Below the pieces are notes generated by a model that was not told the origin of the DNA, ran no database searches, and saw only the letters and a list, made by a program, of their open reading frames with translations. This document shows positions 1 through 64,000 of a DNA stretch of 64,000 bases, one piece after another; the stretch's first letter is position 1; each line of letters opens with the position of its first letter. The stretch is from Lentisphaerota bacterium. GTDB lineage: Bacteria > Verrucomicrobiota > Lentisphaeria > Victivallales > Victivallaceae. The translations under genes were made by a program, and so were the position numbers. The stretch spans positions 1 through 64,000 of the forward strand of contig SUVW01000016.1 in the NCBI GenBank assembly GCA_015061815.1, given 5' to 3'.

Positions 1-125
1 AAGGCGAAGCCGACGGAATGCCGCAGAGGGAGGCCTCCGGAAAATCGACTGTAACCGCCGGGGCGGAAGCCCGGGCGGCGAGGCGGCTCTCCCGCCGCCG
101 CAGGGAGATTTTTTGGAGAAGTCCA
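1..125. repeat. Dispersed GC-rich repeat, family B (copy 1, cut by window edge)
   Basis: This segment is nearly identical to 42635-42760 and 61293-61420. It contains AGGCGAAGCCGACGGAATGC near its start, a GGCGGCGAGGCGG/CCGCCGCC hairpin in the middle and GGGAGATTTTTTGGAGAAGTCC at its end, followed by a fragment of the family A right end (CGACACCGGCGGGAAAG). It lies directly upstream of murA. An open frame runs from the repeat into murA, but the repeat is not thought to be coding. Confidence 0.85.
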
Positions 126-200
126 CGCTGCGACACCGGCGGGAAAGATTTTGATTATTTTGTCAGTTTTGTTTATTATGTAATGGGAAAAATAAAAATT

Positions 201-1478
201 ATGAAAACACTTATAGTAAAAGGCGGCACTCTCACCGGCGGCCGGATAACCGTTTCCGGCAATAAAAATGCCGTTCTTCCGATGATCGCCGCTTTGATGC
301 TTACCGATGGCGAATCGATCCTGCACAACGTCCCTGATATACTTGACGTCCATACCATGCTTGACATTGCCGCTTCTCTGGGGGCGCAGTATACATTGGA
401 AAACGGCACTTTGCGCTTCCGGTGCAGTGATGTAAAAACTCACGTAATCACGCAGGAACTCTGTTCGCGCAACCGTACCAGCATACTTTTTGCCGCGCCG
501 CTGCTGGCACGATGCGGTAAAGCGGTACTCTACCCGCCCGGCGGAGATGTTATCGGCCGCCGCCGTCTGGACGGACACTTTTACGGATTGACCAAACTCG
601 GAGCGGAAATGGATGATGACTGCCGCACTTACAGTTTTTCCGTTCCCGGCAAGCTCCGGGGGCGCGAACTTTTTCTGGATGAAGCCAGCGTAACCGCCAC
701 CGAGCAGATAATGATCGCCGCCGCCACCGCCCGGGGAACCACCACTTTATACAATGCCGCCTGCGAACCGCATGTCAGCGACCTGGCCGGTATGCTCAAT
801 GCGATGGGGGCAAAAATTTCCGGAGCCGGGAGCAATACATTGACCATCGAAGGAGCCGGAGAACTTTCCGGATGCGAATATACTGTCTGTGAAGATCATA
901 TCGAAGCGGGCAGTTTTCTGGCCCTGGGAGCCGCCGCCGGGGTGCCGGTGACGATCGAAGGAACACTCCCCCGCCACTACTGGATGCTCCGGCGGGTGTT
1001 TGAAAGATTGGGGTGGCAGATGACGCTCCGCAAAGATCATATCATTCTGCCGGGGGATCAGGATCCGCAGATTGAAAGTGACTTCGGCGGTTACATTCCG
1101 CAAATATCTGACGGCACCTGGCCGCAGTATCCCTCGGATATGATGAGCTGTACGATCGTTGCCGCCACCCGGAGCCGGGGGACGGTGATGTTCTTTGAAA
1201 AGATGTTTGAAAGCCGCATTTATTTCGTTGACCGGCTGATAAGCATGGGGGCGAATGCGATCGTTTGCGACCCGCACCGGGTGGTGATCACCGGACGCAC
1301 CCAACTGCACGGAGTTTCCATGTCCAGTCCGGATATCCGGGCAGGGATGGCGATGGTCATAGCCGCGCTCTGCGCACGCGGCGAGAGCCGTATCGACCGG
1401 GCGGATGTGATCTACCGGGGATATGAACATCTGGTGGATAAACTGCGCGCACTGGGAGCAGAGGTGAGTGAAGCATGA
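201..1478 (+). CDS. murA: UDP-N-acetylglucosamine 1-carboxyvinyltransferase (MurA), Asp active-site variant
   Basis: MurA catalyses the first committed step of peptidoglycan synthesis, transferring enolpyruvate from PEP to UDP-GlcNAc in the cytoplasm. The protein (425 aa, the usual family length) begins MKTLIVKGG and has the substrate-binding SGNKNAVLP segment. The catalytic loop reads PPGGDVIGRRRLD where most MurA proteins have PGGCAIGARP, so the fosfomycin-target Cys (Cys115 in E. coli) is Asp. The same replacement is known in Chlamydia and Mycobacterium and gives intrinsic fosfomycin insensitivity. The start at 201 fits family length; an in-frame ATG at 183 is possible, and the longer open frame reaching back to 18 is repeat sequence. 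It overlaps lnt by 4 bp (ATGA), so the two are translationally coupled. Assignment to the MurA family is firm; whether it is the only MurA is unknown. Confidence 0.9.
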   Translation: MKTLIVKGGTLTGGRITVSGNKNAVLPMIAALMLTDGESILHNVPDILDVHTMLDIAASLGAQYTLENGTLRFRCSDVKTHVITQELCSRNRTSILFAAPLLARCGKAVLYPPGGDVIGRRRLDGHFYGLTKLGAEMDDDCRTYSFSVPGKLRGRELFLDEASVTATEQIMIAAATARGTTTLYNAACEPHVSDLAGMLNAMGAKISGAGSNTLTIEGAGELSGCEYTVCEDHIEAGSFLALGAAAGVPVTIEGTLPRHYWMLRRVFERLGWQMTLRKDHIILPGDQDPQIESDFGGYIPQISDGTWPQYPSDMMSCTIVAATRSRGTVMFFEKMFESRIYFVDRLISMGANAIVCDPHRVVITGRTQLHGVSMSSPDIRAGMAMVIAALCARGESRIDRADVIYRGYEHLVDKLRALGAEVSEA

Positions 1479-3076
1479 AAAATACTGCCGGACCGGAAAA
1501 TAAAATCTGCACTTCGCGCCGGAAAGCAATCAGAGATCTGCTGTTGATATTTATCTGTCTTGTTTCCGGAATGCTTTATGCTTCAGCTCTGCCGCCGCTG
1601 AATTGGAATTGGGCCATACTCTTTGTGCTGCCGGTACTCTTTTACTGCGGACTGTACGGCAGATGGTATTTCCGGCTTCTGTGCGGCTGGGTCTGGGGTT
1701 TGGGCTGGTCGCTGTTTGCCTACCGTTTTTTGCGGGAAATACATCCGGCTGTCCCCTGGTTGCTGGCTCCGGTAATATCGCTGTGGCCGGCACTTTTCAC
1801 CCTTCTGGCCGGCTTCTGGGCCCGCCGGTGCTGCGGCGGTCAGCTTTCCGCAGAAAAAATTTCCGCACTTCCACCGGGAACCATGCTGCGTTATTTATCC
1901 GGAGCGGCGGTACTTTTCACCCTGACTGAATGGAGCAGATATTATCTCTTTGTCTGGAATGATTTAAGTGTTACACTCTGGCAAGTACCGGTTCTCATGC
2001 AGATCGCCCGGCTCACCGGCCGGTACGGTGTATCACTGCTTATAACGCTGGCCAATGCGGCACTGTTTGCCCTGATTTTCTGCCGGAAACGGCGGTGGAT
2101 GGTGTCGGGGATATTGCTGCTCTATCCGCTGGCGGCGGTGATTTACGGAACGGCAGTGATGAATATTCCGGAAAAATCCGGCGATAATGTCATCTGGCGA
2201 TGCGCTCTGATACAGGGAAATTTACCGGAACAGCGCATCGCTTCAGCGCAGGAGGTGGTGAATTCCATCCGGGTATACACGCAGTTGTCCCACCGGATGA
2301 AGCAGTTTTCCCCGCAGACGATCATCTGGCCGGAGTGTGCAGTTCCCATACCGCTGCGCGAACAATATCAGCTGGGGGAAATTTACCGTTATGCGGTGAA
2401 AAGTTTGAAAACCCAGATGCTTATCGGTTCGCTGGATATCACTGCTGATGACGGGATAACCAACAGCGCGCTGCTGTTATCTCCGGATGGAGAGATAACC
2501 GGGCGTTATGATAAATTCCACCGGGTCCCGTACGGTGAATATGTGCCGTTCCGGGAACTTCTGCCGGAATCATGGATCGAAAAATTTGACATGGGCAGAG
2601 ATCTGACCGCCGGAAAGGAGATCAGACCGCTGGATATCACCGGAGATATCCGCAGCGGTACCGCCGTCTGTTACGAAGGGGTGTTCTCCTATTTGAGTGC
2701 CGCTTTCGCCCGGAAAGGAGCAAACGTGCTGACCGTGTTATCCAATGATGTCTGGTATCCGCAGAGCAGTGAACCTGAACAGCATCTGGCTAATGCGGTG
2801 ATGCGTTGTGTGGAAACCGGACTGCCGATGGTGCGCTGCGGGAACAACGGCGGTTCCGGAGTGGTGAATAAATATGGGGTATTCACCTCTTACATCGGTT
2901 CAGCGGCCCGGCGGCCGGAACTGCTGCGGGAACAGGCGGCCGGGATCGTCGAAGTGAAATTGGAACGCCACCCGGAAGTGACTCCAGCCGTATTTATGGA
3001 GAACTGGATCATTTATCTGTTGATGATACTGCTGGGTACCGGAATACTTTTCCCTGCAGTGCCGGTGAAAAAATAA
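1475..3076 (+). CDS. lnt: Apolipoprotein N-acyltransferase
   Basis: Lnt adds the third acyl chain to the N-terminal Cys of lipoproteins in the inner membrane, which implies a diderm envelope. The 533-aa protein has several hydrophobic segments in its first ~220 residues, then a nitrilase-fold domain carrying the catalytic triad motifs: IIWPECAVPI (Glu), YDKFHRVPYGEYVPF (Lys) and AVCYEGVF (nucleophilic Cys). The segment NDVWY..SSEPEQH..NAVMRCVETG is also typical of the family. A final hydrophobic segment lies at the C-terminus. It overlaps murA by 4 bp and is followed by an intrinsic terminator, so murA-lnt form a two-gene unit. Lipoprotein substrates in the window include the lipocalin and the membrane fusion protein. 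Confidence 0.92.
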   Translation: MKNTAGPENKICTSRRKAIRDLLLIFICLVSGMLYASALPPLNWNWAILFVLPVLFYCGLYGRWYFRLLCGWVWGLGWSLFAYRFLREIHPAVPWLLAPVISLWPALFTLLAGFWARRCCGGQLSAEKISALPPGTMLRYLSGAAVLFTLTEWSRYYLFVWNDLSVTLWQVPVLMQIARLTGRYGVSLLITLANAALFALIFCRKRRWMVSGILLLYPLAAVIYGTAVMNIPEKSGDNVIWRCALIQGNLPEQRIASAQEVVNSIRVYTQLSHRMKQFSPQTIIWPECAVPIPLREQYQLGEIYRYAVKSLKTQMLIGSLDITADDGITNSALLLSPDGEITGRYDKFHRVPYGEYVPFRELLPESWIEKFDMGRDLTAGKEIRPLDITGDIRSGTAVCYEGVFSYLSAAFARKGANVLTVLSNDVWYPQSSEPEQHLANAVMRCVETGLPMVRCGNNGGSGVVNKYGVFTSYIGSAARRPELLREQAAGIVEVKLERHPEVTPAVFMENWIIYLLMILLGTGILFPAVPVKK

Positions 3077-3103
3077 TTCCCGGAAAACAAAAGATATCCT
3101 GAT

Positions 3104-3136
3104 CGGATCACAGCAGCTGCCGTGATCCGTTTTTTT
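3104..3136 (+). terminator. Intrinsic terminator after lnt
   Basis: An 8-bp perfect stem (CGGATCAC/GTGATCCG) with a 10-nt loop is followed by seven T residues. It lies 27 bp after the lnt stop and separates the murA-lnt unit from the next operon. The rest of the 340-bp gap up to 3418 shows no gene, only the promoter at 3319. Confidence 0.85.
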
Positions 3137-3318
3137 CTGCCGGTGGCCGGGTAGTAATTTGCTATTATCCATATACCACCCGGATGGCAAGAGCGTATCC
3201 CCAAAGTTATATACCTTTGCAGTTAAGTATGAAGCACGACCATATCTCCTGCTGGCATCTTGAGTATCGTTTTGTACTATAATATCCCATTTTACTATCA
3301 TTTAGTCATTTTCAGCTA

Positions 3319-3347
3319 TTGTATCAGTTACCGGTTTGTGGTATAAT
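3319..3347 (+). promoter_or_regulatory. Sigma70-type promoter of the 3.4-11.5 kb operon
   Basis: TTGTAT, a 17-bp spacer and TATAAT, with an extended -10 (TGGTATAAT). It is placed about 70 bp upstream of the pseudopilin start at 3419, whose ribosome-binding site GGGAGAA is at 3407. No second strong promoter is seen until 11546, so genes 3419-11517 are probably one transcript. Confidence 0.7.
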
Positions 3348-3418
3348 AAAAGGCAAGGGTGTATTGCCGCCCCGGGGGGACGGCACAGTGAAAACATAAT
3401 CAATATGGGAGAACGCAA

Positions 3419-4192
3419 ATGAAACATCAACTCTCCGTCCGGAGAGTAAAGCTGTGCGGCTTTACTCTGATCGAATTACTCGTGGTCATTGCCATCATCG
3501 CGATTTTGGCGGCAATTCTTTTACCTGCCCTCAATTCTGCCCGTGAACGCGGCCGGGCGGCGGCATGTATCAACAACCTCAAACAGACCGCTACCGTCAG
3601 CCGGATGTATCTGGATGCTCATGAAGAGTTCTTCCCGGCAACTGTTATGGGATTGAAAAAGCCCAACACCTGGATAGATCAGTTTTATGAAGCCGGTTTT
3701 GTTGAAGAACCCAAGAACGGGACCGATGTCTTTTACCGTTGTCCTTCCGGACCGCAGGGAGTCGGATTTACCAGTACCAGATCATCAGCTTACGCTGCGC
3801 CCTATGTTGATCCGGTCGGGATCCATCTGAAAAACAGTGCATATCAGAAATCAGGTACCGGAGCCAATGCCAAAACCATCTCTTTCAGTGTGCTGGTCAA
3901 CTTCATAGACAATCATACCCGGTATGATGATGCTGTGAAAACCCCGTATCAGTGTCCGATCATTCCTGCCGGTAATAATGCAGCCCAATGGGTGGATACC
4001 AACCGGGGAGTGCCGACGGCTTATCACAACGGTCAGATCAATCTGGCAACATTTGCCGGTAATGTCGCGACGGTCGCCCCGGAAGAGCTGAAGGACAAAT
4101 ATTTCAAGCCCAACTCCGACAGTACCGCTGCTGATGCTACTGAAAATTTCCTCGGCTACAAAGACCGCAATTTTCAAATCCAGATGTTTTAA
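3419..4192 (+). CDS. Type II pseudopilin-like protein (prepilin N-terminal domain, H-X9-DG family variant)
   Basis: A 257-aa protein with a type IV prepilin leader: a basic start, then [19 protein letters not shown] and [21 protein letters not shown], the N-terminal helix typical of the very abundant pseudopilins of Lentisphaerae and Planctomycetes. Prepilin peptidase should cut before Phe of FTLIE. The C-terminal motif these proteins share, H-X9-DG, is present as H-X9-AG ([12 protein letters not shown]), so the conserved Asp is missing. It is the first gene of a polysaccharide or acyl-sugar operon, where such proteins are often found next to secreted hydrolases. The function is not established; a cell-surface or secretion role is inferred. 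Confidence 0.85.
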
Positions 4193-4204
4193 AAGACAAG
4201 AATC

Positions 4205-5335
4205 ATGAAAATCTATGTTTCCCGGGAAGAGGAAAATCTGCAGTTCGATGCAGATTTCGAGGGTGGTAATCTGGGGCGGGCAGTTCGTCTTGGCGAAAAC
4301 TACTACTTTATTGAACTGCGTCCGGATACCACGTATCAATTCCGTTTCCGCATCCGCAACTGCAAGGGCAAAAAGGTGGTGATCAGTTTCCGGTGCCGGG
4401 ATTACAAACCGGCATTGTCCCACTGGAACGGTGGAAACTATCACTACCGTATGGATGGAAAACTCTATTCCCCGGTAGTGACTTACAACGGGATAGATTA
4501 TCAGGATGTCGATCATTTTGAAAATGACCGTTCAACCTTTGATGATCTTTATACCATCGTTCACACCTTTACCGGTGATTGTGCGTATGTCAGTTCTGCT
4601 CCGGTTTATCTGTACAGCGACATGCTGAAATTTCTGGATAGTATCAGCAGTAATCCGGCGGTGAAGATCTCTTCGATCGGATTCAGCCGCAATGAGGTGG
4701 TTCAGCCGCTGCTGGAGATATCCGGTGATCCTGCTACAAAAAAGGCAGTATACATCATCTCCCGGGAAGATGCCGATGAGATGACCGGCAGTTTTGCGCT
4801 GGAGGGGGCTGTAAATGAACTTTTGAGCGACACTCCGGAAGCAGCGGTCATGCGGAAAAAATTCCGCTTTTTCATCGTGCCGATGGTCGGAGTCGATGGG
4901 GTCATTGCCGGGTCCTATCACAGTGCCGGATATGGTTACGGCGGATTGAGATTTCACCGGGAGGATTATTGTCCGGAAGAGTTGCAGAATGTCAAAGATT
5001 TTTCCCGTCAACTCTTTTCCGGGGAATTACAGGTGGTACTGGCCGGAAAAATTCACGGTAATTGGGGATTTGTCAGCGATCTGTCAGACTTTATGGCTTC
5101 GGAACAGGAACTTTGCGATAAAGTTGCTCAAAAACGCACCGCCGTCTGGAACCCGGCAGATGAAGCCATTATTCTGACCACCCGTCCGGAGGGCTATTTT
5201 GAAAGGTTCATCAATGACAATTTCGGTTTGCAGGCGGTATTCGGCTGCCATGTAAATGGTACTTCTGCAGAAACTTCGCGTGTCAAGGGACGCGATTTGA
5301 TGCGGGCATTATTCAACTACTTGCAGGATAAATGA
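4205..5335 (+). CDS. M14 (cytosolic carboxypeptidase-like) family protein with degenerate zinc site
   Basis: A 376-aa protein without signal peptide. The N-terminal ~130 residues (DADFEGGNLGRA, YQFRFRIRN.KGKKVVISFR) resemble the beta-sandwich domain of Nna1/CCP-type M14 carboxypeptidases. The rest follows the M14 order: S-x-x-x-x-V-x-x-L, then a region matching the zinc motif, then a region matching the substrate-binding motif. However, the usual RQHPGE reads REDADE (zinc His replaced by Asp), NPDGV reads GVDGV, and the DLNR region reads LRFHR. Catalysis as a metallopeptidase is therefore doubtful; a binding or altered-chemistry role is possible. It lies 12 bp after the pseudopilin and 6 bp before the next gene, within the operon. 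The family placement is by pattern only. Confidence 0.55.
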   Translation: MKIYVSREEENLQFDADFEGGNLGRAVRLGENYYFIELRPDTTYQFRFRIRNCKGKKVVISFRCRDYKPALSHWNGGNYHYRMDGKLYSPVVTYNGIDYQDVDHFENDRSTFDDLYTIVHTFTGDCAYVSSAPVYLYSDMLKFLDSISSNPAVKISSIGFSRNEVVQPLLEISGDPATKKAVYIISREDADEMTGSFALEGAVNELLSDTPEAAVMRKKFRFFIVPMVGVDGVIAGSYHSAGYGYGGLRFHREDYCPEELQNVKDFSRQLFSGELQVVLAGKIHGNWGFVSDLSDFMASEQELCDKVAQKRTAVWNPADEAIILTTRPEGYFERFINDNFGLQAVFGCHVNGTSAETSRVKGRDLMRALFNYLQDK

Positions 5336-5341
5336 AATACT

Positions 5342-7303
5342 ATGAAAGCAAAAGAATTATTATTCACAATATTGACCGCTGTTATCATGTTGCCGGGATA
5401 TGCTGCTTCCGGAGACAACCTTTTTCCGGATTCCACTTTCCGCAGCTGGGCCGCAAGTGCCGAGCGTGAATTTGGAGTCAACGCCGGAGAAAATGGTTCT
5501 CCCGGATTGATCGTTCAGCGGAAAAATAAGGATGTTTTTGATTACAAGTACGAGACGGTTAAAGTTCCATTGAAACCTAATACCCGCTATGAGATCATCT
5601 ACCGGGTAAGAGGAGAGAAAATTTCCCATCTGAAAATGGGGGCAGGCGTCCGTCTGGAATTCCGGTACAAAGGCAAATGGACCGGAGCATTCATGCGCCG
5701 CAACAAAGAGACCGGCACTTTTCCCTGGCGCACTGTCCGGTATGAATTCACCACCCCGAAACAATTGGACACCACTTATATCGGTTTTTTCCTCGGCATG
5801 CCTTTCAAACAACCGGCCAATGAACTGGGATATGCAGTTTTCTGCAGTCCGATCCTGCGCGAACTCAAACCGGTTTGGCAGATCGATCTGCTCAATCCGG
5901 TTCTGCGTCACGGATTGAAAACCGGTAAACACGCCCTGGTTTTTGCCAGTGCTTTTATCGGAGATGTCGCTGCAAAAGATCCGGCAGTGCAGGTCAAATG
6001 TACCGGCGCAACCGAATTTGAAATGAGTGTGCCGGTGGAAAATGACCGGTTCGTCATCGAAGCGGATTGGCAGCCGGGTGAAAGCACTCTGCACTTCACC
6101 TACAGCGGAATAAGTAAAAAATTCAACATTTCCGCCGGTAATCCCATGCCGGAAAACGGCGTATGGATCGATGAAAAAGGCCGGATGATCCGTAACGGCA
6201 AACCATATCTGCCGGTGGCTATTTACGATAATCATTATACTCCGCCGTTGGAAAAATACGGTTGGGTCATCACCAATGAGGATCTTAAACTTTTCTGCGA
6301 AAGTCCTTTTAATGTTTACAGCCTCGGTTCGATCTGGTGGACCAGATTTGAAGGTGAGGAAAGCAATGAAAAGTGGGGGGAAATAACGCAGAAACATGTG
6401 GACAATGCTTTGAAACTCATGGATATTCTCCACGCTTCAGGCAAAACCGTCATGTTTTGTGCCAAACCGCTGCATAAAAAAAGTAAAATGCTCGACGCTC
6501 TGGGAGAGACAGAAGTTATCAAATTCATGGTCAAAACCTATGCCGCACATCCGGCGATGCTGATGTGGTATCTCAACGATGAAACCGACCTGTCTGAATA
6601 TGAACTTTATAAACGCGAACTTTTCGCCAAACTTGATCCTTTCCATCCGACCATTCAGGCACAGTACAAGATCGATGCGTATAATGAGTGTATCGGCGGA
6701 GCAGATATCATGGCAATGGATAACTATCCTATCTATAATGCCGAATCCGATCTGGAAATCATCGCCAAATCAATGGATGCTCTGCACCGGCGTTTCGGGG
6801 TCAATGGACACATTTCCTGCTGGAGCTTGCCGCAGATATTCAACTGGAACAATTACAGCAAGACTGTTCCCTGGTATTTCCCGAAAGAGGAACAGATCAG
6901 AGGCAATTTGATTTTGATGGCTCTTTCCGGCATCAAAGGCTTTTATTTCTACTCCCGTCAATGGCTGCGCGAGGGGGTCGATCATGCCGGATATCTCAAG
7001 CGGTGGGAAATGGTCTGCCGCCAGGCTCAGATGTTGCGGGATCTGGAAGCGTATCTTTTGAGTGATCAGGAACATCCGGAATTTGAGATGAAAGTGATCA
7101 AGGGCCATGTCCGGGCGCAGACATTCAAGACCAATGACGGGAAAACCGCCCTGCTCATTGCCAATGTCGGCAAGGGTGAAGGCGTGGCAGAGATCACTTT
7201 CCCCGAAGGAAAAAATCTTAAATCCTGTTATGGTCTGACCGGATTTGAAAACGGCAAATGGGTGTTTCGCGGCAAAAACGCGACAGGAGATATCGTAAAA
7301 TGA
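5342..7303 (+). CDS. Secreted glycoside hydrolase-like protein (TIM-barrel)
   Basis: A 653-aa protein with an N-terminal signal peptide (MKAKELLFTILTAVIMLPGYAAS). Residues ~25-180 look like a carbohydrate-binding beta-sandwich (NLFPDSTFRSW, then YEIIYRVRGEK.., as in family 4/9-like modules). From ~280 to ~580 the sequence looks like a (beta/alpha)8 barrel of glycosidase clan A: WIDEKGRMIRNGKPYLPVA.Y, VDNALKLMDILHASGKTVMF, HPAMLMWYLNDETD (a possible acid residue after strand 4) and GIKGFYFYSRQW. The exact family cannot be assigned. The stop overlaps the next start (ATGA at 7300). Export to the periplasm or outside is expected, together with the other secreted protein at 8257. Confidence 0.65.
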   Translation: MKAKELLFTILTAVIMLPGYAASGDNLFPDSTFRSWAASAEREFGVNAGENGSPGLIVQRKNKDVFDYKYETVKVPLKPNTRYEIIYRVRGEKISHLKMGAGVRLEFRYKGKWTGAFMRRNKETGTFPWRTVRYEFTTPKQLDTTYIGFFLGMPFKQPANELGYAVFCSPILRELKPVWQIDLLNPVLRHGLKTGKHALVFASAFIGDVAAKDPAVQVKCTGATEFEMSVPVENDRFVIEADWQPGESTLHFTYSGISKKFNISAGNPMPENGVWIDEKGRMIRNGKPYLPVAIYDNHYTPPLEKYGWVITNEDLKLFCESPFNVYSLGSIWWTRFEGEESNEKWGEITQKHVDNALKLMDILHASGKTVMFCAKPLHKKSKMLDALGETEVIKFMVKTYAAHPAMLMWYLNDETDLSEYELYKRELFAKLDPFHPTIQAQYKIDAYNECIGGADIMAMDNYPIYNAESDLEIIAKSMDALHRRFGVNGHISCWSLPQIFNWNNYSKTVPWYFPKEEQIRGNLILMALSGIKGFYFYSRQWLREGVDHAGYLKRWEMVCRQAQMLRDLEAYLLSDQEHPEFEMKVIKGHVRAQTFKTNDGKTALLIANVGKGEGVAEITFPEGKNLKSCYGLTGFENGKWVFRGKNATGDIVK

Positions 7304-8238
7304 ATCTGAAAGTCCAGCCATCGCAGTTGATCTGTTCCGATGTTTGTGCATGGCCGAATCTGAAAAAATTTGATAATGGCGAATTGATGCTGCTCTTTCA
7401 CAATGAAGCAAGCCATGTAGTCAATGAGGGCGAATTGGATTTGCTTTTCAGTACGGATAACGGTCACAGCTGGGGACAGCGGCAGACGGTGTTTCACCAC
7501 CAGCCGGGAACCTGCCGCACCAATCATGCTGCCGGAATATCCGGTGACCGGGTGGTGATGCTCTGTTCCGGATGGAAACTTTTCCGGGAAAGATTGCTGA
7601 TACCGGCATCCATGATCTCCAGCGACCGGGGGAAAACCTGGGAAAGTTACGCCGAAACACCCGGTTTGTCGCCCTTGACATGGGTGGCATTCGGCAATAT
7701 CGTTCAAGCAGATAACGGGGATCTGTGCGTGGCGGCATATCTGAATCTCAACGGGCTGGTCGAAAGCTGCTTTATCCGCAGTTGTGATCAGGGCGTCAGT
7801 TGGAAAACCATTGCCCGGATCGCTGACCGCTGTAATGAAACTGATATCGCCCACCTCGGCGGCGGTCATTGGATCGCAGTGGTCCGGACAGAGGATCGGG
7901 GAATATTGCAATATGATTCGGTCGATGACGGCAGATCCTGGCACTTTATCCGGCAGTTGACCCGTCCCCGGCAAGTAACCGGCAATCTCTGCCGTTTTTC
8001 TGACAGCCGTCTGATTTTCAGTTTCGGAGACCGTACCGAAGGCAACTTCGGAGTCCGGGCCATGATCAGCGAAAATAACGGTAAAAGCTGGAGCGACGCA
8101 TTTGAATTGGTCAAAACTCAGTCCGGTGACTGCGGTTATCCATCCAGCGTGCAGTTGAATAACGGAGAGATCCTGACCGCATATTATACTAAAACGGATG
8201 AAAGTTATGAATTGCGGTCAGTAAGATGGCAGATCTGA
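7300..8238 (+). CDS. Sialidase/BNR-repeat family exo-glycosidase-like protein
   Basis: This 312-aa protein has five Asp-box (BNR) motifs along its length: STDNGHSWG, SSDRGKTWE, SCDQGVSWK, SVDDGRSWH and SENNGKSWS. These mark the six-bladed beta-propeller of sialidases (GH33 and relatives). The C-terminal YPSSVQLNNGEILTAYY is a common family ending. No signal peptide is seen, so it probably works in the cytoplasm on imported oligosaccharide, or is exported by another route. The start at 7300 overlaps the previous stop; the longer frame starting at 7258 is inside the upstream gene. The NanA-type lyase 2.4 kb downstream supports a sialic-acid-like substrate, but propellers of this type also act on other sugars. 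Confidence 0.75.
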   Translation: MNLKVQPSQLICSDVCAWPNLKKFDNGELMLLFHNEASHVVNEGELDLLFSTDNGHSWGQRQTVFHHQPGTCRTNHAAGISGDRVVMLCSGWKLFRERLLIPASMISSDRGKTWESYAETPGLSPLTWVAFGNIVQADNGDLCVAAYLNLNGLVESCFIRSCDQGVSWKTIARIADRCNETDIAHLGGGHWIAVVRTEDRGILQYDSVDDGRSWHFIRQLTRPRQVTGNLCRFSDSRLIFSFGDRTEGNFGVRAMISENNGKSWSDAFELVKTQSGDCGYPSSVQLNNGEILTAYYTKTDESYELRSVRWQI

Positions 8239-8256
8239 CAAACAATGGAGGAGATT

Positions 8257-9039
8257 ATGAAAAAAAGTTTTATTTCAATGGCGATGGTACTGGCAATTGC
8301 GGCTGGGGCCGGGGAGGGGAAGACGGTTTTTGCCGGCAGCAAAGCATCTCAATGGCGCAAATATGTTTCAGCTGCTCCGGAAAGCGGGGTGCTGCAGGCT
8401 GCACTTCCATTGCCGATACGTTACGGATATCCGGTTTTTGAAGTTGCTCCGGATAAAAAGTATGCAATATGCGGAGAATTCCGGCTCACTGAAGCCGGAA
8501 CGCAGGCACAGCTGGAAGCCGGTTTGCTCTGTATCGCGGCCAATGGGAAAGGTATTTTCCCGTATAATTGTCTGCCATTGAAAAATATTCCGCTTGGTAA
8601 ATTGGCCGCAGAAGCTCCGGCCGGCAGCCGGAGTGTGACGGTTTCCGGTATTCCGGAATTGAATGCAGTCAAGAAAAACTATCTTTGTCTGGCCTTTAAT
8701 GCCAAAGAGGATGAATCCGATTTGCCCAACTTTGAAATATCACCTTTCATCACCGTCAACGGGGTAAAAAAACAGAACGGAAATCTGCTGATTACTCTGG
8801 AAAAACCGTTGGATAAATCCTTTGCCGCTGATACCCCGGTGCGGATCCATACACACGGCGGAGTATTTGTTTATGCCGTGCGCAATCAGAAGCTGACTTC
8901 ACAATGGACTGTTGTCCGGAAGGTCATTTCCGGCAGACAGCTGCGTCCGGGGACGGTCAGGGCGCAGATGATTTTCGGGGTCAACGGTAAAGGGCCGGGT
9001 AAAGTGGAATTCCGCAATCTGCAGGTCATCGAGTTATGA
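8257..9039 (+). CDS. Secreted protein of unknown function
   Basis: A 260-aa protein with a signal peptide (MKKSFISMAMVLAIAAGAGEG). The start at 8257 is chosen because GGAGGAG (8247) precedes it; an ATG at 8245 has no such site. The mature part is rich in beta-strand-like segments (YAICGEFRLTEAGTQAQLEAGL, PGTVRAQMIFGVNGKGPGKVEFRNLQVIEL), the pattern of a carbohydrate-binding jelly-roll. No catalytic motif was recognised. The stop overlaps the start of the next gene by 4 bp. A role in sugar binding is an inference from fold pattern and operon context. Confidence 0.7.
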   Translation: MKKSFISMAMVLAIAAGAGEGKTVFAGSKASQWRKYVSAAPESGVLQAALPLPIRYGYPVFEVAPDKKYAICGEFRLTEAGTQAQLEAGLLCIAANGKGIFPYNCLPLKNIPLGKLAAEAPAGSRSVTVSGIPELNAVKKNYLCLAFNAKEDESDLPNFEISPFITVNGVKKQNGNLLITLEKPLDKSFAADTPVRIHTHGGVFVYAVRNQKLTSQWTVVRKVISGRQLRPGTVRAQMIFGVNGKGPGKVEFRNLQVIEL

Positions 9040-9761
9040 GCATTGCTCCGGAAGTATTGAAAAAGGTCGCATGGTTCAACGACCTTTTTCTGGAAACAGA
9101 TATCCGGGGTGTGGTGATCTGGTTTCACGGTCTCAATGGTCTGTGCCGTACCGCTGCCAATCAGATATCTTCCTGGGAAGTGGAAATTTCCGCGCGCGGC
9201 GGTTTGATCGTGTACCCTTACATCAATCCCTGGAGTTTTCTATGCCGCAATGATCTGCAATTTATGGACCGGCTGATCCCGGCAGTTTACAGCCATTACC
9301 GTCTGTCAGAAAAAGTGCCGCTGGTGATCTCCGGGCAGAGCATGGGGGGCAATGCGGCATTGCAGTATTGCTGTTACGGCAAATTTCCGGCGGCACGATG
9401 CATGGTGGTTTCTCCATTGTGTGATCCGGCGGACTTTTATGCGGCAAGTACTCCTTCGCGGCCGTCCGGTGCAGCGGCGATGCACAACATGTTTGACAGT
9501 GAACCCGGTGGTTTTGATTCTGCCATGACCGAACATGCGCCGCTGCTTCAGGCCGGACGGATGCCGGATATACCGTATATGTTCATTCACAGCACGCATG
9601 ATGAGGTGATTCCGGTGAAACATTCAGATGAGATGGTTGCTGCGTTGCGGGGAAATGGCCGGCAGGTGGTTTACCGCAAACAGAAATTTTTGGGCCATAC
9701 GGCTGTATCACTGGCCGATGAAATTGCTATGACGGATTTTATCTCCGGGGCGTGGCAGTAA
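9036..9761 (+). CDS. Alpha/beta-hydrolase (esterase-like)
   Basis: A 241-aa protein with the alpha/beta-hydrolase triad: nucleophile Ser in GQSMGGNAAL (about residue 105), Asp in HSTHDEVIPVKHSDEM and His in FLGHTAV. The oxyanion region is WFHGLNG. There is no signal peptide. It is coupled to the preceding gene (ATGAG overlap). In a sialidase/NanA operon an esterase could remove O-acyl groups from the sugar, but nothing in the sequence fixes the substrate. Confidence 0.8.
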   Translation: MSIAPEVLKKVAWFNDLFLETDIRGVVIWFHGLNGLCRTAANQISSWEVEISARGGLIVYPYINPWSFLCRNDLQFMDRLIPAVYSHYRLSEKVPLVISGQSMGGNAALQYCCYGKFPAARCMVVSPLCDPADFYAASTPSRPSGAAAMHNMFDSEPGGFDSAMTEHAPLLQAGRMPDIPYMFIHSTHDEVIPVKHSDEMVAALRGNGRQVVYRKQKFLGHTAVSLADEIAMTDFISGAWQ

Positions 9762-9790
9762 ATAAACAGGAACAGAGGAGAGAGATCATT

Positions 9791-10597
9791 ATGAGAACCC
9801 GGTTGATGGGAGAGATGACCGTTAAAGAGGTCAGGGAATATCTGAAAATCAATCAGACAATTGTTTTTCCTTACGGCGTGGTAGAACAGCACGGTTACCA
9901 TCTGCCGTTGAATACCGATAATATCAATGCGGAAAATTTTGCATTGGCTCTGGCGGAAAAACTCGACTGCATTGTTGCACCGTGTTTGAATTACTGTTTT
10001 TCCGGCGGGCAGCTGGCAGGTACGATCAATGTCAAACCGACCAATTTCTGCAATATGGTGTGCGATATCATGGAAGCTCTGGTCAATCAGGGATTCAGAA
10101 ATATATTCATCACTCCGGGCCATGCCGGCAGTGAAAGTCTGGTGCAGTTGAAAGAGGCACTGCGGATTTTGAAGTGGCTCAATCCGGGGATGAAAGATGC
10201 GATGATAATGATTATCTGCCGGGGAGAATTTTTCCGGATACCTGCCCCGGCGGACCGGAAAGGCGGCGATTTTCATGCCGGTGATCTGGAAACATCATTG
10301 ATGCTCAATTACCGTCCGGATCTGGTGCAGCTGCCGGCACTTGCTGTTGACCGCCCGGAAATAGCGGAAAAATTGCGGATCGATCCGGATGCTTACCAGC
10401 AGCGGACTACATTCAGCGGGCTGCCGCAGGAGATACCCAATACCCGGCAGGATCCGGCCATTGAAGTCGGTGTGATGGGATATCCCGGTGATGCTGATCC
10501 GGCCAAAGGGATATTGTATACGGAAAAAGCTCTGGAAAAGATGATGCCGCTGCTGAAAAAAGCGGTTGAAGATGCGGAAAAAGCAAGAAATCAATAA
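9791..10597 (+). CDS. Creatininase-family amidohydrolase
   Basis: A 268-aa protein with creatininase-family metal motifs: VVEQHGYHLPLNTD near the N-terminus (E..QHG..LPL.TD) and FHAGDLETS (HAG..ETS). The third usual motif, NGHGGN, is changed to PGHAGS. These enzymes cleave cyclic or linear C-N bonds with a binuclear metal site. ATG at 9791 follows an AGGAGAGAG site; the longer frame from 9752 starts in the previous gene. It sits between the hydrolase and the NanA-like gene, so a role in opening or deacylating the sugar-derived substrate is plausible but unproved. Confidence 0.75.
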   Translation: MRTRLMGEMTVKEVREYLKINQTIVFPYGVVEQHGYHLPLNTDNINAENFALALAEKLDCIVAPCLNYCFSGGQLAGTINVKPTNFCNMVCDIMEALVNQGFRNIFITPGHAGSESLVQLKEALRILKWLNPGMKDAMIMIICRGEFFRIPAPADRKGGDFHAGDLETSLMLNYRPDLVQLPALAVDRPEIAEKLRIDPDAYQQRTTFSGLPQEIPNTRQDPAIEVGVMGYPGDADPAKGILYTEKALEKMMPLLKKAVEDAEKARNQ

Positions 10598-10611
10598 GCA
10601 GGAAGGTTATT

Positions 10612-11517
10612 ATGAAAGATAACAAGGTTTTCAACGGAGTGATGACCGCGCTGGTGACTCCGCTGGATAAGAATGGTAAATTGAATGTCTCCTGCGCAGC
10701 AGATCTGGTGGAATATCAGCTGGATGCCGGGATCGATGGTTTCTATCTTTGCGGCGGAACCGGCGAAGGAGTGGTTCTGACTCCGGAGATCCGGATGCAG
10801 ATGGTGGAAACCGTTGTCCGGGTCAATCGCGGACGGGGCAAAATAATCGTACAGACTGGAGCGATCCGGGCCGCTGAAGCATTTTTATTGACTGAACACG
10901 CGCAGAAGTGCCGGGTCGACGGCATATCTTCCATTCCGCCGTCACTTTACTATCAGTATCCGGAGAGCGATACGATAGAGTATTACCGTGAACTTGCCGG
11001 CCGGACTGATCTGCCGGTATTGATCTACCGGACTCCGGCGTATTCGACCGGCGGCATGGTGACGCTGATGGAAAAATTGATCAAAACCGAAAATATCATC
11101 GGCCTGAAGTATACCGGGGCAAGTTACTATGAAATGTGGAAACTTTTGCAGCTCAACGACGGCAATATCAATGTGATCAATGGAGCCGATGAAACTCTGC
11201 TTTGCGGTCTGGTTACCGGGGCGCAAGGCGGGATAGGGGCATTATACAATATCATTCCGGAAGAGTTCGTGGCATTGTACAAAGCTTTTGCAGCCGGAGA
11301 TATTGTCAAGGCTAAAGCTCACCAGCACCGGATAGCTTCAACGGTGGCGACCTTGGGTAAATTCATTCGCGGGGCGGGGATCATTCTGCCTTTGAAAGCG
11401 ATATTACAGGATATGGGTTTTGCAGTGGGTTCACCGGTCAGTCCGGCGCAGGATTACCCGGCGGAAGTGCGTGAAGAATTGATTTCGGCATTCAGACAGC
11501 TGCGCAGTCAGTGGTAA
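10612..11517 (+). CDS. Dihydrodipicolinate synthase / N-acetylneuraminate lyase family aldolase
   Basis: This is a 301-aa class I aldolase of the DapA/NanA superfamily. It shows VTPLDKNGKLN, the pyruvate carboxylate-binding GGTGEG motif, IYRTPAYSTG (Tyr of the relay) and IGLKYTG with the Schiff-base Lys. Such enzymes split or form 2-keto-3-deoxy sugars with pyruvate. The sialidase upstream favours a NanA-like role over lysine synthesis. RBS AGGAAGG lies 7 bp before the start. It is the last gene of the operon that starts at 3419. Confidence 0.8.
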   Translation: MKDNKVFNGVMTALVTPLDKNGKLNVSCAADLVEYQLDAGIDGFYLCGGTGEGVVLTPEIRMQMVETVVRVNRGRGKIIVQTGAIRAAEAFLLTEHAQKCRVDGISSIPPSLYYQYPESDTIEYYRELAGRTDLPVLIYRTPAYSTGGMVTLMEKLIKTENIIGLKYTGASYYEMWKLLQLNDGNINVINGADETLLCGLVTGAQGGIGALYNIIPEEFVALYKAFAAGDIVKAKAHQHRIASTVATLGKFIRGAGIILPLKAILQDMGFAVGSPVSPAQDYPAEVREELISAFRQLRSQW

Positions 11518-11524
11518 AAACAGA

Positions 11525-11574
11525 AAAAGTTCTGTGCACTGAAGATTGACAAAAGTTCTTTGCGATGATATATT
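11525..11574 (+). promoter_or_regulatory. Promoter of the araC-type gene with direct-repeat operator
   Basis: TTGACA (11546) and TATATT (11569) are 17 bp apart, close to consensus. Two direct repeats AAAAGTTCTNTGC lie at 11525-11537 and 11551-11563, 26 bp apart; the second starts within the -35 box. Tandem direct half-sites overlapping -35 are typical of AraC-family binding, so autoregulation by the downstream gene is likely. The predicted transcription start (~11581) falls at the ATG at 11582. Confidence 0.7.
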
Positions 11575-11581
11575 TATCGGC

Positions 11582-12442
11582 ATGACAGACTACGAATGTA
11601 TATCAGAGGCACTTGGCAGAGCTTTGAAAATGCGCTACACCCGGATGGTGACGGCGGAAATTTTCATGCCTCCGGAAAATTGTTCACAGCGTTTGACATT
11701 TTACGCGGCCCCGGCAGTTTCCATTCCGCTGACGGGTGAACAGCCCCAATATTTTTACCGCAATGGTCTCTGGCAGCGTTTTGTCTGTGAACCGGGGACG
11801 GTGATGCATTATCCCCGGATGTGTTATGTGGGAAGTACAGCAGAGATGTATCGGACGGAGAATTTCGGGATGATCCTGCATCCGGAATTTCTCCGTTTGA
11901 TTTACGGCCGGAAAGCTGAACCGGAACATGCCGGAGGCCTGATGGCACATGTGCATGTCAGTTCTCTGCGGCAGTCGACCCGGACATTGATGGAAGCGTT
12001 ATCGCAGTTGGGGATTTCTGGAGATTCGGATGCGATGGCGGTACATATTCTGCCGCTGCTGCTGCGGGCAGTGGCAACTGATTTGGAAACATACCGGCGC
12101 AGCCGTTTGGAAGTTTCCGAAGAGTTATATTGGAAAATATGTTCCTATGTGCGGGACAATTTTGCTTTTATCGGCACCCGGACGGAGGTGGCGGATCACT
12201 TTCATATTTCAGAAGTTTATCTATCCAAACTTTTCCGTCGTTACGGTGGTGGAGAGAGTTTCAATGAGTATTTGAATCATATCCGGCTGGAGACGGCAGT
12301 GCAGCTGCTGCAGCACAGTGACATATCCTGCCGGGAACTGGCATTGCGTTGCGGTTATACATCCGGGTCATATTTTATCCGCTGTTTCCGCAACCGTTTT
12401 AATTGCACTCCTTTGTACTACCGCAAGTTTCACGAAAAGTAA
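11582..12442 (+). CDS. AraC-family transcriptional regulator
   Basis: A 286-aa regulator. The N-terminal ~170 residues are a sensor domain of unknown ligand; the C-terminal ~100 residues hold two helix-turn-helix units (TEVADHFHISEVYLSKLFRRYGG and CRELALRCGYTSGSYFIRCFRNRFNCTPLYYR), the normal AraC arrangement. The ATG at 11582 sits where the promoter at 11546 should start transcription, so the mRNA may be leaderless; an in-frame ATG at 11630 is an alternative. The TTG at 11546 is the -35 box, not a start. It probably controls the sialidase/NanA operon upstream and itself. Confidence 0.85.
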   Translation: MTDYECISEALGRALKMRYTRMVTAEIFMPPENCSQRLTFYAAPAVSIPLTGEQPQYFYRNGLWQRFVCEPGTVMHYPRMCYVGSTAEMYRTENFGMILHPEFLRLIYGRKAEPEHAGGLMAHVHVSSLRQSTRTLMEALSQLGISGDSDAMAVHILPLLLRAVATDLETYRRSRLEVSEELYWKICSYVRDNFAFIGTRTEVADHFHISEVYLSKLFRRYGGGESFNEYLNHIRLETAVQLLQHSDISCRELALRCGYTSGSYFIRCFRNRFNCTPLYYRKFHEK

Positions 12443-12493
12443 TATTTCCCGGCATTTGCGATACCGGATATATGTGGAGTGATTTTGTTTTAC

Positions 12494-12579
12494 AAAAAAA
12501 AGCGGCTGCTGGAGCCGCCGGAAAGGACTTCCCGCAGGAAGCAGCCTTCAGCCCTGCTTTATCAGGACTTGTAGAGTTA
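12494..12579 (-). ncRNA. tracrRNA gene, copy A (distal)
   Basis: On the minus strand the RNA begins near 12579 with TAACTCTACAAGTCC, which pairs with the crRNA repeat segment GGGGCTTGTAGAGTT (11 consecutive pairs, then a wobble and two more pairs). Next comes an ACTTCCTGCGGGAAGT hairpin, then a terminator hairpin GCGGCT-ccagc-AGCCGC followed by eight T residues at 12494-12501. A promoter TTGAAA-N16-TACATT (12613 down to 12586) lies just upstream. The layout matches tracrRNAs that guide crRNA processing and Cas9 loading. It is separated from copy B by a 51-bp repeat. Confidence 0.8.
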
Positions 12580-12634
12580 TCGGTTAATGTACCGCATATT
12601 TCTTTATTTTCAAGTTGACAACAGTAAATAATAC

Positions 12635-12685
12635 TCGAGCCAGTAGTTGTTGGGCACAGCGGTCATAACCAATAGTTACCCATTC
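12635..12685 (-). repeat. VOC-gene 3'-tail repeat, copy 1
   Basis: Fifty-one bases that match 17997-18046 at all but about two or three positions, starting with 35 identical bases from TCGAGCCAGTAG onward. Diverged copies are at 18686-18733 and 19795-19844. In minus-strand reading it contains a remnant of the VOC C-terminus (V-P-N-N-Y-W-L-E). It lies between the two tracrRNA genes and has no gene of its own. Confidence 0.8.
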
Positions 12686-12729
12686 AGGTAAAATGTTCCA
12701 GTATCTTCTGTTATACGATCAATTTTCAC

Positions 12730-12816
12730 AAAAAAAAGGGTGGCTGCTGGAGCCACCACGGAAGGACTTCCCGCAGGAAGTTGCCCTCAGTCCCTTTATC
12801 AGGACTTGTAGAGTTA
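12730..12816 (-). ncRNA. tracrRNA gene, copy B (adjacent to cas9)
   Basis: Same design as copy A: an anti-repeat starting TAACTCTACAAGTCC near 12816, an ACTTCCTGCGGGAAGT hairpin, a terminator hairpin GGTGGCT-ccagc-AGCCACC and eight T residues at 12730-12737. The promoter TTGAAA-N16-TACATT (12849 down to 12822) is conserved in spacing with copy A. The terminator stem differs from copy A by paired changes (GCGGCT/AGCCGC versus GGTGGCT/AGCCACC), so both are held as structured RNAs. It is transcribed divergently from cas9. Confidence 0.85.
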
Positions 12817-12919
12817 CCATTAATGTAACTCATATTTTCATATTTTCAAGTTGAAAAATGGAAAAAATATGGATATATTTTATTTGTATACTTCATTTAA
12901 ATGCAGAAAGGATACTGTT

Positions 12920-15900
12920 ATGTCGCAACTTACACTCGGATTAGATTTAGGTATTGCTTCTATTGGCTGGGCTCTGGTGTCAGAAAATGGTAATAAACGG
13001 AATTTGCTCAATTGGGGGAGTCGTATTTTTCAACCGGGGATGGATGATGACATCGCGTCCGGGAAAGGAGTATCGCGTTGTGCGGAAAGACGCTTAAAAA
13101 GAGCTTTGAGGGAACAATACCATCGTCGGAAAGAACGCAAAACGCAATTAATAGAATCTCTTATTGCCGGTGGGCTACTCAAGAATACTCCTAATGCTGA
13201 ATTTTTTGCTGAAATTGACAAAAGACTGCTGGAATCATTGCCTCAAAATATGCGATGGCAAACTGCTCATTTGATTCCATATTTCTTTCGTAAGCAGGCT
13301 CTGGATCGTCAATTGAAGCCGGAAGAAATCGCCAGAGCAATATTTCACTTGGCTCAACGGCGTGGCTATTTAAGCAATCGCAAACAGGAAGTCAAAGATG
13401 AAGATTCCGGTGTCGTAAAAAACGGCATCAACGAATTGGCACAGGCATTGAAAGATTCCGGAGCAAGAACATTGGGAGAATATTTTTGTTCTGTTGATCC
13501 GGAAGTTGAACGTATCCGTTGCCGTTATACATCGCGCGAGATGTATGTAGATGAATTCCGTAAAATCTGTCAGGCTCAGCGGGCAACAATATCCGAAGAA
13601 CTGGAGAAGCAGTTATATCGTGCAATTTTTTATCAACGCCCGCTTAAATCGTGTAAAAACCTGATTGGCAGGTGTCGCATTTATCCGGAACTGCCACGTT
13701 GTTCCTTTGTCAAAGAAGAAGCACAGCTTTTTCGTATCTACACCACAGTTCGCAATTTGCGTGTTGAATCAGCTGGTACGATTCGTTCCTTGACTGATGC
13801 TGAATTCCAAAAATGTGTTGATTTTTTGGACAGTTATTCTCCATTATTCAAGAAAAATGGCAAAATACAATTGTCGAAACTTCAAAAAGCCATAGGATTG
13901 AGCAAAGAAGAAAAATTCACGCTGGCAGATGAAGAAAAAGAAATTTACGGAAATGAATTGAAAAACATTCTTTTTCGGGCATTTGGAGAAAACGCCGGAA
14001 AATTGAGTATTTCAGAGAAAGAAAAATTTTTCAATGATCTGTCTTCTATAATCAAGGAAGATGTTTTGCGTAAAAGACTGCATAATTATTGGCATCTTTC
14101 AGAAGAAAAAATTGACGATGTTTGCGGAATCGCGCTGCCCGATCAGTACTGTGCATTTTCTCAAAAGGCATTACAGGAAATATTACCTGAACTTGCCGCC
14201 GGAATTGATTTGGGGACAATTTTGAAACTTGAAAGTCCGGATTTCCGCAAAGAGGAATTGGACATTTTGCCTTTGGTCGATAAAAGCGGTATTGAATTAC
14301 GCAATCCGGTAGTACACCGGGTGCTGACAGAATTACGTCGTCTGATCAATGCTGTTATAAAACGTTATGGGAAACCGGATATTATCAGAATTGAACTTGC
14401 CAGAGATCTCAAAGCTACCAATAAAGAGCGGGAAAAAATCACGCGCCAAAACCGGGAAAGAGAAAAAATCCGTGCTGAAATCGTTGAAGAAATCATCAAA
14501 GAATGCGGTATCAAAAATCCCAAACGTAATGATATTCTCAAAGTGATGCTGGCAAGGGAATGCAACTTTGTATGTCCATATTCCGGAAAACATTTTTCCA
14601 TGAGCGATCTTTTTAATGGACAATTGGAAGTGGAGCATATCATTCCTTATTCCCGCTCGTTTGATGATTCTTTTGCCAATAAAACATTGTGTTTACGGGA
14701 ATACAATGCCAGAAAAAGCAACCGAACTCCCTACGAAGCATTTTCCGGCAGTAATGAGTATAGCGCAATGCTTGCCCGGGTCGCTGATTTCAAGGGGATA
14801 TATGCGGAGCGAAAATTGGAGCTTTTTGAACAGCCGGAAGTCGTCGCAGAAGATTTTCTCTCCCGCAATCTCAATGATACCCGTTACGCAAGCAAATTGG
14901 CGATGCAGTATTTGAGTTTGCTTTACGGCGGAATTGTTGATAAAACAGGCAAACAACGGATTTTCGCTACTTCCGGCAGCTGTACGGCATTGATCAGGCG
15001 GGCCTGGGGAGGTAATTTTTTGCTTGGCGAGGGCGAAAAGGTTCGGGATGACCACCGACATCATGCCATTGATGCTCTGACTATTGCGCTTACAACACCG
15101 GAGTTGGTACGCTGGGCGGCTGGGATGAATGTTGAACAGCGTAAGCAGATGTATGAGTCAAAAGATTTTGTTGACAATGGACTTTTTCATCAGGCACAGG
15201 AACAATTGGATGCAGTAGTCGTTTCGCACCATGTAGTGAATAAAATGCGGGGTGAATTGCACAATGCAACACTTTACAGCAAGGATTTCGGAGCCGGAGA
15301 ACGCCACTCGAGAGTGGCGTTGGATAAATTATCTGTAAAAGATTTATCAAATATTGTTGATGAAGCAGTCCAGAAAATCATTCTTGACAAACTTGGAGTA
15401 TCAAATATCGCTGAAGTTTCCGACAGTATGCTTAAAATATTCAAGGAACCGGCGAATTTCCCTGTAATGAAAGATAAGAAGGGAAATGTTGTCAATATAA
15501 TCAAAAAAGTTCGGGTTAAAGAAAACAAGCGAACCATAAGCATCGGTAAAGGTGATGGGAAACGGGAAGTCGCCAACGGTGAAAATTATATTCTGGCAAT
15601 TTTTGCACGCTTGGATGAAAATGGAAATGAAATCGCCTGGGAGGGGGAGATCGTTTCTCTGCTGGATGCGGTTTTGCGTCATCAAAAAGGCTTGCCGCCG
15701 TTTGAAAAGAACCGTCCGGGGATGAAATTTAAATTCTCATTGCAAAAAGGAGACATCGTTACCTGGGAGAAAGATGGAAAACTCATCCCCTGTATAATAA
15801 GAGGAATTTCTCTGCCGCAATTCTATTGTGTTCCTATCAATGATGCAAGAATGCAAAAAGAACTTAAAGCAGCGAAAGCCTGGTATACCCCGACGTTATC

Positions 15901-15973
15901 AGCAGCACGCTGTGGAAAAATGCAAAAATACACTATGGATATATTTGGTAACTTACGGCGTGCTAATGACTGA
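12920..15973 (+). CDS. cas9: Type II-C CRISPR-associated endonuclease Cas9
   Basis: A 1017-aa Cas9, the compact size usual for subtype II-C. RuvC-I is LTLGLDLGIASIGWAL (Asp9). An Arg-rich bridge helix follows (SRCAERRLKRALREQYHRRKER). RuvC-II is IIRIELARDLK (Glu492). HNH reads CPYSGKHF..LFNGQLEVEHIIPYSRSFDDSFANKTL with catalytic His573. RuvC-III is DDHRHHAIDAL (His715, Asp718). All catalytic residues are present, so it should cut both DNA strands guided by crRNA:tracrRNA. The start at 12920 has AAAGGA 8 bp upstream and begins MSQLTLGLD; the longer frame from TTG 12851 lacks support and overlaps the tracrRNA-B promoter. cas1 overlaps its end by 8 bp. Codon use and A+T content are visibly more AT-rich than in the flanking operons, which suggests transfer. 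Confidence 0.97.
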   Translation: MSQLTLGLDLGIASIGWALVSENGNKRNLLNWGSRIFQPGMDDDIASGKGVSRCAERRLKRALREQYHRRKERKTQLIESLIAGGLLKNTPNAEFFAEIDKRLLESLPQNMRWQTAHLIPYFFRKQALDRQLKPEEIARAIFHLAQRRGYLSNRKQEVKDEDSGVVKNGINELAQALKDSGARTLGEYFCSVDPEVERIRCRYTSREMYVDEFRKICQAQRATISEELEKQLYRAIFYQRPLKSCKNLIGRCRIYPELPRCSFVKEEAQLFRIYTTVRNLRVESAGTIRSLTDAEFQKCVDFLDSYSPLFKKNGKIQLSKLQKAIGLSKEEKFTLADEEKEIYGNELKNILFRAFGENAGKLSISEKEKFFNDLSSIIKEDVLRKRLHNYWHLSEEKIDDVCGIALPDQYCAFSQKALQEILPELAAGIDLGTILKLESPDFRKEELDILPLVDKSGIELRNPVVHRVLTELRRLINAVIKRYGKPDIIRIELARDLKATNKEREKITRQNREREKIRAEIVEEIIKECGIKNPKRNDILKVMLARECNFVCPYSGKHFSMSDLFNGQLEVEHIIPYSRSFDDSFANKTLCLREYNARKSNRTPYEAFSGSNEYSAMLARVADFKGIYAERKLELFEQPEVVAEDFLSRNLNDTRYASKLAMQYLSLLYGGIVDKTGKQRIFATSGSCTALIRRAWGGNFLLGEGEKVRDDHRHHAIDALTIALTTPELVRWAAGMNVEQRKQMYESKDFVDNGLFHQAQEQLDAVVVSHHVVNKMRGELHNATLYSKDFGAGERHSRVALDKLSVKDLSNIVDEAVQKIILDKLGVSNIAEVSDSMLKIFKEPANFPVMKDKKGNVVNIIKKVRVKENKRTISIGKGDGKREVANGENYILAIFARLDENGNEIAWEGEIVSLLDAVLRHQKGLPPFEKNRPGMKFKFSLQKGDIVTWEKDGKLIPCIIRGISLPQFYCVPINDARMQKELKAAKAWYTPTLSAARCGKMQKYTMDIFGNLRRAND

Positions 15974-16844
15974 CCGGATAATTGAAATTGCAGATACAAC
16001 CGCTTTTCTGTCATTGGAAAATGGCTTGTTGAAAATCCGTTTGCCGGATTCCAGAAACGTCACTGTTCCTCTTGCGGAAATACAGTGTTTGATCCTTGCC
16101 AATCCGGCGGTGACCATAACCGGGGCGCTGTTGTCTGCTCTTGCCGAAAATGGAGTAATTGCAGTTATATCCGGTAATAATCGTTTGCCGGCGGCAATGC
16201 AATTGCCGCTGGATGGCAATTATATTCAAAATGAAAGGTTCAGAGCGCAGCTTTCTGCCCCCATCCCACTTAATAAAAGGTTGTGGCAATTGGTTGTCAA
16301 AGAAAAAATAAGGAATCAGGGGTTGTTGTTGAAAAGCCTTTATGGAGATGATTTCAACCTGTTAAAATTGAGCAATTTGGTAAATTCCGGAGATACGGAG
16401 AATATTGAAGGGAGAGCTGCTGTAATTTATTGGAAGAATTTATTCGGATTTCCATTTTTAAGAGATCGTGAAAATAATGACAATAATCTGCTTTTAAATT
16501 ACGGATATGCTGTTTTAAGAGCGATGGCAGCAAGAGCGTGCTGCGGAGCTGGATTACATCCGACATTGGGTATAAATCATCACAACCGTTACAATCCATA
16601 TTGTTTGGCAGATGACATTATGGAACCCTATCGCTGGATAGTAGATAGAGAAGTTATAACAATAAATCCACAGAATTCAGCAATAAATGAACTATCCAAA
16701 GAGATAAGACAGAAACTGCTTTCCGCCTTATTGAAAAAAATTCAAACAGCCAATGGGCTATGCTCTCTGTCAGATATATTGAAACACAATGCGGTTCAAA
16801 TTGCAGAATCTTTTCAACATAATGAAGTGAAATTGAAATATTGA
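15966..16844 (+). CDS. cas1: CRISPR-associated integrase Cas1
   Basis: A 292-aa Cas1 of the type II group. Metal-binding residues are visible in the usual places: Glu in NIEGRAAVIYWKNLF, His in GLHPTLGINHHN and the acidic LADDIMEPYR. With Cas2 it inserts new spacers into the array. ATG at 15966 overlaps the cas9 3' end by 8 bp; the longer frame from 15828 is inside cas9. No csn2 or cas4 follows, which fits II-C. Confidence 0.95.
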   Translation: MTDRIIEIADTTAFLSLENGLLKIRLPDSRNVTVPLAEIQCLILANPAVTITGALLSALAENGVIAVISGNNRLPAAMQLPLDGNYIQNERFRAQLSAPIPLNKRLWQLVVKEKIRNQGLLLKSLYGDDFNLLKLSNLVNSGDTENIEGRAAVIYWKNLFGFPFLRDRENNDNNLLLNYGYAVLRAMAARACCGAGLHPTLGINHHNRYNPYCLADDIMEPYRWIVDREVITINPQNSAINELSKEIRQKLLSALLKKIQTANGLCSLSDILKHNAVQIAESFQHNEVKLKY

Positions 16845-16847
16845 GTT

Positions 16848-17174
16848 ATGCTGTCGGAGATTAAATCTATGTGGCTGATGACGATGTTTGATTTGCCAAC
16901 AATCAGCAAAGAGGAGAAAAAGGAATATACCCGTTTTCGTAAATATCTTTTGAGAGAAGGATTTATTCAACTGCAATACTCGGTATATGCAAAATTTCTG
17001 GCTTCCAGAGAAAATTCCCGCAAGTACTATCGCTATATTCAGGAAATCGTTCCTCCGGGCGGTTATGTCCGGTTACTGATGGTGACAGACAAACAATTTG
17101 GAGACATGGTGTCCTTGTATGGAACAAAAATTGAAGAAGTTGAACACAAACCGGAACAGTTGCTACTATTCTGA
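16848..17174 (+). CDS. cas2: CRISPR-associated protein Cas2
   Basis: A 108-aa Cas2 with the ferredoxin-like start MWLMTMFDLPT (metal-binding Asp after strand 1) and RFRKYLLREGFIQLQYSVYAKF. It is the structural partner of Cas1 in spacer acquisition. It lies 3 bp after cas1. Translation may start at 16848 or at the ATG at 16869 (MWLMTMF). The array begins 101 bp downstream. Confidence 0.95.
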   Translation: MLSEIKSMWLMTMFDLPTISKEEKKEYTRFRKYLLREGFIQLQYSVYAKFLASRENSRKYYRYIQEIVPPGGYVRLLMVTDKQFGDMVSLYGTKIEEVEHKPEQLLLF

Positions 17175-17275
17175 TAAAATATAAAATCGCGGAATAAATT
17201 CTGTTGCCATTGATGCTTTTTTTGAAATGACATCAATATTGACATTACTTACTGTCAAACTGTTACAGCGAATGC

Positions 17276-17841
17276 AATATAGCACACTTCTTAAACTCTA
17301 CAAGCCCCAACGTGATGTCATGGCTTTACCTTTTCTTGCATAATATAGCACACTTCTTAAACTCTACAAGCCCCAACTTTCCGGCACATCGTATGACTGG
17401 CAGAAAAAATATAGCACACTTCTTAAACTCTACAAGCCCCAACGCTGGTTTGATGATTATCCGGATATCGGAACAATATAGCACACTTCTTAAACTCTAC
17501 AAGCCCCAACTTTACTGCCCGCAGATCACGATCCTTGCCCAATATAGCACACTTCTTAAACTCTACAAGCCCCAACTTGTCAAGTTTTCAAATGGAAATG
17601 TTTTGCAATATAGCACACTTCTTAAACTCTACAAGCCCCAACTCATTCGGATATCTATCCAAAAGATTATATAATATAGCACACTTCTTAAACTCTACAA
17701 GCCCCAACTTAAATTATTGTCATGTCCTGATTCTGAATAATATAGCACACTTCTTAAACTCTACAAGCCCCAACTCCAGACTGTCAATGCGGATAGTCAA
17801 TTCAGAATATAGCACACTTCTGAAACTCTACAAGTCCCAAC
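17276..17841 (-). CRISPR. Type II-C CRISPR array, 9 repeats of 36 bp and 8 spacers of 30-31 bp
   Basis: Repeats start at 17276, 17342, 17408, 17475, 17541, 17607, 17673, 17739 and 17806. The first eight are identical; the ninth has two substitutions. Spacers are 30 bp except the third and eighth (31 bp). Read on the minus strand the repeat starts GTTGGGGCTTGTAGAG and ends GTGTGCTATATT. This is the orientation that pairs with the tracrRNAs, so crRNAs come from the minus strand. Each repeat carries TTGTAG-N16-TATATT with an extended -10 (TGCTATATT), so each crRNA can start from its own promoter, as known in Neisseria and Campylobacter II-C systems. The 101 bp between cas2 and the first repeat holds no gene. 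Short open frames across the array are artefacts of the repeats. Confidence 0.98.
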
Positions 17842-17867
17842 CAACGCATGTTATGTTACAGTTGGAA

Positions 17868-17948
17868 CTATAATTTAGCCAATAAAGAAATATTCGCCTT
17901 GCCGTCAGCGGTTGAATAAATGATGATTTCTTCTGAACTATTGTCCAT
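17868..17948 (-). pseudogene. Truncated rhuM 5' fragment
   Basis: Twenty-six codons (MDNSSEEIIIYSTADGKANISLLAK, then L and stop) match the first 25 residues of the intact rhuM at 18732-19748, as does the DNA upstream. Homology ends abruptly at about 17875, 34 bp from the last CRISPR repeat. The rest of the gene is absent from the window on either side of the cas locus. It marks a deletion or insertion breakpoint at the distal end of the array. Confidence 0.85.
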
Positions 17949-17996
17949 ACTATTTGTCTTTCTGAAAATCATCAATACCGGTTTTCCGGGATGACT

Positions 17997-18046
17997 TCGA
18001 GCCAGTAGTTGTTGGGCACAGCGGTCATAACGGATAGTTACCCATT
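17997..18046 (-). repeat. VOC-gene 3'-tail repeat, copy 2
   Basis: Fifty bases nearly identical to 12635-12685 and in the same orientation. On the minus strand they directly follow the stop of the four-helix-bundle gene and end in a VOC-like tail (V-P-N-N-Y-W-L-E-V-I-P-E-N-R-Y-stop) that precedes the truncated rhuM. With copy 1 it brackets a 5.3-kb segment carrying tracrRNA-B, cas9, cas1, cas2 and the array. Confidence 0.8.
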
Positions 18047-18641
18047 ATCCATCTTTGCGTTTTTGAATACGCATATTGTGCATACGTTCAGAAAAGCCGC
18101 CGTTATCCAAAAATATGGCGGCTTTCTTTTCAATCTGCCGTTTCAAGAAATAACTTGCCGTATCAATAAGTAACAGCACTGCGTTGGCAACCAGTACGGA
18201 TTTGTACGGAATGGTACGGATAGATACGGAGAAATGATTTTCAGCCCATACAATAAATTCTCTGAACTCTTTTTTACTGTTTATGCGGCGTTTGATAAAC
18301 TCGAGATAGAGTAAATCATCTTTGAGCCACTGTTGTTCGCAGTGCTGTCGCAGATAATCCTGATAATCCAGTTTGAGTTCTCCCAGAGAAGCCCGGGCAA
18401 CATTGTAAAGATTAAGTTCCAGTTTGGCGGAAGTCGCTGCATCAACAGAACCTTCGGCAATATTCTGCACTCCGGAACGTGCCGCCTGCACCATTTGATC
18501 GCAGGTGCGGCTTTCCGCTGGAATATACAATTCAACAAAACGCACGGTAATATCATAAATCAACTGTGCCAGTTGAAAAGATTTCAATCTGCGGTACCCG
18601 CCTGATGGAAGTAATAAATCTCCGTTCTTATCCGTACCCAT
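18045..18641 (-). CDS. Four-helix-bundle protein with suffix domain (copy 1)
   Basis: A 198-aa protein of the S23-like four-helix-bundle family (YRRLKSFQLAQLIYDITVRFVELYIP, RTCDQMVQAARSGVQNIAEGS, ARASLGELKLDYQDYLRQH) with the C-terminal extension seen in the 'four helix bundle suffix' group (AAIFLDNGGFSERMHNMRI). The start is put at 18641 because GGAG lies 8 bp upstream; a GTG at 18665 would overlap a VOC-like tail. The protein is identical to that at 19844-20440 and the DNA differs at only a handful of positions, so the duplication or conversion is recent. The molecular function of the family is not known; related small bundles bind RNA or act as accessory subunits. Confidence 0.8.
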   Translation of the reverse strand: MGTDKNGDLLLPSGGYRRLKSFQLAQLIYDITVRFVELYIPAESRTCDQMVQAARSGVQNIAEGSVDAATSAKLELNLYNVARASLGELKLDYQDYLRQHCEQQWLKDDLLYLEFIKRRINSKKEFREFIVWAENHFSVSIRTIPYKSVLVANAVLLLIDTASYFLKRQIEKKAAIFLDNGGFSERMHNMRIQKRKDG

Positions 18642-18685
18642 CCGTACTTCTCCGTATAAAATCACCGCTTTTCAGGCACGACTTC

Positions 18686-18733
18686 TAACCAATAGTTATT
18701 GGGCACACTTCTCATAACAGATAGTTCCCCATT
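18686..18733 (-). repeat. VOC-gene 3'-tail repeat, copy 3
   Basis: On the minus strand it reads through a VOC-like C-terminus (VPNNYWLEVVPEKR then stop) and joins directly to the leader of four-helix-bundle copy 1 (TTTATACGGAGAAG). It begins at the stop of rhuM. It resembles copy 4 more than copies 1 and 2. Confidence 0.75.
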
Positions 18734-19748
18734 ATTCATCTTTTGGACGGTTGCGGAGCGATTCTTCAAGCAGTTTCAACTCCTGCAAATCTTCCCAGTC
18801 AGCCTGTTTGGCGGCTTCGGTTTTACGCCGCTGATTGAATACTTCATACCGTTCGCTTACGATTGTTTTCATATCGTTATTACTGATTGAACCCGCGTTG
18901 TTCAATATTTCAAAACCGTTGAACTCCAATAACTGATTGACATTATTACGCCAGAAGTCCATCGTGAGTGTACGTCGGTTTTTGATCCGTAATTCAGCCG
19001 ATTCCAGAAAGATCATAACCAAACGGTTGAGCGAATCGATTTCATCGTTGTTCAAAAAGTTTTTGGCAATGAATATATCCCCCTTGCGGACGACTGACCC
19101 CGCCCAACTGGTAGCTCCGAAATTTGGCAGTTCGGCTTGGGCACGTTGAATAATGATCTCTGCGGCTGTAAGATGAGTTACCGCATAAAGCAGTTTATTC
19201 TGCGTTTCAGCAAAGAACATTTGGGTTGCCTTATCAGTGGCATCATAATCACTGCTCAAACTGAATAATTCCCGAACCTTCTGATAAAAGCGTTTTTCCG
19301 AAGCCCGGATCTCCCGGATGCGTTCCAGCAATTCATCAAAATAATCAGGGCGACCGTCAGGATTTTTTAGCCGTTCATCGTCAATAACAAAACCTTTCCG
19401 CATAAACTCAACGAGATTGCGGTTCGCCCATTGCCGGAATTGCACGCCCCGCTTGCTCCGCACCCGAAAACCGATGGCAAGGATCATATCAAGCGAGTAA
19501 TAGGCAACATTGTAATCTTTGCCGTCGGCGGCAGTTGTTAAATAAAACTTAACAACTGAATTTTCTTGCAACTCATTGTCTTCAAATATATTGGATATGT
19601 GAGTTGATATATTTGCTTTAGAGGTGGCAAAAAGTTCGGCAAGCTGATTTTGGTTCAGCCAAACACTGCCGTCCTTTGCCAGCAAAGAGATATTCGCCTT
19701 GCCGTCGGCGGTTGAATAAATGATGATTTCTTCTGAATTATTACCCAT
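18732..19748 (-). CDS. RhuM-family protein
   Basis: A 338-aa protein of the RhuM family (named from a Salmonella pathogenicity-island gene). Visible family traits are IIIYSTADGKANISLLAKDGSVWLNQNQLAELF.TSK.NISTHISNIF (a winged-helix-like segment), YNVAYYSLDMILAIGFRVRSKRGVQFRQWAN, and a C-terminal helical part. The role of RhuM is not known; such genes are common in genomic islands. ATG at 19748 follows GAGAG at suitable distance; the longer frame begins in the VOC tail. Only one intact copy is present, plus a 5' remnant at 17868-17948 that differs from it by roughly 10 percent in DNA. Confidence 0.85.
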   Translation of the reverse strand: MGNNSEEIIIYSTADGKANISLLAKDGSVWLNQNQLAELFATSKANISTHISNIFEDNELQENSVVKFYLTTAADGKDYNVAYYSLDMILAIGFRVRSKRGVQFRQWANRNLVEFMRKGFVIDDERLKNPDGRPDYFDELLERIREIRASEKRFYQKVRELFSLSSDYDATDKATQMFFAETQNKLLYAVTHLTAAEIIIQRAQAELPNFGATSWAGSVVRKGDIFIAKNFLNNDEIDSLNRLVMIFLESAELRIKNRRTLTMDFWRNNVNQLLEFNGFEILNNAGSISNNDMKTIVSERYEVFNQRRKTEAAKQADWEDLQELKLLEESLRNRPKDE

Positions 19749-19794
19749 ATTACTCTCTTTCAAAAAATCCTCAATACCGGTTTTCGGGGATGAC

Positions 19795-19844
19795 TTCGAG
19801 CCAGTAGTTATTGGGCACACTTCTCATAACAGATAGTTCCCCAT
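19795..19844 (-). repeat. VOC-gene 3'-tail repeat, copy 4
   Basis: On the minus strand it follows the stop of four-helix-bundle copy 2 and carries VPNNYWLEVIPENRY-stop in front of rhuM. The sequence TGGCTCGAAGTCATCCCCG matches the intact VOC gene end at 20461-20500 with few changes. Confidence 0.78.
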
Positions 19845-20440
19845 TATCCATCTTTGCGCTTTTGAATACGCATATTGTGCATACGTTCAGAAAAGCCGCC
19901 GTTATCCAAAAATATGGCGGCTTTCTTTTCAATCTGCCGTTTCAAGAAATAACTTGCCGTATCAATAAGTAACAGCACTGCGTTGGCAACCAGTACGGAT
20001 TTGTACGGAATGGTACGGATAGATACGGAGAAATGATTTTCAGCCCATACAATAAATTCTCTGAACTCTTTTTTACTGTTTATGCGGCGTTTGATAAACT
20101 CGAGATAGAGTAAATCATCTTTGAGCCACTGTTGTTCGCAGTGCTGTCGCAGATAATCCTGATAATCCAGTTTGAGTTCTCCCAGAGAAGCCCGGGCAAC
20201 ATTGTAAAGATTAAGTTCCAGTTTGGCGGAAGTCGCTGCATCAACAGAACCTTCGGCAATATTCTGCACTCCGGAACGTGCCGCCTGCACCATTTGATCG
20301 CAGGTACGGCTTTCCGCTGGAATATACAATTCAACAAAACGCACTGTAATATCATAAATCAACTGTGCCAGTTGAAAAGATTTCAATCTGCGGTACCCGC
20401 CTGATGGGAGTAATAAATCTCCGTTCTTATCCGTACCCAT
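19844..20440 (-). CDS. Four-helix-bundle protein with suffix domain (copy 2)
   Basis: Identical in protein sequence to copy 1 (18045-18641); the few base differences are silent. It lies immediately downstream of the intact VOC gene: a possible GTG start at 20464 overlaps the VOC stop, but the ATG at 20440 with GGAG 8 bp upstream is preferred. Together the VOC tail and this gene form the unit that was duplicated to 18045-18690. Confidence 0.8.
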   Translation of the reverse strand: MGTDKNGDLLLPSGGYRRLKSFQLAQLIYDITVRFVELYIPAESRTCDQMVQAARSGVQNIAEGSVDAATSAKLELNLYNVARASLGELKLDYQDYLRQHCEQQWLKDDLLYLEFIKRRINSKKEFREFIVWAENHFSVSIRTIPYKSVLVANAVLLLIDTASYFLKRQIEKKAAIFLDNGGFSERMHNMRIQKRKDG

Positions 20441-20460
20441 CCGTACTTCTCCGTATAAAG

Positions 20461-20832
20461 TCACCGGTTTTCGGGGATGACTTCTAACCAGTAGTTATTT
20501 GGGTCGGTGACAAAATAGATTCCCATTTCGGGGTTTTCGTAGCAGATAACGCCCATTTCGGAGTGGCGTTTATGGGCTCCTTCGTAATCATCTACTTTGA
20601 AAGCAAGGTGAAATTCATTGTCGCCGAGGTCGTAGGGGCGATCCATTTCCCGCAGCCACGTCAATTCCAGCTGGTGGCTGCTGTTGCCGTCTTCCAGATA
20701 AACGATGATGAAGCTGCCGTCTTTAGCGTTGATTCGGCGGACTTCGTGCATATCAAAAGCATCCTGATAAAATTTAATGCTCTTGTCAAGGTCAAAAACG
20801 TTCAGATTATTATGAACCATCCGGAATTTCAT
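20461..20832 (-). CDS. Glyoxalase I-like VOC metalloenzyme
   Basis: A 123-aa vicinal-oxygen-chelate protein with two beta-alpha-beta-beta-beta modules. The expected metal ligands are visible: His in VHNNLNVFDLDKS, Glu in HQLELTW, His in EFHLAFKVDD and Glu in NNYWLEVIP. This is the pattern of lactoylglutathione lyase (GloA), which detoxifies methylglyoxal, although other VOC reactions are possible. ATG at 20832 has GGAGAACGATACT upstream; the 44-residue extension of the longer frame is not family-like. Its 3' end is the source of the tail repeats at 12635, 17997, 18686 and 19795, and a pseudogene copy is at 34453-34729. Confidence 0.85.
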   Translation of the reverse strand: MKFRMVHNNLNVFDLDKSIKFYQDAFDMHEVRRINAKDGSFIIVYLEDGNSSHQLELTWLREMDRPYDLGDNEFHLAFKVDDYEGAHKRHSEMGVICYENPEMGIYFVTDPNNYWLEVIPENR

Positions 20833-21130
20833 AGTATCGTTCTCCTGGTTAAATATGTTCTCAATAAAACATAATACCGCAACGGCGCAAATGCAAATCC
20901 TGAAAGTTTTTTCTTGCTGATATTTGACTTCTTTTTTCTCCGGTGCTTTTTTTGAAAAAATCAAATGCCGGGAGAGGTTAAGCCATTACTGATTGATAAA
21001 TCGGAACTGCCTATTGTACTGCTCCACTATAATCGTTGAAAATCTCTTCTGCCGCAGTTGAAAAAACTTCTGTAAATGCTTTTTTTACAACTCAAAGTAT
21101 CACATTAGATTTGAAGGAATAAGCAAATAT

Positions 21131-21193
21131 AATCATTTTGATTAAAAAAGCAATCAGTTTGATTATGGAAAAATCACTTCCTTGTGCTATATT
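21131..21193 (+). promoter_or_regulatory. Paired-palindrome operator and promoter of the alpha-galactosidase-like gene
   Basis: Two 13-bp palindromes AATCA-N3-TGATT at 21131-21143 and 21152-21164, starts 21 bp apart (two helical turns). They are followed by ATGGAAAAATC and an extended -10 TGCTATATT ending at 21193. The -35 region abuts the second palindrome, as expected for activator-dependent transcription. The same arrangement is found at 27631-27730 and 29826-29925. The rest of the 407-bp gap from 20833 shows nothing else recognisable. Confidence 0.75.
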
Positions 21194-21239
21194 ATGATCA
21201 GACCTGGAACATACTGAATAAATACAAGGAGCAAACCAC

Positions 21240-22856
21240 ATGTCTGTCAACATTCAGGTAACCAATTCCGTCGGTAAAATCCTCCCCGTTTCAGCGAACC
21301 GGATCACTCAGGAAATTCTGGCGGCAAGTGAAGGAAAACTCTCTGTCACTGCTCAAATCCCGATCACCGATGTCACTGCCGTCTGGCACGCCGGAGATCT
21401 GACCATCCCCAATATGCGGCTCCCGTGGTTCCTTGACAGTCAATGCGGTGCAAATCATTCCATGCCGCTGATCATCTTTCTGGATCAGAATTTTTCTGCA
21501 AGTTATGCCATCGGCTTGACCAACGGTATCGACGATTCGCAATTTTCCTGCAAACTCAATCAGGAAGCATGCTGCTATGAAGTAACCATCCGAATCGTCA
21601 TCGATCCGGAAACCACTCCTTTTGAGATATTCTTTGATGAATCAAAACGTCCCATGACCGGCGTACTTGATGATTACCGCCGCAAAATCATGCCGGAACT
21701 CCCGGCTTTTCCCGCCGCAGCATGGGATCCTGTCTACTGCACCTGGTACGCTGTCCATGCCGCGCTTACGGAAACTTATCTCAAACGCAACGCCGAAGAG
21801 GCCGCCGGACTCGGATTCGGTACCTTTATCGTTGATGACGGCTGGTGCTTCGATGAAGCCAAACGGGTCACTCCGAAAACCTTGCCGGAATGGTACCGGG
21901 ATATCGGCGACTGGGACTATTCCCGAAACAAATTACCGGAATTGAAAAAAGTTGTCGAACATGCCCAGCATCTCGGACTTAACTATATGTTCTGGGTTTC
22001 TCCCTTCTTCGTGGGCAAACGCAGTGCTCTCAATGACAAAGTTTCCCTTTTCCGTACCGGATATGACGGCGGACAGCGCACCTATGACCCGGCGGATGCA
22101 GCTGCCAATGAAATCACCATGAATGCCATTTTTGATATTTTCAAATCCATGGAACTGGACGGCTTGAAGATCGATTTCATCGACATCATTCATCCCGATG
22201 TCGACCAGCCTCTCTGCCGCAATATCAAACGTTATCTGGAAACTCTGATCGGAAAAATGCGGGAATTCAAACCGGATGCTCTGATCGAATTCCGGCAGAA
22301 ATATGCCACACCGGTCAACGCCGGACTGGCAACGGCTTTCCGTGCCGGAGATGTTCCTTTTGACTATATGGAAAACTTCAGCCGCTGTGTCCAGCTGCGT
22401 CTGATCCTCGGTGACAATATCCCGGTGCATGCCGATCCGGTCTACTTCAACAGTCAGGAATCCTGTGAAGCCGTCGGCAGACATCTGATCGCTTCCCTGG
22501 CAGGAGTCCCGATGCTCTCCATGGAACTTTCCACGATTTCTGTTGAACACAAGCAGGTCATCCGCAACTATATCGACTTTTACAACCGGCACCGGGAACT
22601 GCTTAATCACGGTCATTGGGAATTTGATATGCGCAACGGCTTCCCTGCCGCCGCCATCTGCCGCAATGCCGATGAATGTATCATCATCCTGACCGATGAT
22701 GCCATGCTCGAAAGAAACCTGAAAAATTGCCCCGCTCACGGAACCGTCCTGAATATGAGCGCCAATCCGATCCGGTTTGCCGGAAAAACTTTTGATGCAC
22801 AGGGTAATGACTGCGGCAACAATTCCATTCCATCCGGCGGCAGAGGCGAATTCTGA
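21240..22856 (+). CDS. GH36-like alpha-galactosidase family protein
   Basis: A 538-aa protein without signal peptide. An N-terminal beta domain (~1-160) precedes a clan GH-D barrel: CTWYAVHAALTETYLKRNAEEAAGLGFGTFIVDDGW, LGLNYMFWVSPF, the nucleophile strand LDGLKIDFIDI (KxD) and FRAGDVPFDYMENF, where Asp of RAGD would be the acid/base. These are marks of alpha-galactosidases and relatives, acting on alpha-linked galactose or a similar sugar in the cytoplasm. RBS AAGGAG precedes the start at 21240. It is convergent with the gene at 22939 and shares a bidirectional terminator with it. Confidence 0.75.
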   Translation: MSVNIQVTNSVGKILPVSANRITQEILAASEGKLSVTAQIPITDVTAVWHAGDLTIPNMRLPWFLDSQCGANHSMPLIIFLDQNFSASYAIGLTNGIDDSQFSCKLNQEACCYEVTIRIVIDPETTPFEIFFDESKRPMTGVLDDYRRKIMPELPAFPAAAWDPVYCTWYAVHAALTETYLKRNAEEAAGLGFGTFIVDDGWCFDEAKRVTPKTLPEWYRDIGDWDYSRNKLPELKKVVEHAQHLGLNYMFWVSPFFVGKRSALNDKVSLFRTGYDGGQRTYDPADAAANEITMNAIFDIFKSMELDGLKIDFIDIIHPDVDQPLCRNIKRYLETLIGKMREFKPDALIEFRQKYATPVNAGLATAFRAGDVPFDYMENFSRCVQLRLILGDNIPVHADPVYFNSQESCEAVGRHLIASLAGVPMLSMELSTISVEHKQVIRNYIDFYNRHRELLNHGHWEFDMRNGFPAAAICRNADECIIILTDDAMLERNLKNCPAHGTVLNMSANPIRFAGKTFDAQGNDCGNNSIPSGGRGEF

Positions 22857-22882
22857 CAACACGCCGAACTGTTTCAAATACA

Positions 22883-22921
22883 AAAAGAGCCGTTTTTCCA
22901 AATTGGAAAAACGGCTCTTTT
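22883..22921. terminator. Bidirectional intrinsic terminator
   Basis: A perfect 18-bp stem (AAAAGAGCCGTTTTTCCA and its complement) around a 3-nt loop, ending in T-runs on both strands. It lies between the convergent genes 21240-22856 and 22939-24006 and can end both. Confidence 0.9.
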
Positions 22922-22938
22922 ACTGTACGGGTCAAAAA

Positions 22939-24006
22939 TTATTTGCCGAAATACTTCAGCAGCACTTTTTCAGCAGGTTTACCCTGAATCGTGAATCCTT
23001 TATCTCCGCGCGGATCGGTGTGATAGTGCGGACGGATCTGGGTTTCGTCCCACTTCCACCAGTAAAGCCCCATCCACTGCGGAATACCGGTAAAGGTTTT
23101 GAAAACCGCTTCCATATAATTGGCCTGCTCTTCACCGTCGTAATAGGTTTCCTGCATGAAGTCACAGGGATTGGCAGTACAGCCGTGCGCGGAACGCACG
23201 CCGATTTCGGTAAATGCAATGGGCATACCGTCAAAACGTTCCACAATAGATTCGATCTTTGCCCGGCGGGAGGAGAGGAAATTCACCATATCATCCAGTG
23301 TCAGCACCGGAGCTTCACTGTAAGGCGTGCCGAATGGCAGATCCTGGGCGGGCGGATAGTAGCTGTAACTGATGAAATCCAGATCGTTGATCCAGTCCAT
23401 ACGACGGGTTTTCAGCGATTGAAAGGTAAATTCATAAGTCAGCGGGCCGGAGTAGATGGAACGGACCTTTTCGATCAGTTTTCTCCAGTGGTCATCCCAC
23501 TGTTCCACACCGTAATCTTCCGCACCGACCATCAATGCGGCAATGTTGTTCTTTTCCGCAAATTCCGCATAATGGCAGATCGCATCGGTATAACTGGCGA
23601 ACCATTCACCGGTATAGTCGTGGGAAACTCCGGCGATCTGGCAGGTTTCCGGCATGGAAACATACCCCATCCATGCCCCATCCAGCGGAGTTAAGCACGG
23701 TTTGAGCATCGGACGGATACCGTTGTCATTCAGTGATTTTGCCATATCGGCAAGCTCCTGATCGCCGGAGGAAAAAATATAGTCCTGAAACACTCTTCTG
23801 GAATGGTAATTCTCCTGACAGACATTGACGTTATACGTACAGAAATTCACACCCGCTTTTGCCATTGCTTTGGGTTGTTCCAACACATCCTGCCGGGTGT
23901 AATATCCCCGTTTTGCCATAAATCCGAAATTCACTCCCCGGTGAAATTCCGTAAACACCGGATGGTTTTTGAATCTTTCCCGGATTTTTGCCTTGCTCAT
24001 GTCCAT
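22939..24006 (-). CDS. GH113-like glycoside hydrolase
   Basis: A 355-aa cytoplasmic TIM-barrel protein resembling GH113 (beta-mannanase/mannosidase): GVNFGFMAKRGYYTRQD near the N-terminus, ALMVGAEDYG with a likely acid/base Glu, and PIAFTEIGVRSAHG with the likely nucleophile Glu (FTEIG is a family hallmark), then MGLYWWKWDE. The start at 24006 has AGGAG 9 bp upstream. It lies 15 bp after the large secreted protein gene and is read with it from the operator promoter at 27631. The substrate is probably a beta-mannoside or similar; this is not fixed by the sequence. Confidence 0.75.
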   Translation of the reverse strand: MDMSKAKIRERFKNHPVFTEFHRGVNFGFMAKRGYYTRQDVLEQPKAMAKAGVNFCTYNVNVCQENYHSRRVFQDYIFSSGDQELADMAKSLNDNGIRPMLKPCLTPLDGAWMGYVSMPETCQIAGVSHDYTGEWFASYTDAICHYAEFAEKNNIAALMVGAEDYGVEQWDDHWRKLIEKVRSIYSGPLTYEFTFQSLKTRRMDWINDLDFISYSYYPPAQDLPFGTPYSEAPVLTLDDMVNFLSSRRAKIESIVERFDGMPIAFTEIGVRSAHGCTANPCDFMQETYYDGEEQANYMEAVFKTFTGIPQWMGLYWWKWDETQIRPHYHTDPRGDKGFTIQGKPAEKVLLKYFGK

Positions 24007-24021
24007 ACTCTTTTTCTCCTA

Positions 24022-27000
24022 TCAGTATTCTACAAATGCCGCATCCCCTGCGGCGATTTTCAACTCTTTCACCTTGCCGTCCGGCAGAGTCACCTTGCAT
24101 ACTGCAGCACTGCTGCCGGTGTTGCAGAAAACTCCGAGCTGGCGGCTGCCGCTGCCGAAAAAGAATGACGGTATCCGGCTGCCGCTGATTTTCCACGGAA
24201 CAACTTTGTCGCGGTCAAGGAAATATTTCTCATATTTGGCAAGAAGCGTACTTGCCCGGGATATTTCAGTAAATGTCCTGCCGTCCAGCGAATGGAACAT
24301 CCAGATCATCGTACCGTTACCGGTTCCTTCACAAACCGTTTCCACCAGTTTGGCAGTCGTGATCACTTTTGGCAATTCCCGGGAAGAAAGCTGATAAGGT
24401 GTCACGATCAGACAGTTGATCCATGGAGTCTTATCCACCGCCTGACGGGTGGGATCCAATGCGCTGCCGACCGCACCGTATCCGGTCATCGCCAGATCGA
24501 TCTTGCCGTTGAGCATCGACCAGTCCACCGAATAATTGGTTCGGGCAAATGCGGAATGATAACCGGAATAAACCGAAAACATCGCGCCCTTTTCCCGGCT
24601 CAAATTGCTCAACATCTCTGCCGCATACGCGAAGTTGCGACAGGTGAATGTGACCCATTGTTCAGCGTAGTTGTCCATCAATTCCTGACGGGATGCCGGA
24701 ACTTTGTCCAACTTGAATTGCTCCGCAAAAACTTTCATACAACGCTGACAGTAACAGGTATAACGGCTCGTCCAGACACTCTCTTCATGATCCCACTGGA
24801 TGTGTTTGGCATGCTGTTTGCGTTCATACCACCGGTCAAATTTTTTGCGGACTTCCAGTTTGCCCTCTTCGCTCTTGAGAAATTCCGGGCAGAAGAAGTA
24901 ATCATCCGCTTTGCCGCTGCTGCTGACCGCTTTCCACTGGGGATTGGCTTTAAGGTAATCGTCAAACATCAACCCCCAACCGCCCATGGAAATCACCGAA
25001 AAGGAACGCCAGGGGGCATTACGTTTCACCCACATTCCGGCAAATTCCTTATCGCCGACCATCGTTTCGATCTCATTGATCCCGGCAGAGTAGAGTGCTT
25101 CATACAATTTTTCCTGAAGTGCCTTGTCATCCAGCACATTTTCTCCGGAAAGCCACAACTGGAAAAAGATCTTTTCCGGTCTGCCGGTCTGCAATGCCGG
25201 CAGATATGCCACTTTGATCTCCCGGGGCAATTCCACGATCCGTGAATCCGGAGTTTCAGCATAAAATGTGATCCTGCCACTGCCTGCGGCATGGTCTTTG
25301 GCACGGAAAAAGAGTTTGATCTGACGGAATGCTCCGTTAACTTCGCTTTTCGGAGCTTTGACCAGCGGCAGAGTCACGGCATAACTGCTGCCGGAAATTT
25401 TTTCAAATCTGACCTTGTTGAAATTATAACAGCCGCTGGCACCGATCATTTCCAACTGGTCATCCACTTTGAAAATCACCCGGTAACCATCCGGAGTATT
25501 CACTCCCGCTATCCCCGAAGGAGTCATGGAGATCATCTGGATCATTCCTGCGGGTATCGACACCTGATGAGCTTCATACGCCGGCCACAAATAAGTGCTG
25601 TTGATCACCAGCTTTTTACGGTAATAACCCGGTTTGAGTTCCGTTGCTCTGCTCCATTGGCTGTCATCAAAATCCGGAGCATACCACTTGCCGGACGCTT
25701 CCGGAGCATAGAGCCACGACGTATCCGGAGCAAAAACAGTTTTACCGGCAGTAAATTTTGCACTGTTTCCGGAAATTTTCACTGCCAGCGTATGGGTGCC
25801 GTCCGGCAGAGCGACTGCTCCGGCAGAGGCGGCTTCGCCATTGAGATAAAGGGGCATATCCGCCGGAGAAAATGTCAGTTTGCGCACATTTTTCACCGGG
25901 ATGAATTCCGCAGTACGCACCAATACTTCACTGGTACCGGTATCGGTCAGGGTATAAAAGTAAGGTTTTTCCGCTGAACCGGGCACAAAAGGCATTGCCG
26001 TACCGCTGCTGACCACCGATTCCGAACGGTTGTTTTGAGAATATTGTGCCGCACTCAACCGGGCATCCTTGCCGGCAATGACCGTTAAACCGGCGGTGGA
26101 TTTCACAAAATCCGGCAGCTTGATTTCCCGGATCTCCGGTACACGCTCCGTCAGAACAAGTGTGGCTAAATTATCTTTACTGTGATAACCGGCTTTTCCC
26201 GGATTCCACGTGGATGTCTGCCGCTTTTTACCATCATACCGTCCGGCACAAAAGCCGAACTGCATTCCGGCAGCCGGTTTGATCTGCATCGCCTCCCAGG
26301 GGATCGCCAGTTCCGCGCACCATCTGCCCTCAAGCATGGTGATCCGGATCTTGGCATCGGAATTCCACTTGACCTTGCGGCTGCCCCAGAGATCAGCTTC
26401 ATCCATCCGGGTATCCAGCAATTTGCCATTGGCATTGCAGACGAAATCGTATGCCCGTTTATTCACGCGGTCATGCAATAAAAAAACGAAGCAATCATCA
26501 TAGTAGGTTGCTTCGTTGTCGTTGTTTTCAACTCTTCTGGCAAACGACGTTATATCGTTGCTCAACCTCCGCAAGCTGTAAGATGTTCCGGAGAAAAACA
26601 AATACAGGTTTTTATCGTCCCACTGCATCCGCAAAGCGGTATCTTCCGCAGGCTTGTCCCCGGTATCCGACAGGCGGAAGTCCTGCAGCGGCACCGCATT
26701 GAGATATCCGGTACCATCGCGGTCAAGCGACGGCACCGTTGTTGTTTTGCCCACTGAAACAAATCCGTTGACAGAAATCGCCGCTTTTGCCGGGATCTTT
26801 GCCGCCGGATCCGTAGAAAAGATCCCGTTGCTGACTTTCAGCTGTTTATCTCTGGGCAGCAGAACCGGCAAAACCACCTGGATCGTACCGTTGGTTTTAG
26901 TATAATCAATGGGACCGAAGAAAATTTTGCCGTCTTTCACTTCGGCTTTGCCGAGAGTTGTACCGCAGGAATCAATACGCACGGCACAGCTGCCGGAAGC

Positions 27001-27582
27001 ATTCATGGTCAGATAGATGGGCTTGGTGGTTCTGGGCAGCGGCAATTCTGCAATAACGGCATGCGCATAGCGCACGGTCACCGAACCATCTTTATTCACC
27101 ACCCGGTTTCTGCCCGGATAATCGGCAATATTCCAGCTGACCGGCTGAACATCAACGGCACTTAATGCCGGCAGATCAAGTTTCACCAGTTCGGCACTCT
27201 CCAGAATGACCTCCCCGGCACTGTACACGCCGAGGATCGCCAGCATGCCGCTGCTTTTCTTGAAATAGAACCGCTGCCGGAACTCCTTGATCTCATCTCC
27301 GCTGTTCAGCCAGGGAGAATATTTCCAGCCGTCCGCACAATAAGCCAGCTGCAATCTCCGGTCGCTTTTGGCTTTGACGATCAATTCATAATCTCCTGGC
27401 TCCACATTGATATTGGAAATACCTCCGAAAAGTTTACCCGGTTCGGTGGTTGTGAAACGGACTTTGCCATCTTCCAGACGTTCGATTTTACTGTTTTTGG
27501 AATAAGCATGAAACTTCACCGGCACAGCATAACAGCCGAGCCATGCTCCCAACACAACGGCGTACAAACAAAACCTTTTCAT
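24022..27582 (-). CDS. Large secreted multidomain protein: CBM9-like module plus glycosidase-like barrel
   Basis: A 1186-aa protein with a signal peptide (MKRFCLYAVVLGAWLGCYA). Residues ~280-480 resemble a family 9-like carbohydrate-binding domain (LRMQWDDKNLYLFFSG, DDCFVFLLHD, VKWNSDAKI, CAELAIPWEAM, FGFCAGRYD). After a beta-rich middle part, ~830-1130 look like a TIM-barrel (INEIETMVGDKEF, HIQWDHEESVW, CYCQRCMKVFAEQF, LAMTGYGAVGS). The CYCxxC(x)xxF signature and a barrel acid after DHEE also occur in the cytoplasmic protein at 29979, suggesting related enzymes on the two sides of the membrane. The exact family is not recognised. Confidence 0.65.
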   Translation of the reverse strand: MKRFCLYAVVLGAWLGCYAVPVKFHAYSKNSKIERLEDGKVRFTTTEPGKLFGGISNINVEPGDYELIVKAKSDRRLQLAYCADGWKYSPWLNSGDEIKEFRQRFYFKKSSGMLAILGVYSAGEVILESAELVKLDLPALSAVDVQPVSWNIADYPGRNRVVNKDGSVTVRYAHAVIAELPLPRTTKPIYLTMNASGSCAVRIDSCGTTLGKAEVKDGKIFFGPIDYTKTNGTIQVVLPVLLPRDKQLKVSNGIFSTDPAAKIPAKAAISVNGFVSVGKTTTVPSLDRDGTGYLNAVPLQDFRLSDTGDKPAEDTALRMQWDDKNLYLFFSGTSYSLRRLSNDITSFARRVENNDNEATYYDDCFVFLLHDRVNKRAYDFVCNANGKLLDTRMDEADLWGSRKVKWNSDAKIRITMLEGRWCAELAIPWEAMQIKPAAGMQFGFCAGRYDGKKRQTSTWNPGKAGYHSKDNLATLVLTERVPEIREIKLPDFVKSTAGLTVIAGKDARLSAAQYSQNNRSESVVSSGTAMPFVPGSAEKPYFYTLTDTGTSEVLVRTAEFIPVKNVRKLTFSPADMPLYLNGEAASAGAVALPDGTHTLAVKISGNSAKFTAGKTVFAPDTSWLYAPEASGKWYAPDFDDSQWSRATELKPGYYRKKLVINSTYLWPAYEAHQVSIPAGMIQMISMTPSGIAGVNTPDGYRVIFKVDDQLEMIGASGCYNFNKVRFEKISGSSYAVTLPLVKAPKSEVNGAFRQIKLFFRAKDHAAGSGRITFYAETPDSRIVELPREIKVAYLPALQTGRPEKIFFQLWLSGENVLDDKALQEKLYEALYSAGINEIETMVGDKEFAGMWVKRNAPWRSFSVISMGGWGLMFDDYLKANPQWKAVSSSGKADDYFFCPEFLKSEEGKLEVRKKFDRWYERKQHAKHIQWDHEESVWTSRYTCYCQRCMKVFAEQFKLDKVPASRQELMDNYAEQWVTFTCRNFAYAAEMLSNLSREKGAMFSVYSGYHSAFARTNYSVDWSMLNGKIDLAMTGYGAVGSALDPTRQAVDKTPWINCLIVTPYQLSSRELPKVITTAKLVETVCEGTGNGTMIWMFHSLDGRTFTEISRASTLLAKYEKYFLDRDKVVPWKISGSRIPSFFFGSGSRQLGVFCNTGSSAAVCKVTLPDGKVKELKIAAGDAAFVEY

Positions 27583-27630
27583 TTTTTGCCCTCCATTAAT
27601 TTGACTTAGAATGATTTACCGTCTGACTAT

Positions 27631-27730
27631 AATATAGCACCGGAAAAACGATCTTTCCATAATCAATCTGATTAGCTTTTTAATCAATCCGATTATAATC
27701 ACTTGTTTTTTTCCAAACCAATGGTATTTT
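27631..27730. promoter_or_regulatory. Divergent promoters around a paired-palindrome operator
   Basis: Palindromes AATCAATCTGATT (27661) and AATCAATCCGATT (27682) are 21 bp apart. Leftward, an extended -10 TGCTATATT (27639-27631, minus) serves the gene at 27582; the sequence from TTGATTATGGAAA to this box is nearly the same as at 21159-21193. Rightward, TTGTTT (27703), a 16-bp spacer and TATTTT (27725) serve the gene at 27770, starting 8 bp from the operator. One operator can thus control both directions. Confidence 0.75.
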
Positions 27731-27769
27731 ATTTAATGACATAGCAAAAAATCATGGAGAGAAAAAACA

Positions 27770-28951
27770 ATGAACCGCATCAAAAAACTGCAGAACCGTT
27801 ACGAAAACGAACTTTTGAAAGACAACATCCCTTTCTGGGAAAAGTACAGCATCGACCATCAGTACGGCGGCTTTTTAAGCTGTCTGGAACAGGACGGCAC
27901 TTGCTATGATACCCGCAAATTCATGTGGATGCAGTGGCGTGAGGTCTACATGTTTGCCGCTTTGTACAACAGCATATTCCGGGAGGAACGTTTCCTTAAA
28001 TATGCAGTTGACGGTTTTGACTTCCTTATGGAACACGCGCGCAAGCCGGATGGCTCTTATCATTATATACTCAACCGGCAGGGGCTTGCCGATGCTGACG
28101 GCGAAGCCGGTGCGGAAATATTCAGTGCCAGTTTCGCCGCGATCGCCGGTGCGGAACTTTTCCGTGCCGCCGGAGAGCAGCGTTTCGCCGATGAAGCCAT
28201 TTCGGCATGTCAGATTTTCCGGAACCATACCGGCAGTGCCGATGCTCCGCCGCCGCCGGAATTCCCCGGCAGAAAACACTTCAATCAGCTGGCCTACCCG
28301 ATGATCCTGCTCAATGTCCTGCAAATCATGCAGAATTCTCCGGGAACCAATGCCGTCAGCGATCAGGATGTCCGAAACTGCATTGACCGCATCCGTTCTT
28401 TTTACAATCCGGAGTACGGTCTGATCTTTGAACGGCGTCTGGCAGACGGCACATTTGACCTCGACACACAGGACGGCAGATTCAACAATCCCGGACACGC
28501 GCTGGAGGGTTTGAGTTTCATCTTTGAATACTGCCGGACACATGATGATGCGGAATTGCTCAACTGGGCACTGAAAACGGCAGAAAATGAATTTGATTTC
28601 GGCTGGGATGAGATCGGCGGCGGCATCCGGTATTTCCGGGATATCATGGATAAGCCGGTATCAAAAAATGAGTTCATGCTCAAAGCCTGGTGGCCGCAAT
28701 GCGAATCTGCCGCCGCTATGATGCGGGCTTTTGAATTGTCCGGCAATGGAGCTTTTCTGGATAAACTTGAACAGATCGAAGCATTCGCTCTCGCCCATCT
28801 CAAAGATCCCGTTTTTCCGGAGTGGTTCGCTTATGCCGCCACCGACGGCAGACAGCACCACACTTACAAAGGCAGCCGCTGGAAAACCTTTTTCCACGTG
28901 CCGCGCTATCTGCTCAACAATGCGCTGTCCTGCCGTCAAATCCTCTCCTGA
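27770..28951 (+). CDS. N-acylglucosamine 2-epimerase (AGE) superfamily protein
   Basis: A 393-aa (alpha/alpha)6-barrel protein: ENELLKDNIPFWEKYSIDHQYGGFLSCLEQDG, FMWMQWREVYMFAALYN, GRFNNPGHALEGLSF (catalytic-type His) and FHVPRYLLN near the end. The family includes N-acyl-D-glucosamine 2-epimerase, cellobiose 2-epimerase and mannose isomerases, so the reaction is interconversion of a C2 epimer or aldose-ketose pair. RBS GGAGAG is upstream. The neighbouring GH113-like and sugar isomerase genes are consistent with manno-configured sugars, but the substrate is undetermined. Confidence 0.8.
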   Translation: MNRIKKLQNRYENELLKDNIPFWEKYSIDHQYGGFLSCLEQDGTCYDTRKFMWMQWREVYMFAALYNSIFREERFLKYAVDGFDFLMEHARKPDGSYHYILNRQGLADADGEAGAEIFSASFAAIAGAELFRAAGEQRFADEAISACQIFRNHTGSADAPPPPEFPGRKHFNQLAYPMILLNVLQIMQNSPGTNAVSDQDVRNCIDRIRSFYNPEYGLIFERRLADGTFDLDTQDGRFNNPGHALEGLSFIFEYCRTHDDAELLNWALKTAENEFDFGWDEIGGGIRYFRDIMDKPVSKNEFMLKAWWPQCESAAAMMRAFELSGNGAFLDKLEQIEAFALAHLKDPVFPEWFAYAATDGRQHHTYKGSRWKTFFHVPRYLLNNALSCRQILS

Positions 28952-28965
28952 TGCCGCCGCAAGGA

Positions 28966-29805
28966 TCATCCGGACATCTCACCCGGCACCGGTGACTTGC
29001 GGTTGCCGTTGCGGTAACGCAGCGGCGGCAGTGCTGTCTTTTTCCGGAAAAATGCGGAAAATGCATAGATGGAGCGGAAGCCGCATTTTTCGGCGATTTC
29101 CGCGATCGTCAGCGAAGAGTTTACCAGCAGGTGTCTTGCCATATTCAACCGCTGCAGCGTAATGTAGCTGCTGATATTCATCCCGACCTCTTTGCGGAAA
29201 ACCATCCGCAAATGGCTTTCGGAAATATTCAGTTTCCGGGCGATCCGGACATTATTCATCGGCTCATCCAGATAGCGGTTGATCAATGACATCGCTTTGG
29301 CAGCCACCGGAGAAATTTTTGCCCTGTCCACCGGCAAAGAGGTGTTCTCCAGCGAACGGATGAATCTGACCAGTTCAAATGAACAGGATTCGATCCGGTC
29401 TGCTTCGTAATTTTGCATAATATTCATCAGGATATTCTGTGAACTGCTGCTGAATTTACCCAGATAGTTATTCGGTATGTAACTTGGTCTGCCGGAAAGT
29501 TCAAAGGTAATGAAAAGCCGGGCAAAACTTTTGGAATCAGGCAGCAGAAAACGGATCTGCCCGGGCGGTATGATCAACACATCTCCGGACTGGATCTTTA
29601 CCGGATACTCATCCAGCAGATAGGTCATCGGTCCAAGCGGGATCACCAGCGTCCACCGCAAATGGGTATTGGGGGATGTCGCCGGGAAATCATGGAAAAA
29701 CAACAGGATATTATCAGGTAATTCAAAATCTTTGGGCAGACGTTTGCCATTGAATAAATCCACCGGCTCATGCAGACGGACGATCTTTTCAAAAAATTCT
29801 TTCAT
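28966..29805 (-). CDS. AraC-family transcriptional regulator
   Basis: A 279-aa regulator. The N-terminal domain is cupin-like (VKIQSGDVLIIPPGQIRFLLP); the C-terminal part has two helix-turn-helix units (NNVRIARKLNISESHLRMVFRKEVG and TIAEIAEKCGFRSIYAFSAFFRKKTALPPLRYR). ATG at 29805 has GGAG ~11 bp upstream; the 10-residue longer frame is less likely. Its promoter (TTGTTT-N16-TATTTT, minus, 29853 to 29826) starts 8 bp from a paired-palindrome operator at 29862, like the promoter at 27703. It is therefore the best candidate to bind these operators, control the genes from 21.2 to 34.4 kb and regulate itself. Confidence 0.88.
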   Translation of the reverse strand: MKEFFEKIVRLHEPVDLFNGKRLPKDFELPDNILLFFHDFPATSPNTHLRWTLVIPLGPMTYLLDEYPVKIQSGDVLIIPPGQIRFLLPDSKSFARLFITFELSGRPSYIPNNYLGKFSSSSQNILMNIMQNYEADRIESCSFELVRFIRSLENTSLPVDRAKISPVAAKAMSLINRYLDEPMNNVRIARKLNISESHLRMVFRKEVGMNISSYITLQRLNMARHLLVNSSLTIAEIAEKCGFRSIYAFSAFFRKKTALPPLRYRNGNRKSPVPGEMSG

Positions 29806-29825
29806 TTTTCGCTTCTCCGTTAAAT

Positions 29826-29925
29826 AAAATATCACTATTTACGAAAAAAACAAGTGTTTTTAATCGATTTGATTAAAAATATCATCATTTTGATTATTGC
29901 GAAATAATTTTTCATGTACTACATT
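29826..29925. promoter_or_regulatory. Divergent promoters around a third paired-palindrome operator
   Basis: Imperfect palindromes AATCGATTTGATT (29862) and CATCATTTTGATT (29883) again start 21 bp apart. Leftward TTGTTT-N16-TATTTT (minus, 29853-29826) serves the araC gene. Rightward a -10-like TACATT at 29920 lies 24 bp past the operator, the same distance as the leftward promoter at 27636, and serves the operon from 29979. The palindromes are less perfect than at the other two sites. Confidence 0.7.
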
Positions 29926-29978
29926 AATAGTGTAGAAAAACAACAATATTGCAGATTAAGCACAAGGAGATAAAAATA

Positions 29979-31022
29979 ATGGCAATTACGCAGACAGCAA
30001 TCAGTTACTATGGATTAAATTACGTGGAACATGCCGAAGCCGACTTCAAAGAGATGATCGCGCACGGATGTACCACTGTGATACTGGCAGTCACCGAATT
30101 TGATTTCGATTTCTGGCGTCCGAATATCCCCAAAATCGTGGATAAAGCCCACGAACTGGGTTTGAAAGTTCTGATCGACCCCTGGGGAAACGGTAAATAT
30201 TTCGGCGGCGAACAGGTCAGTAAATTTCTGCAGGACAACACCGAAAACCGTCAGGTTTCCGCTCTTACCGGCGAAAAACTTCCCTACGCCTGTTTCAATA
30301 CCAACAGCTACCGCGATTACTTCAAAAACTTCTGTGTCACATTGGCAAAAGAGTGTGCCGCAGACGGTTTTTTCTGGGATGAGCCGCACTACGCATTCCC
30401 CAAAGGCATCGCTTCGATCACCGGCGGTGTTGCGGATGATTGGACCTGCTACTGCCCGGTCTGCCGTAAACGTTTCGAAGATTATTACGGCTATCCCATG
30501 CCGAAATACATGACCAATGATGTGAAACTTTTCCGCTGGCGCGAAGCTCTGGTGGTGCTTTCCGATACTTCCAAAGCTCTTAAAGAACTCAATCCGGCTC
30601 TGGAGATCACCTGCTGTGTCCACGCCACACAGAACGGCTACTATGTTTCCGAATACCGGGGTTACGACAACTGGGATATGGTGGCAAGCTGCCCGTACTT
30701 TGACGTCTTTTCCACCACGATCGTCAACTGGGCACTGCCGGAAGACTTCTTCCGGGATATCACCGAACGCACCGTTGCCATTGCCCGCAAATACGGCAAA
30801 AAAGCCGAACGCTGGTTCATGGGCTATTACAAGCAGCCCAAAGATTGGGAGCAGGTCGCCAAATGGGTGGATATCGCTGAAGCTGCCGGGGTCGACCGCA
30901 TCGCCGCCTGGACTTACCGGGGCGGTCACGGAACGGTCGTAGGAGCCCCGGATGCGCTCAAACTCTGGGATACCATCGGTGAAAACTATCGCCGGATTTT
31001 AAAAAAGGAGAGTGACAAATGA
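29979..31022 (+). CDS. Cytoplasmic TIM-barrel glycosidase-like protein
   Basis: A 347-aa protein without signal peptide. The barrel pattern is seen in MIAHGCTTVILAVTEFDFDFW, AHELGLKVLIDPWGNGKYFGG, CAADGFFWDEPHY (acidic pair after a strand, a likely catalytic site), CYCPVCRKRFEDYYG and GVDRIAAWTYRGG. The cysteine signature resembles that of the secreted protein at 24022. The start at 29979 has AAGGAGA 8 bp upstream; the longer frame from 29949 has none. It overlaps the SIS gene by 4 bp. I do not recognise its family with certainty. Confidence 0.6.
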   Translation: MAITQTAISYYGLNYVEHAEADFKEMIAHGCTTVILAVTEFDFDFWRPNIPKIVDKAHELGLKVLIDPWGNGKYFGGEQVSKFLQDNTENRQVSALTGEKLPYACFNTNSYRDYFKNFCVTLAKECAADGFFWDEPHYAFPKGIASITGGVADDWTCYCPVCRKRFEDYYGYPMPKYMTNDVKLFRWREALVVLSDTSKALKELNPALEITCCVHATQNGYYVSEYRGYDNWDMVASCPYFDVFSTTIVNWALPEDFFRDITERTVAIARKYGKKAERWFMGYYKQPKDWEQVAKWVDIAEAAGVDRIAAWTYRGGHGTVVGAPDALKLWDTIGENYRRILKKESDK

Positions 31023-31777
31023 ACAAGTTGAATGATTTCGGTTATGTCGATAAAGCCATTGCCAACATCCGGCAGGTCGTGGACAAACAGGGCGAAAATA
31101 TCTGTAAAGCCGCAGAACTCATGGCCGATGCCATCGCCAATGACAAACTTATCAATGTTTATGCTGGCGGCGGTCACACCACTTTGGCAATGGGCGAGAT
31201 GTTCTTCCGCGCCGGTGGACTTGCCAACATCAACCCGCTGATGGAAACGGCTCTTTCGGTATTCAATCAGGCACTCAAATATCTGGAATTGGAGCGTACC
31301 GTCAACTTCGGGGCATCCATCATCAAATATTATGATATCAAAGAGGGCGATCTGGTGCTGTTCTTTCACAATATCGGCATCAACCCCGCCACGATCGATG
31401 CCGCTGAAGAGGTCAAAAAACGCGGCGGTAAAATCATCGCCGTCGCCAGCAGTTACTGGCAGAACGAAATGCCTGCCGACCACTTCATCCGGCATCCCAA
31501 CGGCAAAAATCTCTTTGACTACGCTGATGTCTGCATCGACGATTACAATCCGGTCGGTGATGCGGTCGTGGAGATCCCCGGGATGTCCACTCCGATCGCG
31601 CCGGTTTCCAATGTGGTGGACTTCACCATCGCCCATCTGCTGGAAATCGAATGCTGCCGCATCTGTGTGGAACGGGGCATCACTCCTCCGGTATGGAACA
31701 GCGCCAACGCTCCCGGCGGGGATGAGAAAAATGCCGTTTACCTCAAAAAATATAAACCTTTGGTAAAGAGTTTGTGA
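31019..31777 (+). CDS. SIS-domain sugar isomerase-like protein
   Basis: A 252-aa single SIS domain protein of the UPF0309 type: LINVYAGGGHTTLAMGEMFFRAGG (phosphosugar-binding loop), IKEGDLVLFFHNIGINPATIDAAEEVKKRGGKIIAVASS and IAPVSNVVDFTIAHLLEIECC. SIS proteins bind phosphorylated sugars and isomerise, deaminate or cleave them. Start overlaps the previous gene (ATGA). In context it probably handles a phosphosugar from the hydrolases upstream. Confidence 0.8.
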   Translation: MNKLNDFGYVDKAIANIRQVVDKQGENICKAAELMADAIANDKLINVYAGGGHTTLAMGEMFFRAGGLANINPLMETALSVFNQALKYLELERTVNFGASIIKYYDIKEGDLVLFFHNIGINPATIDAAEEVKKRGGKIIAVASSYWQNEMPADHFIRHPNGKNLFDYADVCIDDYNPVGDAVVEIPGMSTPIAPVSNVVDFTIAHLLEIECCRICVERGITPPVWNSANAPGGDEKNAVYLKKYKPLVKSL

Positions 31778-31779
31778 TC

Positions 31780-32493
31780 ATGTGTAAAAAAATGAATGAA
31801 GCATTGGAATTTCTCCGGGACAAGTATGGTTTCCCGGCAGGAGAAATCGTGGCAAACGGCAAACAGTATATGCTGCGTTTCGCTGACGGCAGCTGCTGCC
31901 CGCTTCTGCCCTGGCGCGTGGAACGCCGTTTCGTGGAACTGAAAAAAATCATTGACGGTCAAACTCTGGAAAATGTCTCCACGTTCCGTTTCGCCCACTT
32001 TTCCGCAGAAAAAACGCTGCCGGAATTGCTTGCCGCCGAACTTGACCTGATGAGTTTTCTGGGGGACAGTCCCATAACATCGGTATTTTCCGTCTGTTCC
32101 GGAGAGGTCAGCAGTAATTCACTGGTGCGCCTTGCCAACGGCATGAGCGGTTCAGTGGAGTGCGGATGCAAACTGCCGGCGGGCAAAAGCGATATCGACC
32201 GCCATGAGATCATCGCCGCCAGAGGAGTGGCTTCCGACCGGGTGGCTGACACCCAGGTGCCGCAGGAGTCCATATACATGTGGAACGAAGCGGGAGAAAC
32301 CTGTTTCACCGATGTGGATACCGAATTATTCGGTCTGCCCAATAACGAAATCTGGGTGGTGCGCGCCGCTTATGCAGTGTTGTCAGACAATTCTCTGGTC
32401 GAAAAATGGATCGCTGCTGAAAAAGCCATGTACGCTGCGGTAAATGCCGCCCTGGATTCCAATAAAACCAGCCAGCCGGTGATCCTGGGATAA
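31780..32493 (+). CDS. Conserved protein of unknown function, upstream of a Gfo/Idh/MocA gene
   Basis: A 237-aa protein starting MCKKMNEALEFL; ATG at 31780 is chosen, with GTG 31774 overlapping the previous stop as an alternative. The middle part (VCSGEVSSNSLVRLANGMSGSVECGCKL) resembles the substrate-domain beta-sheet of Gfo/Idh/MocA oxidoreductases but there is no Rossmann nucleotide-binding motif. It may be a partner or sensor subunit for the oxidoreductase that follows 12 bp later. No function is assigned. Confidence 0.6.
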   Translation: MCKKMNEALEFLRDKYGFPAGEIVANGKQYMLRFADGSCCPLLPWRVERRFVELKKIIDGQTLENVSTFRFAHFSAEKTLPELLAAELDLMSFLGDSPITSVFSVCSGEVSSNSLVRLANGMSGSVECGCKLPAGKSDIDRHEIIAARGVASDRVADTQVPQESIYMWNEAGETCFTDVDTELFGLPNNEIWVVRAAYAVLSDNSLVEKWIAAEKAMYAAVNAALDSNKTSQPVILG

Positions 32494-32505
32494 GGAGGAG
32501 GAACA

Positions 32506-33588
32506 ATGAAACCGCTGAAAATCGCTATGATGGGTATGACTCACGGACATACCAGAAAATATTACCAGACCTTGCGGGAGAATCAAAAACTGGATTGGGT
32601 GGCTTCCTGCGCCGAAGATCAGGCGGCAAAAGATGTCTACGAACTTTATAAAAATGGAGTTCCCTGCTATCTCGACCCGCAGGAAATGCTCGCCAAACAT
32701 CCGGATATCGAAGCGATCGTTATCGCATCCGCCAATGACCGCCACTATGAACAGATGAAGTTCTGTGCGGAACGCGGCATCCATATCCTCTCTATGAAAA
32801 TCCCGACCTTTGATATGGATGAGTATGACCGGATGATCGAAATGGTCGATAAAGCCGGGATCGTCTGCCAGATCGAATTGGAAATGCACTACAACCCGGT
32901 CGTCAAACGCCTGCAGCAGATCATCAAATCCGGAGAACTCGGCAAATTGCTCTCTATTCAGGCGACCAATATCACCCTTTCTCCGGTATGGGCATTCCCC
33001 TGGCAGGGAGTTCCGGAAGCAAGTTACGGCAAAAGAGTTCCGCTGGCAAACGGAGATCACCGTTTCCGGGGCGGGGCATTGTGCGACCACCCGCACATCT
33101 TTGATATGGTCAGATGGCTCACCGGGGCGGATTTCGATTACGTTTTTGCCCAGGCAGCTCCCAATCTCCGCAAGGAACTGGAGGTCGAAGATATGCTGAT
33201 GGCGGCCGGTAAACTTACCGACGGAACGGCGTTCCTCTTTGACCCCTCCTGGTCAAGATTGGAAGAACGCCTCAAAGTCCCCGGCCCCGGATGGGAGATT
33301 TTCCCGAAACGCATGGAAGTCAACTTTACCATCACCGGTGAAAAAGGCATGATCCAGTGTGACTGCTTCGGTCCGAATGTCTATCACAACGGTGCTCCCA
33401 ATGACCGTCTGACCGTACAGTACACCTATTTCGATGAGTGGATCGGACTGATCGACGAATTCGTTGATTGTGTCCGCAACGGCAAACAGCCGAAAATCAA
33501 TCTCAAATGGCACAGGCATACCATCGAGTGTATGAATGCATGTTATGAAAGCATCAGTTGCGGCAAAACCGCTATCGTAAAAAAGTAA
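32506..33588 (+). CDS. Gfo/Idh/MocA-family oxidoreductase
   Basis: A 360-aa NAD(P)-dependent dehydrogenase-like protein. The N-terminal Rossmann fold ([16 protein letters not shown] in place of the usual GxGxxG) is followed by [33 protein letters not shown]; the family's EKP motif is changed to MKIP, keeping Lys and Pro. [19 protein letters not shown] holds the usual C-terminal Asp/His pair. It oxidises or epimerises a sugar or inositol-like substrate. RBS AAGGAGGAGG precedes the start; 22 bp separate it from the pseudopilin. Confidence 0.82.
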
Positions 33589-33610
33589 TAAACAACTTTG
33601 GAGAAATGCT

Positions 33611-34414
33611 ATGAAAAACACAGTTTCCTCTTCTGCCTCCGATGTCAAAGTTTCTCCTGTCTGCAGACAGGAGAAACGGATCCGTTTCACCCTTATTGAA
33701 TTGCTGGTAGTAATTGCCATCATTGCCATTCTTGCAGCGATCCTGCTTCCGGCGCTCAACTCCGCCCGTGAACGCGGACGAGCCGCCAGTTGCATTTCCA
33801 ATGTCAAGCAAAGCATGCAGTATGTTGCATTTTATATGGATGCCAGTGAAGGACATGTCACTTTGTACAGTCCATATGGAAGAGTATTTTTTCAGGCCCT
33901 CAAAATCGTTGTGCCGGATATAAATATGGAAGCCATCGGCTGTCCTTCCGGACCTCGTGCTGATCGCCTGCGCATTACAACCAACAGATGCGCTTATCAC
34001 GATATGTATGGATACCGAACCGATGCGCCGGCTAAATATAACTCCAACACCTCCGCCACTTGGGGACCGATGCTTGCAACCAGCCGCATCAAAAATCCGT
34101 CCGCATACCTGTTTGCGGGAGATTCATACCGCAACAAATCCTGTGATGATAGTCATGCGTACTGCAAACAAGCCGGTACTCCGGCACAATTTTACAACCT
34201 CGGAAAAGGTACCAGCAGTGATTACGGCTTCCACTTGCGGCACGCCAACAAAGGTTCTGCCGGATTTCTGGACGGTCACGCTGATGCAATCGACCAGCAT
34301 TCGTTTAAAAAGTATATATGTGATGAATATAAAGATGCCGGTGACACAGCAATTACAGAAGCGTCACAATTTTATTATTTCGATACTCACGGCAATCCGC
34401 AGGAAACAGAATAA
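33611..34414 (+). CDS. Type II pseudopilin-like protein (H-X9-DG family)
   Basis: A 267-aa protein with a prepilin leader ([40 protein letters not shown]) and the canonical C-terminal [15 protein letters not shown], that is H-X9-DG. Like the protein at 3419 it belongs to a sugar operon, here as its last gene. The N-terminal segment before the leader is about 28 residues, longer than in classical prepilins but common in this group. Function unknown; surface or secretion-related. Confidence 0.87.
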
Positions 34415-34452
34415 GCAGCTGTCATAATAATAACCGAACTGGGCTGCGGCAG

Positions 34453-34729
34453 GGTGTTTTCGCAGCAGATAACACCCATTTCGGCGTGGCGTTTGCGGGC
34501 GGCTTCGTAATCATCAACTTTGCATGCAAGGTGAAATTCGTTGCCGCCCGAGTCGCAGGGGCGATCCATTTCCCGCAGCCATGTCAATTCCAGATAAACG
34601 ATAGTGAAGCTGCCGTCTTTGGCGTTGATACGGAGCACTTCGTGCATATCAAAGGCATCGGAATAAAATCAGATGCTCTTGTCAAGGTCAAAAACGTTCA
34701 GATTATTGTGACCCATCCCGGAATTTCAT
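34453..34729 (-). pseudogene. VOC/glyoxalase-like pseudogene lacking its 3' end
   Basis: On the minus strand this matches the VOC gene at 20461-20832 from its first codon (MKFR) onward. It has a frameshift after codon 4, a stop within LDKSI, loss of about eight codons (YLEDGNSSHQLELTW shortened to YLELTW), and ends after MGVICCEN. The missing part is exactly the 3'-terminal region that is repeated around the cassettes at 12.6-20.5 kb. Confidence 0.85.
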
Positions 34730-34756
34730 AAATTCCTATTCCTGCAAACAAAACTG

Positions 34757-37294
34757 TTACAGCAATTCCAGCTGAATGATATCATCATCGGCAGCAGTTT
34801 CATCGGTATCGCGGCGGCGGTTGCGCACCGCCCGGCGGGGAATGGCTGAAATCGCTTCTCTGGGCGGTTCGGAATTTTTTTCCAGCAATTCCAGAATAGT
34901 ACCGGCTCTTTCCAGAACCGCTTCCGGCACTCCCGCCAGCCGCGCCACATGTATACCGTAACTGCGGTCGGCCGGTCCGGGGACGATCATCCGCAAAAAG
35001 ATAACGTCATTACCGTATTCCCGCACCGCCACATTAAAGTTATTCACCCCCCGGCGGGTTTGCGCCAATGCTGTAAGTTCGTGGTAATGTGTGGCAAACA
35101 GTGTCCGGCACCGGCACTGGTCATGGAGAAATTCAGCGATCGACCACGCCAGAGAAAGTCCGTCAAAGGTGCTGGTCCCCCGGCCGACTTCATCCAGAAT
35201 GACCAGACTTTTTCCGGTGGCGTGGCGCAGAATATTGGCTGTTTCCACCATTTCGACCATAAAAGTACTCTGCCCCCGGGAAAGATCATCCGCCGCCCCG
35301 ATCCGGGTGAAAATACGGTCGACCAACCCCAGTTCCATGCTGCCGGCCGGAACAAACGAACCGGCCTGCGCCATGATCACCAGCAACGCAGTCTGCCGGA
35401 TATAGGTGGATTTGCCCGCCATATTCGGCCCGGTTATCAGCATCATCCGCCGCCGGTCACAATCCATTATGGTATCATTGGGAACAAAGGCGTTGCTGCC
35501 CAGCATATCATCCAGCACCGGGTGGCGGCCCTCACGGATATCCAGACGGTCATCATCAAAAATCGCCGGACGGCAGTAGTTGTGGATGCGGGCCGTTTCC
35601 GCGAATCCGGCGATGGCATCCAATTCGGCCAGAGCTTCGGCACTGCGCTGTATTTCGGTGGTACAGGCGGTAGCCTGCTGGCGCAGACGGTCAAAAATTT
35701 TCTGTTCCAATGCCCTGGATTTTTCCTCTGCGCCGAGGATGCGGCTTTCCAACTCCTTGAGTTCCGGAGTGATGAAGCGTTCGGCATTGACCAGAGTCTG
35801 TTTTCGCATGTAATCTTCCGGGACCAGAGCGAGATTGGATTTGCTCACTTCGATGTAATACCCGAAGACATTGTTGAATTTGACTTTCAGCGATTTGATG
35901 CCGGTGCGTTCGATCTCCCGCTGCTGGATGGAACTCAACCATGATTTACCGTCTGAAGCCGCTGAACGCAACTCATCCAGTTCCGGGGAATATCCCGGCC
36001 GGATAACTCCGCCGTCATTTATGGAAGCGGGCAATTCATCGGCCAGAGCGGCGGTCAATTCCGCCGTCAAAGCAGTAAAATCACCGATTTGGGCGCACCT
36101 TTCGCAAAAAAGCGGAGCATAAAGGCTCTCCAGCAGAACTTTTATTGCCGGGAGAGATTCCAGAGAACTGCCCAGATTCTGCAGATCGCGCGGGGTGGCG
36201 ATACCGACATTCAATCTGCCGACGATCCGTTCAAGATCCTTGACCACCCGGAGCGATTCGCGGAATTCCGCCAGAGCCAGCGGATCGACGACGAAATTTT
36301 CCACCGCATCCAGCCGCCGGATGATGGCATCATGATCCCGCAGCGGCCGGAGCAGAAAACTTCTCAACTTTCTGCCGCCCATCGGTGTCACTGATTTATC
36401 CAGCACCCCCAGCAGCGAACCGAGCCGGGAATTCTCAAACAGCGAACCGGTTATTTCCAGATTGCGCAGAGTTATCGGATCAAGTTCAAGATGGCCGGAA
36501 AGATCACGGAATTGCAGCAGTGTCACATGACCGGCCTCGTGGCGGAGATTTTCTGAAGCATAACGCAAAACTGCCGCTGCTGCCGCTGCTGCCGCTTCCC
36601 GGTTGCGCAGACCGAAACCGTCGAGCGTGGTGCATTTGAAGTGATTGCACAGAAAATCATGCCCGTCACGGCTGTCAAAGAAATATTCATGCTGACAACT
36701 CCATAACGGCATCTTTTCACCGGCGGGGAACTCTCCGGAACTTTGCAGAAGTTCATAGATCCGGTCGCTCAAAAGTATCTCCCGGATACCCATACGGCGG
36801 ATCTCCGAAGCCAGCAATTCCACCGTGCCGGCTTCGCATACCGAGAATTCCCCGGTACTGACATCCAGTGCCGCAAGGAAAAATTTTTCGCTCTTATCCA
36901 TCGTCACTGCGCCGAGGAAGTTGTTGCCGTCATCATGCAGCAGCGCATTGTCGATCATGGTTCCCGGAGTGATGATCCGGGTGATCTGCCGTTTGACGAT
37001 GCCTTTGGTGACCAGTTTGGGGTCTTCGACCTGTTCGGCGATGGCCACTTTCAATCCGGCAGCGATCAGCCGGGGCAGGTAACTGTCAAGCGCATGATAG
37101 GGAAATCCGCACATTGGAGTTCCCTGCCGCTTGGTCAAAGTCAGATCCAACGCCTGACTGACAGTTTCGGCATCTTCAAAAAATTCTTCATAAAAGTCAC
37201 CCAGGCGGAAGAGCAGCACCGCATCCGGCGGGATTTGAGCCTTCGCCTCGCGGTACTGGATCATCATCGGTGTAAGTTTGCCGGATTCTGCCAT
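34757..37294 (-). CDS. mutS: DNA mismatch repair protein MutS
   Basis: An 845-aa MutS, a normal length. Domain I has the mismatch-wedge motif GDFYEEFFEDA (Phe and Glu of FxE). The ATPase domain has Walker A GPNMAGKSTYIRQ, Walker B LVILDEVGRGTSTFDGLSLAW and ATHYHELTAL. It recognises mispairs and starts long-patch repair. Start at 37294 has AGAGG upstream, inside the folB 3' end; the longer frame begins in folB. It is the second gene of a folB-mutS unit. MutL is not in the window. Confidence 0.96.
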   Translation of the reverse strand: MAESGKLTPMMIQYREAKAQIPPDAVLLFRLGDFYEEFFEDAETVSQALDLTLTKRQGTPMCGFPYHALDSYLPRLIAAGLKVAIAEQVEDPKLVTKGIVKRQITRIITPGTMIDNALLHDDGNNFLGAVTMDKSEKFFLAALDVSTGEFSVCEAGTVELLASEIRRMGIREILLSDRIYELLQSSGEFPAGEKMPLWSCQHEYFFDSRDGHDFLCNHFKCTTLDGFGLRNREAAAAAAAAVLRYASENLRHEAGHVTLLQFRDLSGHLELDPITLRNLEITGSLFENSRLGSLLGVLDKSVTPMGGRKLRSFLLRPLRDHDAIIRRLDAVENFVVDPLALAEFRESLRVVKDLERIVGRLNVGIATPRDLQNLGSSLESLPAIKVLLESLYAPLFCERCAQIGDFTALTAELTAALADELPASINDGGVIRPGYSPELDELRSAASDGKSWLSSIQQREIERTGIKSLKVKFNNVFGYYIEVSKSNLALVPEDYMRKQTLVNAERFITPELKELESRILGAEEKSRALEQKIFDRLRQQATACTTEIQRSAEALAELDAIAGFAETARIHNYCRPAIFDDDRLDIREGRHPVLDDMLGSNAFVPNDTIMDCDRRRMMLITGPNMAGKSTYIRQTALLVIMAQAGSFVPAGSMELGLVDRIFTRIGAADDLSRGQSTFMVEMVETANILRHATGKSLVILDEVGRGTSTFDGLSLAWSIAEFLHDQCRCRTLFATHYHELTALAQTRRGVNNFNVAVREYGNDVIFLRMIVPGPADRSYGIHVARLAGVPEAVLERAGTILELLEKNSEPPREAISAIPRRAVRNRRRDTDETAADDDIIQLELL

Positions 37295-37298
37295 CGTC

Positions 37299-37658
37299 TT
37301 ATGCCTCTTTGCGGAAAAATTCATCGGTGAAACTGATCATTGCTCCATAAGCTGAAGCGGCCGGTTTGGTGAGAGTCACCCGCACCCGGACGACCTGCGG
37401 GAAGGTCAATACTTCCCGGCCGACAGCATAAGCCAGAGCTTCCAGAAGGGCAAAAGAGGAGTTCTCCATCAGAAAAACCACCTGCTTTTCCACTGCCGAA
37501 TAATCCACTGACAAATTCAAATCATCATCCGAAGCGGCAGCTTGCGCATCGTATTCAAATTCCAGATCGGCGATCAGCTGCTGACGGTGCAGCCTCTCTT
37601 CCGGCAGAGTACCGATAATGGTATTGACCCGGAGCGAAGATATTTTAACTTTTCCCAT
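37299..37658 (-). CDS. folB: Dihydroneopterin aldolase family protein
   Basis: A 119-aa FolB-like protein: VNTIIGTLPEERLHRQQLIADLEFEYD, LNLSVDYSAVEKQVVFLMENSSFALLEALAYAVGREVL and VRVTLTKPAA. The catalytic Lys/Glu region of folate synthesis enzymes is kept (E in IIGTLPEER; K in LTKP). It converts dihydroneopterin to hydroxymethyl-dihydropterin in folate synthesis. Start at 37658 (MGKVKISS) is family-like. It lies 4 bp upstream of mutS and is read from the promoter at 37735. Confidence 0.85.
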   Translation of the reverse strand: MGKVKISSLRVNTIIGTLPEERLHRQQLIADLEFEYDAQAAASDDDLNLSVDYSAVEKQVVFLMENSSFALLEALAYAVGREVLTFPQVVRVRVTLTKPAASAYGAMISFTDEFFRKEA

Positions 37659-37706
37659 AAAATCATAATCCTGAATTGTTGACCGCATTTATTGCAGCAC
37701 GTTCAG

Positions 37707-37735
37707 AATATATCACAAACATTGCGATTTGTCAA
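37707..37735 (-). promoter_or_regulatory. Promoter of folB-mutS
   Basis: On the minus strand TTGACA, 17 bp, TATATT with extended -10 (TGATATATT). It is nearly consensus and lies about 50 bp upstream of folB. Confidence 0.85.
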
Positions 37736-37845
37736 CCGCACAACAGCAAATCATAGCATTTGAAGGAATCACCCGATTTAATGCTGTATTCAAAGTGCGC
37801 GGCAAAGAATAATAAAGAGTTTTCGGAGAGTTTTGCAATTATTTC

Positions 37846-37873
37846 TTGAAAAGGAAAATTTCTGTGCTACTTT
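37846..37873 (+). promoter_or_regulatory. Promoter upstream of the leader hairpin and gene 37935
   Basis: TTGAAA, 16 bp, TACTTT with extended -10 TGCTACTTT. The predicted RNA starts near 37880 and runs into the terminator-like hairpin at 37893 before the gene at 37935. Confidence 0.65.
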
Positions 37874-37892
37874 ATAGGTATATCAACACGTT

Positions 37893-37919
37893 CCGGTGAA
37901 AACAAGTTCACCGGTTTTT
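37893..37919 (+). terminator. Leader intrinsic terminator (possible attenuator)
   Basis: CCGGTGAA and TTCACCGG form a perfect 8-bp stem with a 6-nt loop, followed directly by five T residues. It sits between a promoter (37846) and the ribosome-binding site (GGAGG, 37924) of the gene at 37935, so most transcripts may stop unless readthrough is allowed. Confidence 0.65.
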
Positions 37920-37934
37920 ATTTGGAGGCACAGC

Positions 37935-40070
37935 ATGAATAAACAAACATTTCCCTCTGCTCCGCTGGTTGGAGCATCCATCGGCATTGGTCTTGAACCT
38001 CTGCAGAATTTTATCGAACTGAATCTGGGCAATGTGGTATTGACCAGTCTGCCGGATGATAAGGCGGAAGCAGCGGCCGTTCTCCGTTTGTGCCGGGAAA
38101 AAAAGATTTATATCATGTTGAGTGAATTGGTCCACCGCCACAATCATGAGAGGTGGCACTCACCGTCACTGGATAAAAAGATCCTGGAAACAGAACTTCT
38201 GCCGCTGGCCGGGGAGTATTTTCTCGGCCGTTATGCCATCGGTGAATCCGGCGGCATTCTTTATTGGCCGAAATTTTACACCATCGACGAGGGGGTGCAT
38301 GCCTACCGCAACATGCCTCCGGCCGAAAACGATGCCCGGGCGCATGAAAATTATATCAGATATCTGAAAAAGGAACTGGCATTTGAACGCGGGGAAGTGT
38401 GTGACTGCAAACTTTACAATGTTGAATCAAGTATTGTTTTTGCTTCCCATACTGAAGCAGGCATTGACGGACAATGTCTGGAAATGATGCCGGGTGATCC
38501 TCTGATAACTCTTTCGGCCATCCGGGGAGCGGCGCGGGCGGCGCAGCAGAATTGGGGAGTCCACATCGCCCAGATGTATTACGGCGGTATCCACTGTGAC
38601 CCGATGTACCTGCACCGGTGGCGGGCTTCGCTCTATTTAAGTTACATGGCCGGTGCGGAATTTATTTATCCGGAGTGCGGACACTACAAATACTCCATTT
38701 CGATGGAAAAGAATTACGGTTTTAACGATGAACCGGTGCGTCAGGTGCGTGATGAATTGCGCAAACTTTATCAGTTGTCGCTCATCCACCGCCGTCCGGC
38801 AGGCTTTCCGGAAAGTCCGGCGGCGATCGTCCGGGGGGTGGATGACGGCCATCCCGGCATCTGGAATCCGTATGCCTGGGGGGTTTACGAATGCGGTGAA
38901 GAGTGGGAAAGTTCCGATGCGGAACGGGCATGGGAGCTGTACGACACTTTCCACCGCCGTGATGCGCTGTTTGCGGCGGCCAACACCGGGGAACATGACT
39001 TCAGCGGCAATCCTCCGGCCGGTCAGCTGGATATCGTGCCGGCAGACGGGGATTTTTCACCCTACAAAATGCTGATATTCCTCGGAACCAACCGGATGGA
39101 TGAAGAACTCTACGGCAAATTGCAGAAATTTGTCAGCGATGGCGGCCATTTGATCATCGCCTTGTCCCATTTTGACAACGGTGACCGGCGGGGGAGCAGA
39201 GAACTGCAGCTTTTCCGTGACGGCCGGATCAATGAATTGTGCGGTTTTGATGTTGAGGGCAAAGCGGCCGGGGATGTTTACGGCATTTCCGTTATCCGTC
39301 AATGTTCGGATGAGAGATATGATCTGCCGATGAAACATTGCGGGCGCGATCCCAACTTCAACGGCCGGATCACTCCGGTGACGATCACCAATATCCAACC
39401 GGAAACCAGAGTTCTGGCCGGATTGCGCAACAGTGCGCGGGAAAAGAGTTCAATGGAAGAGATTTCCAGCCTGCCGCTGCTGGTCGAACACCGTTCCGGC
39501 AAGGGTCTGGTGCTGACCGTCACTGCGGCAGAAGCTCCGGGAAGTGCCGGGCTGCGGGAATTTATGAATTGTCTGATCTACGCCTCACTGCGGCCGCACC
39601 GGACAGAACTGGATATGATTTGCGGTGACCGGATACGTTATGCCGTTTATCCGGATGGGGAAAACACCCGTTTCTACTGTTACAACAGCGATCCGGATGT
39701 CACCGGCGGTGCCGTGATACGCTATCAGGGCAAAAATTACGGTGAAATTCTGCTGGGGCCGGGAAGTTTCATTTCGGGCATGGTCAATGACGGTTTGATC
39801 TTCCTGCCGGAAAATCCGCTTTGGGAGGGCGGTAAAACAGCGGATGATACTTATTTGTTTGCCACCGCCGCCCAAAACTTCACCATTATCAATACCACCG
39901 GCAGTACGAGGGAATTTGAATTAAACGGAGCCGGAATCACCATTGCCCCTTACCGGCGGATGACGGTGGATTGTCCGGAGTATATCCCGGAAGACAAAGC
40001 GGATATTTTCTCTCCGGATTTTCTGGTGGAAAAAGAGGTGGAGATCAACGATCTGACCACACCGTACTGA
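37935..40070 (+). CDS. Large cytoplasmic glycosidase-like protein with amidotransferase-like C-terminal region
   Basis: A 711-aa protein without signal peptide. The first ~350 residues suggest a TIM-barrel (AVLRLCREKKIYIMLSELV, NWGVHIAQMYYGGIH, YLSYMAGAEFIYPECGHY with an acidic Glu). Around residues 375-430 comes a class I amidotransferase-like segment (YKMLIFLGTNRMDEELYGKLQKFVSDGGHLIIAL) such as the trimerisation domain of GH42-type beta-galactosidases. The C-terminal part is beta-rich. The specific family is not recognised. Start at 37935 has TTGGAGG 7 bp upstream; expression is probably controlled by the leader hairpin. Confidence 0.6.
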   Translation: MNKQTFPSAPLVGASIGIGLEPLQNFIELNLGNVVLTSLPDDKAEAAAVLRLCREKKIYIMLSELVHRHNHERWHSPSLDKKILETELLPLAGEYFLGRYAIGESGGILYWPKFYTIDEGVHAYRNMPPAENDARAHENYIRYLKKELAFERGEVCDCKLYNVESSIVFASHTEAGIDGQCLEMMPGDPLITLSAIRGAARAAQQNWGVHIAQMYYGGIHCDPMYLHRWRASLYLSYMAGAEFIYPECGHYKYSISMEKNYGFNDEPVRQVRDELRKLYQLSLIHRRPAGFPESPAAIVRGVDDGHPGIWNPYAWGVYECGEEWESSDAERAWELYDTFHRRDALFAAANTGEHDFSGNPPAGQLDIVPADGDFSPYKMLIFLGTNRMDEELYGKLQKFVSDGGHLIIALSHFDNGDRRGSRELQLFRDGRINELCGFDVEGKAAGDVYGISVIRQCSDERYDLPMKHCGRDPNFNGRITPVTITNIQPETRVLAGLRNSAREKSSMEEISSLPLLVEHRSGKGLVLTVTAAEAPGSAGLREFMNCLIYASLRPHRTELDMICGDRIRYAVYPDGENTRFYCYNSDPDVTGGAVIRYQGKNYGEILLGPGSFISGMVNDGLIFLPENPLWEGGKTADDTYLFATAAQNFTIINTTGSTREFELNGAGITIAPYRRMTVDCPEYIPEDKADIFSPDFLVEKEVEINDLTTPY

Positions 40071-40106
40071 CCGGATGCGGAACAGTTTGCGGGGGGAAAA
40101 AGAGAG

Positions 40107-41282
40107 ATGCTTACCGGAATGATTTTGAAAATTGCCGGAATAAATACCGGCAGCGCGCTGTCGCCATCATGCCGTCTGCGTTGCGGGACGGCTGCCGGGA
40201 TAACCGGGATAGTCTGCAATCTGCTGCTGATGGTCATAAAAGTCGTACTGGCGGTGATTTCCGGCAGTATATCAGTGGCCGCCGATGCGGTGAACAACCT
40301 TTCTGACGCCGGTTCCGGGATCATTGCCGTGACCGGATTCCGGTTATCCGCCGCGCCGCCGGATGCGGAACACCCTTTCGGTCACGGGCGCAGTGAATAT
40401 GTGGCGGCACTGGTGACGGCTCTGCTGATTTCCGGATTGGGGATAACTTTTTTCAAAGATTCGGCCGTTGCCATTTTCCGTCCGGGCAGGATCACTGCCG
40501 ATACGGTGACTGTCGTTATCCTTGCCGGCACTGTCGGGGTCAAATGCTGGTTGTTTTTCTTCCACCGGAAAGTGGGGAAACTGATCAATTCCGATGTGCT
40601 GAAAGCGGCGGCATTTGACAGTTTGAGCGATTGTCTGGGCACTTCGGTGGCGGTGGCGGCGATGATATGTTCGCGTTATACCGATTTTCCGGTGGATGGC
40701 TGTGCCGGATTGGCGGTGGCGGCGATGATCCTGTACGCCGGATTCAGCGTGCTGAAAGAAACGGTGAGCAAACTTCTGGGTGAACCGCCGGAAAAAAATA
40801 TGGTGGAAAAACTTAAAAATACCATTCTTTCCTGCCCCGGGATAGACGGGGTTCACGACATAATGATCCACAATTACGGCGAGAACTCCTACTATGTGAC
40901 TGCCCATGCGGAAATATCCTGCGACGGCGACCGGTTTTCCGCCCATGATATTCTGGAAAATGCGGAAGTAGCCGTCGGCAGAACCATGCCGGTGCATCTG
41001 CTGCTTCACGGCGACCCCTACAGTAAAGATGATCCGGAAGTGATCTTCTGGCGCAGCCGGATGGAGAATGAAACGGCCGGATTCGACAGTGAATTGAAAC
41101 TTTATGACTTCAAGCTGGTCAAAGAACCGGATGGCAAGGTGACAGCTCTGGCGTTTCATCTGCTTGTCCCGCACCGGTACGCAATGAGTGAAGCGGAAAT
41201 ACTTGCCGCTCTCACCGGCAGAATGAAAAAGTATTGCAGTGATATCACTCTTGATATCCGCTTTTTGAAAAGCTTTATCTGA
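40107..41282 (+). CDS. Cation diffusion facilitator transporter (predicted Mn2+ type)
   Basis: A 391-aa CDF-family metal/proton antiporter. Six hydrophobic segments lie in the first ~240 residues, then the cytoplasmic domain (PGIDGVHDIMIHNYG, YYVTAHAEISCDG). The transport-site residues read N-x-x-x-D in TM2 (VNNLSD) and D-x-x-x-D in TM5 (FDSLSD) instead of the Zn-type DxxxD/HxxxD; this combination is known from Mn-exporting CDFs. HPFGHGRSEY is the usual loop after TM2. A further ~100-residue C-terminal segment (KLYDFKLVKEPDGKV) is longer than usual. Metal specificity is an inference. It starts 36 bp after the preceding gene. Confidence 0.85.
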   Translation: MLTGMILKIAGINTGSALSPSCRLRCGTAAGITGIVCNLLLMVIKVVLAVISGSISVAADAVNNLSDAGSGIIAVTGFRLSAAPPDAEHPFGHGRSEYVAALVTALLISGLGITFFKDSAVAIFRPGRITADTVTVVILAGTVGVKCWLFFFHRKVGKLINSDVLKAAAFDSLSDCLGTSVAVAAMICSRYTDFPVDGCAGLAVAAMILYAGFSVLKETVSKLLGEPPEKNMVEKLKNTILSCPGIDGVHDIMIHNYGENSYYVTAHAEISCDGDRFSAHDILENAEVAVGRTMPVHLLLHGDPYSKDDPEVIFWRSRMENETAGFDSELKLYDFKLVKEPDGKVTALAFHLLVPHRYAMSEAEILAALTGRMKKYCSDITLDIRFLKSFI

Positions 41283-41392
41283 CGGGAAAATAAAACATCT
41301 TCAACTTAAACTGCAGCTTGGAAAATCGCTTTTTTGAATTATATTGTCGATCAGAGGCAATTTTCCGGGAATCGGATAAAAAACTGTCCGCT

Positions 41393-41455
41393 GAACCGGT
41401 ATCTGCAGTTTTGACAAGAGATTATCCGCGCGGCAACACCGGCAGGAAGAATGCA
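41393..41455 (+). repeat. Family A hairpin repeat, right-end fragment
   Basis: Contains only the right part of the family A element (CCGGTATCTGCAGTTTTGAC then AGAGATTATCCGCGCGGCAACACCGG). It abuts the complete copy at 41472. The 110 bp between the CDF stop and this fragment holds no recognisable feature. Confidence 0.75.
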
Positions 41456-41471
41456 AACGGTCAAAATCTAT

Positions 41472-41626
41472 CGGTGGATGCAGCGTGAGATAAGGTCGAA
41501 GTCAAAACAAGGCGGATGAGCAGGATCCTCCTTCGCCGGAGGCTTCGGAGGACAAGGTGCAGTAAACCTGCCCGACTGAACCGGTATCTGCAGTTTTGAC
41601 AAGAGATTATCCACGCGGCGACACCG
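41472..41626 (+). repeat. Family A hairpin (MITE-like) repeat, complete copy
   Basis: Left arm CGGTGGATGCAGCGTGAGATAAGG..GTCAAAAC and right arm GTTTTGAC..GAGATTATCCACGCGGCGACACCG are imperfect inverted repeats. The middle carries GGATCCTCCTTCGCCGGAGG, itself a hairpin, and CTGCCCGACTGAACCGG. No open frame of note. Confidence 0.85.
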
Positions 41627-41656
41627 GCAGGAAGAATGCAAACGGTCAAAATCTAT

Positions 41657-41780
41657 CGGTGGATGCATTGCGAGGTAATGTCGCCGTCAAATCAAGGCGG
41701 ATGAGCAGGAGTGTACAAAACGTACTCGACTGCGAATACGTCCGATGATTTGACAAGAGATTACCCGCAATGCGCCACCG
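41657..41780 (+). repeat. Family A repeat, short variant with the best-matched arms
   Basis: Left arm CGGTGGATGCATTGCGAGG..GTCAAATCA pairs with right arm TGATTTGAC..TTACCCGCAATGCGCCACCG. Relative to the copy at 41472 both arms have changed together (AAAAC/GTTTT to AAATCA/TGATTT; GATAA/TTATC to GGTAA/TTACC). It ends 22 bp before the lipocalin start. Confidence 0.85.
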
Positions 41781-41802
41781 ATAAAAGGAACAACAGCCAA
41801 AT

Positions 41803-42324
41803 ATGCGTGCAAACAGTCTGCTGAAAATATTTTTCCCCATGCTTATTCTCTGCGGCTGCCGGATGGATGCCCCCATACCGGCAGTGGAAAATTTTGAATT
41901 AGCCAGATATATGGGCAAGTGGTTTGAATATGCCCGGATGCCGAACTGGTTTGAAAAAGATATGACCGATGTTTCGGTTGAATATTCCATTATGCCTGAC
42001 GGCAGAGTGAAAGTGGTCAACAGCGGATACCGTAACGGCAAGCTGAAATCAATAACCGGCGTGGCCGAATATACCGGGAAAGACGGTTCAGGTGAATTGA
42101 AAGTATCGTTTTTCCGCCCCTTTTACTCACCGTACCGGATAATAAAACTGTCCGCTGATTACCGTTACAGCGTGGTCGTTTCAGGCAAAAATTACCTGTG
42201 GATACTTTCCAGAGAAAAAACTCTCACCCCGGAAGACCGGCAGGAAATAACCGGTTTTCTGCAGAAAAACGGTTTCGACACCGGCAAATTGATAATAAGG
42301 GAGTCAACTGTAACGGGCAGATAA
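41803..42324 (+). CDS. Lipocalin-family outer-membrane lipoprotein (Blc-like)
   Basis: A 173-aa protein with a lipoprotein signal (MRANSLLKIFFPMLILCGC, Cys19 or nearby as the lipidated residue) followed by the lipocalin start motif ARYMGKWFEYARMPNWFEKD, then repeated beta strands (VSVEYSIMPDGRVKVVNSGYRNGKLKSITGVAEY, YSVVVSGKNYLWILSREK). Bacterial Blc-type lipocalins bind fatty acids or lysophospholipids at the outer membrane under envelope stress. It stands alone between repeat clusters. Confidence 0.88.
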   Translation: MRANSLLKIFFPMLILCGCRMDAPIPAVENFELARYMGKWFEYARMPNWFEKDMTDVSVEYSIMPDGRVKVVNSGYRNGKLKSITGVAEYTGKDGSGELKVSFFRPFYSPYRIIKLSADYRYSVVVSGKNYLWILSREKTLTPEDRQEITGFLQKNGFDTGKLIIRESTVTGR

Positions 42325-42332
42325 AACAGCAG

Positions 42333-42765
42333 ATGCAGTGCGGGGTAATGTCGCAGTCAAATCAAGGCGGATGAGCAGGATCCTCCTTCGCCGGGGCTAT
42401 GGAGGACAAGGTGTACTGAAACTACCGGCTTGTCACGCCGCAGTGAACGTTTTGCTCCAACCGGTGGATGCAGTGCGAGGTAAGGTCGCAGTCAAATCAA
42501 GGCGAATGAGCAGGATCCTCCTTCGCCGGAGGCTACGGAGGACAAGGTGCAGTAAACCTGCTCGACTGAACCGGTATCCGATGTTTTGACAAGAATATTT
42601 TATAATATTAAAACTACCTTATCTCAAGGCATGAGTAAGGCGAAGCCGACGGAATGCCGCAGAGGGAGGCCTCCGGAAAATCGACTGTAACCGCCGGGGC
42701 GGAAGCCCGGGCGGCGAGGCGGCTCTCCCGCCGCCGCAGGGAGATTTTTTGGAGAAATCCGCAAT
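42333..42765 (+). repeat. Mosaic of family A and family B repeats
   Basis: A family A left end at 42333 with a changed right part (ACCGGCTTGTCACGCCGCAGTGAA), a second family A copy from 42462 truncated at TTTTGACAAGAATATTTT, then a complete family B unit (42600-42760) starting with TATAATATTAAAACTACC. The unit 42587-42765 is almost identical to 61250-61430. This fills the 490-bp gap between the lipocalin and the glycosyltransferase; no gene is seen. Confidence 0.85.
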
Positions 42766-42817
42766 GCGCCACCGCCGGTAAAGAAAACGGTCTCACAAAA
42801 AGATAAAACCGTAGTTT

Positions 42818-43549
42818 TTAATCTTCTTTCCAGTACTTTGTCAGCCACGAGGTAGCTTTCACATAGCGGAAACCGTATTTTCCGCAATATCCTTTGAGGG
42901 CCATTTGCGGAGTCGGTTTGCCGTGAAAAACGATTATTTTCGCATCGACCGGGTCATTGGGCAGCTTGAAAAAATTCAGCGGGAACGGCTGCAGGCAGTG
43001 GCGTTTGAAACTGACGCACCACGATTTATCCCAATATTTCAGAATGCCTTTTTCATGCATCTGGTAAGAGAGGAACGCCTGTTCGTTGCGGTAATCTTTG
43101 CGGATGGTGTTGCCGAGTTTGTAGAAGTTTTCCAGAATTTCCGGATATTTGCCCACCTCAAAACGGAAAACCGAGGAATTGCCGATGATATCGCGGGGGA
43201 AATCCCAATCTTTGCAAATGAGAAAATCGCCGGGAACATCAAACAACTCATCAATATTCTGCCGGATGACGATATCCAGATCCAGAAACAGTGCCAAACC
43301 TTTGAGATCAGCCAGCGGCGCATTGAAAAGCGACAGCTTTCTCCATCCTTTGTCACCGATATTCGGATTGTCATGGTATGGCGGCAATTCCCTTACTTCG
43401 ATCCCGGCATCCAAACCGGACGGATCATCGGTAAAGCATACGAAACGGTGGGGGACCGTAAGGTTTTTTTCCACCATTTTGTAGAGCCGGTTGGCATATT
43501 CGGCACCGAATTTGGTGCCCCACTTCATGCAGATCACATTCTTTTCCAT
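42818..43549 (-). CDS. Glycosyltransferase with DxD motif
   Basis: A 243-aa soluble protein: CMKWGTKFGAEYANRLYKMVEKNL, FVCFTDDPSGL, the nucleotide-sugar/metal motif ALFLDLDIVIRQNIDELF (DLD) and IIVFHGKPTP with a final His. This is the GT-A pattern near family GT8. It probably transfers a sugar in surface-glycan synthesis. Start at 43549 (MEKNVICMKWG) is preferred to the 10-residue longer frame. It lies alone between repeat regions. Confidence 0.75.
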   Translation of the reverse strand: MEKNVICMKWGTKFGAEYANRLYKMVEKNLTVPHRFVCFTDDPSGLDAGIEVRELPPYHDNPNIGDKGWRKLSLFNAPLADLKGLALFLDLDIVIRQNIDELFDVPGDFLICKDWDFPRDIIGNSSVFRFEVGKYPEILENFYKLGNTIRKDYRNEQAFLSYQMHEKGILKYWDKSWCVSFKRHCLQPFPLNFFKLPNDPVDAKIIVFHGKPTPQMALKGYCGKYGFRYVKATSWLTKYWKED

Positions 43550-43696
43550 AATCAACCTGTAAATAATTTGACGGATCACAGCGGATCCATTTTCAGTTCA
43601 CATCGGATAAGATAGCATGAAAACTGATTTATTCAAGTGGTTGTCATGAAAAAATCCTCTGCGAAAGAAAACGGAAACGGTCAGAATCCAACCGGT

Positions 43697-43847
43697 CGGT
43701 GGATGCAGTGCGAGATAAGGTCGAAGTCAAGGCGGATGAGTAGGATCCTCCTTCGCCGGGGCTACGGAGGACAAGGTGCAGTATAAACCTGCTCGACTGA
43801 ACCGGTAACCGATGTTTTGACAAGAGATTATCCGCGATACCCCCGCC
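43697..43847 (+). repeat. Family A hairpin repeat
   Basis: Left arm CGGTGGATGCAGTGCGAGATAAGG, internal GGATCCTCCTTCGCCGGGGC and right arm TTTTGACAAGAGATTATCCGCG. It ends 4 bp before the -35 box of the icd promoter. The remaining part of the 43550-43850 gap shows nothing else. Confidence 0.82.
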
Positions 43848-43850
43848 GGG

Positions 43851-43879
43851 TTGAAAAAACAGGTAATCAATGCTATATT
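43851..43879 (+). promoter_or_regulatory. Promoter of icd
   Basis: TTGAAA, 17 bp, TATATT with extended -10 TGCTATATT. It is followed by a ~60-nt leader and RBS AAGAAGGAG before the ATG at 43947. The longer open frame that starts at 43851 uses the -35 box as a start and is rejected. Confidence 0.8.
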
Positions 43880-43946
43880 ATTATTTATAAGTATGCTGTC
43901 TGCGATGCAGACAATCAACAATTCCCAAAAGAAGGAGTTTTACATT

Positions 43947-45197
43947 ATGTCCCAGTCTCACATCGTCCGTCCGTCCGGAGGCGAATATATTACCAACAGT
44001 GCAAACGGATTGCAGGTGCCGGATAATCCGATCATCAGCTTTATTGAGGGTGACGGTATCGGTCCGGATATCATGCGTGCATCCATGCATATGTGGAACA
44101 GTGCCGTGAAAAAAGCTTACAACGGCAAACGCGAAATCGCATGGCAGGAAATTTATGCCGGTGAAAAGGCCAATGCGGTTTATCAGGATACTATCTGGCT
44201 GCCGCAGGAAACTATTGATGAGGTCCGCCGCTGCCTGATTGCGATCAAAGGCCCGCTGACCACTCCGGTCGGCGGCGGTTTCCGTTCGCTCAATGTCGCG
44301 CTGCGTCAGGAACTTGATCTCTATGCCTGTGTCCGGCCGGTGCGGTATTTTACCGGAGTGCCTTCCCCGGTCAAAGCACCGGAAAAGACCGATATGATCG
44401 TTTTCCGTGAAAATACTGAAGATATTTACGCCGGTATCGAATGGATGTCCGGCACCCCGGAAGCGGCGAAAGTCATCGACTTCCTCCGCAATGAAATGGG
44501 GGTGAAAAAGATCCGGTTCCCGGAAACTTCCAGCATCGGTATCAAACCGGTTTCCGTTGACGGCAGTGAAAGACTTATCCGGGCGGCACTGGATTACGCC
44601 ATCGCCAACAAACGGCGCAGTGTAACCCTGGTCCACAAAGGAAATATTATGAAGTTCACCGAGGGCGGATTCAAAAACTGGGGTTATGAACTGGTGAAAA
44701 GAGAGTACGCCGGCAAAGCTGTCGCCTACGCCGATTGCAACGGAGTTGCTCCGGAAGGTATGGTGCTGGTCAAAGATTGCATCTGTGACGCATTTTTGCA
44801 GCAGATCCTCACCCGGCCGGATGAATATGATGTTATCGCCACTTTGAACCTGAATGGCGACTATGTTTCCGATGCGCTGGCAGCCTGTGTCGGCGGTATC
44901 GGCATCGCTCCGGGCGCAAATATCAATTACACCACCGGCCACGCCATTTTTGAAGCAACTCACGGCACCGCCCCGAAATATGCAGGCATGGACAAGGTCA
45001 ACCCCTGCAGTCTGGCCCTTTCCGGAGAGATGATGCTGCGCCACCTCAATTGGCATGAAGCGGCAGATTTGCTTATCGCCGGTATCAGCAAGGCGATCAG
45101 CGACCGGATGATGACCTATGACTTGGCCCGTTTGACCGATGGCGCAACTGAATTGAGCTGTTCAGGCTTCGCCAACGCGGTCGTCGACCGGATGTGA
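43947..45197 (+). CDS. icd: Isocitrate dehydrogenase (NADP-type)
   Basis: A 416-aa isocitrate dehydrogenase of the E. coli type, catalysing isocitrate to 2-oxoglutarate in the TCA cycle. Visible are [37 protein letters not shown] (substrate Ser and Arg residues), [28 protein letters not shown] (Lys) and [12 protein letters not shown] with NADP-site residues. Start at 43947 has AAGGAG 10 bp upstream. The DUF815-type gene starts 7 bp after its stop. Confidence 0.95.
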
Positions 45198-45204
45198 CCA
45201 GAGC

Positions 45205-46473
45205 ATGAACGGGCAGGACGCATTCCGTCTGTTATTTGCCGGAACCGGCAGTACCGGGGAGACCATACTGCCGGATGATCCGGTTTTGCGCCGGCTGGGA
45301 ATGCTTCTGCAGCCGGGGGAAAGGGTGCATCTGCTCAATGATCTTACCCGTTATACCGATGCGGAAAAACTGCCGGGGAAAATTGCCGGAGAACTTTTCA
45401 ATGCTCTGGTATCCTACGGCGTGCTGCCGGATGAATTGCGAAGCGGATGCCTGTCGGATGATGCCGCATTTCTGCTGAAAAACGCCCTGCTCCTGATCGA
45501 AAACTTGCGCCGGATACCGGAAAATCTGCCGGTAAATCTGCAGTGCCAGCTGCTTCCCAGTGCCGGAAAACTTTTCCGCAAGCTGCCGGATCACCGGGGA
45601 GATATCCGGCTGCTTGCCGGAGAACTGCTGGCAGCAGACCCCTTTATTTCACACCGGGTGTTCTCTTACCACCGGGGGAAATTTCTGCCGGTAAATCCAT
45701 CTTCAGCGAAAGATACCGGCAGTTTTTACGGCTTCCCCGGGGTACGGCTGGCCCTGCAGGAACACTTTAAAAACTTCAGTACCGGCAAAACCAGTCTGCC
45801 GCTGCTGATCAACAGTCTGCCGGGATACGGTAAAACCAGCATGGTGATCTCATTCGCCCTTGCAGAACCCGGCACAGTGGTCATACTGCCTGATCCGGAG
45901 GCCCTTGAAGAGTCGTGGCAGCAATTGGTGGATGTTTTGAGCCGCCGGTGCGACCGCCGGTTCGTCCTCTTTTTCGATGATATCGACCCGCGCAGTATAA
46001 ACTGGTACAATTTCCGCACCAATGTAGGCGGCGCATTCACTCCGCCGGGAAATATCATGCCGGTGCTGACCGCCAATTATGAATTCCCCCCCAGCATTCT
46101 TTCCCGGGGCAGAAGGATATCTTATCCGGTCTTTGATGAGGAAAGATGTCTGGAGATGATCGAAGATTTCCTCGGTACATTCGGGATGAAAAAACCGCCG
46201 CGCAACATCGTTTCACTGATGGGCGCAGAATATACCGAAGAATTCGGACAGAAAAAATTTACCGAATTATCACCCCGGACACTGATGCGGCACCTCGAGG
46301 CCTACAATAAAGATCCGCGCAAACGCAAACAGATCGTCGAACTTGCCGGCGGCGGCATGATCACCAAACCGGATGCTGAACTTTTTTATGAATTCAATAT
46401 CGAATTGATGCGTTCACTGTACGGGGAGGAGTATATCCAGCGTCTGCTCAAAGAGAGGCTGCGTTCACTATGA
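45205..46473 (+). CDS. P-loop ATPase of the DUF815 type
   Basis: A 422-aa AAA-like ATPase: Walker A LPGYGKTSMV (about residue 212) and Walker B RFVLFFDDIDP, then TANYEFPPSILSRGRR and LSPRTLMRHLEAYN. The order and spacing resemble DUF815 proteins, whose function is unknown. The N-terminal ~180 residues are less conserved-looking. The gene overlaps mreC by 4 bp, so it is expressed with the cell-shape genes; a link to cell-wall synthesis is inferred only from this. Confidence 0.72.
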   Translation: MNGQDAFRLLFAGTGSTGETILPDDPVLRRLGMLLQPGERVHLLNDLTRYTDAEKLPGKIAGELFNALVSYGVLPDELRSGCLSDDAAFLLKNALLLIENLRRIPENLPVNLQCQLLPSAGKLFRKLPDHRGDIRLLAGELLAADPFISHRVFSYHRGKFLPVNPSSAKDTGSFYGFPGVRLALQEHFKNFSTGKTSLPLLINSLPGYGKTSMVISFALAEPGTVVILPDPEALEESWQQLVDVLSRRCDRRFVLFFDDIDPRSINWYNFRTNVGGAFTPPGNIMPVLTANYEFPPSILSRGRRISYPVFDEERCLEMIEDFLGTFGMKKPPRNIVSLMGAEYTEEFGQKKFTELSPRTLMRHLEAYNKDPRKRKQIVELAGGGMITKPDAELFYEFNIELMRSLYGEEYIQRLLKERLRSL

Positions 46474-47348
46474 AAAAGATGCCGATACCGGGGAAAAACC
46501 GCCGGACACCGGGAGTGCTGCTGATAAGTTCTCTGGTGATTTTCGCGATCATGCTGATATTGACCGCCGGATTCCGGGTGGTCAGGCACGCGCTTTTCCG
46601 TTTTGCCGGAGGATTTTTTTATCCATATCTGACCGCAGCCGCTCCGGCAGAACAGCTGTCGGATACTTCACTGCTGCTGCTGGATAAAAGCGAACTTGCC
46701 GCCAGAGTGGAAAAACTGACCGGAGTCAACCGGGAACTGGCGTTGCAGAGTCAGGCCGCTGAAAGTCTGATGGAAGAAAACCGTTCCCTGCGCAATATGC
46801 TGCATTTGCGTTTCCGCAGCGAACAGCGTTACATCATCGCCGAAATCATGCTGCGTGACCCGCTGAATTTCGGCAACGGATTTACCATCAGCCGGGGAAC
46901 GCGGGATGCAGTGGTACCGGGGGCAGCTGTGGTCAGTGTGGATGCCGCCGGACAGACGGTGCTGGTCGGAGTGGTCAGCGAAGCCGGAGCGCGAACCAGC
47001 TGGGTGATGACCGTGCAGAATCCGGCTCTGCGGATCTCCGGACGGGTGGATTCCAACCGGGAAATAGGCTTCACCCACACCCAGGAACACAGTGCCGCCC
47101 GGGGCAGGATAACTTTCGGCATGCTGCCGATGCGCAATGACTACATTCACGGCAATATCGTCAGCACCACCGGCTTTGAACGCGGCATCCCCGGCGGAAT
47201 AAAACTCGGAGAATTACACACCCTCAATCTTCTGCGTTCTTATGAACAGGAGGATTTCAACTGCGAATTGATCCCGGCCGCCGATCCGGCTGCACTCCGC
47301 TTTGTGGCAGTCGCAATAATACCGCCGGTCCAGGAGGAACGGCGGTAA
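46470..47348 (+). CDS. mreC: Rod shape-determining protein MreC
   Basis: A 292-aa MreC: a short cytoplasmic N-terminus, one membrane segment (LLISSLVIFAIMLILTAGF), a coiled coil (~residues 70-110, LAARVEKLTGVNRELALQ) and a beta-barrel domain (IIAEIMLRDPLNFGNGFTISRGTRDAVVPGAAVVS). It links MreB to the elongation peptidoglycan synthases. Overlaps both neighbours. MreB and RodA are not in the window. Confidence 0.9.
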   Translation: MKKMPIPGKNRRTPGVLLISSLVIFAIMLILTAGFRVVRHALFRFAGGFFYPYLTAAAPAEQLSDTSLLLLDKSELAARVEKLTGVNRELALQSQAAESLMEENRSLRNMLHLRFRSEQRYIIAEIMLRDPLNFGNGFTISRGTRDAVVPGAAVVSVDAAGQTVLVGVVSEAGARTSWVMTVQNPALRISGRVDSNREIGFTHTQEHSAARGRITFGMLPMRNDYIHGNIVSTTGFERGIPGGIKLGELHTLNLLRSYEQEDFNCELIPAADPAALRFVAVAIIPPVQEERR

Positions 47349-47869
47349 TGAAACTATTTCTGACAATTTTTATCTCGGCATTCAGCGTGCTGTTGGAACT
47401 GCTGTGCGGAAATCTTGGGATATCAGCCGGTTTTCCGGTTTATCCGGCAGTATATTTCTACATCGCTTTCGGCCCGGTATACGGCATCGGAACTGCCGGA
47501 GTTTCCGCTTTGCTGACCGATGTGATATACTGCAGAGATCTGCTTGTGACCGCCCCGGTGTGGATAGTGATAACCATGTCGGGAATATTGACTGTCCGCC
47601 GCTGGCAGCGGCAGAAGCCGCAAGCTCCGCTTTTTTCCGGTATGGTGTGCGGTACAGAACTCGTTATTTACCAACTGCTTTTTTCCCGGCTGACCGGCGG
47701 CGGAATGCCCGGTCCGGATATTTTATCGCTTCTGGTATTCCACAGCACCGCCGGGGGGATATATATGCTGTTTATGACCTGGCTTTTCGATGCGGTCAAC
47801 TACCGCTGCAATCTGCCGAAATTCAGCAGCTCTTCATTCAACCGCCGCCTGCCGGGAGGTGAAATATGA
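47348..47869 (+). CDS. mreD: Rod shape-determining protein MreD-like
   Basis: A 173-aa protein with about five membrane segments (FLTIFISAFSVLLELLCG, VYPAVYFYIAFGPVYGIG, VWIVITMSGILTV, LVIYQLLF, GIYMLFMTWLF). Membrane topology and position between mreC and the PBP2 gene identify it as MreD; primary sequence is weakly conserved in this family. It overlaps mreC by 1 bp and mrdA by 4 bp. Confidence 0.8.
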   Translation: MKLFLTIFISAFSVLLELLCGNLGISAGFPVYPAVYFYIAFGPVYGIGTAGVSALLTDVIYCRDLLVTAPVWIVITMSGILTVRRWQRQKPQAPLFSGMVCGTELVIYQLLFSRLTGGGMPGPDILSLLVFHSTAGGIYMLFMTWLFDAVNYRCNLPKFSSSSFNRRLPGGEI

Positions 47870-49701
47870 GAAAATACCGCGACGGTATCGACGGCGGCAT
47901 ACTGGATGACGGCCGGATAAGGATCATCTTTCTGGGAGCAGCGTTCCTGCTGGCATTCAGCGTGCTGCTCGGCCGGCTCTATTTCCTGCAGCTGCATCAC
48001 GGCGAAGAACACCGCAAACTCATCGCCCGCCAATCCGAAAGACGCGTGCGGATACCCGGTCTGCGCGGCGGGATATATTCTGCCGACGGCGTGCTGCTCG
48101 CCGGAAACCGGCAAAGTTACGATCTGCTCTTTTTCCCCTCGGAAATGCATCAGGGAGGACGGAAAAAAACTGCTCTCCACATGGCAGAATGCGCCGGAAA
48201 ACTGGCAAAAATACTCAAGCGCAATGACAACCCGCAGCAGGAGGATTTCGCCCGGCATCTGGTCATATCCCCGGGAGTTCCGATGACCGTCTTCCGGGAT
48301 TTATCCAAAGCTGATCTGGCCCGGGTATTTGAATTTTCCCGGGCAATCAAAGGCATCGATATCCAATTATCTCCGGTACGTTACTACCCGTGCGGCACTC
48401 TGGCATCGCACATTATCGGTTACGCCAGAAAAGCTGATGCAGCCACCGCCGGCGACCGGGAGGATTTTTTCTACTACAACCCGGATATGGAGGGCAAAAG
48501 CGGACTGGAAAAGGCCTTCGATGATATGCCGGATGAAACCCCCGGCCTGCGGGCGTTCCCCGGACGTTCAGTCATTCAGGTCAACAACATCGGTTATGCC
48601 AAAAAAGAACTGCTGGGCCGCAGTGCCCCGGTTCACGGTAATAATCTGATACTGACCATTGATTCACGGGCACAGAAAATTGCGGAAAATCTGCTCGCCG
48701 GATACACCGGAGCAATGGTGGTCGTCGATGCCAGCAACGGCGAAATCATCTGCGCCGCAAGTTCACCGCGCATGGATTTGAGCCGGTTCTCCCCCCGGCT
48801 GGAACCGGAATATTACCGCCAACTGCTCAATGATCCGGAAAAACCATTGATACATCGCGCATTTCAGGCGATATATCCGCCCGGATCAACCATGAAACCG
48901 ATCATGTGTCTGGCCTTTCTGCAAGCCGGAACCGACCCCGAAGAGAGCATTTACTGCCCCGGGGAAAGTACCGTCGGCAATGCCGTTATCGGCTGTTCGG
49001 CACACCGTTACTATGGAGATGATATGAATATGATCACCGCGCTGAAAAAATCATGCAACAGCTATATGATCCACCACGCAACAGCTCTCGGACTGGATAA
49101 ATTGACCCCCGTACTCAAAAGTTTCGGCCTCGGGAAAAAAACCGGGGTGCCGATACCGGAAAGCAGCGGCGATTTCCCTTCCGGAGAGTTGAAAATGCGC
49201 CGGTACAAAACCCGGTGGAACCAGTATGATACCGCTTTGTTGAGCATCGGTCAGGGGATCATTTCCGTCACCCCGCTGCAAATGGCTCTCTGCACCGCCG
49301 CCATCGCCAACGGCGGAACTTTATGGAAACCGGTCCTGGTCAGAAAAATGGTCGATCCCAGAGGACGGACGATCTTTGAAAAAACCCCGCAAGCCGCCGG
49401 TAAATTGAATGTTTCTGCGGAAAATCTGGAAATCGTCCGGCAGGGCATGTTTCAGGTGGTAAACTCATCCGGCGGTTCCGGACGGCAGGGACGCGTGGAA
49501 GGATTGCAGGTGTACGGCAAAACCGGAACCGCCGAGACCGGCAGCAAACGGAATATCCGCAATATCACCCATTTCGTTGCCTTCGTTACCCATAACAACA
49601 AAACTTATGCTCTGGCTGTAACCGTCGAAGACGGCTCTTCCGGGGGCAAAACCTGCGCCCCGCTGGCCGCAGAATTTTTCAACCGTTTCCTGCAGCCGTG
49701 A
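47866..49701 (+). CDS. mrdA: Penicillin-binding protein 2 (elongation transpeptidase)
   Basis: A 611-aa class B PBP. One N-terminal membrane segment (IIFLGAAFLLAFSVLLGRLYFLQL) is followed by the dimerisation domain (RIPGLRGGIYSADGVLLA) and the transpeptidase domain with SxxK (PPGSTMKPI), SxN (KKSCNSY) and KTG (YGKTGTAETG). It cross-links peptidoglycan during elongation. It completes the DUF815-mreC-mreD-mrdA operon; its 3' end overlaps the convergent MATE gene by 23 bp. Confidence 0.95.
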   Translation: MRKYRDGIDGGILDDGRIRIIFLGAAFLLAFSVLLGRLYFLQLHHGEEHRKLIARQSERRVRIPGLRGGIYSADGVLLAGNRQSYDLLFFPSEMHQGGRKKTALHMAECAGKLAKILKRNDNPQQEDFARHLVISPGVPMTVFRDLSKADLARVFEFSRAIKGIDIQLSPVRYYPCGTLASHIIGYARKADAATAGDREDFFYYNPDMEGKSGLEKAFDDMPDETPGLRAFPGRSVIQVNNIGYAKKELLGRSAPVHGNNLILTIDSRAQKIAENLLAGYTGAMVVVDASNGEIICAASSPRMDLSRFSPRLEPEYYRQLLNDPEKPLIHRAFQAIYPPGSTMKPIMCLAFLQAGTDPEESIYCPGESTVGNAVIGCSAHRYYGDDMNMITALKKSCNSYMIHHATALGLDKLTPVLKSFGLGKKTGVPIPESSGDFPSGELKMRRYKTRWNQYDTALLSIGQGIISVTPLQMALCTAAIANGGTLWKPVLVRKMVDPRGRTIFEKTPQAAGKLNVSAENLEIVRQGMFQVVNSSGGSGRQGRVEGLQVYGKTGTAETGSKRNIRNITHFVAFVTHNNKTYALAVTVEDGSSGGKTCAPLAAEFFNRFLQP

Positions 49702-51055
49702 TCTGACGGTATTTCCAACGCAGCAGCAACGCTACACCCGCACAGTTGACCACCCAGGTGAACGGCCATGATGCCATCAGCACTTCGATCGTCGGATACC
49801 AGCGGAATATGGTGTATATCCAGATTATCCGCAAAATACAGGCGCAGAAGATCGTCACCAGTGTCGGCGGCAGCGAACAGCCCGTCCCGCGCAGACCGGC
49901 AGTGAATATTTCCATAAAAGCGCAGACAAACAGCAGCGGCGACGTTACGTAAAAACGCCGCATCCCGTATCCGATAACTTCACTGTCAGCATTGAATATA
50001 TGCAGCAGCTGCCGCCCATAAAGCAGCAGTATCACCGAAATAATAAAGGTGCTTATATAACTCATCAGCAAACCGGTATTCACGCACCTTTTCATCCGGT
50101 CAAACTTTTTGCCGCCGTAATTCTGACCGACAAAACTCACCACCGTCTGACCGACGGCATTCATGGTGATGTAACCGATGCTTTCCAGCGTGCCGCTGGC
50201 AGTCAGCCCCGCAATGGCCAGACTGCCGAAAGTGTTGATCGAAGATTGTATGAGAATATTGGCCAGAGAAAAACAGGCCGCCTGAAATCCGGCCGGAATA
50301 CCGATAGACATCATCTCGCGCAGATTTTTCCACTCAATATGCAATCCCTGCAATTTGATTCGGCACGGACCGCGCATCGCCATCAATACCCGCATTATCA
50401 GCAGCGCAGAAACTCCCTGCGAGATCACCGTCGCCAATGCCACCCCCGCAACATGCCAGTGACAGACCAGAACGAAAAAAAGATTCAAAAGAACATTTAT
50501 CACTCCGCCAAGCAGCAGAAAATAAAACGGCCTGGTGGTATCACCCTGCGCCCGCAGGATCGCACTGCCGAAGTTGTAAAGCATCACCACCGGCATCCCG
50601 CCGAAGTATATCCACATATACAGAACCGCCATATCCAGAATATCATCCGGCGTTTCCATCAGCTTCAATGCCGGACGGGCAATAACGATACCGGTCACCG
50701 CCAGGATCGCTCCGGCGGTCAGACTGATCATTATCGCCGTATGCACCGTGCGGGAGATATCTTTGCGGTTCTTTTCCCCCAGATACCGGGCCACCAGCAC
50801 ATTCGTACCGACTGACAGACCGAAAAATATATTCACCAGCAGAAAGGTCACCGCCGTCGTCGCTCCAACTGCCGCCAATGCTTCATGGGAAGCAAAACGG
50901 CCGATAACGATCAAGTCCGCCGCATGAAATAAAAGCTGCAATACTCCGGAAATAATCAGCGGGATCGAAAAACGGATCATCTGCCCGGTCAACGGCCCGT
51001 GACACATATCCACTTCATAGGCTCTGCCGGATTTGAAAGATGTTATTTTACCCAT
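49679..51055 (-). CDS. MATE-family efflux transporter (copy 1)
   Basis: A 458-aa protein with about 12 membrane segments and the MATE duplicated-half pattern: GPLTGQMIRFSIPLIISGVLQLLFHAADLIVIGRF and VGTNVLVARYLGEKNRK in the first half. MATE proteins export cationic drugs or metabolites using Na+ or H+ gradients. It is a close paralog of the next gene and overlaps it by 8 bp, so the two are translated together. The 3' end overlaps mrdA on the other strand. Confidence 0.9.
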   Translation of the reverse strand: MGKITSFKSGRAYEVDMCHGPLTGQMIRFSIPLIISGVLQLLFHAADLIVIGRFASHEALAAVGATTAVTFLLVNIFFGLSVGTNVLVARYLGEKNRKDISRTVHTAIMISLTAGAILAVTGIVIARPALKLMETPDDILDMAVLYMWIYFGGMPVVMLYNFGSAILRAQGDTTRPFYFLLLGGVINVLLNLFFVLVCHWHVAGVALATVISQGVSALLIMRVLMAMRGPCRIKLQGLHIEWKNLREMMSIGIPAGFQAACFSLANILIQSSINTFGSLAIAGLTASGTLESIGYITMNAVGQTVVSFVGQNYGGKKFDRMKRCVNTGLLMSYISTFIISVILLLYGRQLLHIFNADSEVIGYGMRRFYVTSPLLFVCAFMEIFTAGLRGTGCSLPPTLVTIFCACILRIIWIYTIFRWYPTIEVLMASWPFTWVVNCAGVALLLRWKYRQITAAGNG

Positions 51056-52451
51056 CGGTCAAACTCTCCTCTGCCGGTTCTGAAATCTGCGGAATTATCT
51101 TCTTCAAGGTCCTTTTCAGCAGCCATGTCACTCCGATGGCATTGAATATCCACGTCACCGGATAACCGATAAGCAGTATCAGCATCGTCGGATACCAGCG
51201 GAATATGGTAAAGAGCCACACTATCCGCAATACGCAAATGCAGAATATCGATATCAGTGACGGTTCCAGAGAGTGTCCCAGCCCGCGCATGGCTCCGGTA
51301 TTGATCTGCATCACTGCCGCCACAAAAAAGAACGGCACAATGCAGTAACCGCGCAAAGTTCCCCAGCGGATGACTTCGGCATTGGTATTGAATATGCTCA
51401 ATATCTGTTCACAAAAGACCAGCAGAAATATGCTCCAGCAGACAATTACCGCACAACTGCCGATCAGCCCGAAGCGGATGCACTTTTTTATCCGTCCGTA
51501 CTGCCGGCCGCCATAGTTGCTGCTGACAAAATTGATCACCGTCTGGGCAACCGCGTCGATCGCAGAGTGGCCGAAGTTTTCCACCGAATTGTAAGCAATA
51601 TTGCCGGCCATCGCCGCGCTGCCGAAGGTGTTGAGCGAAGATTGGATCAGAACATTGGAAATGGAAAAACAGGAGGATTGAAAACCCGCCGGTATCCCGA
51701 TCCACATCATCTCACGCAAATTATCCCACTTTATATGCAGAGCCTGCCACTTGACCCGGCACGGCCCGCGAATGGTCATCAGCGTACGCAGCACCAGCAT
51801 GGCCGATACCGCCTGCGATATGACCGTCGCCGTCGCCACTCCCGCCACATCCCAGTGGAATACGATCACGAAAAAGAGATTCAAAAGAACATTTATCACT
51901 CCGCCCAGCAGCAGAAAATAAAACGGCCTGGTGGTATCACCCTGCGCCCGCAGGACCGCACTGCCGAAGTTGTAAAGCATTATCACCGGCATACCGCTGA
52001 AATAAATCGACATGTACAATACCGCCTTATCCAATACTTCCGGCGGCGTGGACATCCGGCTCAAAACCGGACGGGCCGCCAGTATCCCGCAGAATGCCAG
52101 CAATACTCCGCCGATGATACTGACCATCACCGCCGTATGTACGGTACGTGAAACCTCTTTACGGTTCTTTGCCCCCAGATAACGGGCCACCAGCACATTG
52201 GTGCCGATGGATAATCCGATGAAAATATTGACCAGCAGATGCGTTATTGAACCGGTGGCTCCAACTGCCGCCAAAGCTTCATGGGTGGAAAACCTGCCGA
52301 TAACTATCAAATCCGCCGCATGAAATAAAAGCTGCAGAAAACCGGAGATCATCAGCGGAATGGCAAAAACCACCATCTGACGGGCCAACGGACCGTGACA
52401 CATATCCACTTCGTAGGATCTACGGGATTTGAAAGCTGTTATTTTTGCCAT
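51048..52451 (-). CDS. MATE-family efflux transporter (copy 2)
   Basis: A 467-aa MATE protein similar along its length to copy 1 (shared VDMCHGPL..QM, AADLIVIGRF, HEALAAVGAT, VLRAQGDTTRPFYFLLLGGVINVLLNLFFV). Differences concentrate in the second half, so the pair may export different compounds or form a heteromeric unit. It is first in the two-gene unit and is read from the promoter at 52539. Confidence 0.9.
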   Translation of the reverse strand: MAKITAFKSRRSYEVDMCHGPLARQMVVFAIPLMISGFLQLLFHAADLIVIGRFSTHEALAAVGATGSITHLLVNIFIGLSIGTNVLVARYLGAKNRKEVSRTVHTAVMVSIIGGVLLAFCGILAARPVLSRMSTPPEVLDKAVLYMSIYFSGMPVIMLYNFGSAVLRAQGDTTRPFYFLLLGGVINVLLNLFFVIVFHWDVAGVATATVISQAVSAMLVLRTLMTIRGPCRVKWQALHIKWDNLREMMWIGIPAGFQSSCFSISNVLIQSSLNTFGSAAMAGNIAYNSVENFGHSAIDAVAQTVINFVSSNYGGRQYGRIKKCIRFGLIGSCAVIVCWSIFLLVFCEQILSIFNTNAEVIRWGTLRGYCIVPFFFVAAVMQINTGAMRGLGHSLEPSLISIFCICVLRIVWLFTIFRWYPTMLILLIGYPVTWIFNAIGVTWLLKRTLKKIIPQISEPAEESLTDG

Positions 52452-52510
52452 TTTATTTTCCCACCGTTACAGCAAACAGGGCAACCGGTATCCCGGCTGC
52501 CATGCATCAT

Positions 52511-52539
52511 AAAATAGTGCGGGAAACGGATAAAGTCAA
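52511..52539 (-). promoter_or_regulatory. Promoter of the MATE gene pair
   Basis: On the minus strand TTGACT, 17 bp, TATTTT. The -35 overlaps the last codons of the RND gene. It suggests that the MATE pair is transcribed apart from the RND operon. Confidence 0.7.
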
Positions 52540-55500
52540 GCGCGTTTCCTGAATTTACCGGCAATCTTGCGGAAAAAACCGGGTTTGCCCTCTTCCGGGA
52601 CAAAGATGAAATACAACCCCGGGATCACATAGAGCGTCAAAAGTGAAGAGAGTATCAAACCGCCGACCACACCGACACCGCAGGATGAACGCAGTTCCGA
52701 ACCCAATCCGGTACCGAAAGCCATCGGCAGCATACCGGCAACCGCCGCCACACTGGTCATGACTATCGGCCGGAACTTCTCCTGCACCGCGATCATCATC
52801 GCCCGGTGCGGTTCCACGCCGCCGGAAATCTGCGCACTGCACTCATCCATGATCAAAATCGCATTATTCACCACAATACCGATCATCATCACACCGCCGA
52901 GCAGACCCATCATTGACATCGGCATATCAAAACAGAAAAGCGTCAGATACATCCCCAGAAAACCCAGCGGCACGGTGAACATGATAAGAAACGGTTTCAC
53001 CCACGATTCCATTATCCCGGCAATCAGCAAATAGGTGAGCAGTGCCGCCAGAGTTATCACCCGGACAAACTCTTTACCGGTCTCATTCATCATCTCCACA
53101 CTGCCGCTCATCCGGACATTGTATCCGGGCGGCAGAACGCTCAAAACGGTATTTTCGATCTTTTTGGAAACTGTTCCCAGCGCATGCCCCGGAGCAGTAT
53201 TGGCATAGAGCCACATGGTGCGGTTCTTATCATAACGGTTGATGACCACCGGTCTTGCCTCTTCCCGGATATCCGCCAGCACTTCCGTACCCAGCGGATT
53301 GTTCTCTTTCAATACCGGCGCGGTCTGCCGGAGCTGATCTTCACCGTACTCCTTATTGTTTTTCACCCGGATATCAAATGTCCGCGCGCCGGAACGGTAA
53401 TCACCGACTTCGATACCGTCCAAAGCTCCGAGCATGTAACGGTACAACTGTTCCGGAGAGAGGGAAAGATTCTGCAGGATCGTCCGGTCGGGGATGATGT
53501 TGATATTGGTTTTGCGCTCCCGGCGGGAGGAGTCAAGGTCACGCACCATCCCCGAAGCGGGGAGTGTTTCCATAACTTTGCGTTCAGCTTCTTCCAGAAC
53601 TTCCAGATCCTGACCGTTGATGACACAGCGTATTTCCGCACCGGAACCGCCGAATGTCGCCGGGATCGAGAGTGTTATCAGACAGTTGTCCAGATACTCC
53701 AATTCCTTGCGGATCATGGCCTGAAGATCATAGATGGTCTCTTTGCGTTCATTCTTTCCGGTGGTCTTCAAATTTATCTGTCCCAGATAGACCGCTGTCC
53801 CGACCTGACCGCGCGAAGCATTGGAAGTGCCGACATAAACAGACATTCCGGTGATGAAATCAAACTTTTTCAACCGGCTTTCGGCCTCACGGATCAATTT
53901 TTCAGTGGTCGCAAGATTGTATGAGGTGGGAAATTCAAACTTGATGCGGATCTCACCCTGATCGCAGAAGGGAAGAAAGGACAATCCCACCTGCGGCACG
54001 ATAAATTTCCATACCGCCAGCGATATCAGCACGATCACCAGTATCACTTTGCCCGGATGACGTGAAGTAAACACAATCGAAGAATTGAATATCCGGCAGA
54101 GCCGGTCATAACCTTTATCCCAGGGAATAAAAATTTTGTCCAGCAGCGTCTGCTTCTTTTCAGTTTCACCGGCACCTTTGAGCATGATACAGGCCAGAAT
54201 CGGCGTGAGAGTGAAACTGACAAAGAGCGAAACCAGTGTCGCTGCCACCATCACTCCGGCAAAAGGTATCATCATACTGCCGATACGGGTGGTCATCATC
54301 ATCACCGGCACAAATACCACCACGTTGGTCAGGGCACTGGCAGAAACAGCGGCAATAACTTCACCGGTTCCCTTTTCGGCAGCGGTTTTGATATCCTCTT
54401 TGCGTTTGAGGTGCTTGAAAATATTTTCAATGACCACGATCGAGTTGGTCACCAGCACCCCGACTGAACAACCCAGCGACAGCAGGGTCATGATGTTGAA
54501 TGAATAATCCAGATAAGCCATTGCCGCAAAGGTCACAATGACCGAAATCGGCATGGAGATCATAACGATGAAAGTCGATCGCGGTTCATGGAGAAAGAGA
54601 AAGAGCAGTACCGCCGTCAGAATGATACCGGTAATGATGCTGCTCCAGGCATCATCCACCGAGGATTGGATGAATTCTCCGGAATCTTTGAACCAGACCA
54701 GTTCCATGCCGGTGGGCAATTCGCCTTTACGGATCATCTCATCAAATTTTTTCCGGACACCTTTGATCACTTCGATAGCATTGGCATCACCCTTTTTGAC
54801 AATATTGAATGTCGCTGCCGGTTTGCCGTTGACAAAGGTTTTGCTTCTGACTTCCCGGCTCATAAGTTTAACTTCGGCAATGTCCCGCAGATATACCCGT
54901 TTGTTCTTGAATGAACCTATTTCCAGATTTCGGATGTCATCCAGATCTTTGTAATCCCCGGCAAAGGTCACATTTTTTTCGGTATCATCGATCTGGATAC
55001 GTCCGAGAGGTTTGCGTACATTGTTGGTTTCCAGCTTGTTGACTATGGAAGTGATATCGATGTTCATCGCAGTTAGTTTTGCCCGGTCAAGCAGCACATG
55101 TATCTGCATTTCGTTGGCTCCGTAAACGCGCACCTCGCCCACGCCCGGAACAGAAGATATCCGGTCGGCGATCACATCGTCAGCATAATCGTAAAGATCA
55201 TCCTGTGTCCGGTCGCCAACCAGAAACGCCTGAATAACAGTGGTGGCATTGGTATCGATTTTGCGGATAGTCGGCTCTTTGGCTCCGTCAGGCAGGTCTT
55301 CGCGGATGCGGTTGAGAGCTTCGCGGATATCGGTTGCGGCGACATCCACATTTGTTCCCATATTGAATTCCAGAGAGATTTGCGCCTGATCTTCGATCGC
55401 CACACTGGTTATGTGACGGATGCCGTCCAGACTGGAAACTGCATCCTCGATCCGTCGGATGACCTCCACTTCGATCTCCGACGGACTTGCCCCCTGATAT

Positions 55501-55649
55501 TCACAGCGGACCAGAACGGTCGGTATCTCCATATTCGGCAGCAGGTCGATGCTTATTCTCTCGTAAAGTGATGCTCCGATCATGACCAGCACGATGATAA
55601 ACGCGCTCATCGCGATGGGACGGCGGACAGATAATTTGCTTAAAGACAT
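52536..55649 (-). CDS. RND-family efflux transporter permease (AcrB-like)
   Basis: A 1037-aa RND pump subunit with two repeated halves, each with a large periplasmic loop. N-terminal RPIAMSAFIIVLVMIGASLYERISIDLLPN and IPTVLVRCEYQGASPSEIEVEV are typical. In TM4 the proton-relay pair (DD in AcrB, DN in many relatives) reads TN (GVLVTNSIVVIENIF), and TM10 has GIVVNNAILIMDE without Lys, so the normal relay acids are absent. It works with the membrane fusion protein encoded 3 bp upstream; no outer-membrane TolC-like gene is adjacent. Confidence 0.93.
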   Translation of the reverse strand: MSLSKLSVRRPIAMSAFIIVLVMIGASLYERISIDLLPNMEIPTVLVRCEYQGASPSEIEVEVIRRIEDAVSSLDGIRHITSVAIEDQAQISLEFNMGTNVDVAATDIREALNRIREDLPDGAKEPTIRKIDTNATTVIQAFLVGDRTQDDLYDYADDVIADRISSVPGVGEVRVYGANEMQIHVLLDRAKLTAMNIDITSIVNKLETNNVRKPLGRIQIDDTEKNVTFAGDYKDLDDIRNLEIGSFKNKRVYLRDIAEVKLMSREVRSKTFVNGKPAATFNIVKKGDANAIEVIKGVRKKFDEMIRKGELPTGMELVWFKDSGEFIQSSVDDAWSSIITGIILTAVLLFLFLHEPRSTFIVMISMPISVIVTFAAMAYLDYSFNIMTLLSLGCSVGVLVTNSIVVIENIFKHLKRKEDIKTAAEKGTGEVIAAVSASALTNVVVFVPVMMMTTRIGSMMIPFAGVMVAATLVSLFVSFTLTPILACIMLKGAGETEKKQTLLDKIFIPWDKGYDRLCRIFNSSIVFTSRHPGKVILVIVLISLAVWKFIVPQVGLSFLPFCDQGEIRIKFEFPTSYNLATTEKLIREAESRLKKFDFITGMSVYVGTSNASRGQVGTAVYLGQINLKTTGKNERKETIYDLQAMIRKELEYLDNCLITLSIPATFGGSGAEIRCVINGQDLEVLEEAERKVMETLPASGMVRDLDSSRRERKTNINIIPDRTILQNLSLSPEQLYRYMLGALDGIEVGDYRSGARTFDIRVKNNKEYGEDQLRQTAPVLKENNPLGTEVLADIREEARPVVINRYDKNRTMWLYANTAPGHALGTVSKKIENTVLSVLPPGYNVRMSGSVEMMNETGKEFVRVITLAALLTYLLIAGIMESWVKPFLIMFTVPLGFLGMYLTLFCFDMPMSMMGLLGGVMMIGIVVNNAILIMDECSAQISGGVEPHRAMMIAVQEKFRPIVMTSVAAVAGMLPMAFGTGLGSELRSSCGVGVVGGLILSSLLTLYVIPGLYFIFVPEEGKPGFFRKIAGKFRKRA

Positions 55650-55652
55650 GGA

Positions 55653-56807
55653 TCACTTCTCCGTTTTTGCTTCGACAAGAAGCGAACCGTTGTTGATGAA
55701 AGTCTGACCGGTAATAACAAATTTACGATCGGTAAATCCGCTGCCGTTAACTATTTCCGCAAAACCTCCGTCGACAATTCCGCGTTGGATATCCACACTC
55801 TGCGCCCGGTTGTTCTCATCGACAGTGTAGGCGATCATCCGGTTTCCCGCCCGCAGCAGAACCGCCGATTCGGGCAGACCGAAGCCTTTTCTTTCGGTGA
55901 GGATGATATTCAATTCGCAGAGCATACCGCTGACCAATCCGGCTTCAGCAGGCACGGAAATTTTGATTTTGAATGTCCGGCTTTCCGGGTCGATACCGGG
56001 AGCTTTATAGGTTATATGACTGCGGCACAACACTTTACCAGATTTATCCGTGAAGTCAACCGCCGTTTTACCGGGATGGATCTGATGATAATAGACCGAA
56101 CTGATGAAGCAGACAACTTCCAGAGCATTGTGGTTTTCAAGTTTCAAAATCTCCGTACCTGTTGAGACGAATTCGTTTTCTTCAACGAATTTATCGAACA
56201 CCACACAATCAAAGGGGGCGGTAATGGTGGAATCATTGAGATTTTTCTGCGCGATGGCCAAATTGCTCTGCGCCTGTTTGAGCTGGGCCTCGGCATTGGA
56301 AATATCTGCTCTGGCATTGTTGACAGCCATTTCGGCTTTCTTGAAATCAGTTTCAGCCGCTTCGACACTGGATTCGCTTATTGCCTTGCTGCGGGAAAGG
56401 TTTTTAGCGCGTTCATAATCTCTTTGAGCTTGAGTGAAAGATATTTGCGCGATTTTAAGTGCGATTTTTGCTCCATCAAGTGCCGCCTGCCGGACTTTGA
56501 TCTCATCCTCTTTGACTACGACCTGATTTTTCAAAACCTGCCGGTCAATACCGAAAAGGATATCGCCTTTTTTGATTTTGTCACCTTCGTCAACTTTGAG
56601 CAGTTCCAAAGTGCCGCTTATTTTGGCGGAAATGGTGGCAAATTCCACCGGCTGAACAGTCCCCTGCAGCGGTATCCTCTGCCGGAAAATCCTCTCTTCA
56701 AGACCGGAAGTGGTCACCCTGGTGGTCTTTTCAGCATATTCGACCCGTTTCTTTTCACAACCGGCAAGCAGAAATGCTGCCGTACACAACAACATAAAAC
56801 CACGCAT
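55653..56807 (-). CDS. RND efflux membrane fusion lipoprotein
   Basis: A 384-aa HlyD/AcrA-type adaptor with a lipoprotein signal (FMLLCTAAFLLAGC). A lipoyl-like half (GTVQPVEFATISAKISGTLELLKVDEGDKIKKGDILFGID), a long coiled coil (~residues 85-190, QAALDGAKIALKIAQISFTQAQ) and the second lipoyl half with beta-barrel (STITAPFDCVVFDKFVEENEFVSTGT) appear in order. It bridges the inner-membrane pump to an outer-membrane channel. Start at 56807 has GGAGGAG upstream. It is the first gene of the operon with the RND pump. Confidence 0.92.
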   Translation of the reverse strand: MRGFMLLCTAAFLLAGCEKKRVEYAEKTTRVTTSGLEERIFRQRIPLQGTVQPVEFATISAKISGTLELLKVDEGDKIKKGDILFGIDRQVLKNQVVVKEDEIKVRQAALDGAKIALKIAQISFTQAQRDYERAKNLSRSKAISESSVEAAETDFKKAEMAVNNARADISNAEAQLKQAQSNLAIAQKNLNDSTITAPFDCVVFDKFVEENEFVSTGTEILKLENHNALEVVCFISSVYYHQIHPGKTAVDFTDKSGKVLCRSHITYKAPGIDPESRTFKIKISVPAEAGLVSGMLCELNIILTERKGFGLPESAVLLRAGNRMIAYTVDENNRAQSVDIQRGIVDGGFAEIVNGSGFTDRKFVITGQTFINNGSLLVEAKTEK

Positions 56808-56984
56808 AAGCTCCTCCACTGAAAAATATTTTACCGCAAAAAACCCCGAACACCTTTTTAAGAAAAACGGTAAAAAAGTAATACTTATTTTAAATAAAAT
56901 ATGGGTAACTTCTCAAATTTTTCGTGATTTGCATTCAAGAACCGTTGGTCGCGGTTTATACACCCGGCGGTAAAAATGATCAGA

Positions 56985-57271
56985 TACTGCCGGCTTGTCA
57001 TGGTGCAGTGAAACGAAGACGGAAGGGAGATTTTTGGAGAAGTCCCACGCGGCGTCACCGGCGGGAAAGAAAACGGAAACGGTCAAAATCTACCGGCTTG
57101 TCCCGGCATAGTGAAACAAAGACGGATGGATGCAGCGTGAGATAAGGTCGAAGTCAAGGCGGATGAGCAGGATCCTCCTTCGCCGGGGCTATGGAGGACA
57201 AGGTGCAGTAAACCTGCCCGACTGAACCGGTATCCGACGTTTTGGCGAGAGATTATCCGCAATGCGACACC
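56985..57271 (+). repeat. Family B remnant plus complete family A repeat
   Basis: 56985-57120 carries fragments of the family B end (GGGAGATTTTTGGAGAAGTCC) and the linker CTACCGGCTTGTCCCGGCAT. A family A copy follows (57123-57271) with arms GATGCAGCGTGAGATAAGG and TTATCCGCAATGCGACACC. The right arm overlaps the end of the gene at 57253 and supplies its stop codon. 56808-56985 shows no clear feature. Confidence 0.82.
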
Positions 57272-57882
57272 TTGATGGGAGCAAAAGCATACAAAACAGA
57301 TGTCATAAATATGGCAACATAAGCTGCCAACTCCACACCCTCTTCCAGAATCAGATTGTCACATACCTTATCAAGCACGTCGGCCCCTATCCAGCAAATC
57401 AGGATAAGAACAATGTTCCACACCGGAATTTTGGTAGTTTCCAGCAAATCAAATATCTGACGGTAGATTTTGGCGGTAAAAAAGTACACTGCACAAATCA
57501 GGGCAAATATGATTCCGGCAGGCAGACGGTAGGGAGCATACCAGACGTGATCCCAGCCGTAAAATTCATTCGGTTTGCCGGGAACAGCGTAAAACAGTGC
57601 CCGTCCGGTATTTACTTCACGCAGAGCCATCGCAAAAAATATCAGTGCCGCAAAAATAAAAAGATGACGGTATTTCGGAACCAGCGTCCAGAGAAAACAG
57701 CCGAAAAACAGGATCATCAACTGGTAATTTTCGATCAATTCATTTTCATAACCGCACTTTTCCGGAAGCAGAAGAACTGCAGGATAAAGCAGCAGAAGTA
57801 CAACAAGCACAGGAATATTACTCAAATTAAAGTGAAAATCTAAAGTAATAAAACTACGTACTTTTTTGATAATATCCGTCAT
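57253..57882 (-). CDS. Integral membrane protein of unknown function
   Basis: A 209-aa protein with about six hydrophobic segments (IPVLVVLLLLYPAVLLL, LMILFFGCFLWTLV, LFIFAALIFFAMAL, GIIFALICAVYFFTAKIY, IVLILICWIGADVL, LAAYVAIFMTSVLYAF). Polar residues between them (MALREVNTGRALF, WYAPYRLPAG, LILEEGVELAA) may form a site. The last seven codons (KVSHCG-stop) come from a family A repeat arm, so the original C-terminus was replaced or extended. RBS GGGGGAAAA precedes the start. Family not recognised. Confidence 0.7.
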   Translation of the reverse strand: MTDIIKKVRSFITLDFHFNLSNIPVLVVLLLLYPAVLLLPEKCGYENELIENYQLMILFFGCFLWTLVPKYRHLFIFAALIFFAMALREVNTGRALFYAVPGKPNEFYGWDHVWYAPYRLPAGIIFALICAVYFFTAKIYRQIFDLLETTKIPVWNIVLILICWIGADVLDKVCDNLILEEGVELAAYVAIFMTSVLYAFAPIKVSHCG

Positions 57883-57970
57883 AATTTTCCCCCAACTTTT
57901 TTTATTTGTTGTTATTGTTGTTGGTTGCGATTAGAACCTGACTGTTCACAATAGTTACCATATGCCAGTT

Positions 57971-57999
57971 AATATAATGCCACTTCCGGTAATTTGCAA
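57971..57999 (-). promoter_or_regulatory. Promoter of the membrane protein gene
   Basis: On the minus strand TTGCAA, 17 bp, TATATT, about 90 bp upstream of the start at 57882. Confidence 0.65.
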
Positions 58000-58111
58000 C
58001 CGGATTTTTCCGGCAAAAATATGAGAAAAGGCTGCTGCTCACCTTTTTTCAGGTTTTGCAACAGCCTTGACAGCTTGTTATGTCCCATTTGTTGTGATGC
58101 CATCATACCGT

Positions 58112-58236
58112 CGGTGGCGCATTGCGGTTAATCTCTTGTCAAATCATCGGACGTATTCGCAGTCGAGTACCTTTCAGTACACTCCTGCTCATCCGCCTTG
58201 ATTTGACGGCGACATTACCTCACACTGCATCCACCG
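58112..58236 (-). repeat. Family A repeat, short variant, inverted
   Basis: Reads on the minus strand with left arm CGGTGGATGCAGTGTGAGG..GTCAAATCA and right arm TGATTTGAC..CGCAATGCGCCACCG; the arms match as in the copy at 41657. It lies in the 500-bp gap between the membrane protein gene and the pgk 3' end; the rest of that gap shows only the promoter at 57971. Confidence 0.85.
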
Positions 58237-58379
58237 GTAGGATCAAACCGTTATTGCGTGGTTGACAAATCATAATGTAGGTGATATATCATTATGTTTG
58301 CCATTATTGCAATCAACGGTTGTTGAATGCAAATTTCACAAAATTTGGGACATTGCCGATAGTTTTACTGATTATTGAA

Positions 58380-59630
58380 TCAATTCAAAGCAGCCACGCC
58401 CGGCAGTTCTTTGCCTTCCAGAAATTCCAGAGAAGCACCGCCGCCGGTGGAAATATGGCTCATTTTATCAGCCAGACCGGATTTTTTCACCGCTGAAACA
58501 CTGTCACCGCCGCCGATAATGGAAACACCGCCATTGGCTTTGACTTCAGCGACCGCATCACAGACACCGAAAGTACCTTTGTTGAATTTTTCCATTTCAA
58601 AACAGCCCATCGGACCATTCCAAACCACTGTTTTGGCACTTTTGATCGCTTCGGCATAGAGTTTTACCGTTTCCGGACCGATATCCAGACCCATCCAGTT
58701 GTCATCAATATCCAGACCGACAACTTTGGTGTTGGCTTCAGGATCAAATTTGTCCGCTTCGACACTGTCGATCGGCAGCAGCAGTTTGACACCGCGTTTT
58801 TCCGCTTCAGCAATCATCTCTCTGGCGTAATCCATCTGATCAGCTTCGCAAAGAGAATTACCGATCTTGTGACCCTGCGCCGCAAGGAACGTATAAGCCA
58901 TACCACCGCCAATGATCAGAGTATCGACCTTGTTCAGCAGATTGCGGACAACAGCCAATTTGTCGGAAACCTTTGCACCACCGAGAATAGCAACAAAAGG
59001 ACGCACCGGATTTTCCACCGCACTGCCCAGGTAGGCGATCTCTTTTTCCATCAGGAATCCGGCCACACACGGACCATTCATATATTTGGTGATGACCGCA
59101 GTTGAAGCATGGGCGCGATGAGCTGTGCCAAAAGCATCATTGCAGTAAACATCTCCGTAAGAAGCAAGTTTTTCCGCAAGTTTTTTCTGCTCTTCTTTAA
59201 GCGCAGCTTTGGCAGCTTTGAATTCTTCATCGCTCTGGCCGTCTTTCTGCTTCAATTTAGCCTGTTCCTCTTTGTGGTAACGGGTATTTTCCAACATAAG
59301 GATCTCACCGGGTTTGAGCGCAGCAGCTTCAGCATCGGCCGCACCGCAATCTTCAGCAAATTTGACCTCTTTGCCCAGAAGTTTGCTCAAATATTCCGCC
59401 ACGATCTTCATGGTGGTGTCACCGGTAATGCCCTTTTCATCCGGACGGCCCATGTGGCTCATCAAAACCAGACTTCCGCCATTATCCAGAACATAATTGA
59501 TCGAGGGCAATGCGCCTTTGATACGGGTGTCATCTTTGATAACTCCCTCTTTTACCGGCACATTGAAGTCAACACGCATAACTACTCTCTTACCTTTGAG
59601 ATCAATATCTTTGAGCGTTTTTTTATCCAT
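58380..59630 (-). CDS. pgk: Phosphoglycerate kinase
   Basis: A 416-aa phosphoglycerate kinase, converting 1,3-bisphosphoglycerate and ADP to 3-phosphoglycerate and ATP. Motifs: [68 protein letters not shown] and GGGDSVSAV with the C-terminal [14 protein letters not shown]. It is next to gap, as in many bacteria, but each gene has its own promoter. RBS AGGTG precedes the start. Confidence 0.97.
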
Positions 59631-59733
59631 TTTTTCACCTGATTATTGAGGAAATTCCAAAGGTTTTCAAAAAAATCTGTCCGGCGGCCGGTTTTTCAAT
59701 TTTTTGAATAACTTTGACAATCACCTCTGTTGT

Positions 59734-59762
59734 ATTATTCCATATCTGCCGGGAAATGTAAA
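59734..59762 (-). promoter_or_regulatory. Promoter of pgk
   Basis: On the minus strand TTTACA, 17 bp, AATAAT with extended -10 TGGAATAAT, downstream of the gap terminator. Confidence 0.65.
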
Positions 59763-59773
59763 CCCGGACGGAC

Positions 59774-59798
59774 AAAAAAGGGCGGGAAAACCCCGCCC
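59774..59798 (-). terminator. Intrinsic terminator of gap
   Basis: On the minus strand GGGCGGG and CCCGCCC form a 7-bp GC stem with a short loop followed by six T residues, 28 bp past the gap stop. Confidence 0.9.
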
Positions 59799-59826
59799 AT
59801 TTACAGTCTGATTCAGACAACCAAAA

Positions 59827-60840
<1,014 letters not shown>

Positions 60841-60912
60841 TTATTTTATTGTTTTTACACTTTAAAGCTGCCGGAAGTTCATTCCCGGACAACCTCACTT
60901 CTACGTTTTATA

Positions 60913-60941
60913 AATATACACCCGGATATGGTAAAAGTCAA
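60913..60941 (-). promoter_or_regulatory. Promoter of gap
   Basis: On the minus strand TTGACT, 17 bp, TATATT, close to consensus, ~90 bp before the start, as expected for a highly expressed gene. Confidence 0.82.
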
Positions 60942-60989
60942 GTTCATTTTTAATAATTTGTGTTCTCTGAACCGATGTAAAAAACTTTA

Positions 60990-61589
60990 CCGCCGGAGCA
61001 TAAGCCCGGGAGGTAAAGTGAAACGGAAGGGAGATTTTTTGAGAAGTCCAGCGATGCAACACCGCCGGGAAAATTGGAAACTGTCTATATCTACCGGCTT
61101 GTCCCGGCATAGTGAAACAAAGACGGATGGATGCAGCGTGAGATAAGGTCGAAGTCAAAACAAGGCGGATGAGCAGGATCCTCCTTCGCCGGAGGCTATG
61201 GAGGACAAGGTGCAGTAAACCTGCCCGACTGAACCGGTATCTGCAGTTTTGACAAGAATATTTTATAATATTAAAACTACCTTATCTCAAGGCATGAGTA
61301 AGGCGAAGCCGACGGAATGCCGCAGAGGGAGGCCTCCGGAAAATCGACTGTAACCGCCGGGGCGGAAGCCCGGGCGGCGAGGCGGCTCTCCCGCCGCCGC
61401 AGGGAGATTTTTTGGAGAAGTCCGCGCGGCGACACCGATGGTAAAGAAAACGGTTTGATCCTACCGGTGGATGCAGCGTGAGATAAGGTCGAAGTCAAAA
61501 CAAGGTAACGGTGAAGAAGTGCAGTCAAACCTGCTCGACTGAACCGGTATCCGACGTTTTGACAAGAGATTATCCACGATGCAACACCG
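60990..61589 (+). repeat. Composite repeat block: family A, family B, family A
   Basis: 60990-61123 holds family B fragments (GGGAGATTTTTTGAGAAGTCC) and the linker CTACCGGCTTGTCCCGGCAT. 61124-61250 is a family A copy cut at TTTTGACAAGAATATTTT. 61251-61430 is a full family B unit nearly identical to 42600-42765. 61465-61589 is a short complete family A copy whose middle reads AAGGTAACGGTGAAGAAGTGC instead of the BamHI-like GGATCC segment. No gene is seen. Confidence 0.85.
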
Positions 61590-61599
61590 CTGGGAAAAA

Positions 61600-61860
61600 T
61601 GGAAACTCTTCGCTTCTTTAAAAAAAGCTCTACTACTATTTATTATTCTATATAGTTTAAATATAATAGTAACAGTATTTCAAAAAAATGTAAACAGAAT
61701 CCACAACTCTATGATAAACAATATTGATACAACTTAACAAAGTGGTCAATATCTATGAAAATTGCCGGATAAAAGAGTATAAACAACTTTTTGTATACAT
61801 TTTTCTGACATAGTTTTTACAGTTTATTTACACGGTTATTTACACACCTTTTCAGCTTAA
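61600..61860. other. AT-rich non-coding stretch
   Basis: About 260 bp, markedly AT-rich, without an open frame. It holds two direct repeats TTATTTACAC near 61829-61848, and ATCCACAAC at 61701. No promoter or RNA could be assigned. Confidence 0.5.
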
Positions 61861-61863
61861 ATC

Positions 61864-61901
61864 AAAACGGCAGACAACCATTTTATGATTTCTGCCGTTT
61901 T
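61864..61901. terminator. Intrinsic terminator of guaA (bidirectional)
   Basis: AAAACGGCAGA and TCTGCCGTTTT form an 11-bp perfect stem around a 16-nt loop, with T-runs on both strands, 23 bp past the guaA stop. Confidence 0.8.
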
Positions 61902-61924
61902 CAAGGTTTACGATCACCTTATTT

Positions 61925-63184
61925 TCACTCCCATTCGATGGTGCCGGGAGGTTTTTGAGTGATATCATATACCACGCGGTTGACACCGTCAACTTCATTG
62001 ATGATCCTTTCGGACATTTTGAAGAGCAGTTCCCAGGGCAATTGCACCACTTCAGCGGTCACCGCATCGACGGTATTTATTGAGCGTATGGCGATCACAT
62101 AATCATAGGTGCGCTTGTGATTTTTCATACCAACACTGCGTACCGGAACGAAAACTGCAAAAGTCTGCCAGGTTTTGTGATACCATCCTGATTTGATCAA
62201 TTCATCGGTGACTATTGCATCAGCTTCACGGAGAATTTTCAGGGTATCCCGGGAAATCGGCCCGACATTACGCACACCAAGTGACGGTCCGGGGAATGGA
62301 TGACGGTCGAGCAATTCTGAAGGCAGACCGAGAATTTTTCCCACTTCGCGCACTTCATCTTTGAAGAGTCTTTCCAGAGGTTCGACCAGTTTGAATTTAA
62401 GATTTTCCGGCAATCCTCCGACATTGTGGTGACTTTTTATGACACTTTTCGGATCACCGTCAAAGGGTATGCTTTCGATAATATCCGGATAAATCGTTCC
62501 CTGACCGAGGAAAGGAGCTTTGGTTTTTTCCGCTGCTTCGGCAAAGACATCGATAAATTCCTTGCCGATGATCTTCCGTTTCTGTTCCGGATCGGTAACT
62601 CCGGCAAGTTTGTCAAGAAAACGGTCGGAAGCATCGACATAGACCAGATTCATGTTGAAGTTTCTGGCAAAGATTTTCTGCACCATTTCCGGTTCATTTT
62701 TCCGCAGCAGCCCGTGATTGACAAATACACAGGTCAGTTTATCACCGATAGCACGGTGGATAAGTGCCGCCGCCACGCTGGAATCAACACCGCCGGAAAG
62801 ACCGAGCACCACTGTTTCATTACCAACCTGGGCACGGATATCAGCAACTGCTTCATCAATGAAGTCGGCCATGTTCCAGTTGCCGCCGCATTTGCACTCG
62901 TTGAAGCAGAATTCCGCCACACTCTCTGAATCACTCAAATCAGCAGCGGTGAATTTCGGAAGCTGTACTCCGGCAAATTTTGCTTCAGTTTCACTCAATC
63001 TGTTGCTGTTTCCACCGGAAACAAAGACCAGACCGACCGGATTTTCCGCCATAACACGCTCCACCGGAGCTGTACAGGGGATCACCATAGTATAAATCTG
63101 CTTATCCCGGACGGCGCGGGCAAGTTTTTGAATGCCGTCATATCCGCAATCAATAAGGATCACGGTTTCGGGGGTTTGTTTCAT
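61925..63184 (-). CDS. guaA: GMP synthase with a reduced glutamine-amidotransferase domain
   Basis: A 419-aa GuaA; usual length is about 515-525. The synthetase half is complete: P-loop [66 protein letters not shown] and the C-terminal [18 protein letters not shown]. The N-terminal glutaminase domain is cut down to ~115 residues: its start ([20 protein letters not shown]) and SGG loop ([13 protein letters not shown]) remain, but the region with the catalytic Cys (GVCYG) and the His/Glu pair (HPEV) is absent. XMP amination must then use free ammonia or a separate glutaminase. Single continuous frame, no sign of a frameshift. Confidence 0.92.
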
Positions 63185-63227
63185 AACAAGTCCATCCCAT
63201 AAAAATAGTTAATAATATCTGGTACAT

Positions 63228-63256
63228 AAAATATCATAAAAAACTCATTTTTTCAA
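63228..63256 (-). promoter_or_regulatory. Promoter of guaA
   Basis: On the minus strand TTGAAA, 17 bp, TATTTT with extended -10 TGATATTTT, ~45 bp upstream of the start. No purine riboswitch-like structure was seen in the short leader. Confidence 0.72.
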
Positions 63257-63313
63257 GTAAAAATTATTTAAAATTTGTAAAATGATGGGTGGGTAGTCTG
63301 GCATTTTTCCCGT

Positions 63314-63438
63314 CGGTGGCGCCGCGTGGATAATCTCTTGTCAAAACGTCGGATACCGGTTCAGTCGAGCAGGTTTGACTGCACTCCTTCACCGTTACCT
63401 TGTTTTGACTTCGACCTTATCTCACGCTGCATCCACCG
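63314..63438 (-). repeat. Family A repeat, inverted, short form
   Basis: On the minus strand it matches the copy at 61465 nearly throughout (AAGGTAACGGTGAAG middle; arms GATGCAGCGTGAGATAAGG..GTCAAAAC and GTTTTGAC..TTATCCACGCGG). Confidence 0.85.
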
Positions 63439-63475
63439 GTAGAAGCGAACCGTTTTCTTTACCGTCGGTGTCGCA

Positions 63476-63620
63476 TTGCGGGTAATCTCTGGTTAAAACG
63501 TCGGATACCGGTTCAGTCGAGCAGGTTTACTGCACCTTGTCCTCCGTAGCCCCGGCGAAGGAGGATCCTGCTCATCCGCCTTGATTTGACGGCGACATTA
63601 CCTCGCACTGCATCCATCCG
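63476..63620 (-). repeat. Family A repeat, inverted, long form
   Basis: On the minus strand it carries arms GATGCAGTGCGAGGTAATG and GATTACCCGCAATGCGACACCG and the GGATCCTCCTTCGCCGGGGC middle. It ends about 60 bp before the HD-domain gene 3' end, with the linker CTACCGGCTTGTCCCGGCAT reversed at 63630-63655. Confidence 0.85.
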
Positions 63621-63683
63621 TCTTTGTTTCACTATGCCGGGACAAGCCGGTAGATTTTGACCGTTTCCGGGTGTCAGGCAGCT

Positions 63684-64000
63684 CTAACCTTGATAAAACT
63701 CTGAATATAATCTGTCAAATCTTTCCAGCTGCTCTTTTCCGAATTTCATCATACCTCTGCGGATTGATTCCAGAGATTTTTCCTTCATATCTCCGGATTT
63801 TGAGAAAAATTTATCAGCCAGACAGATAATTTTTTCTTCAATTGTTTCCGGTAAAAAATCTTTTTGCGGCAGCGGCATATTTCCTGCGTAAATTTCAGCG
63901 GCACTGATTCCGCTGCCGGTATGTCTTTCGCAGATCCGGGCAAATTTTTCTGCCAGCGGAAAATTCATTGCGCGCAGATTTTCCGCCCCCAGAATTCCAT
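63684..64000 (-). CDS. HD-domain phosphohydrolase, C-terminal part (runs off window)
   Basis: The last ~105 codons of a gene that continues past the right edge; the frame stays open to 64000, reading GILGAENLRAMNFPLAEKFARICERHTGSGISAAEI upstream of an internal Met at 63968. ENLRAMNFP..FARICERHTGSG and IICLADKFFS match the C-terminal half of small HD-superfamily hydrolases. The first HD motif lies outside the window. Metal-dependent phosphohydrolase activity is expected from the family, substrate unknown. Confidence 0.75.
   Translation of the reverse strand, partial: GILGAENLRAMNFPLAEKFARICERHTGSGISAAEIYAGNMPLPQKDFLPETIEEKIICLADKFFSKSGDMKEKSLESIRRGMMKFGKEQLERFDRLYSEFYQG

Follow-up and report, generated by a model that had tools for sequence, protein, structure and literature searches.

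The 3' end of a glyoxalase-fold gene as a probable attachment site for serine-recombinase elements that stack cargo, Cas9 loci included

Integron arrays consist of single-gene cassettes, each ending in a recombination site, which are stacked at one end, and defence islands or hotspots gather defence cargo of various kinds at a single place in the chromosome. Phage satellites commonly carry VapE, and the Ccr proteins of the SCC islands are serine recombinases. In staphylococcal SCC islands repeats can flank a CRISPR element (PMC7029136), and these islands are the closest precedent for the locus presented here, in which cassettes are stacked behind a VOC (glyoxalase-fold) gene. The DNA analysed, hereafter the window, comprises 64,000 nucleotides of a Victivallales-type bacterium (positions 1 to 64,000 of SUVW01000016.1); its own genome is coded G000 and its relatives, nearly all draft assemblies, are coded G001 and so on. 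Sequence comparison suggests, with a probability of roughly 0.76, that the 3' end of VOC is the attachment site (attB) for cargo-stacking integrative elements with their own large serine recombinase (LSR), and that Cas9 loci are, within the order, one class of this cargo.

The window carries cas9 (12920..15973, plus strand, 1017 aa; TIGR01865, 648.6 bits), a type II cas1 (15957..16844, plus; TIGR03639) and cas2 (16848..17174, plus; TIGR01573), the products of which all score above the NCBIfam cut-offs, and an array of nine repeats of 36 nt with eight spacers (~17273-17841), probably transcribed from the minus strand. A tracrRNA, tracrRNA-B (12732..12870, minus), is predicted from its anti-repeat and terminator-like end; it resembles that of G001 (124 matches; lengths 139 and 132) and had no match in Rfam. 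The locus is of type II-C, with cas9, cas1, cas2, a predicted tracrRNA and an array but without csn2. Open reading frames of at least 70 aa between cas2 and the neighbouring rhuM relic lie only within the array, and in the sequences examined the eight spacers matched only themselves.

Near-identical direct copies of ~50 bp had been reported to bracket this locus, and this was confirmed: positions 12635-12684 and 17997-18046 are direct copies that agree at 48/50 nucleotides (96%) and enclose tracrRNA-B, cas9, cas1, cas2 and the array. Further copies of this tail stand at 18684 (78%) and 19796 (84%), while the end of VOC itself lies at 20463. A 121-bp query around 12635 had three matches in the G000 assembly, all inside the window, that at 17997 with an E value of 4.7e-17. 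A looser pattern was found at 20 sites in 15 of 137 genomes, four of these sites being in the window, and the reversed control pattern gave 0 matches in the 137. As 18 of the 20 sites lie in loci bearing VOC or a cassette gene, a spread of tails without cargo, which the original prediction had named as evidence against itself, was rejected; the two remaining sites are close to a contig start (G023:C12) and after a nucleotidyltransferase-like ORF (G049:C220). The tail is composite. A conserved element end (P') makes up its first ~33 nt, and its last ~36 nt are those of VOC, which we infer to be the B' half of attB, so that the whole (P'B') is attR-like. The proposed origin of the tail in the VOC 3' end is therefore correct for the B' part and incorrect for P', a sequence absent from VOC, and pure duplication of VOC was rejected as the source of the tails.

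The members of the stack from VOC to the array lie on the minus strand. The stack begins at an intact VOC gene (20461..20838; PF00903), the C-terminus of which matches the translation of the tails. The first cassette, fhb1 (19844..20464), encodes a four-helix-bundle protein with a suffix domain, its families having been read on the near-identical fhb2; its start overlaps the VOC stop (GTGA), and it is followed by an attR-like tail (19790..19844). The second cassette is rhuM (18732..19760; Virulence_RhuM, PADLOC candidate PDC-S05), with a tail at 18664..18732; the mechanically called rhuM ORF begins farther upstream, within a tail. Next stand fhb2 (18045..18665), the tail that forms the VOC-side bracket of the cas unit (17977..18046), and the truncated start of a second rhuM (17875..17960), which abuts the array. 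Tail copies thus end each fhb and rhuM cassette beside the intact VOC gene, and the stack comprises tandem units with direct-repeat boundaries at a gene end. The junctions between rhuM and P' are identical for more than 30 nt in G021, G120 and G127. A decayed VOC copy lies beside mutS (34453..34716, minus), in a region collinear with G004:C5 (83.5% over 3251 aligned nt), and is likely, from this collinearity, to mark the ancestral place of VOC. No attL remains at the decayed copy, and sugar genes occupy the 13.6 kb that separate it from the working gene.

At its far end the cas unit meets a second flank shared with G004. The two genomes are 99.2% identical over 7536 nt up to 12635; from 12634 a G001-like block begins, tail included, and the cas9 region is 94% identical to G001 and 72% to G004. 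The 12635 tail (12635..12690, minus) retains P' and only ~20 nt of B' before it runs into tracrRNA-A (~12494-12634, minus), and so sits between two tracrRNA-like copies. TracrRNA-A resembles that of G004 (136 matches; lengths 141 and 142) and, on this likeness, is the scar of an older G004-like cas locus, which in G004 occupies the same place without a tail on its cas9 side. The G001-like locus appears to have replaced the older one, leaving its tracrRNA behind.

Elements with a recombinase were found at VOC in three relatives. In G033 the layout is a truncated VOC (VOC'), the LSR gene, further sequence, an intact VOC, a KAP NTPase and a tail; in G126 it is VOC', LSR, VapE, an intact VOC, CBASS and a tail, beyond which lie two ORFs, a second tail-like site and cas9-cas1-cas2. 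Both elements are bounded on one side by a VOC that stops at codon ~113 (attL) and on the other by a P'B' tail, and carry an LSR and a second complete VOC followed by cargo. G064, the contig of which may have been misbinned (6% contamination), shares their left end (VOC', P, LSR, VapE) and an intact VOC at the contig end. In G033 the LSR, with resolvase and recombinase domains (PF00239, E 1.2e-11; PF07508, 21.1 bits, equal to the cut-off), directly follows the truncated VOC and so adjoins the element end, and G126 and G064 are alike. The G033 and G126 LSRs are 98% identical. DNA tiles of these two genomes are 64-76% identical inside VOC' and 82% across the junction; the two tiles that follow reach 100% and 94%, after which identity falls to 74-80% and climbs again to 92-100%. 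At the protein level the element VOCs are 96.8% identical, as against 75.7% for the host VOC' and 69.8% for rplB. Of 76 VOC matches, seven stop at aa 113-115, one of them (L213) solely from a contig end. In G121 a 44% relative of the LSR is flanked on one side by a comM-like gene that breaks off at codon ~230 and on the other by a complete comM-like copy (84% identical), the same arrangement in another gene; a separate comM tail, which would mark the right end, was not found in the 20 kb examined.

An inverted copy of P' (P) is present at the truncated VOC of six genomes (G001, G012, G013, G033, G064 and G126). For P against P', shuffles scoring as well numbered 0, 2 and 29 of 2000 in G001, G033 and G126 respectively, and for the left ends against the P' of the window 0, 1 and 8 of 2000 in G012, G013 and G064. 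The two ends, attL and attR, thus have a core in common with the target gene, and their P arms are inverted, weakly so in G126; a retroelement with a long target duplication was rejected, as the inversion favours a recombinase. No such enzyme was found in G000 itself, which gave 0 matches both to PF07508 and to the G033 LSR, and apart from VOC none of the proteins of the LSR elements that were tested occurs in the window. The G033 LSR matched one of 34 genomes of the genus (25% identity). Within the ~1.5 kb examined VOC was beside 0 of 12 PF07508 loci of the genus, and it adjoins 3 of 29 LSR-kin loci of the order. No kin of the LSR were found in viral contigs, phages or plasmids, and a PDB profile search returned a single weak match, an integrase (E 0.0033). 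Homologous recombination alone, with the ~36-nt B' and the VOC copies as portable homology through which natural transformation swaps cargo and no recombinase acts now, is consistent with the missing LSR, with the 94% block that begins at 12634 and with the homogenised fhb copies, but would leave P' and the six inverted P copies unexplained, and is considered quite improbable. With integration by an LSR as the preferred explanation, G000 would hold a remnant stack that has lost the LSR body.

Among the 38 genomes of the order that bear cas9, 11 have it behind VOC or its tail (G000, G001, G011, G067, G068, G074, G092, G116, G120, G125 and G126), and three Cas9 lineages are represented. The flanks were read in 34 of the 38, several being short at contig ends, with G135, G038, G079 and G085 left out; cas9 and VOC are 1 Mb apart in G135 and on different contigs in G038. 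By a simple binomial that ignores kinship, the chance of 11/38 in 3 Mb is 6e-19 for a 10-kb target and 2e-12 for a 40-kb target. Relative to VOC, cas9 is in opposite orientation in G000 and G001 and in the same orientation in the other nine. The far-side tail is present in G000, G001 and G125, the last having the order VOC, cas9, cas1, array and decayed VOC tail (score 27, shuffle maximum 15, 0/2000); it was not found within 1.5 kb past the arrays of G126, G067 and G116, and the other five loci run to contig ends on that side. G011 is of type II-A, with csn2 in the operon (TIGR01866, 156 bits). Vertical synteny with local rearrangement, in which Cas9 has stood beside VOC since an ancestor and the tails are products of tandem duplication and gene conversion around the VOC end, would account for G125, G067, G068 and G074, where cas9 follows VOC by 0.5 kb or less with no cassette between, for the likeness of fhb1 and fhb2, and for the G004-like locus at the same place. 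It is nevertheless unlikely, since three Cas9 lineages, one with Csn2, use the site, 27 of the 38 genomes have no adjacent VOC or tail as far as read (G004 included; four unread), P' is not derived from VOC, and the junction is also that of the LSR elements.

KAP, CBASS, methyltransferase and cas cargo are all followed by the same tail. This, together with the recurrence of cas9 at the site, makes it very improbable that fhb and rhuM are independent mobile genes inserting behind VOC and bracketing cas by chance, even though fhb starts exactly at the VOC stop and its product resembles 23S rRNA intervening-sequence proteins, below the Pfam cut-off. Cargo is not always defensive, as in G118 ~11.8 kb, mostly sugar genes, lie between VOC and its tail. 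Neither fhb nor a protein of G127 and G091 had a PADLOC match. Among the VOC loci whose 3' end is intact and is followed by 500 nt or more, 36 of 58 are without fhb, rhuM, cas9 or tail, a figure that includes G126 since its tail falls in the next stretch.

We propose that the LSR would cross over near codon 113-115 of VOC, and that integration would divide VOC between two junctions: attL, where its truncated body meets one end of the element, and attR, where the opposite end meets the VOC tail. The element would be ordered as LSR, second complete VOC, a cargo slot often filled with defence genes, and P'. Its own VOC would replace the lost function and form a new attB, which would explain stacking: the next element would enter the new VOC and displace older cargo outward, with VOC-B'-cargo-P'B'-cargo-P'B' as the resulting order. 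A G001-like unit (array, cas2, cas1, cas9, tracrRNA-B, P'B') may have reached the window by this route, after which the older G004-like locus may have been deleted from within B' to its tracrRNA. The original prediction of serial integration renewing the gene end is supported by the elements in relatives, with their truncated VOC, LSR, new VOC, cargo and tail, and by the several Cas9 lineages at the site, with the amendment that a whole VOC is apparently brought. Arrival of the cas locus as a cassette is likewise supported, but a G004-like locus already stood there, in part the tail-less cas locus that had been named as counter-evidence. Stacking by integration is supported too, although fhb1 and fhb2 are 99.2% identical (616/621 nt) and some of the stack may have arisen by duplication or conversion. 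A broader reading, for and against which the chances seem evenly balanced, is that of self-renewing docking, in which elements destroy VOC, supply a complete copy and recreate the site, stack immune cargo without limit, leave it in place after loss of the recombinase body and are a main vehicle of Cas9 in the order, related recombinases doing likewise at other genes (comM in G121). The immune cargo named for this reading is CBASS, KAP NTPases, restriction-modification, RhuM and several Cas9 types.

Sequence seldom reveals how Cas9 loci pass from one bacterium to another. In the present case the ends, the core, the recombinase, the replacement gene and the cargo are all readable, so that delivery of CRISPR and other defence systems by such a route becomes testable, and the VOC tail offers a sequence tag for finding cargo, including the uncharacterised fhb and G127/G091 proteins. 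The route had been put forward as undescribed, and no system of this kind targeting VOC was found in the literature searched; SCC islands that include a CRISPR unit offer a described parallel (PMC7029136). Like SCC, SCCmec and ACME, the VOC elements have a recombinase (ccr in SCC), a protein-gene target (orfX/rlmH in SCC) and stacking units bounded by direct repeats. They differ in phylum, target gene and site sequence; the target is a glyoxalase-fold gene, as opposed to the ccr genes and rlmH/orfX integration of SCC, and the VOC elements, unlike SCC, bring a whole replacement target gene and have a cargo slot between that gene and attR. With LSR integrative elements and satellites they share an LSR beside attL, inverted P/P' arms and a VapE/PriCT_2 protein, and are set apart by the complete second target gene and the serial reuse of its attB. 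Compared with integron arrays, their cargo extends to multi-gene units and the enzyme found is a serine recombinase, and compared with defence islands the recombinase, the half-sites and the replacement of the target gene are visible.

The direct repeat that brackets the cas9 locus is real, the copies at 12635 and 17997 being identical at 48 of 50 nt. In the window the family of this tail also includes two further copies and the 3' end of the VOC (glyoxalase-fold) gene itself, and within the G000 assembly, to which the window belongs, matches were confined to this window. A degenerate tail pattern was found at 20 sites in 15 of the 137 genomes of the order, and the reversed control pattern gave no match in the same genomes. 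The original prediction derived the tail from the VOC 3' end, and alignment of all copies upheld this for one half only. The B' half represents the last ~36 nt of VOC and matches the local VOC in several genomes (VOC and tail both end AGKY in G011, and in G021 an identical 36 nt is present at the VOC end and in the tail), while the P' half, roughly AATGGGTAACTATTCGTTATGACCGCTGTG, is not VOC sequence. In G012, two tails ~70 nt apart (L058 15695-15788) form a cassette without cargo.

At codon 114-115 the VOC of G001, G012 and G013 departs from its normal frame, running into an inverted copy of P'; G064 is a fourth genome with such a junction. The left end in G001 and the P' beside cas9 form an inverted repeat, which none of 2000 shuffles equalled. 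From sequence, the junction of truncated VOC (VOC') with inverted P' and the P'B' tail are read as the two attachment sites, attL and attR, that an integrated element leaves. Approximately 190 nt past this left end, the G001 contig (L055 12986-13540) is 98% identical to window 3030-3584, where one gene ends and a prepilin-like gene lies.

A recombinase linked to such cargo elsewhere had been proposed as a check, and a large serine recombinase (LSR) was found at the VOC' junction in G033 and G126, with cargo and a P'B' tail. The G033 LSR lies directly after VOC', matching PF00239 and, exactly at the cut-off, PF07508; that of G126, a genome labelled as a different family, lies at the same junction and is 98% identical, and G064 carries a 56% relative. 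DNA identity between G033 and G126, assessed in tiles, was 64-76% inside the host VOC', 82% in the junction tile, then 100% and 94% in the two tiles that follow, with a subsequent dip to 74-80% and a sustained 92-100% after it. Further inside the elements of G033, G126 and G064 is a second, complete VOC, which precedes a KAP NTPase in G033 and a CBASS pair (SMODS synthase and S_4TM effector) in G126, each followed by a P'B' tail. Between G033 and G126 the element VOC proteins share 96.8% identity, against 75.7% for the host VOC' and 69.8% for rplB, so the second VOC copy moves with the element. Likewise, the window VOC is 96% identical to that of G127 (rplB 79%) and 92% identical to that of G068 (rplB 69%). 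VapE/PriCT_2 proteins are encoded by the G126 and G064 elements. VOC was found near LSR relatives at only three of 29 loci of the order (~1.5 kb read around each), and at none of the genus's 12 PF07508 loci within the ~1.5 kb read. G000 yielded no serine recombinase of this family, and we infer recombination at the VOC site. In G126 the CBASS pair occupies the cargo slot (L189:19057-L190:654) and a Cas9 system lies in the same locus beyond two tails.

A complete VOC brought by the element would renew the target site, attB, and a second integration into that VOC would place new cargo beside it, displacing older cargo with its P'B' outward. The window runs VOC, fhb (a four-helix-bundle gene), tail, rhuM, tail, fhb, tail, rhuM start, array-cas2-cas1-cas9-tracrRNA and tail, which is the order expected from serial integration into a renewed VOC. 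Separate arrival need not be invoked for every unit, because the two fhb copies are 99.2% identical, as against 84% for the rhuM starts and 87% for the tails. PADLOC lists RhuM as a candidate defence family (PDC-S05) and gave no match for fhb. Between VOC and tail, other genomes carry a methyltransferase and ATPase (G130), an RmrA-like protein (G131), a protein of a 362-365 aa type accompanied by a ClpP/SDH-type protease and by a short rhuM (G127), or that protein type alone (G091). These look-alike 362 and 365 aa proteins (L194 7316-8404 and L211 9020-10117) occupy the cargo slot in two genera, gave no Pfam or PADLOC match and are a candidate defence gene. The G118 cargo, ~11.8 kb of AraC, glycoside and radical-enzyme genes between the VOC end and two tails (L229 190-12060), counts against a purely defensive slot. 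This sugar-metabolism cargo is similar to the sugar genes next to VOC in the window. A nucleotidyltransferase-like ORF with a weak PADLOC PDC-S09 match lies just before a tail in G049 (L288 720-1406) and is possible cargo.

cas9 was present in 38 of the 137 genomes, with flanks read for 34, and adjoins VOC or tail in 11 of the 38 (G000, G001, G011, G067, G068, G074, G092, G116, G120, G125 and G126), G092 showing just the B' half, at the start of its contig. We infer G004 to be a twelfth, because one array repeat terminates both its cas contig and its VOC contig. In G097 a decayed piece of cas9 stands behind VOC, and an intact cas9 elsewhere. The Cas9 proteins at the site fall into three lineages, of ~1020 aa (that of the window), ~1210-1250 aa and, with Csn2, 1356 aa (G011). 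In nine of the 11, cas9 follows within ~0.3-0.6 kb of the end of VOC or its tail and is co-oriented; in G000 and G001 its orientation is opposite to VOC. A simple binomial, which ignores kinship, gave 6e-19 or 2e-12 by assumed target length. The far side of the cas unit is the weak point of the case for Cas9 as cargo. A tail is present there in G000, G001 and G125, that of G125 being decayed but clear (43/56 aligned bases, reaching beyond the stop codon; score 27, best shuffle 15) and followed by a second (score 21, best shuffle 18). In the 1.5 kb past the arrays of G126, G067 and G116, no tail was found. Most genomes compared are drafts, and in G011, G120, G068, G074 and G092 the contig ends at this side.

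Over window 5100-12635, a stretch that takes in araC and tracrRNA-A, identity to G004:C19 is 99.2%, and past the point matching 12635 G004 has its own cas9, in a region 72% identical to the window's. From 12634 the window, with its tail, matches G001:C64 at 94% identity for 893 nt, to the end of that contig. On the other side, window 34453-37675 (decayed VOC, mutS) is collinear with VOC-mutS of G004 at 83.5%. Because the flanks match G004 while the cas unit and tail match G001, the old content between the flanks appears to have been exchanged for the stack with a G001-like cas unit. The locus contains two tracrRNA-like copies, G004-like at 12494-12633 and G001-like at 12732-12870, and tracrRNA-A would be a scar of the old cas locus. 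The unequal flank identity to G004 (99.2% against 83.5%) may represent recombination or a mixed bin, this genome being 54% complete. The decayed VOC copy beside mutS (34453-34716) is likely the ancestral VOC place; it is now 13.6 kb from the working VOC, and the interval contains sugar genes and no trace of the element proteins tested. A second cluster of short repeats lies at window 42363-42561.

In G121 a 44% LSR relative, whose sigma-like and kinase-like neighbours are those seen in G126, is flanked by a comM-like gene broken off at codon ~230 and by a complete comM-like copy (Mg-chelatase family) 84% identical to the truncated one (L191:12772-17018). No separate comM tail that would mark the right end of the element was found in the 20 kb read. 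Because this layout repeats at comM that of VOC, truncate-and-replace seems to be a habit of this group of recombinases.
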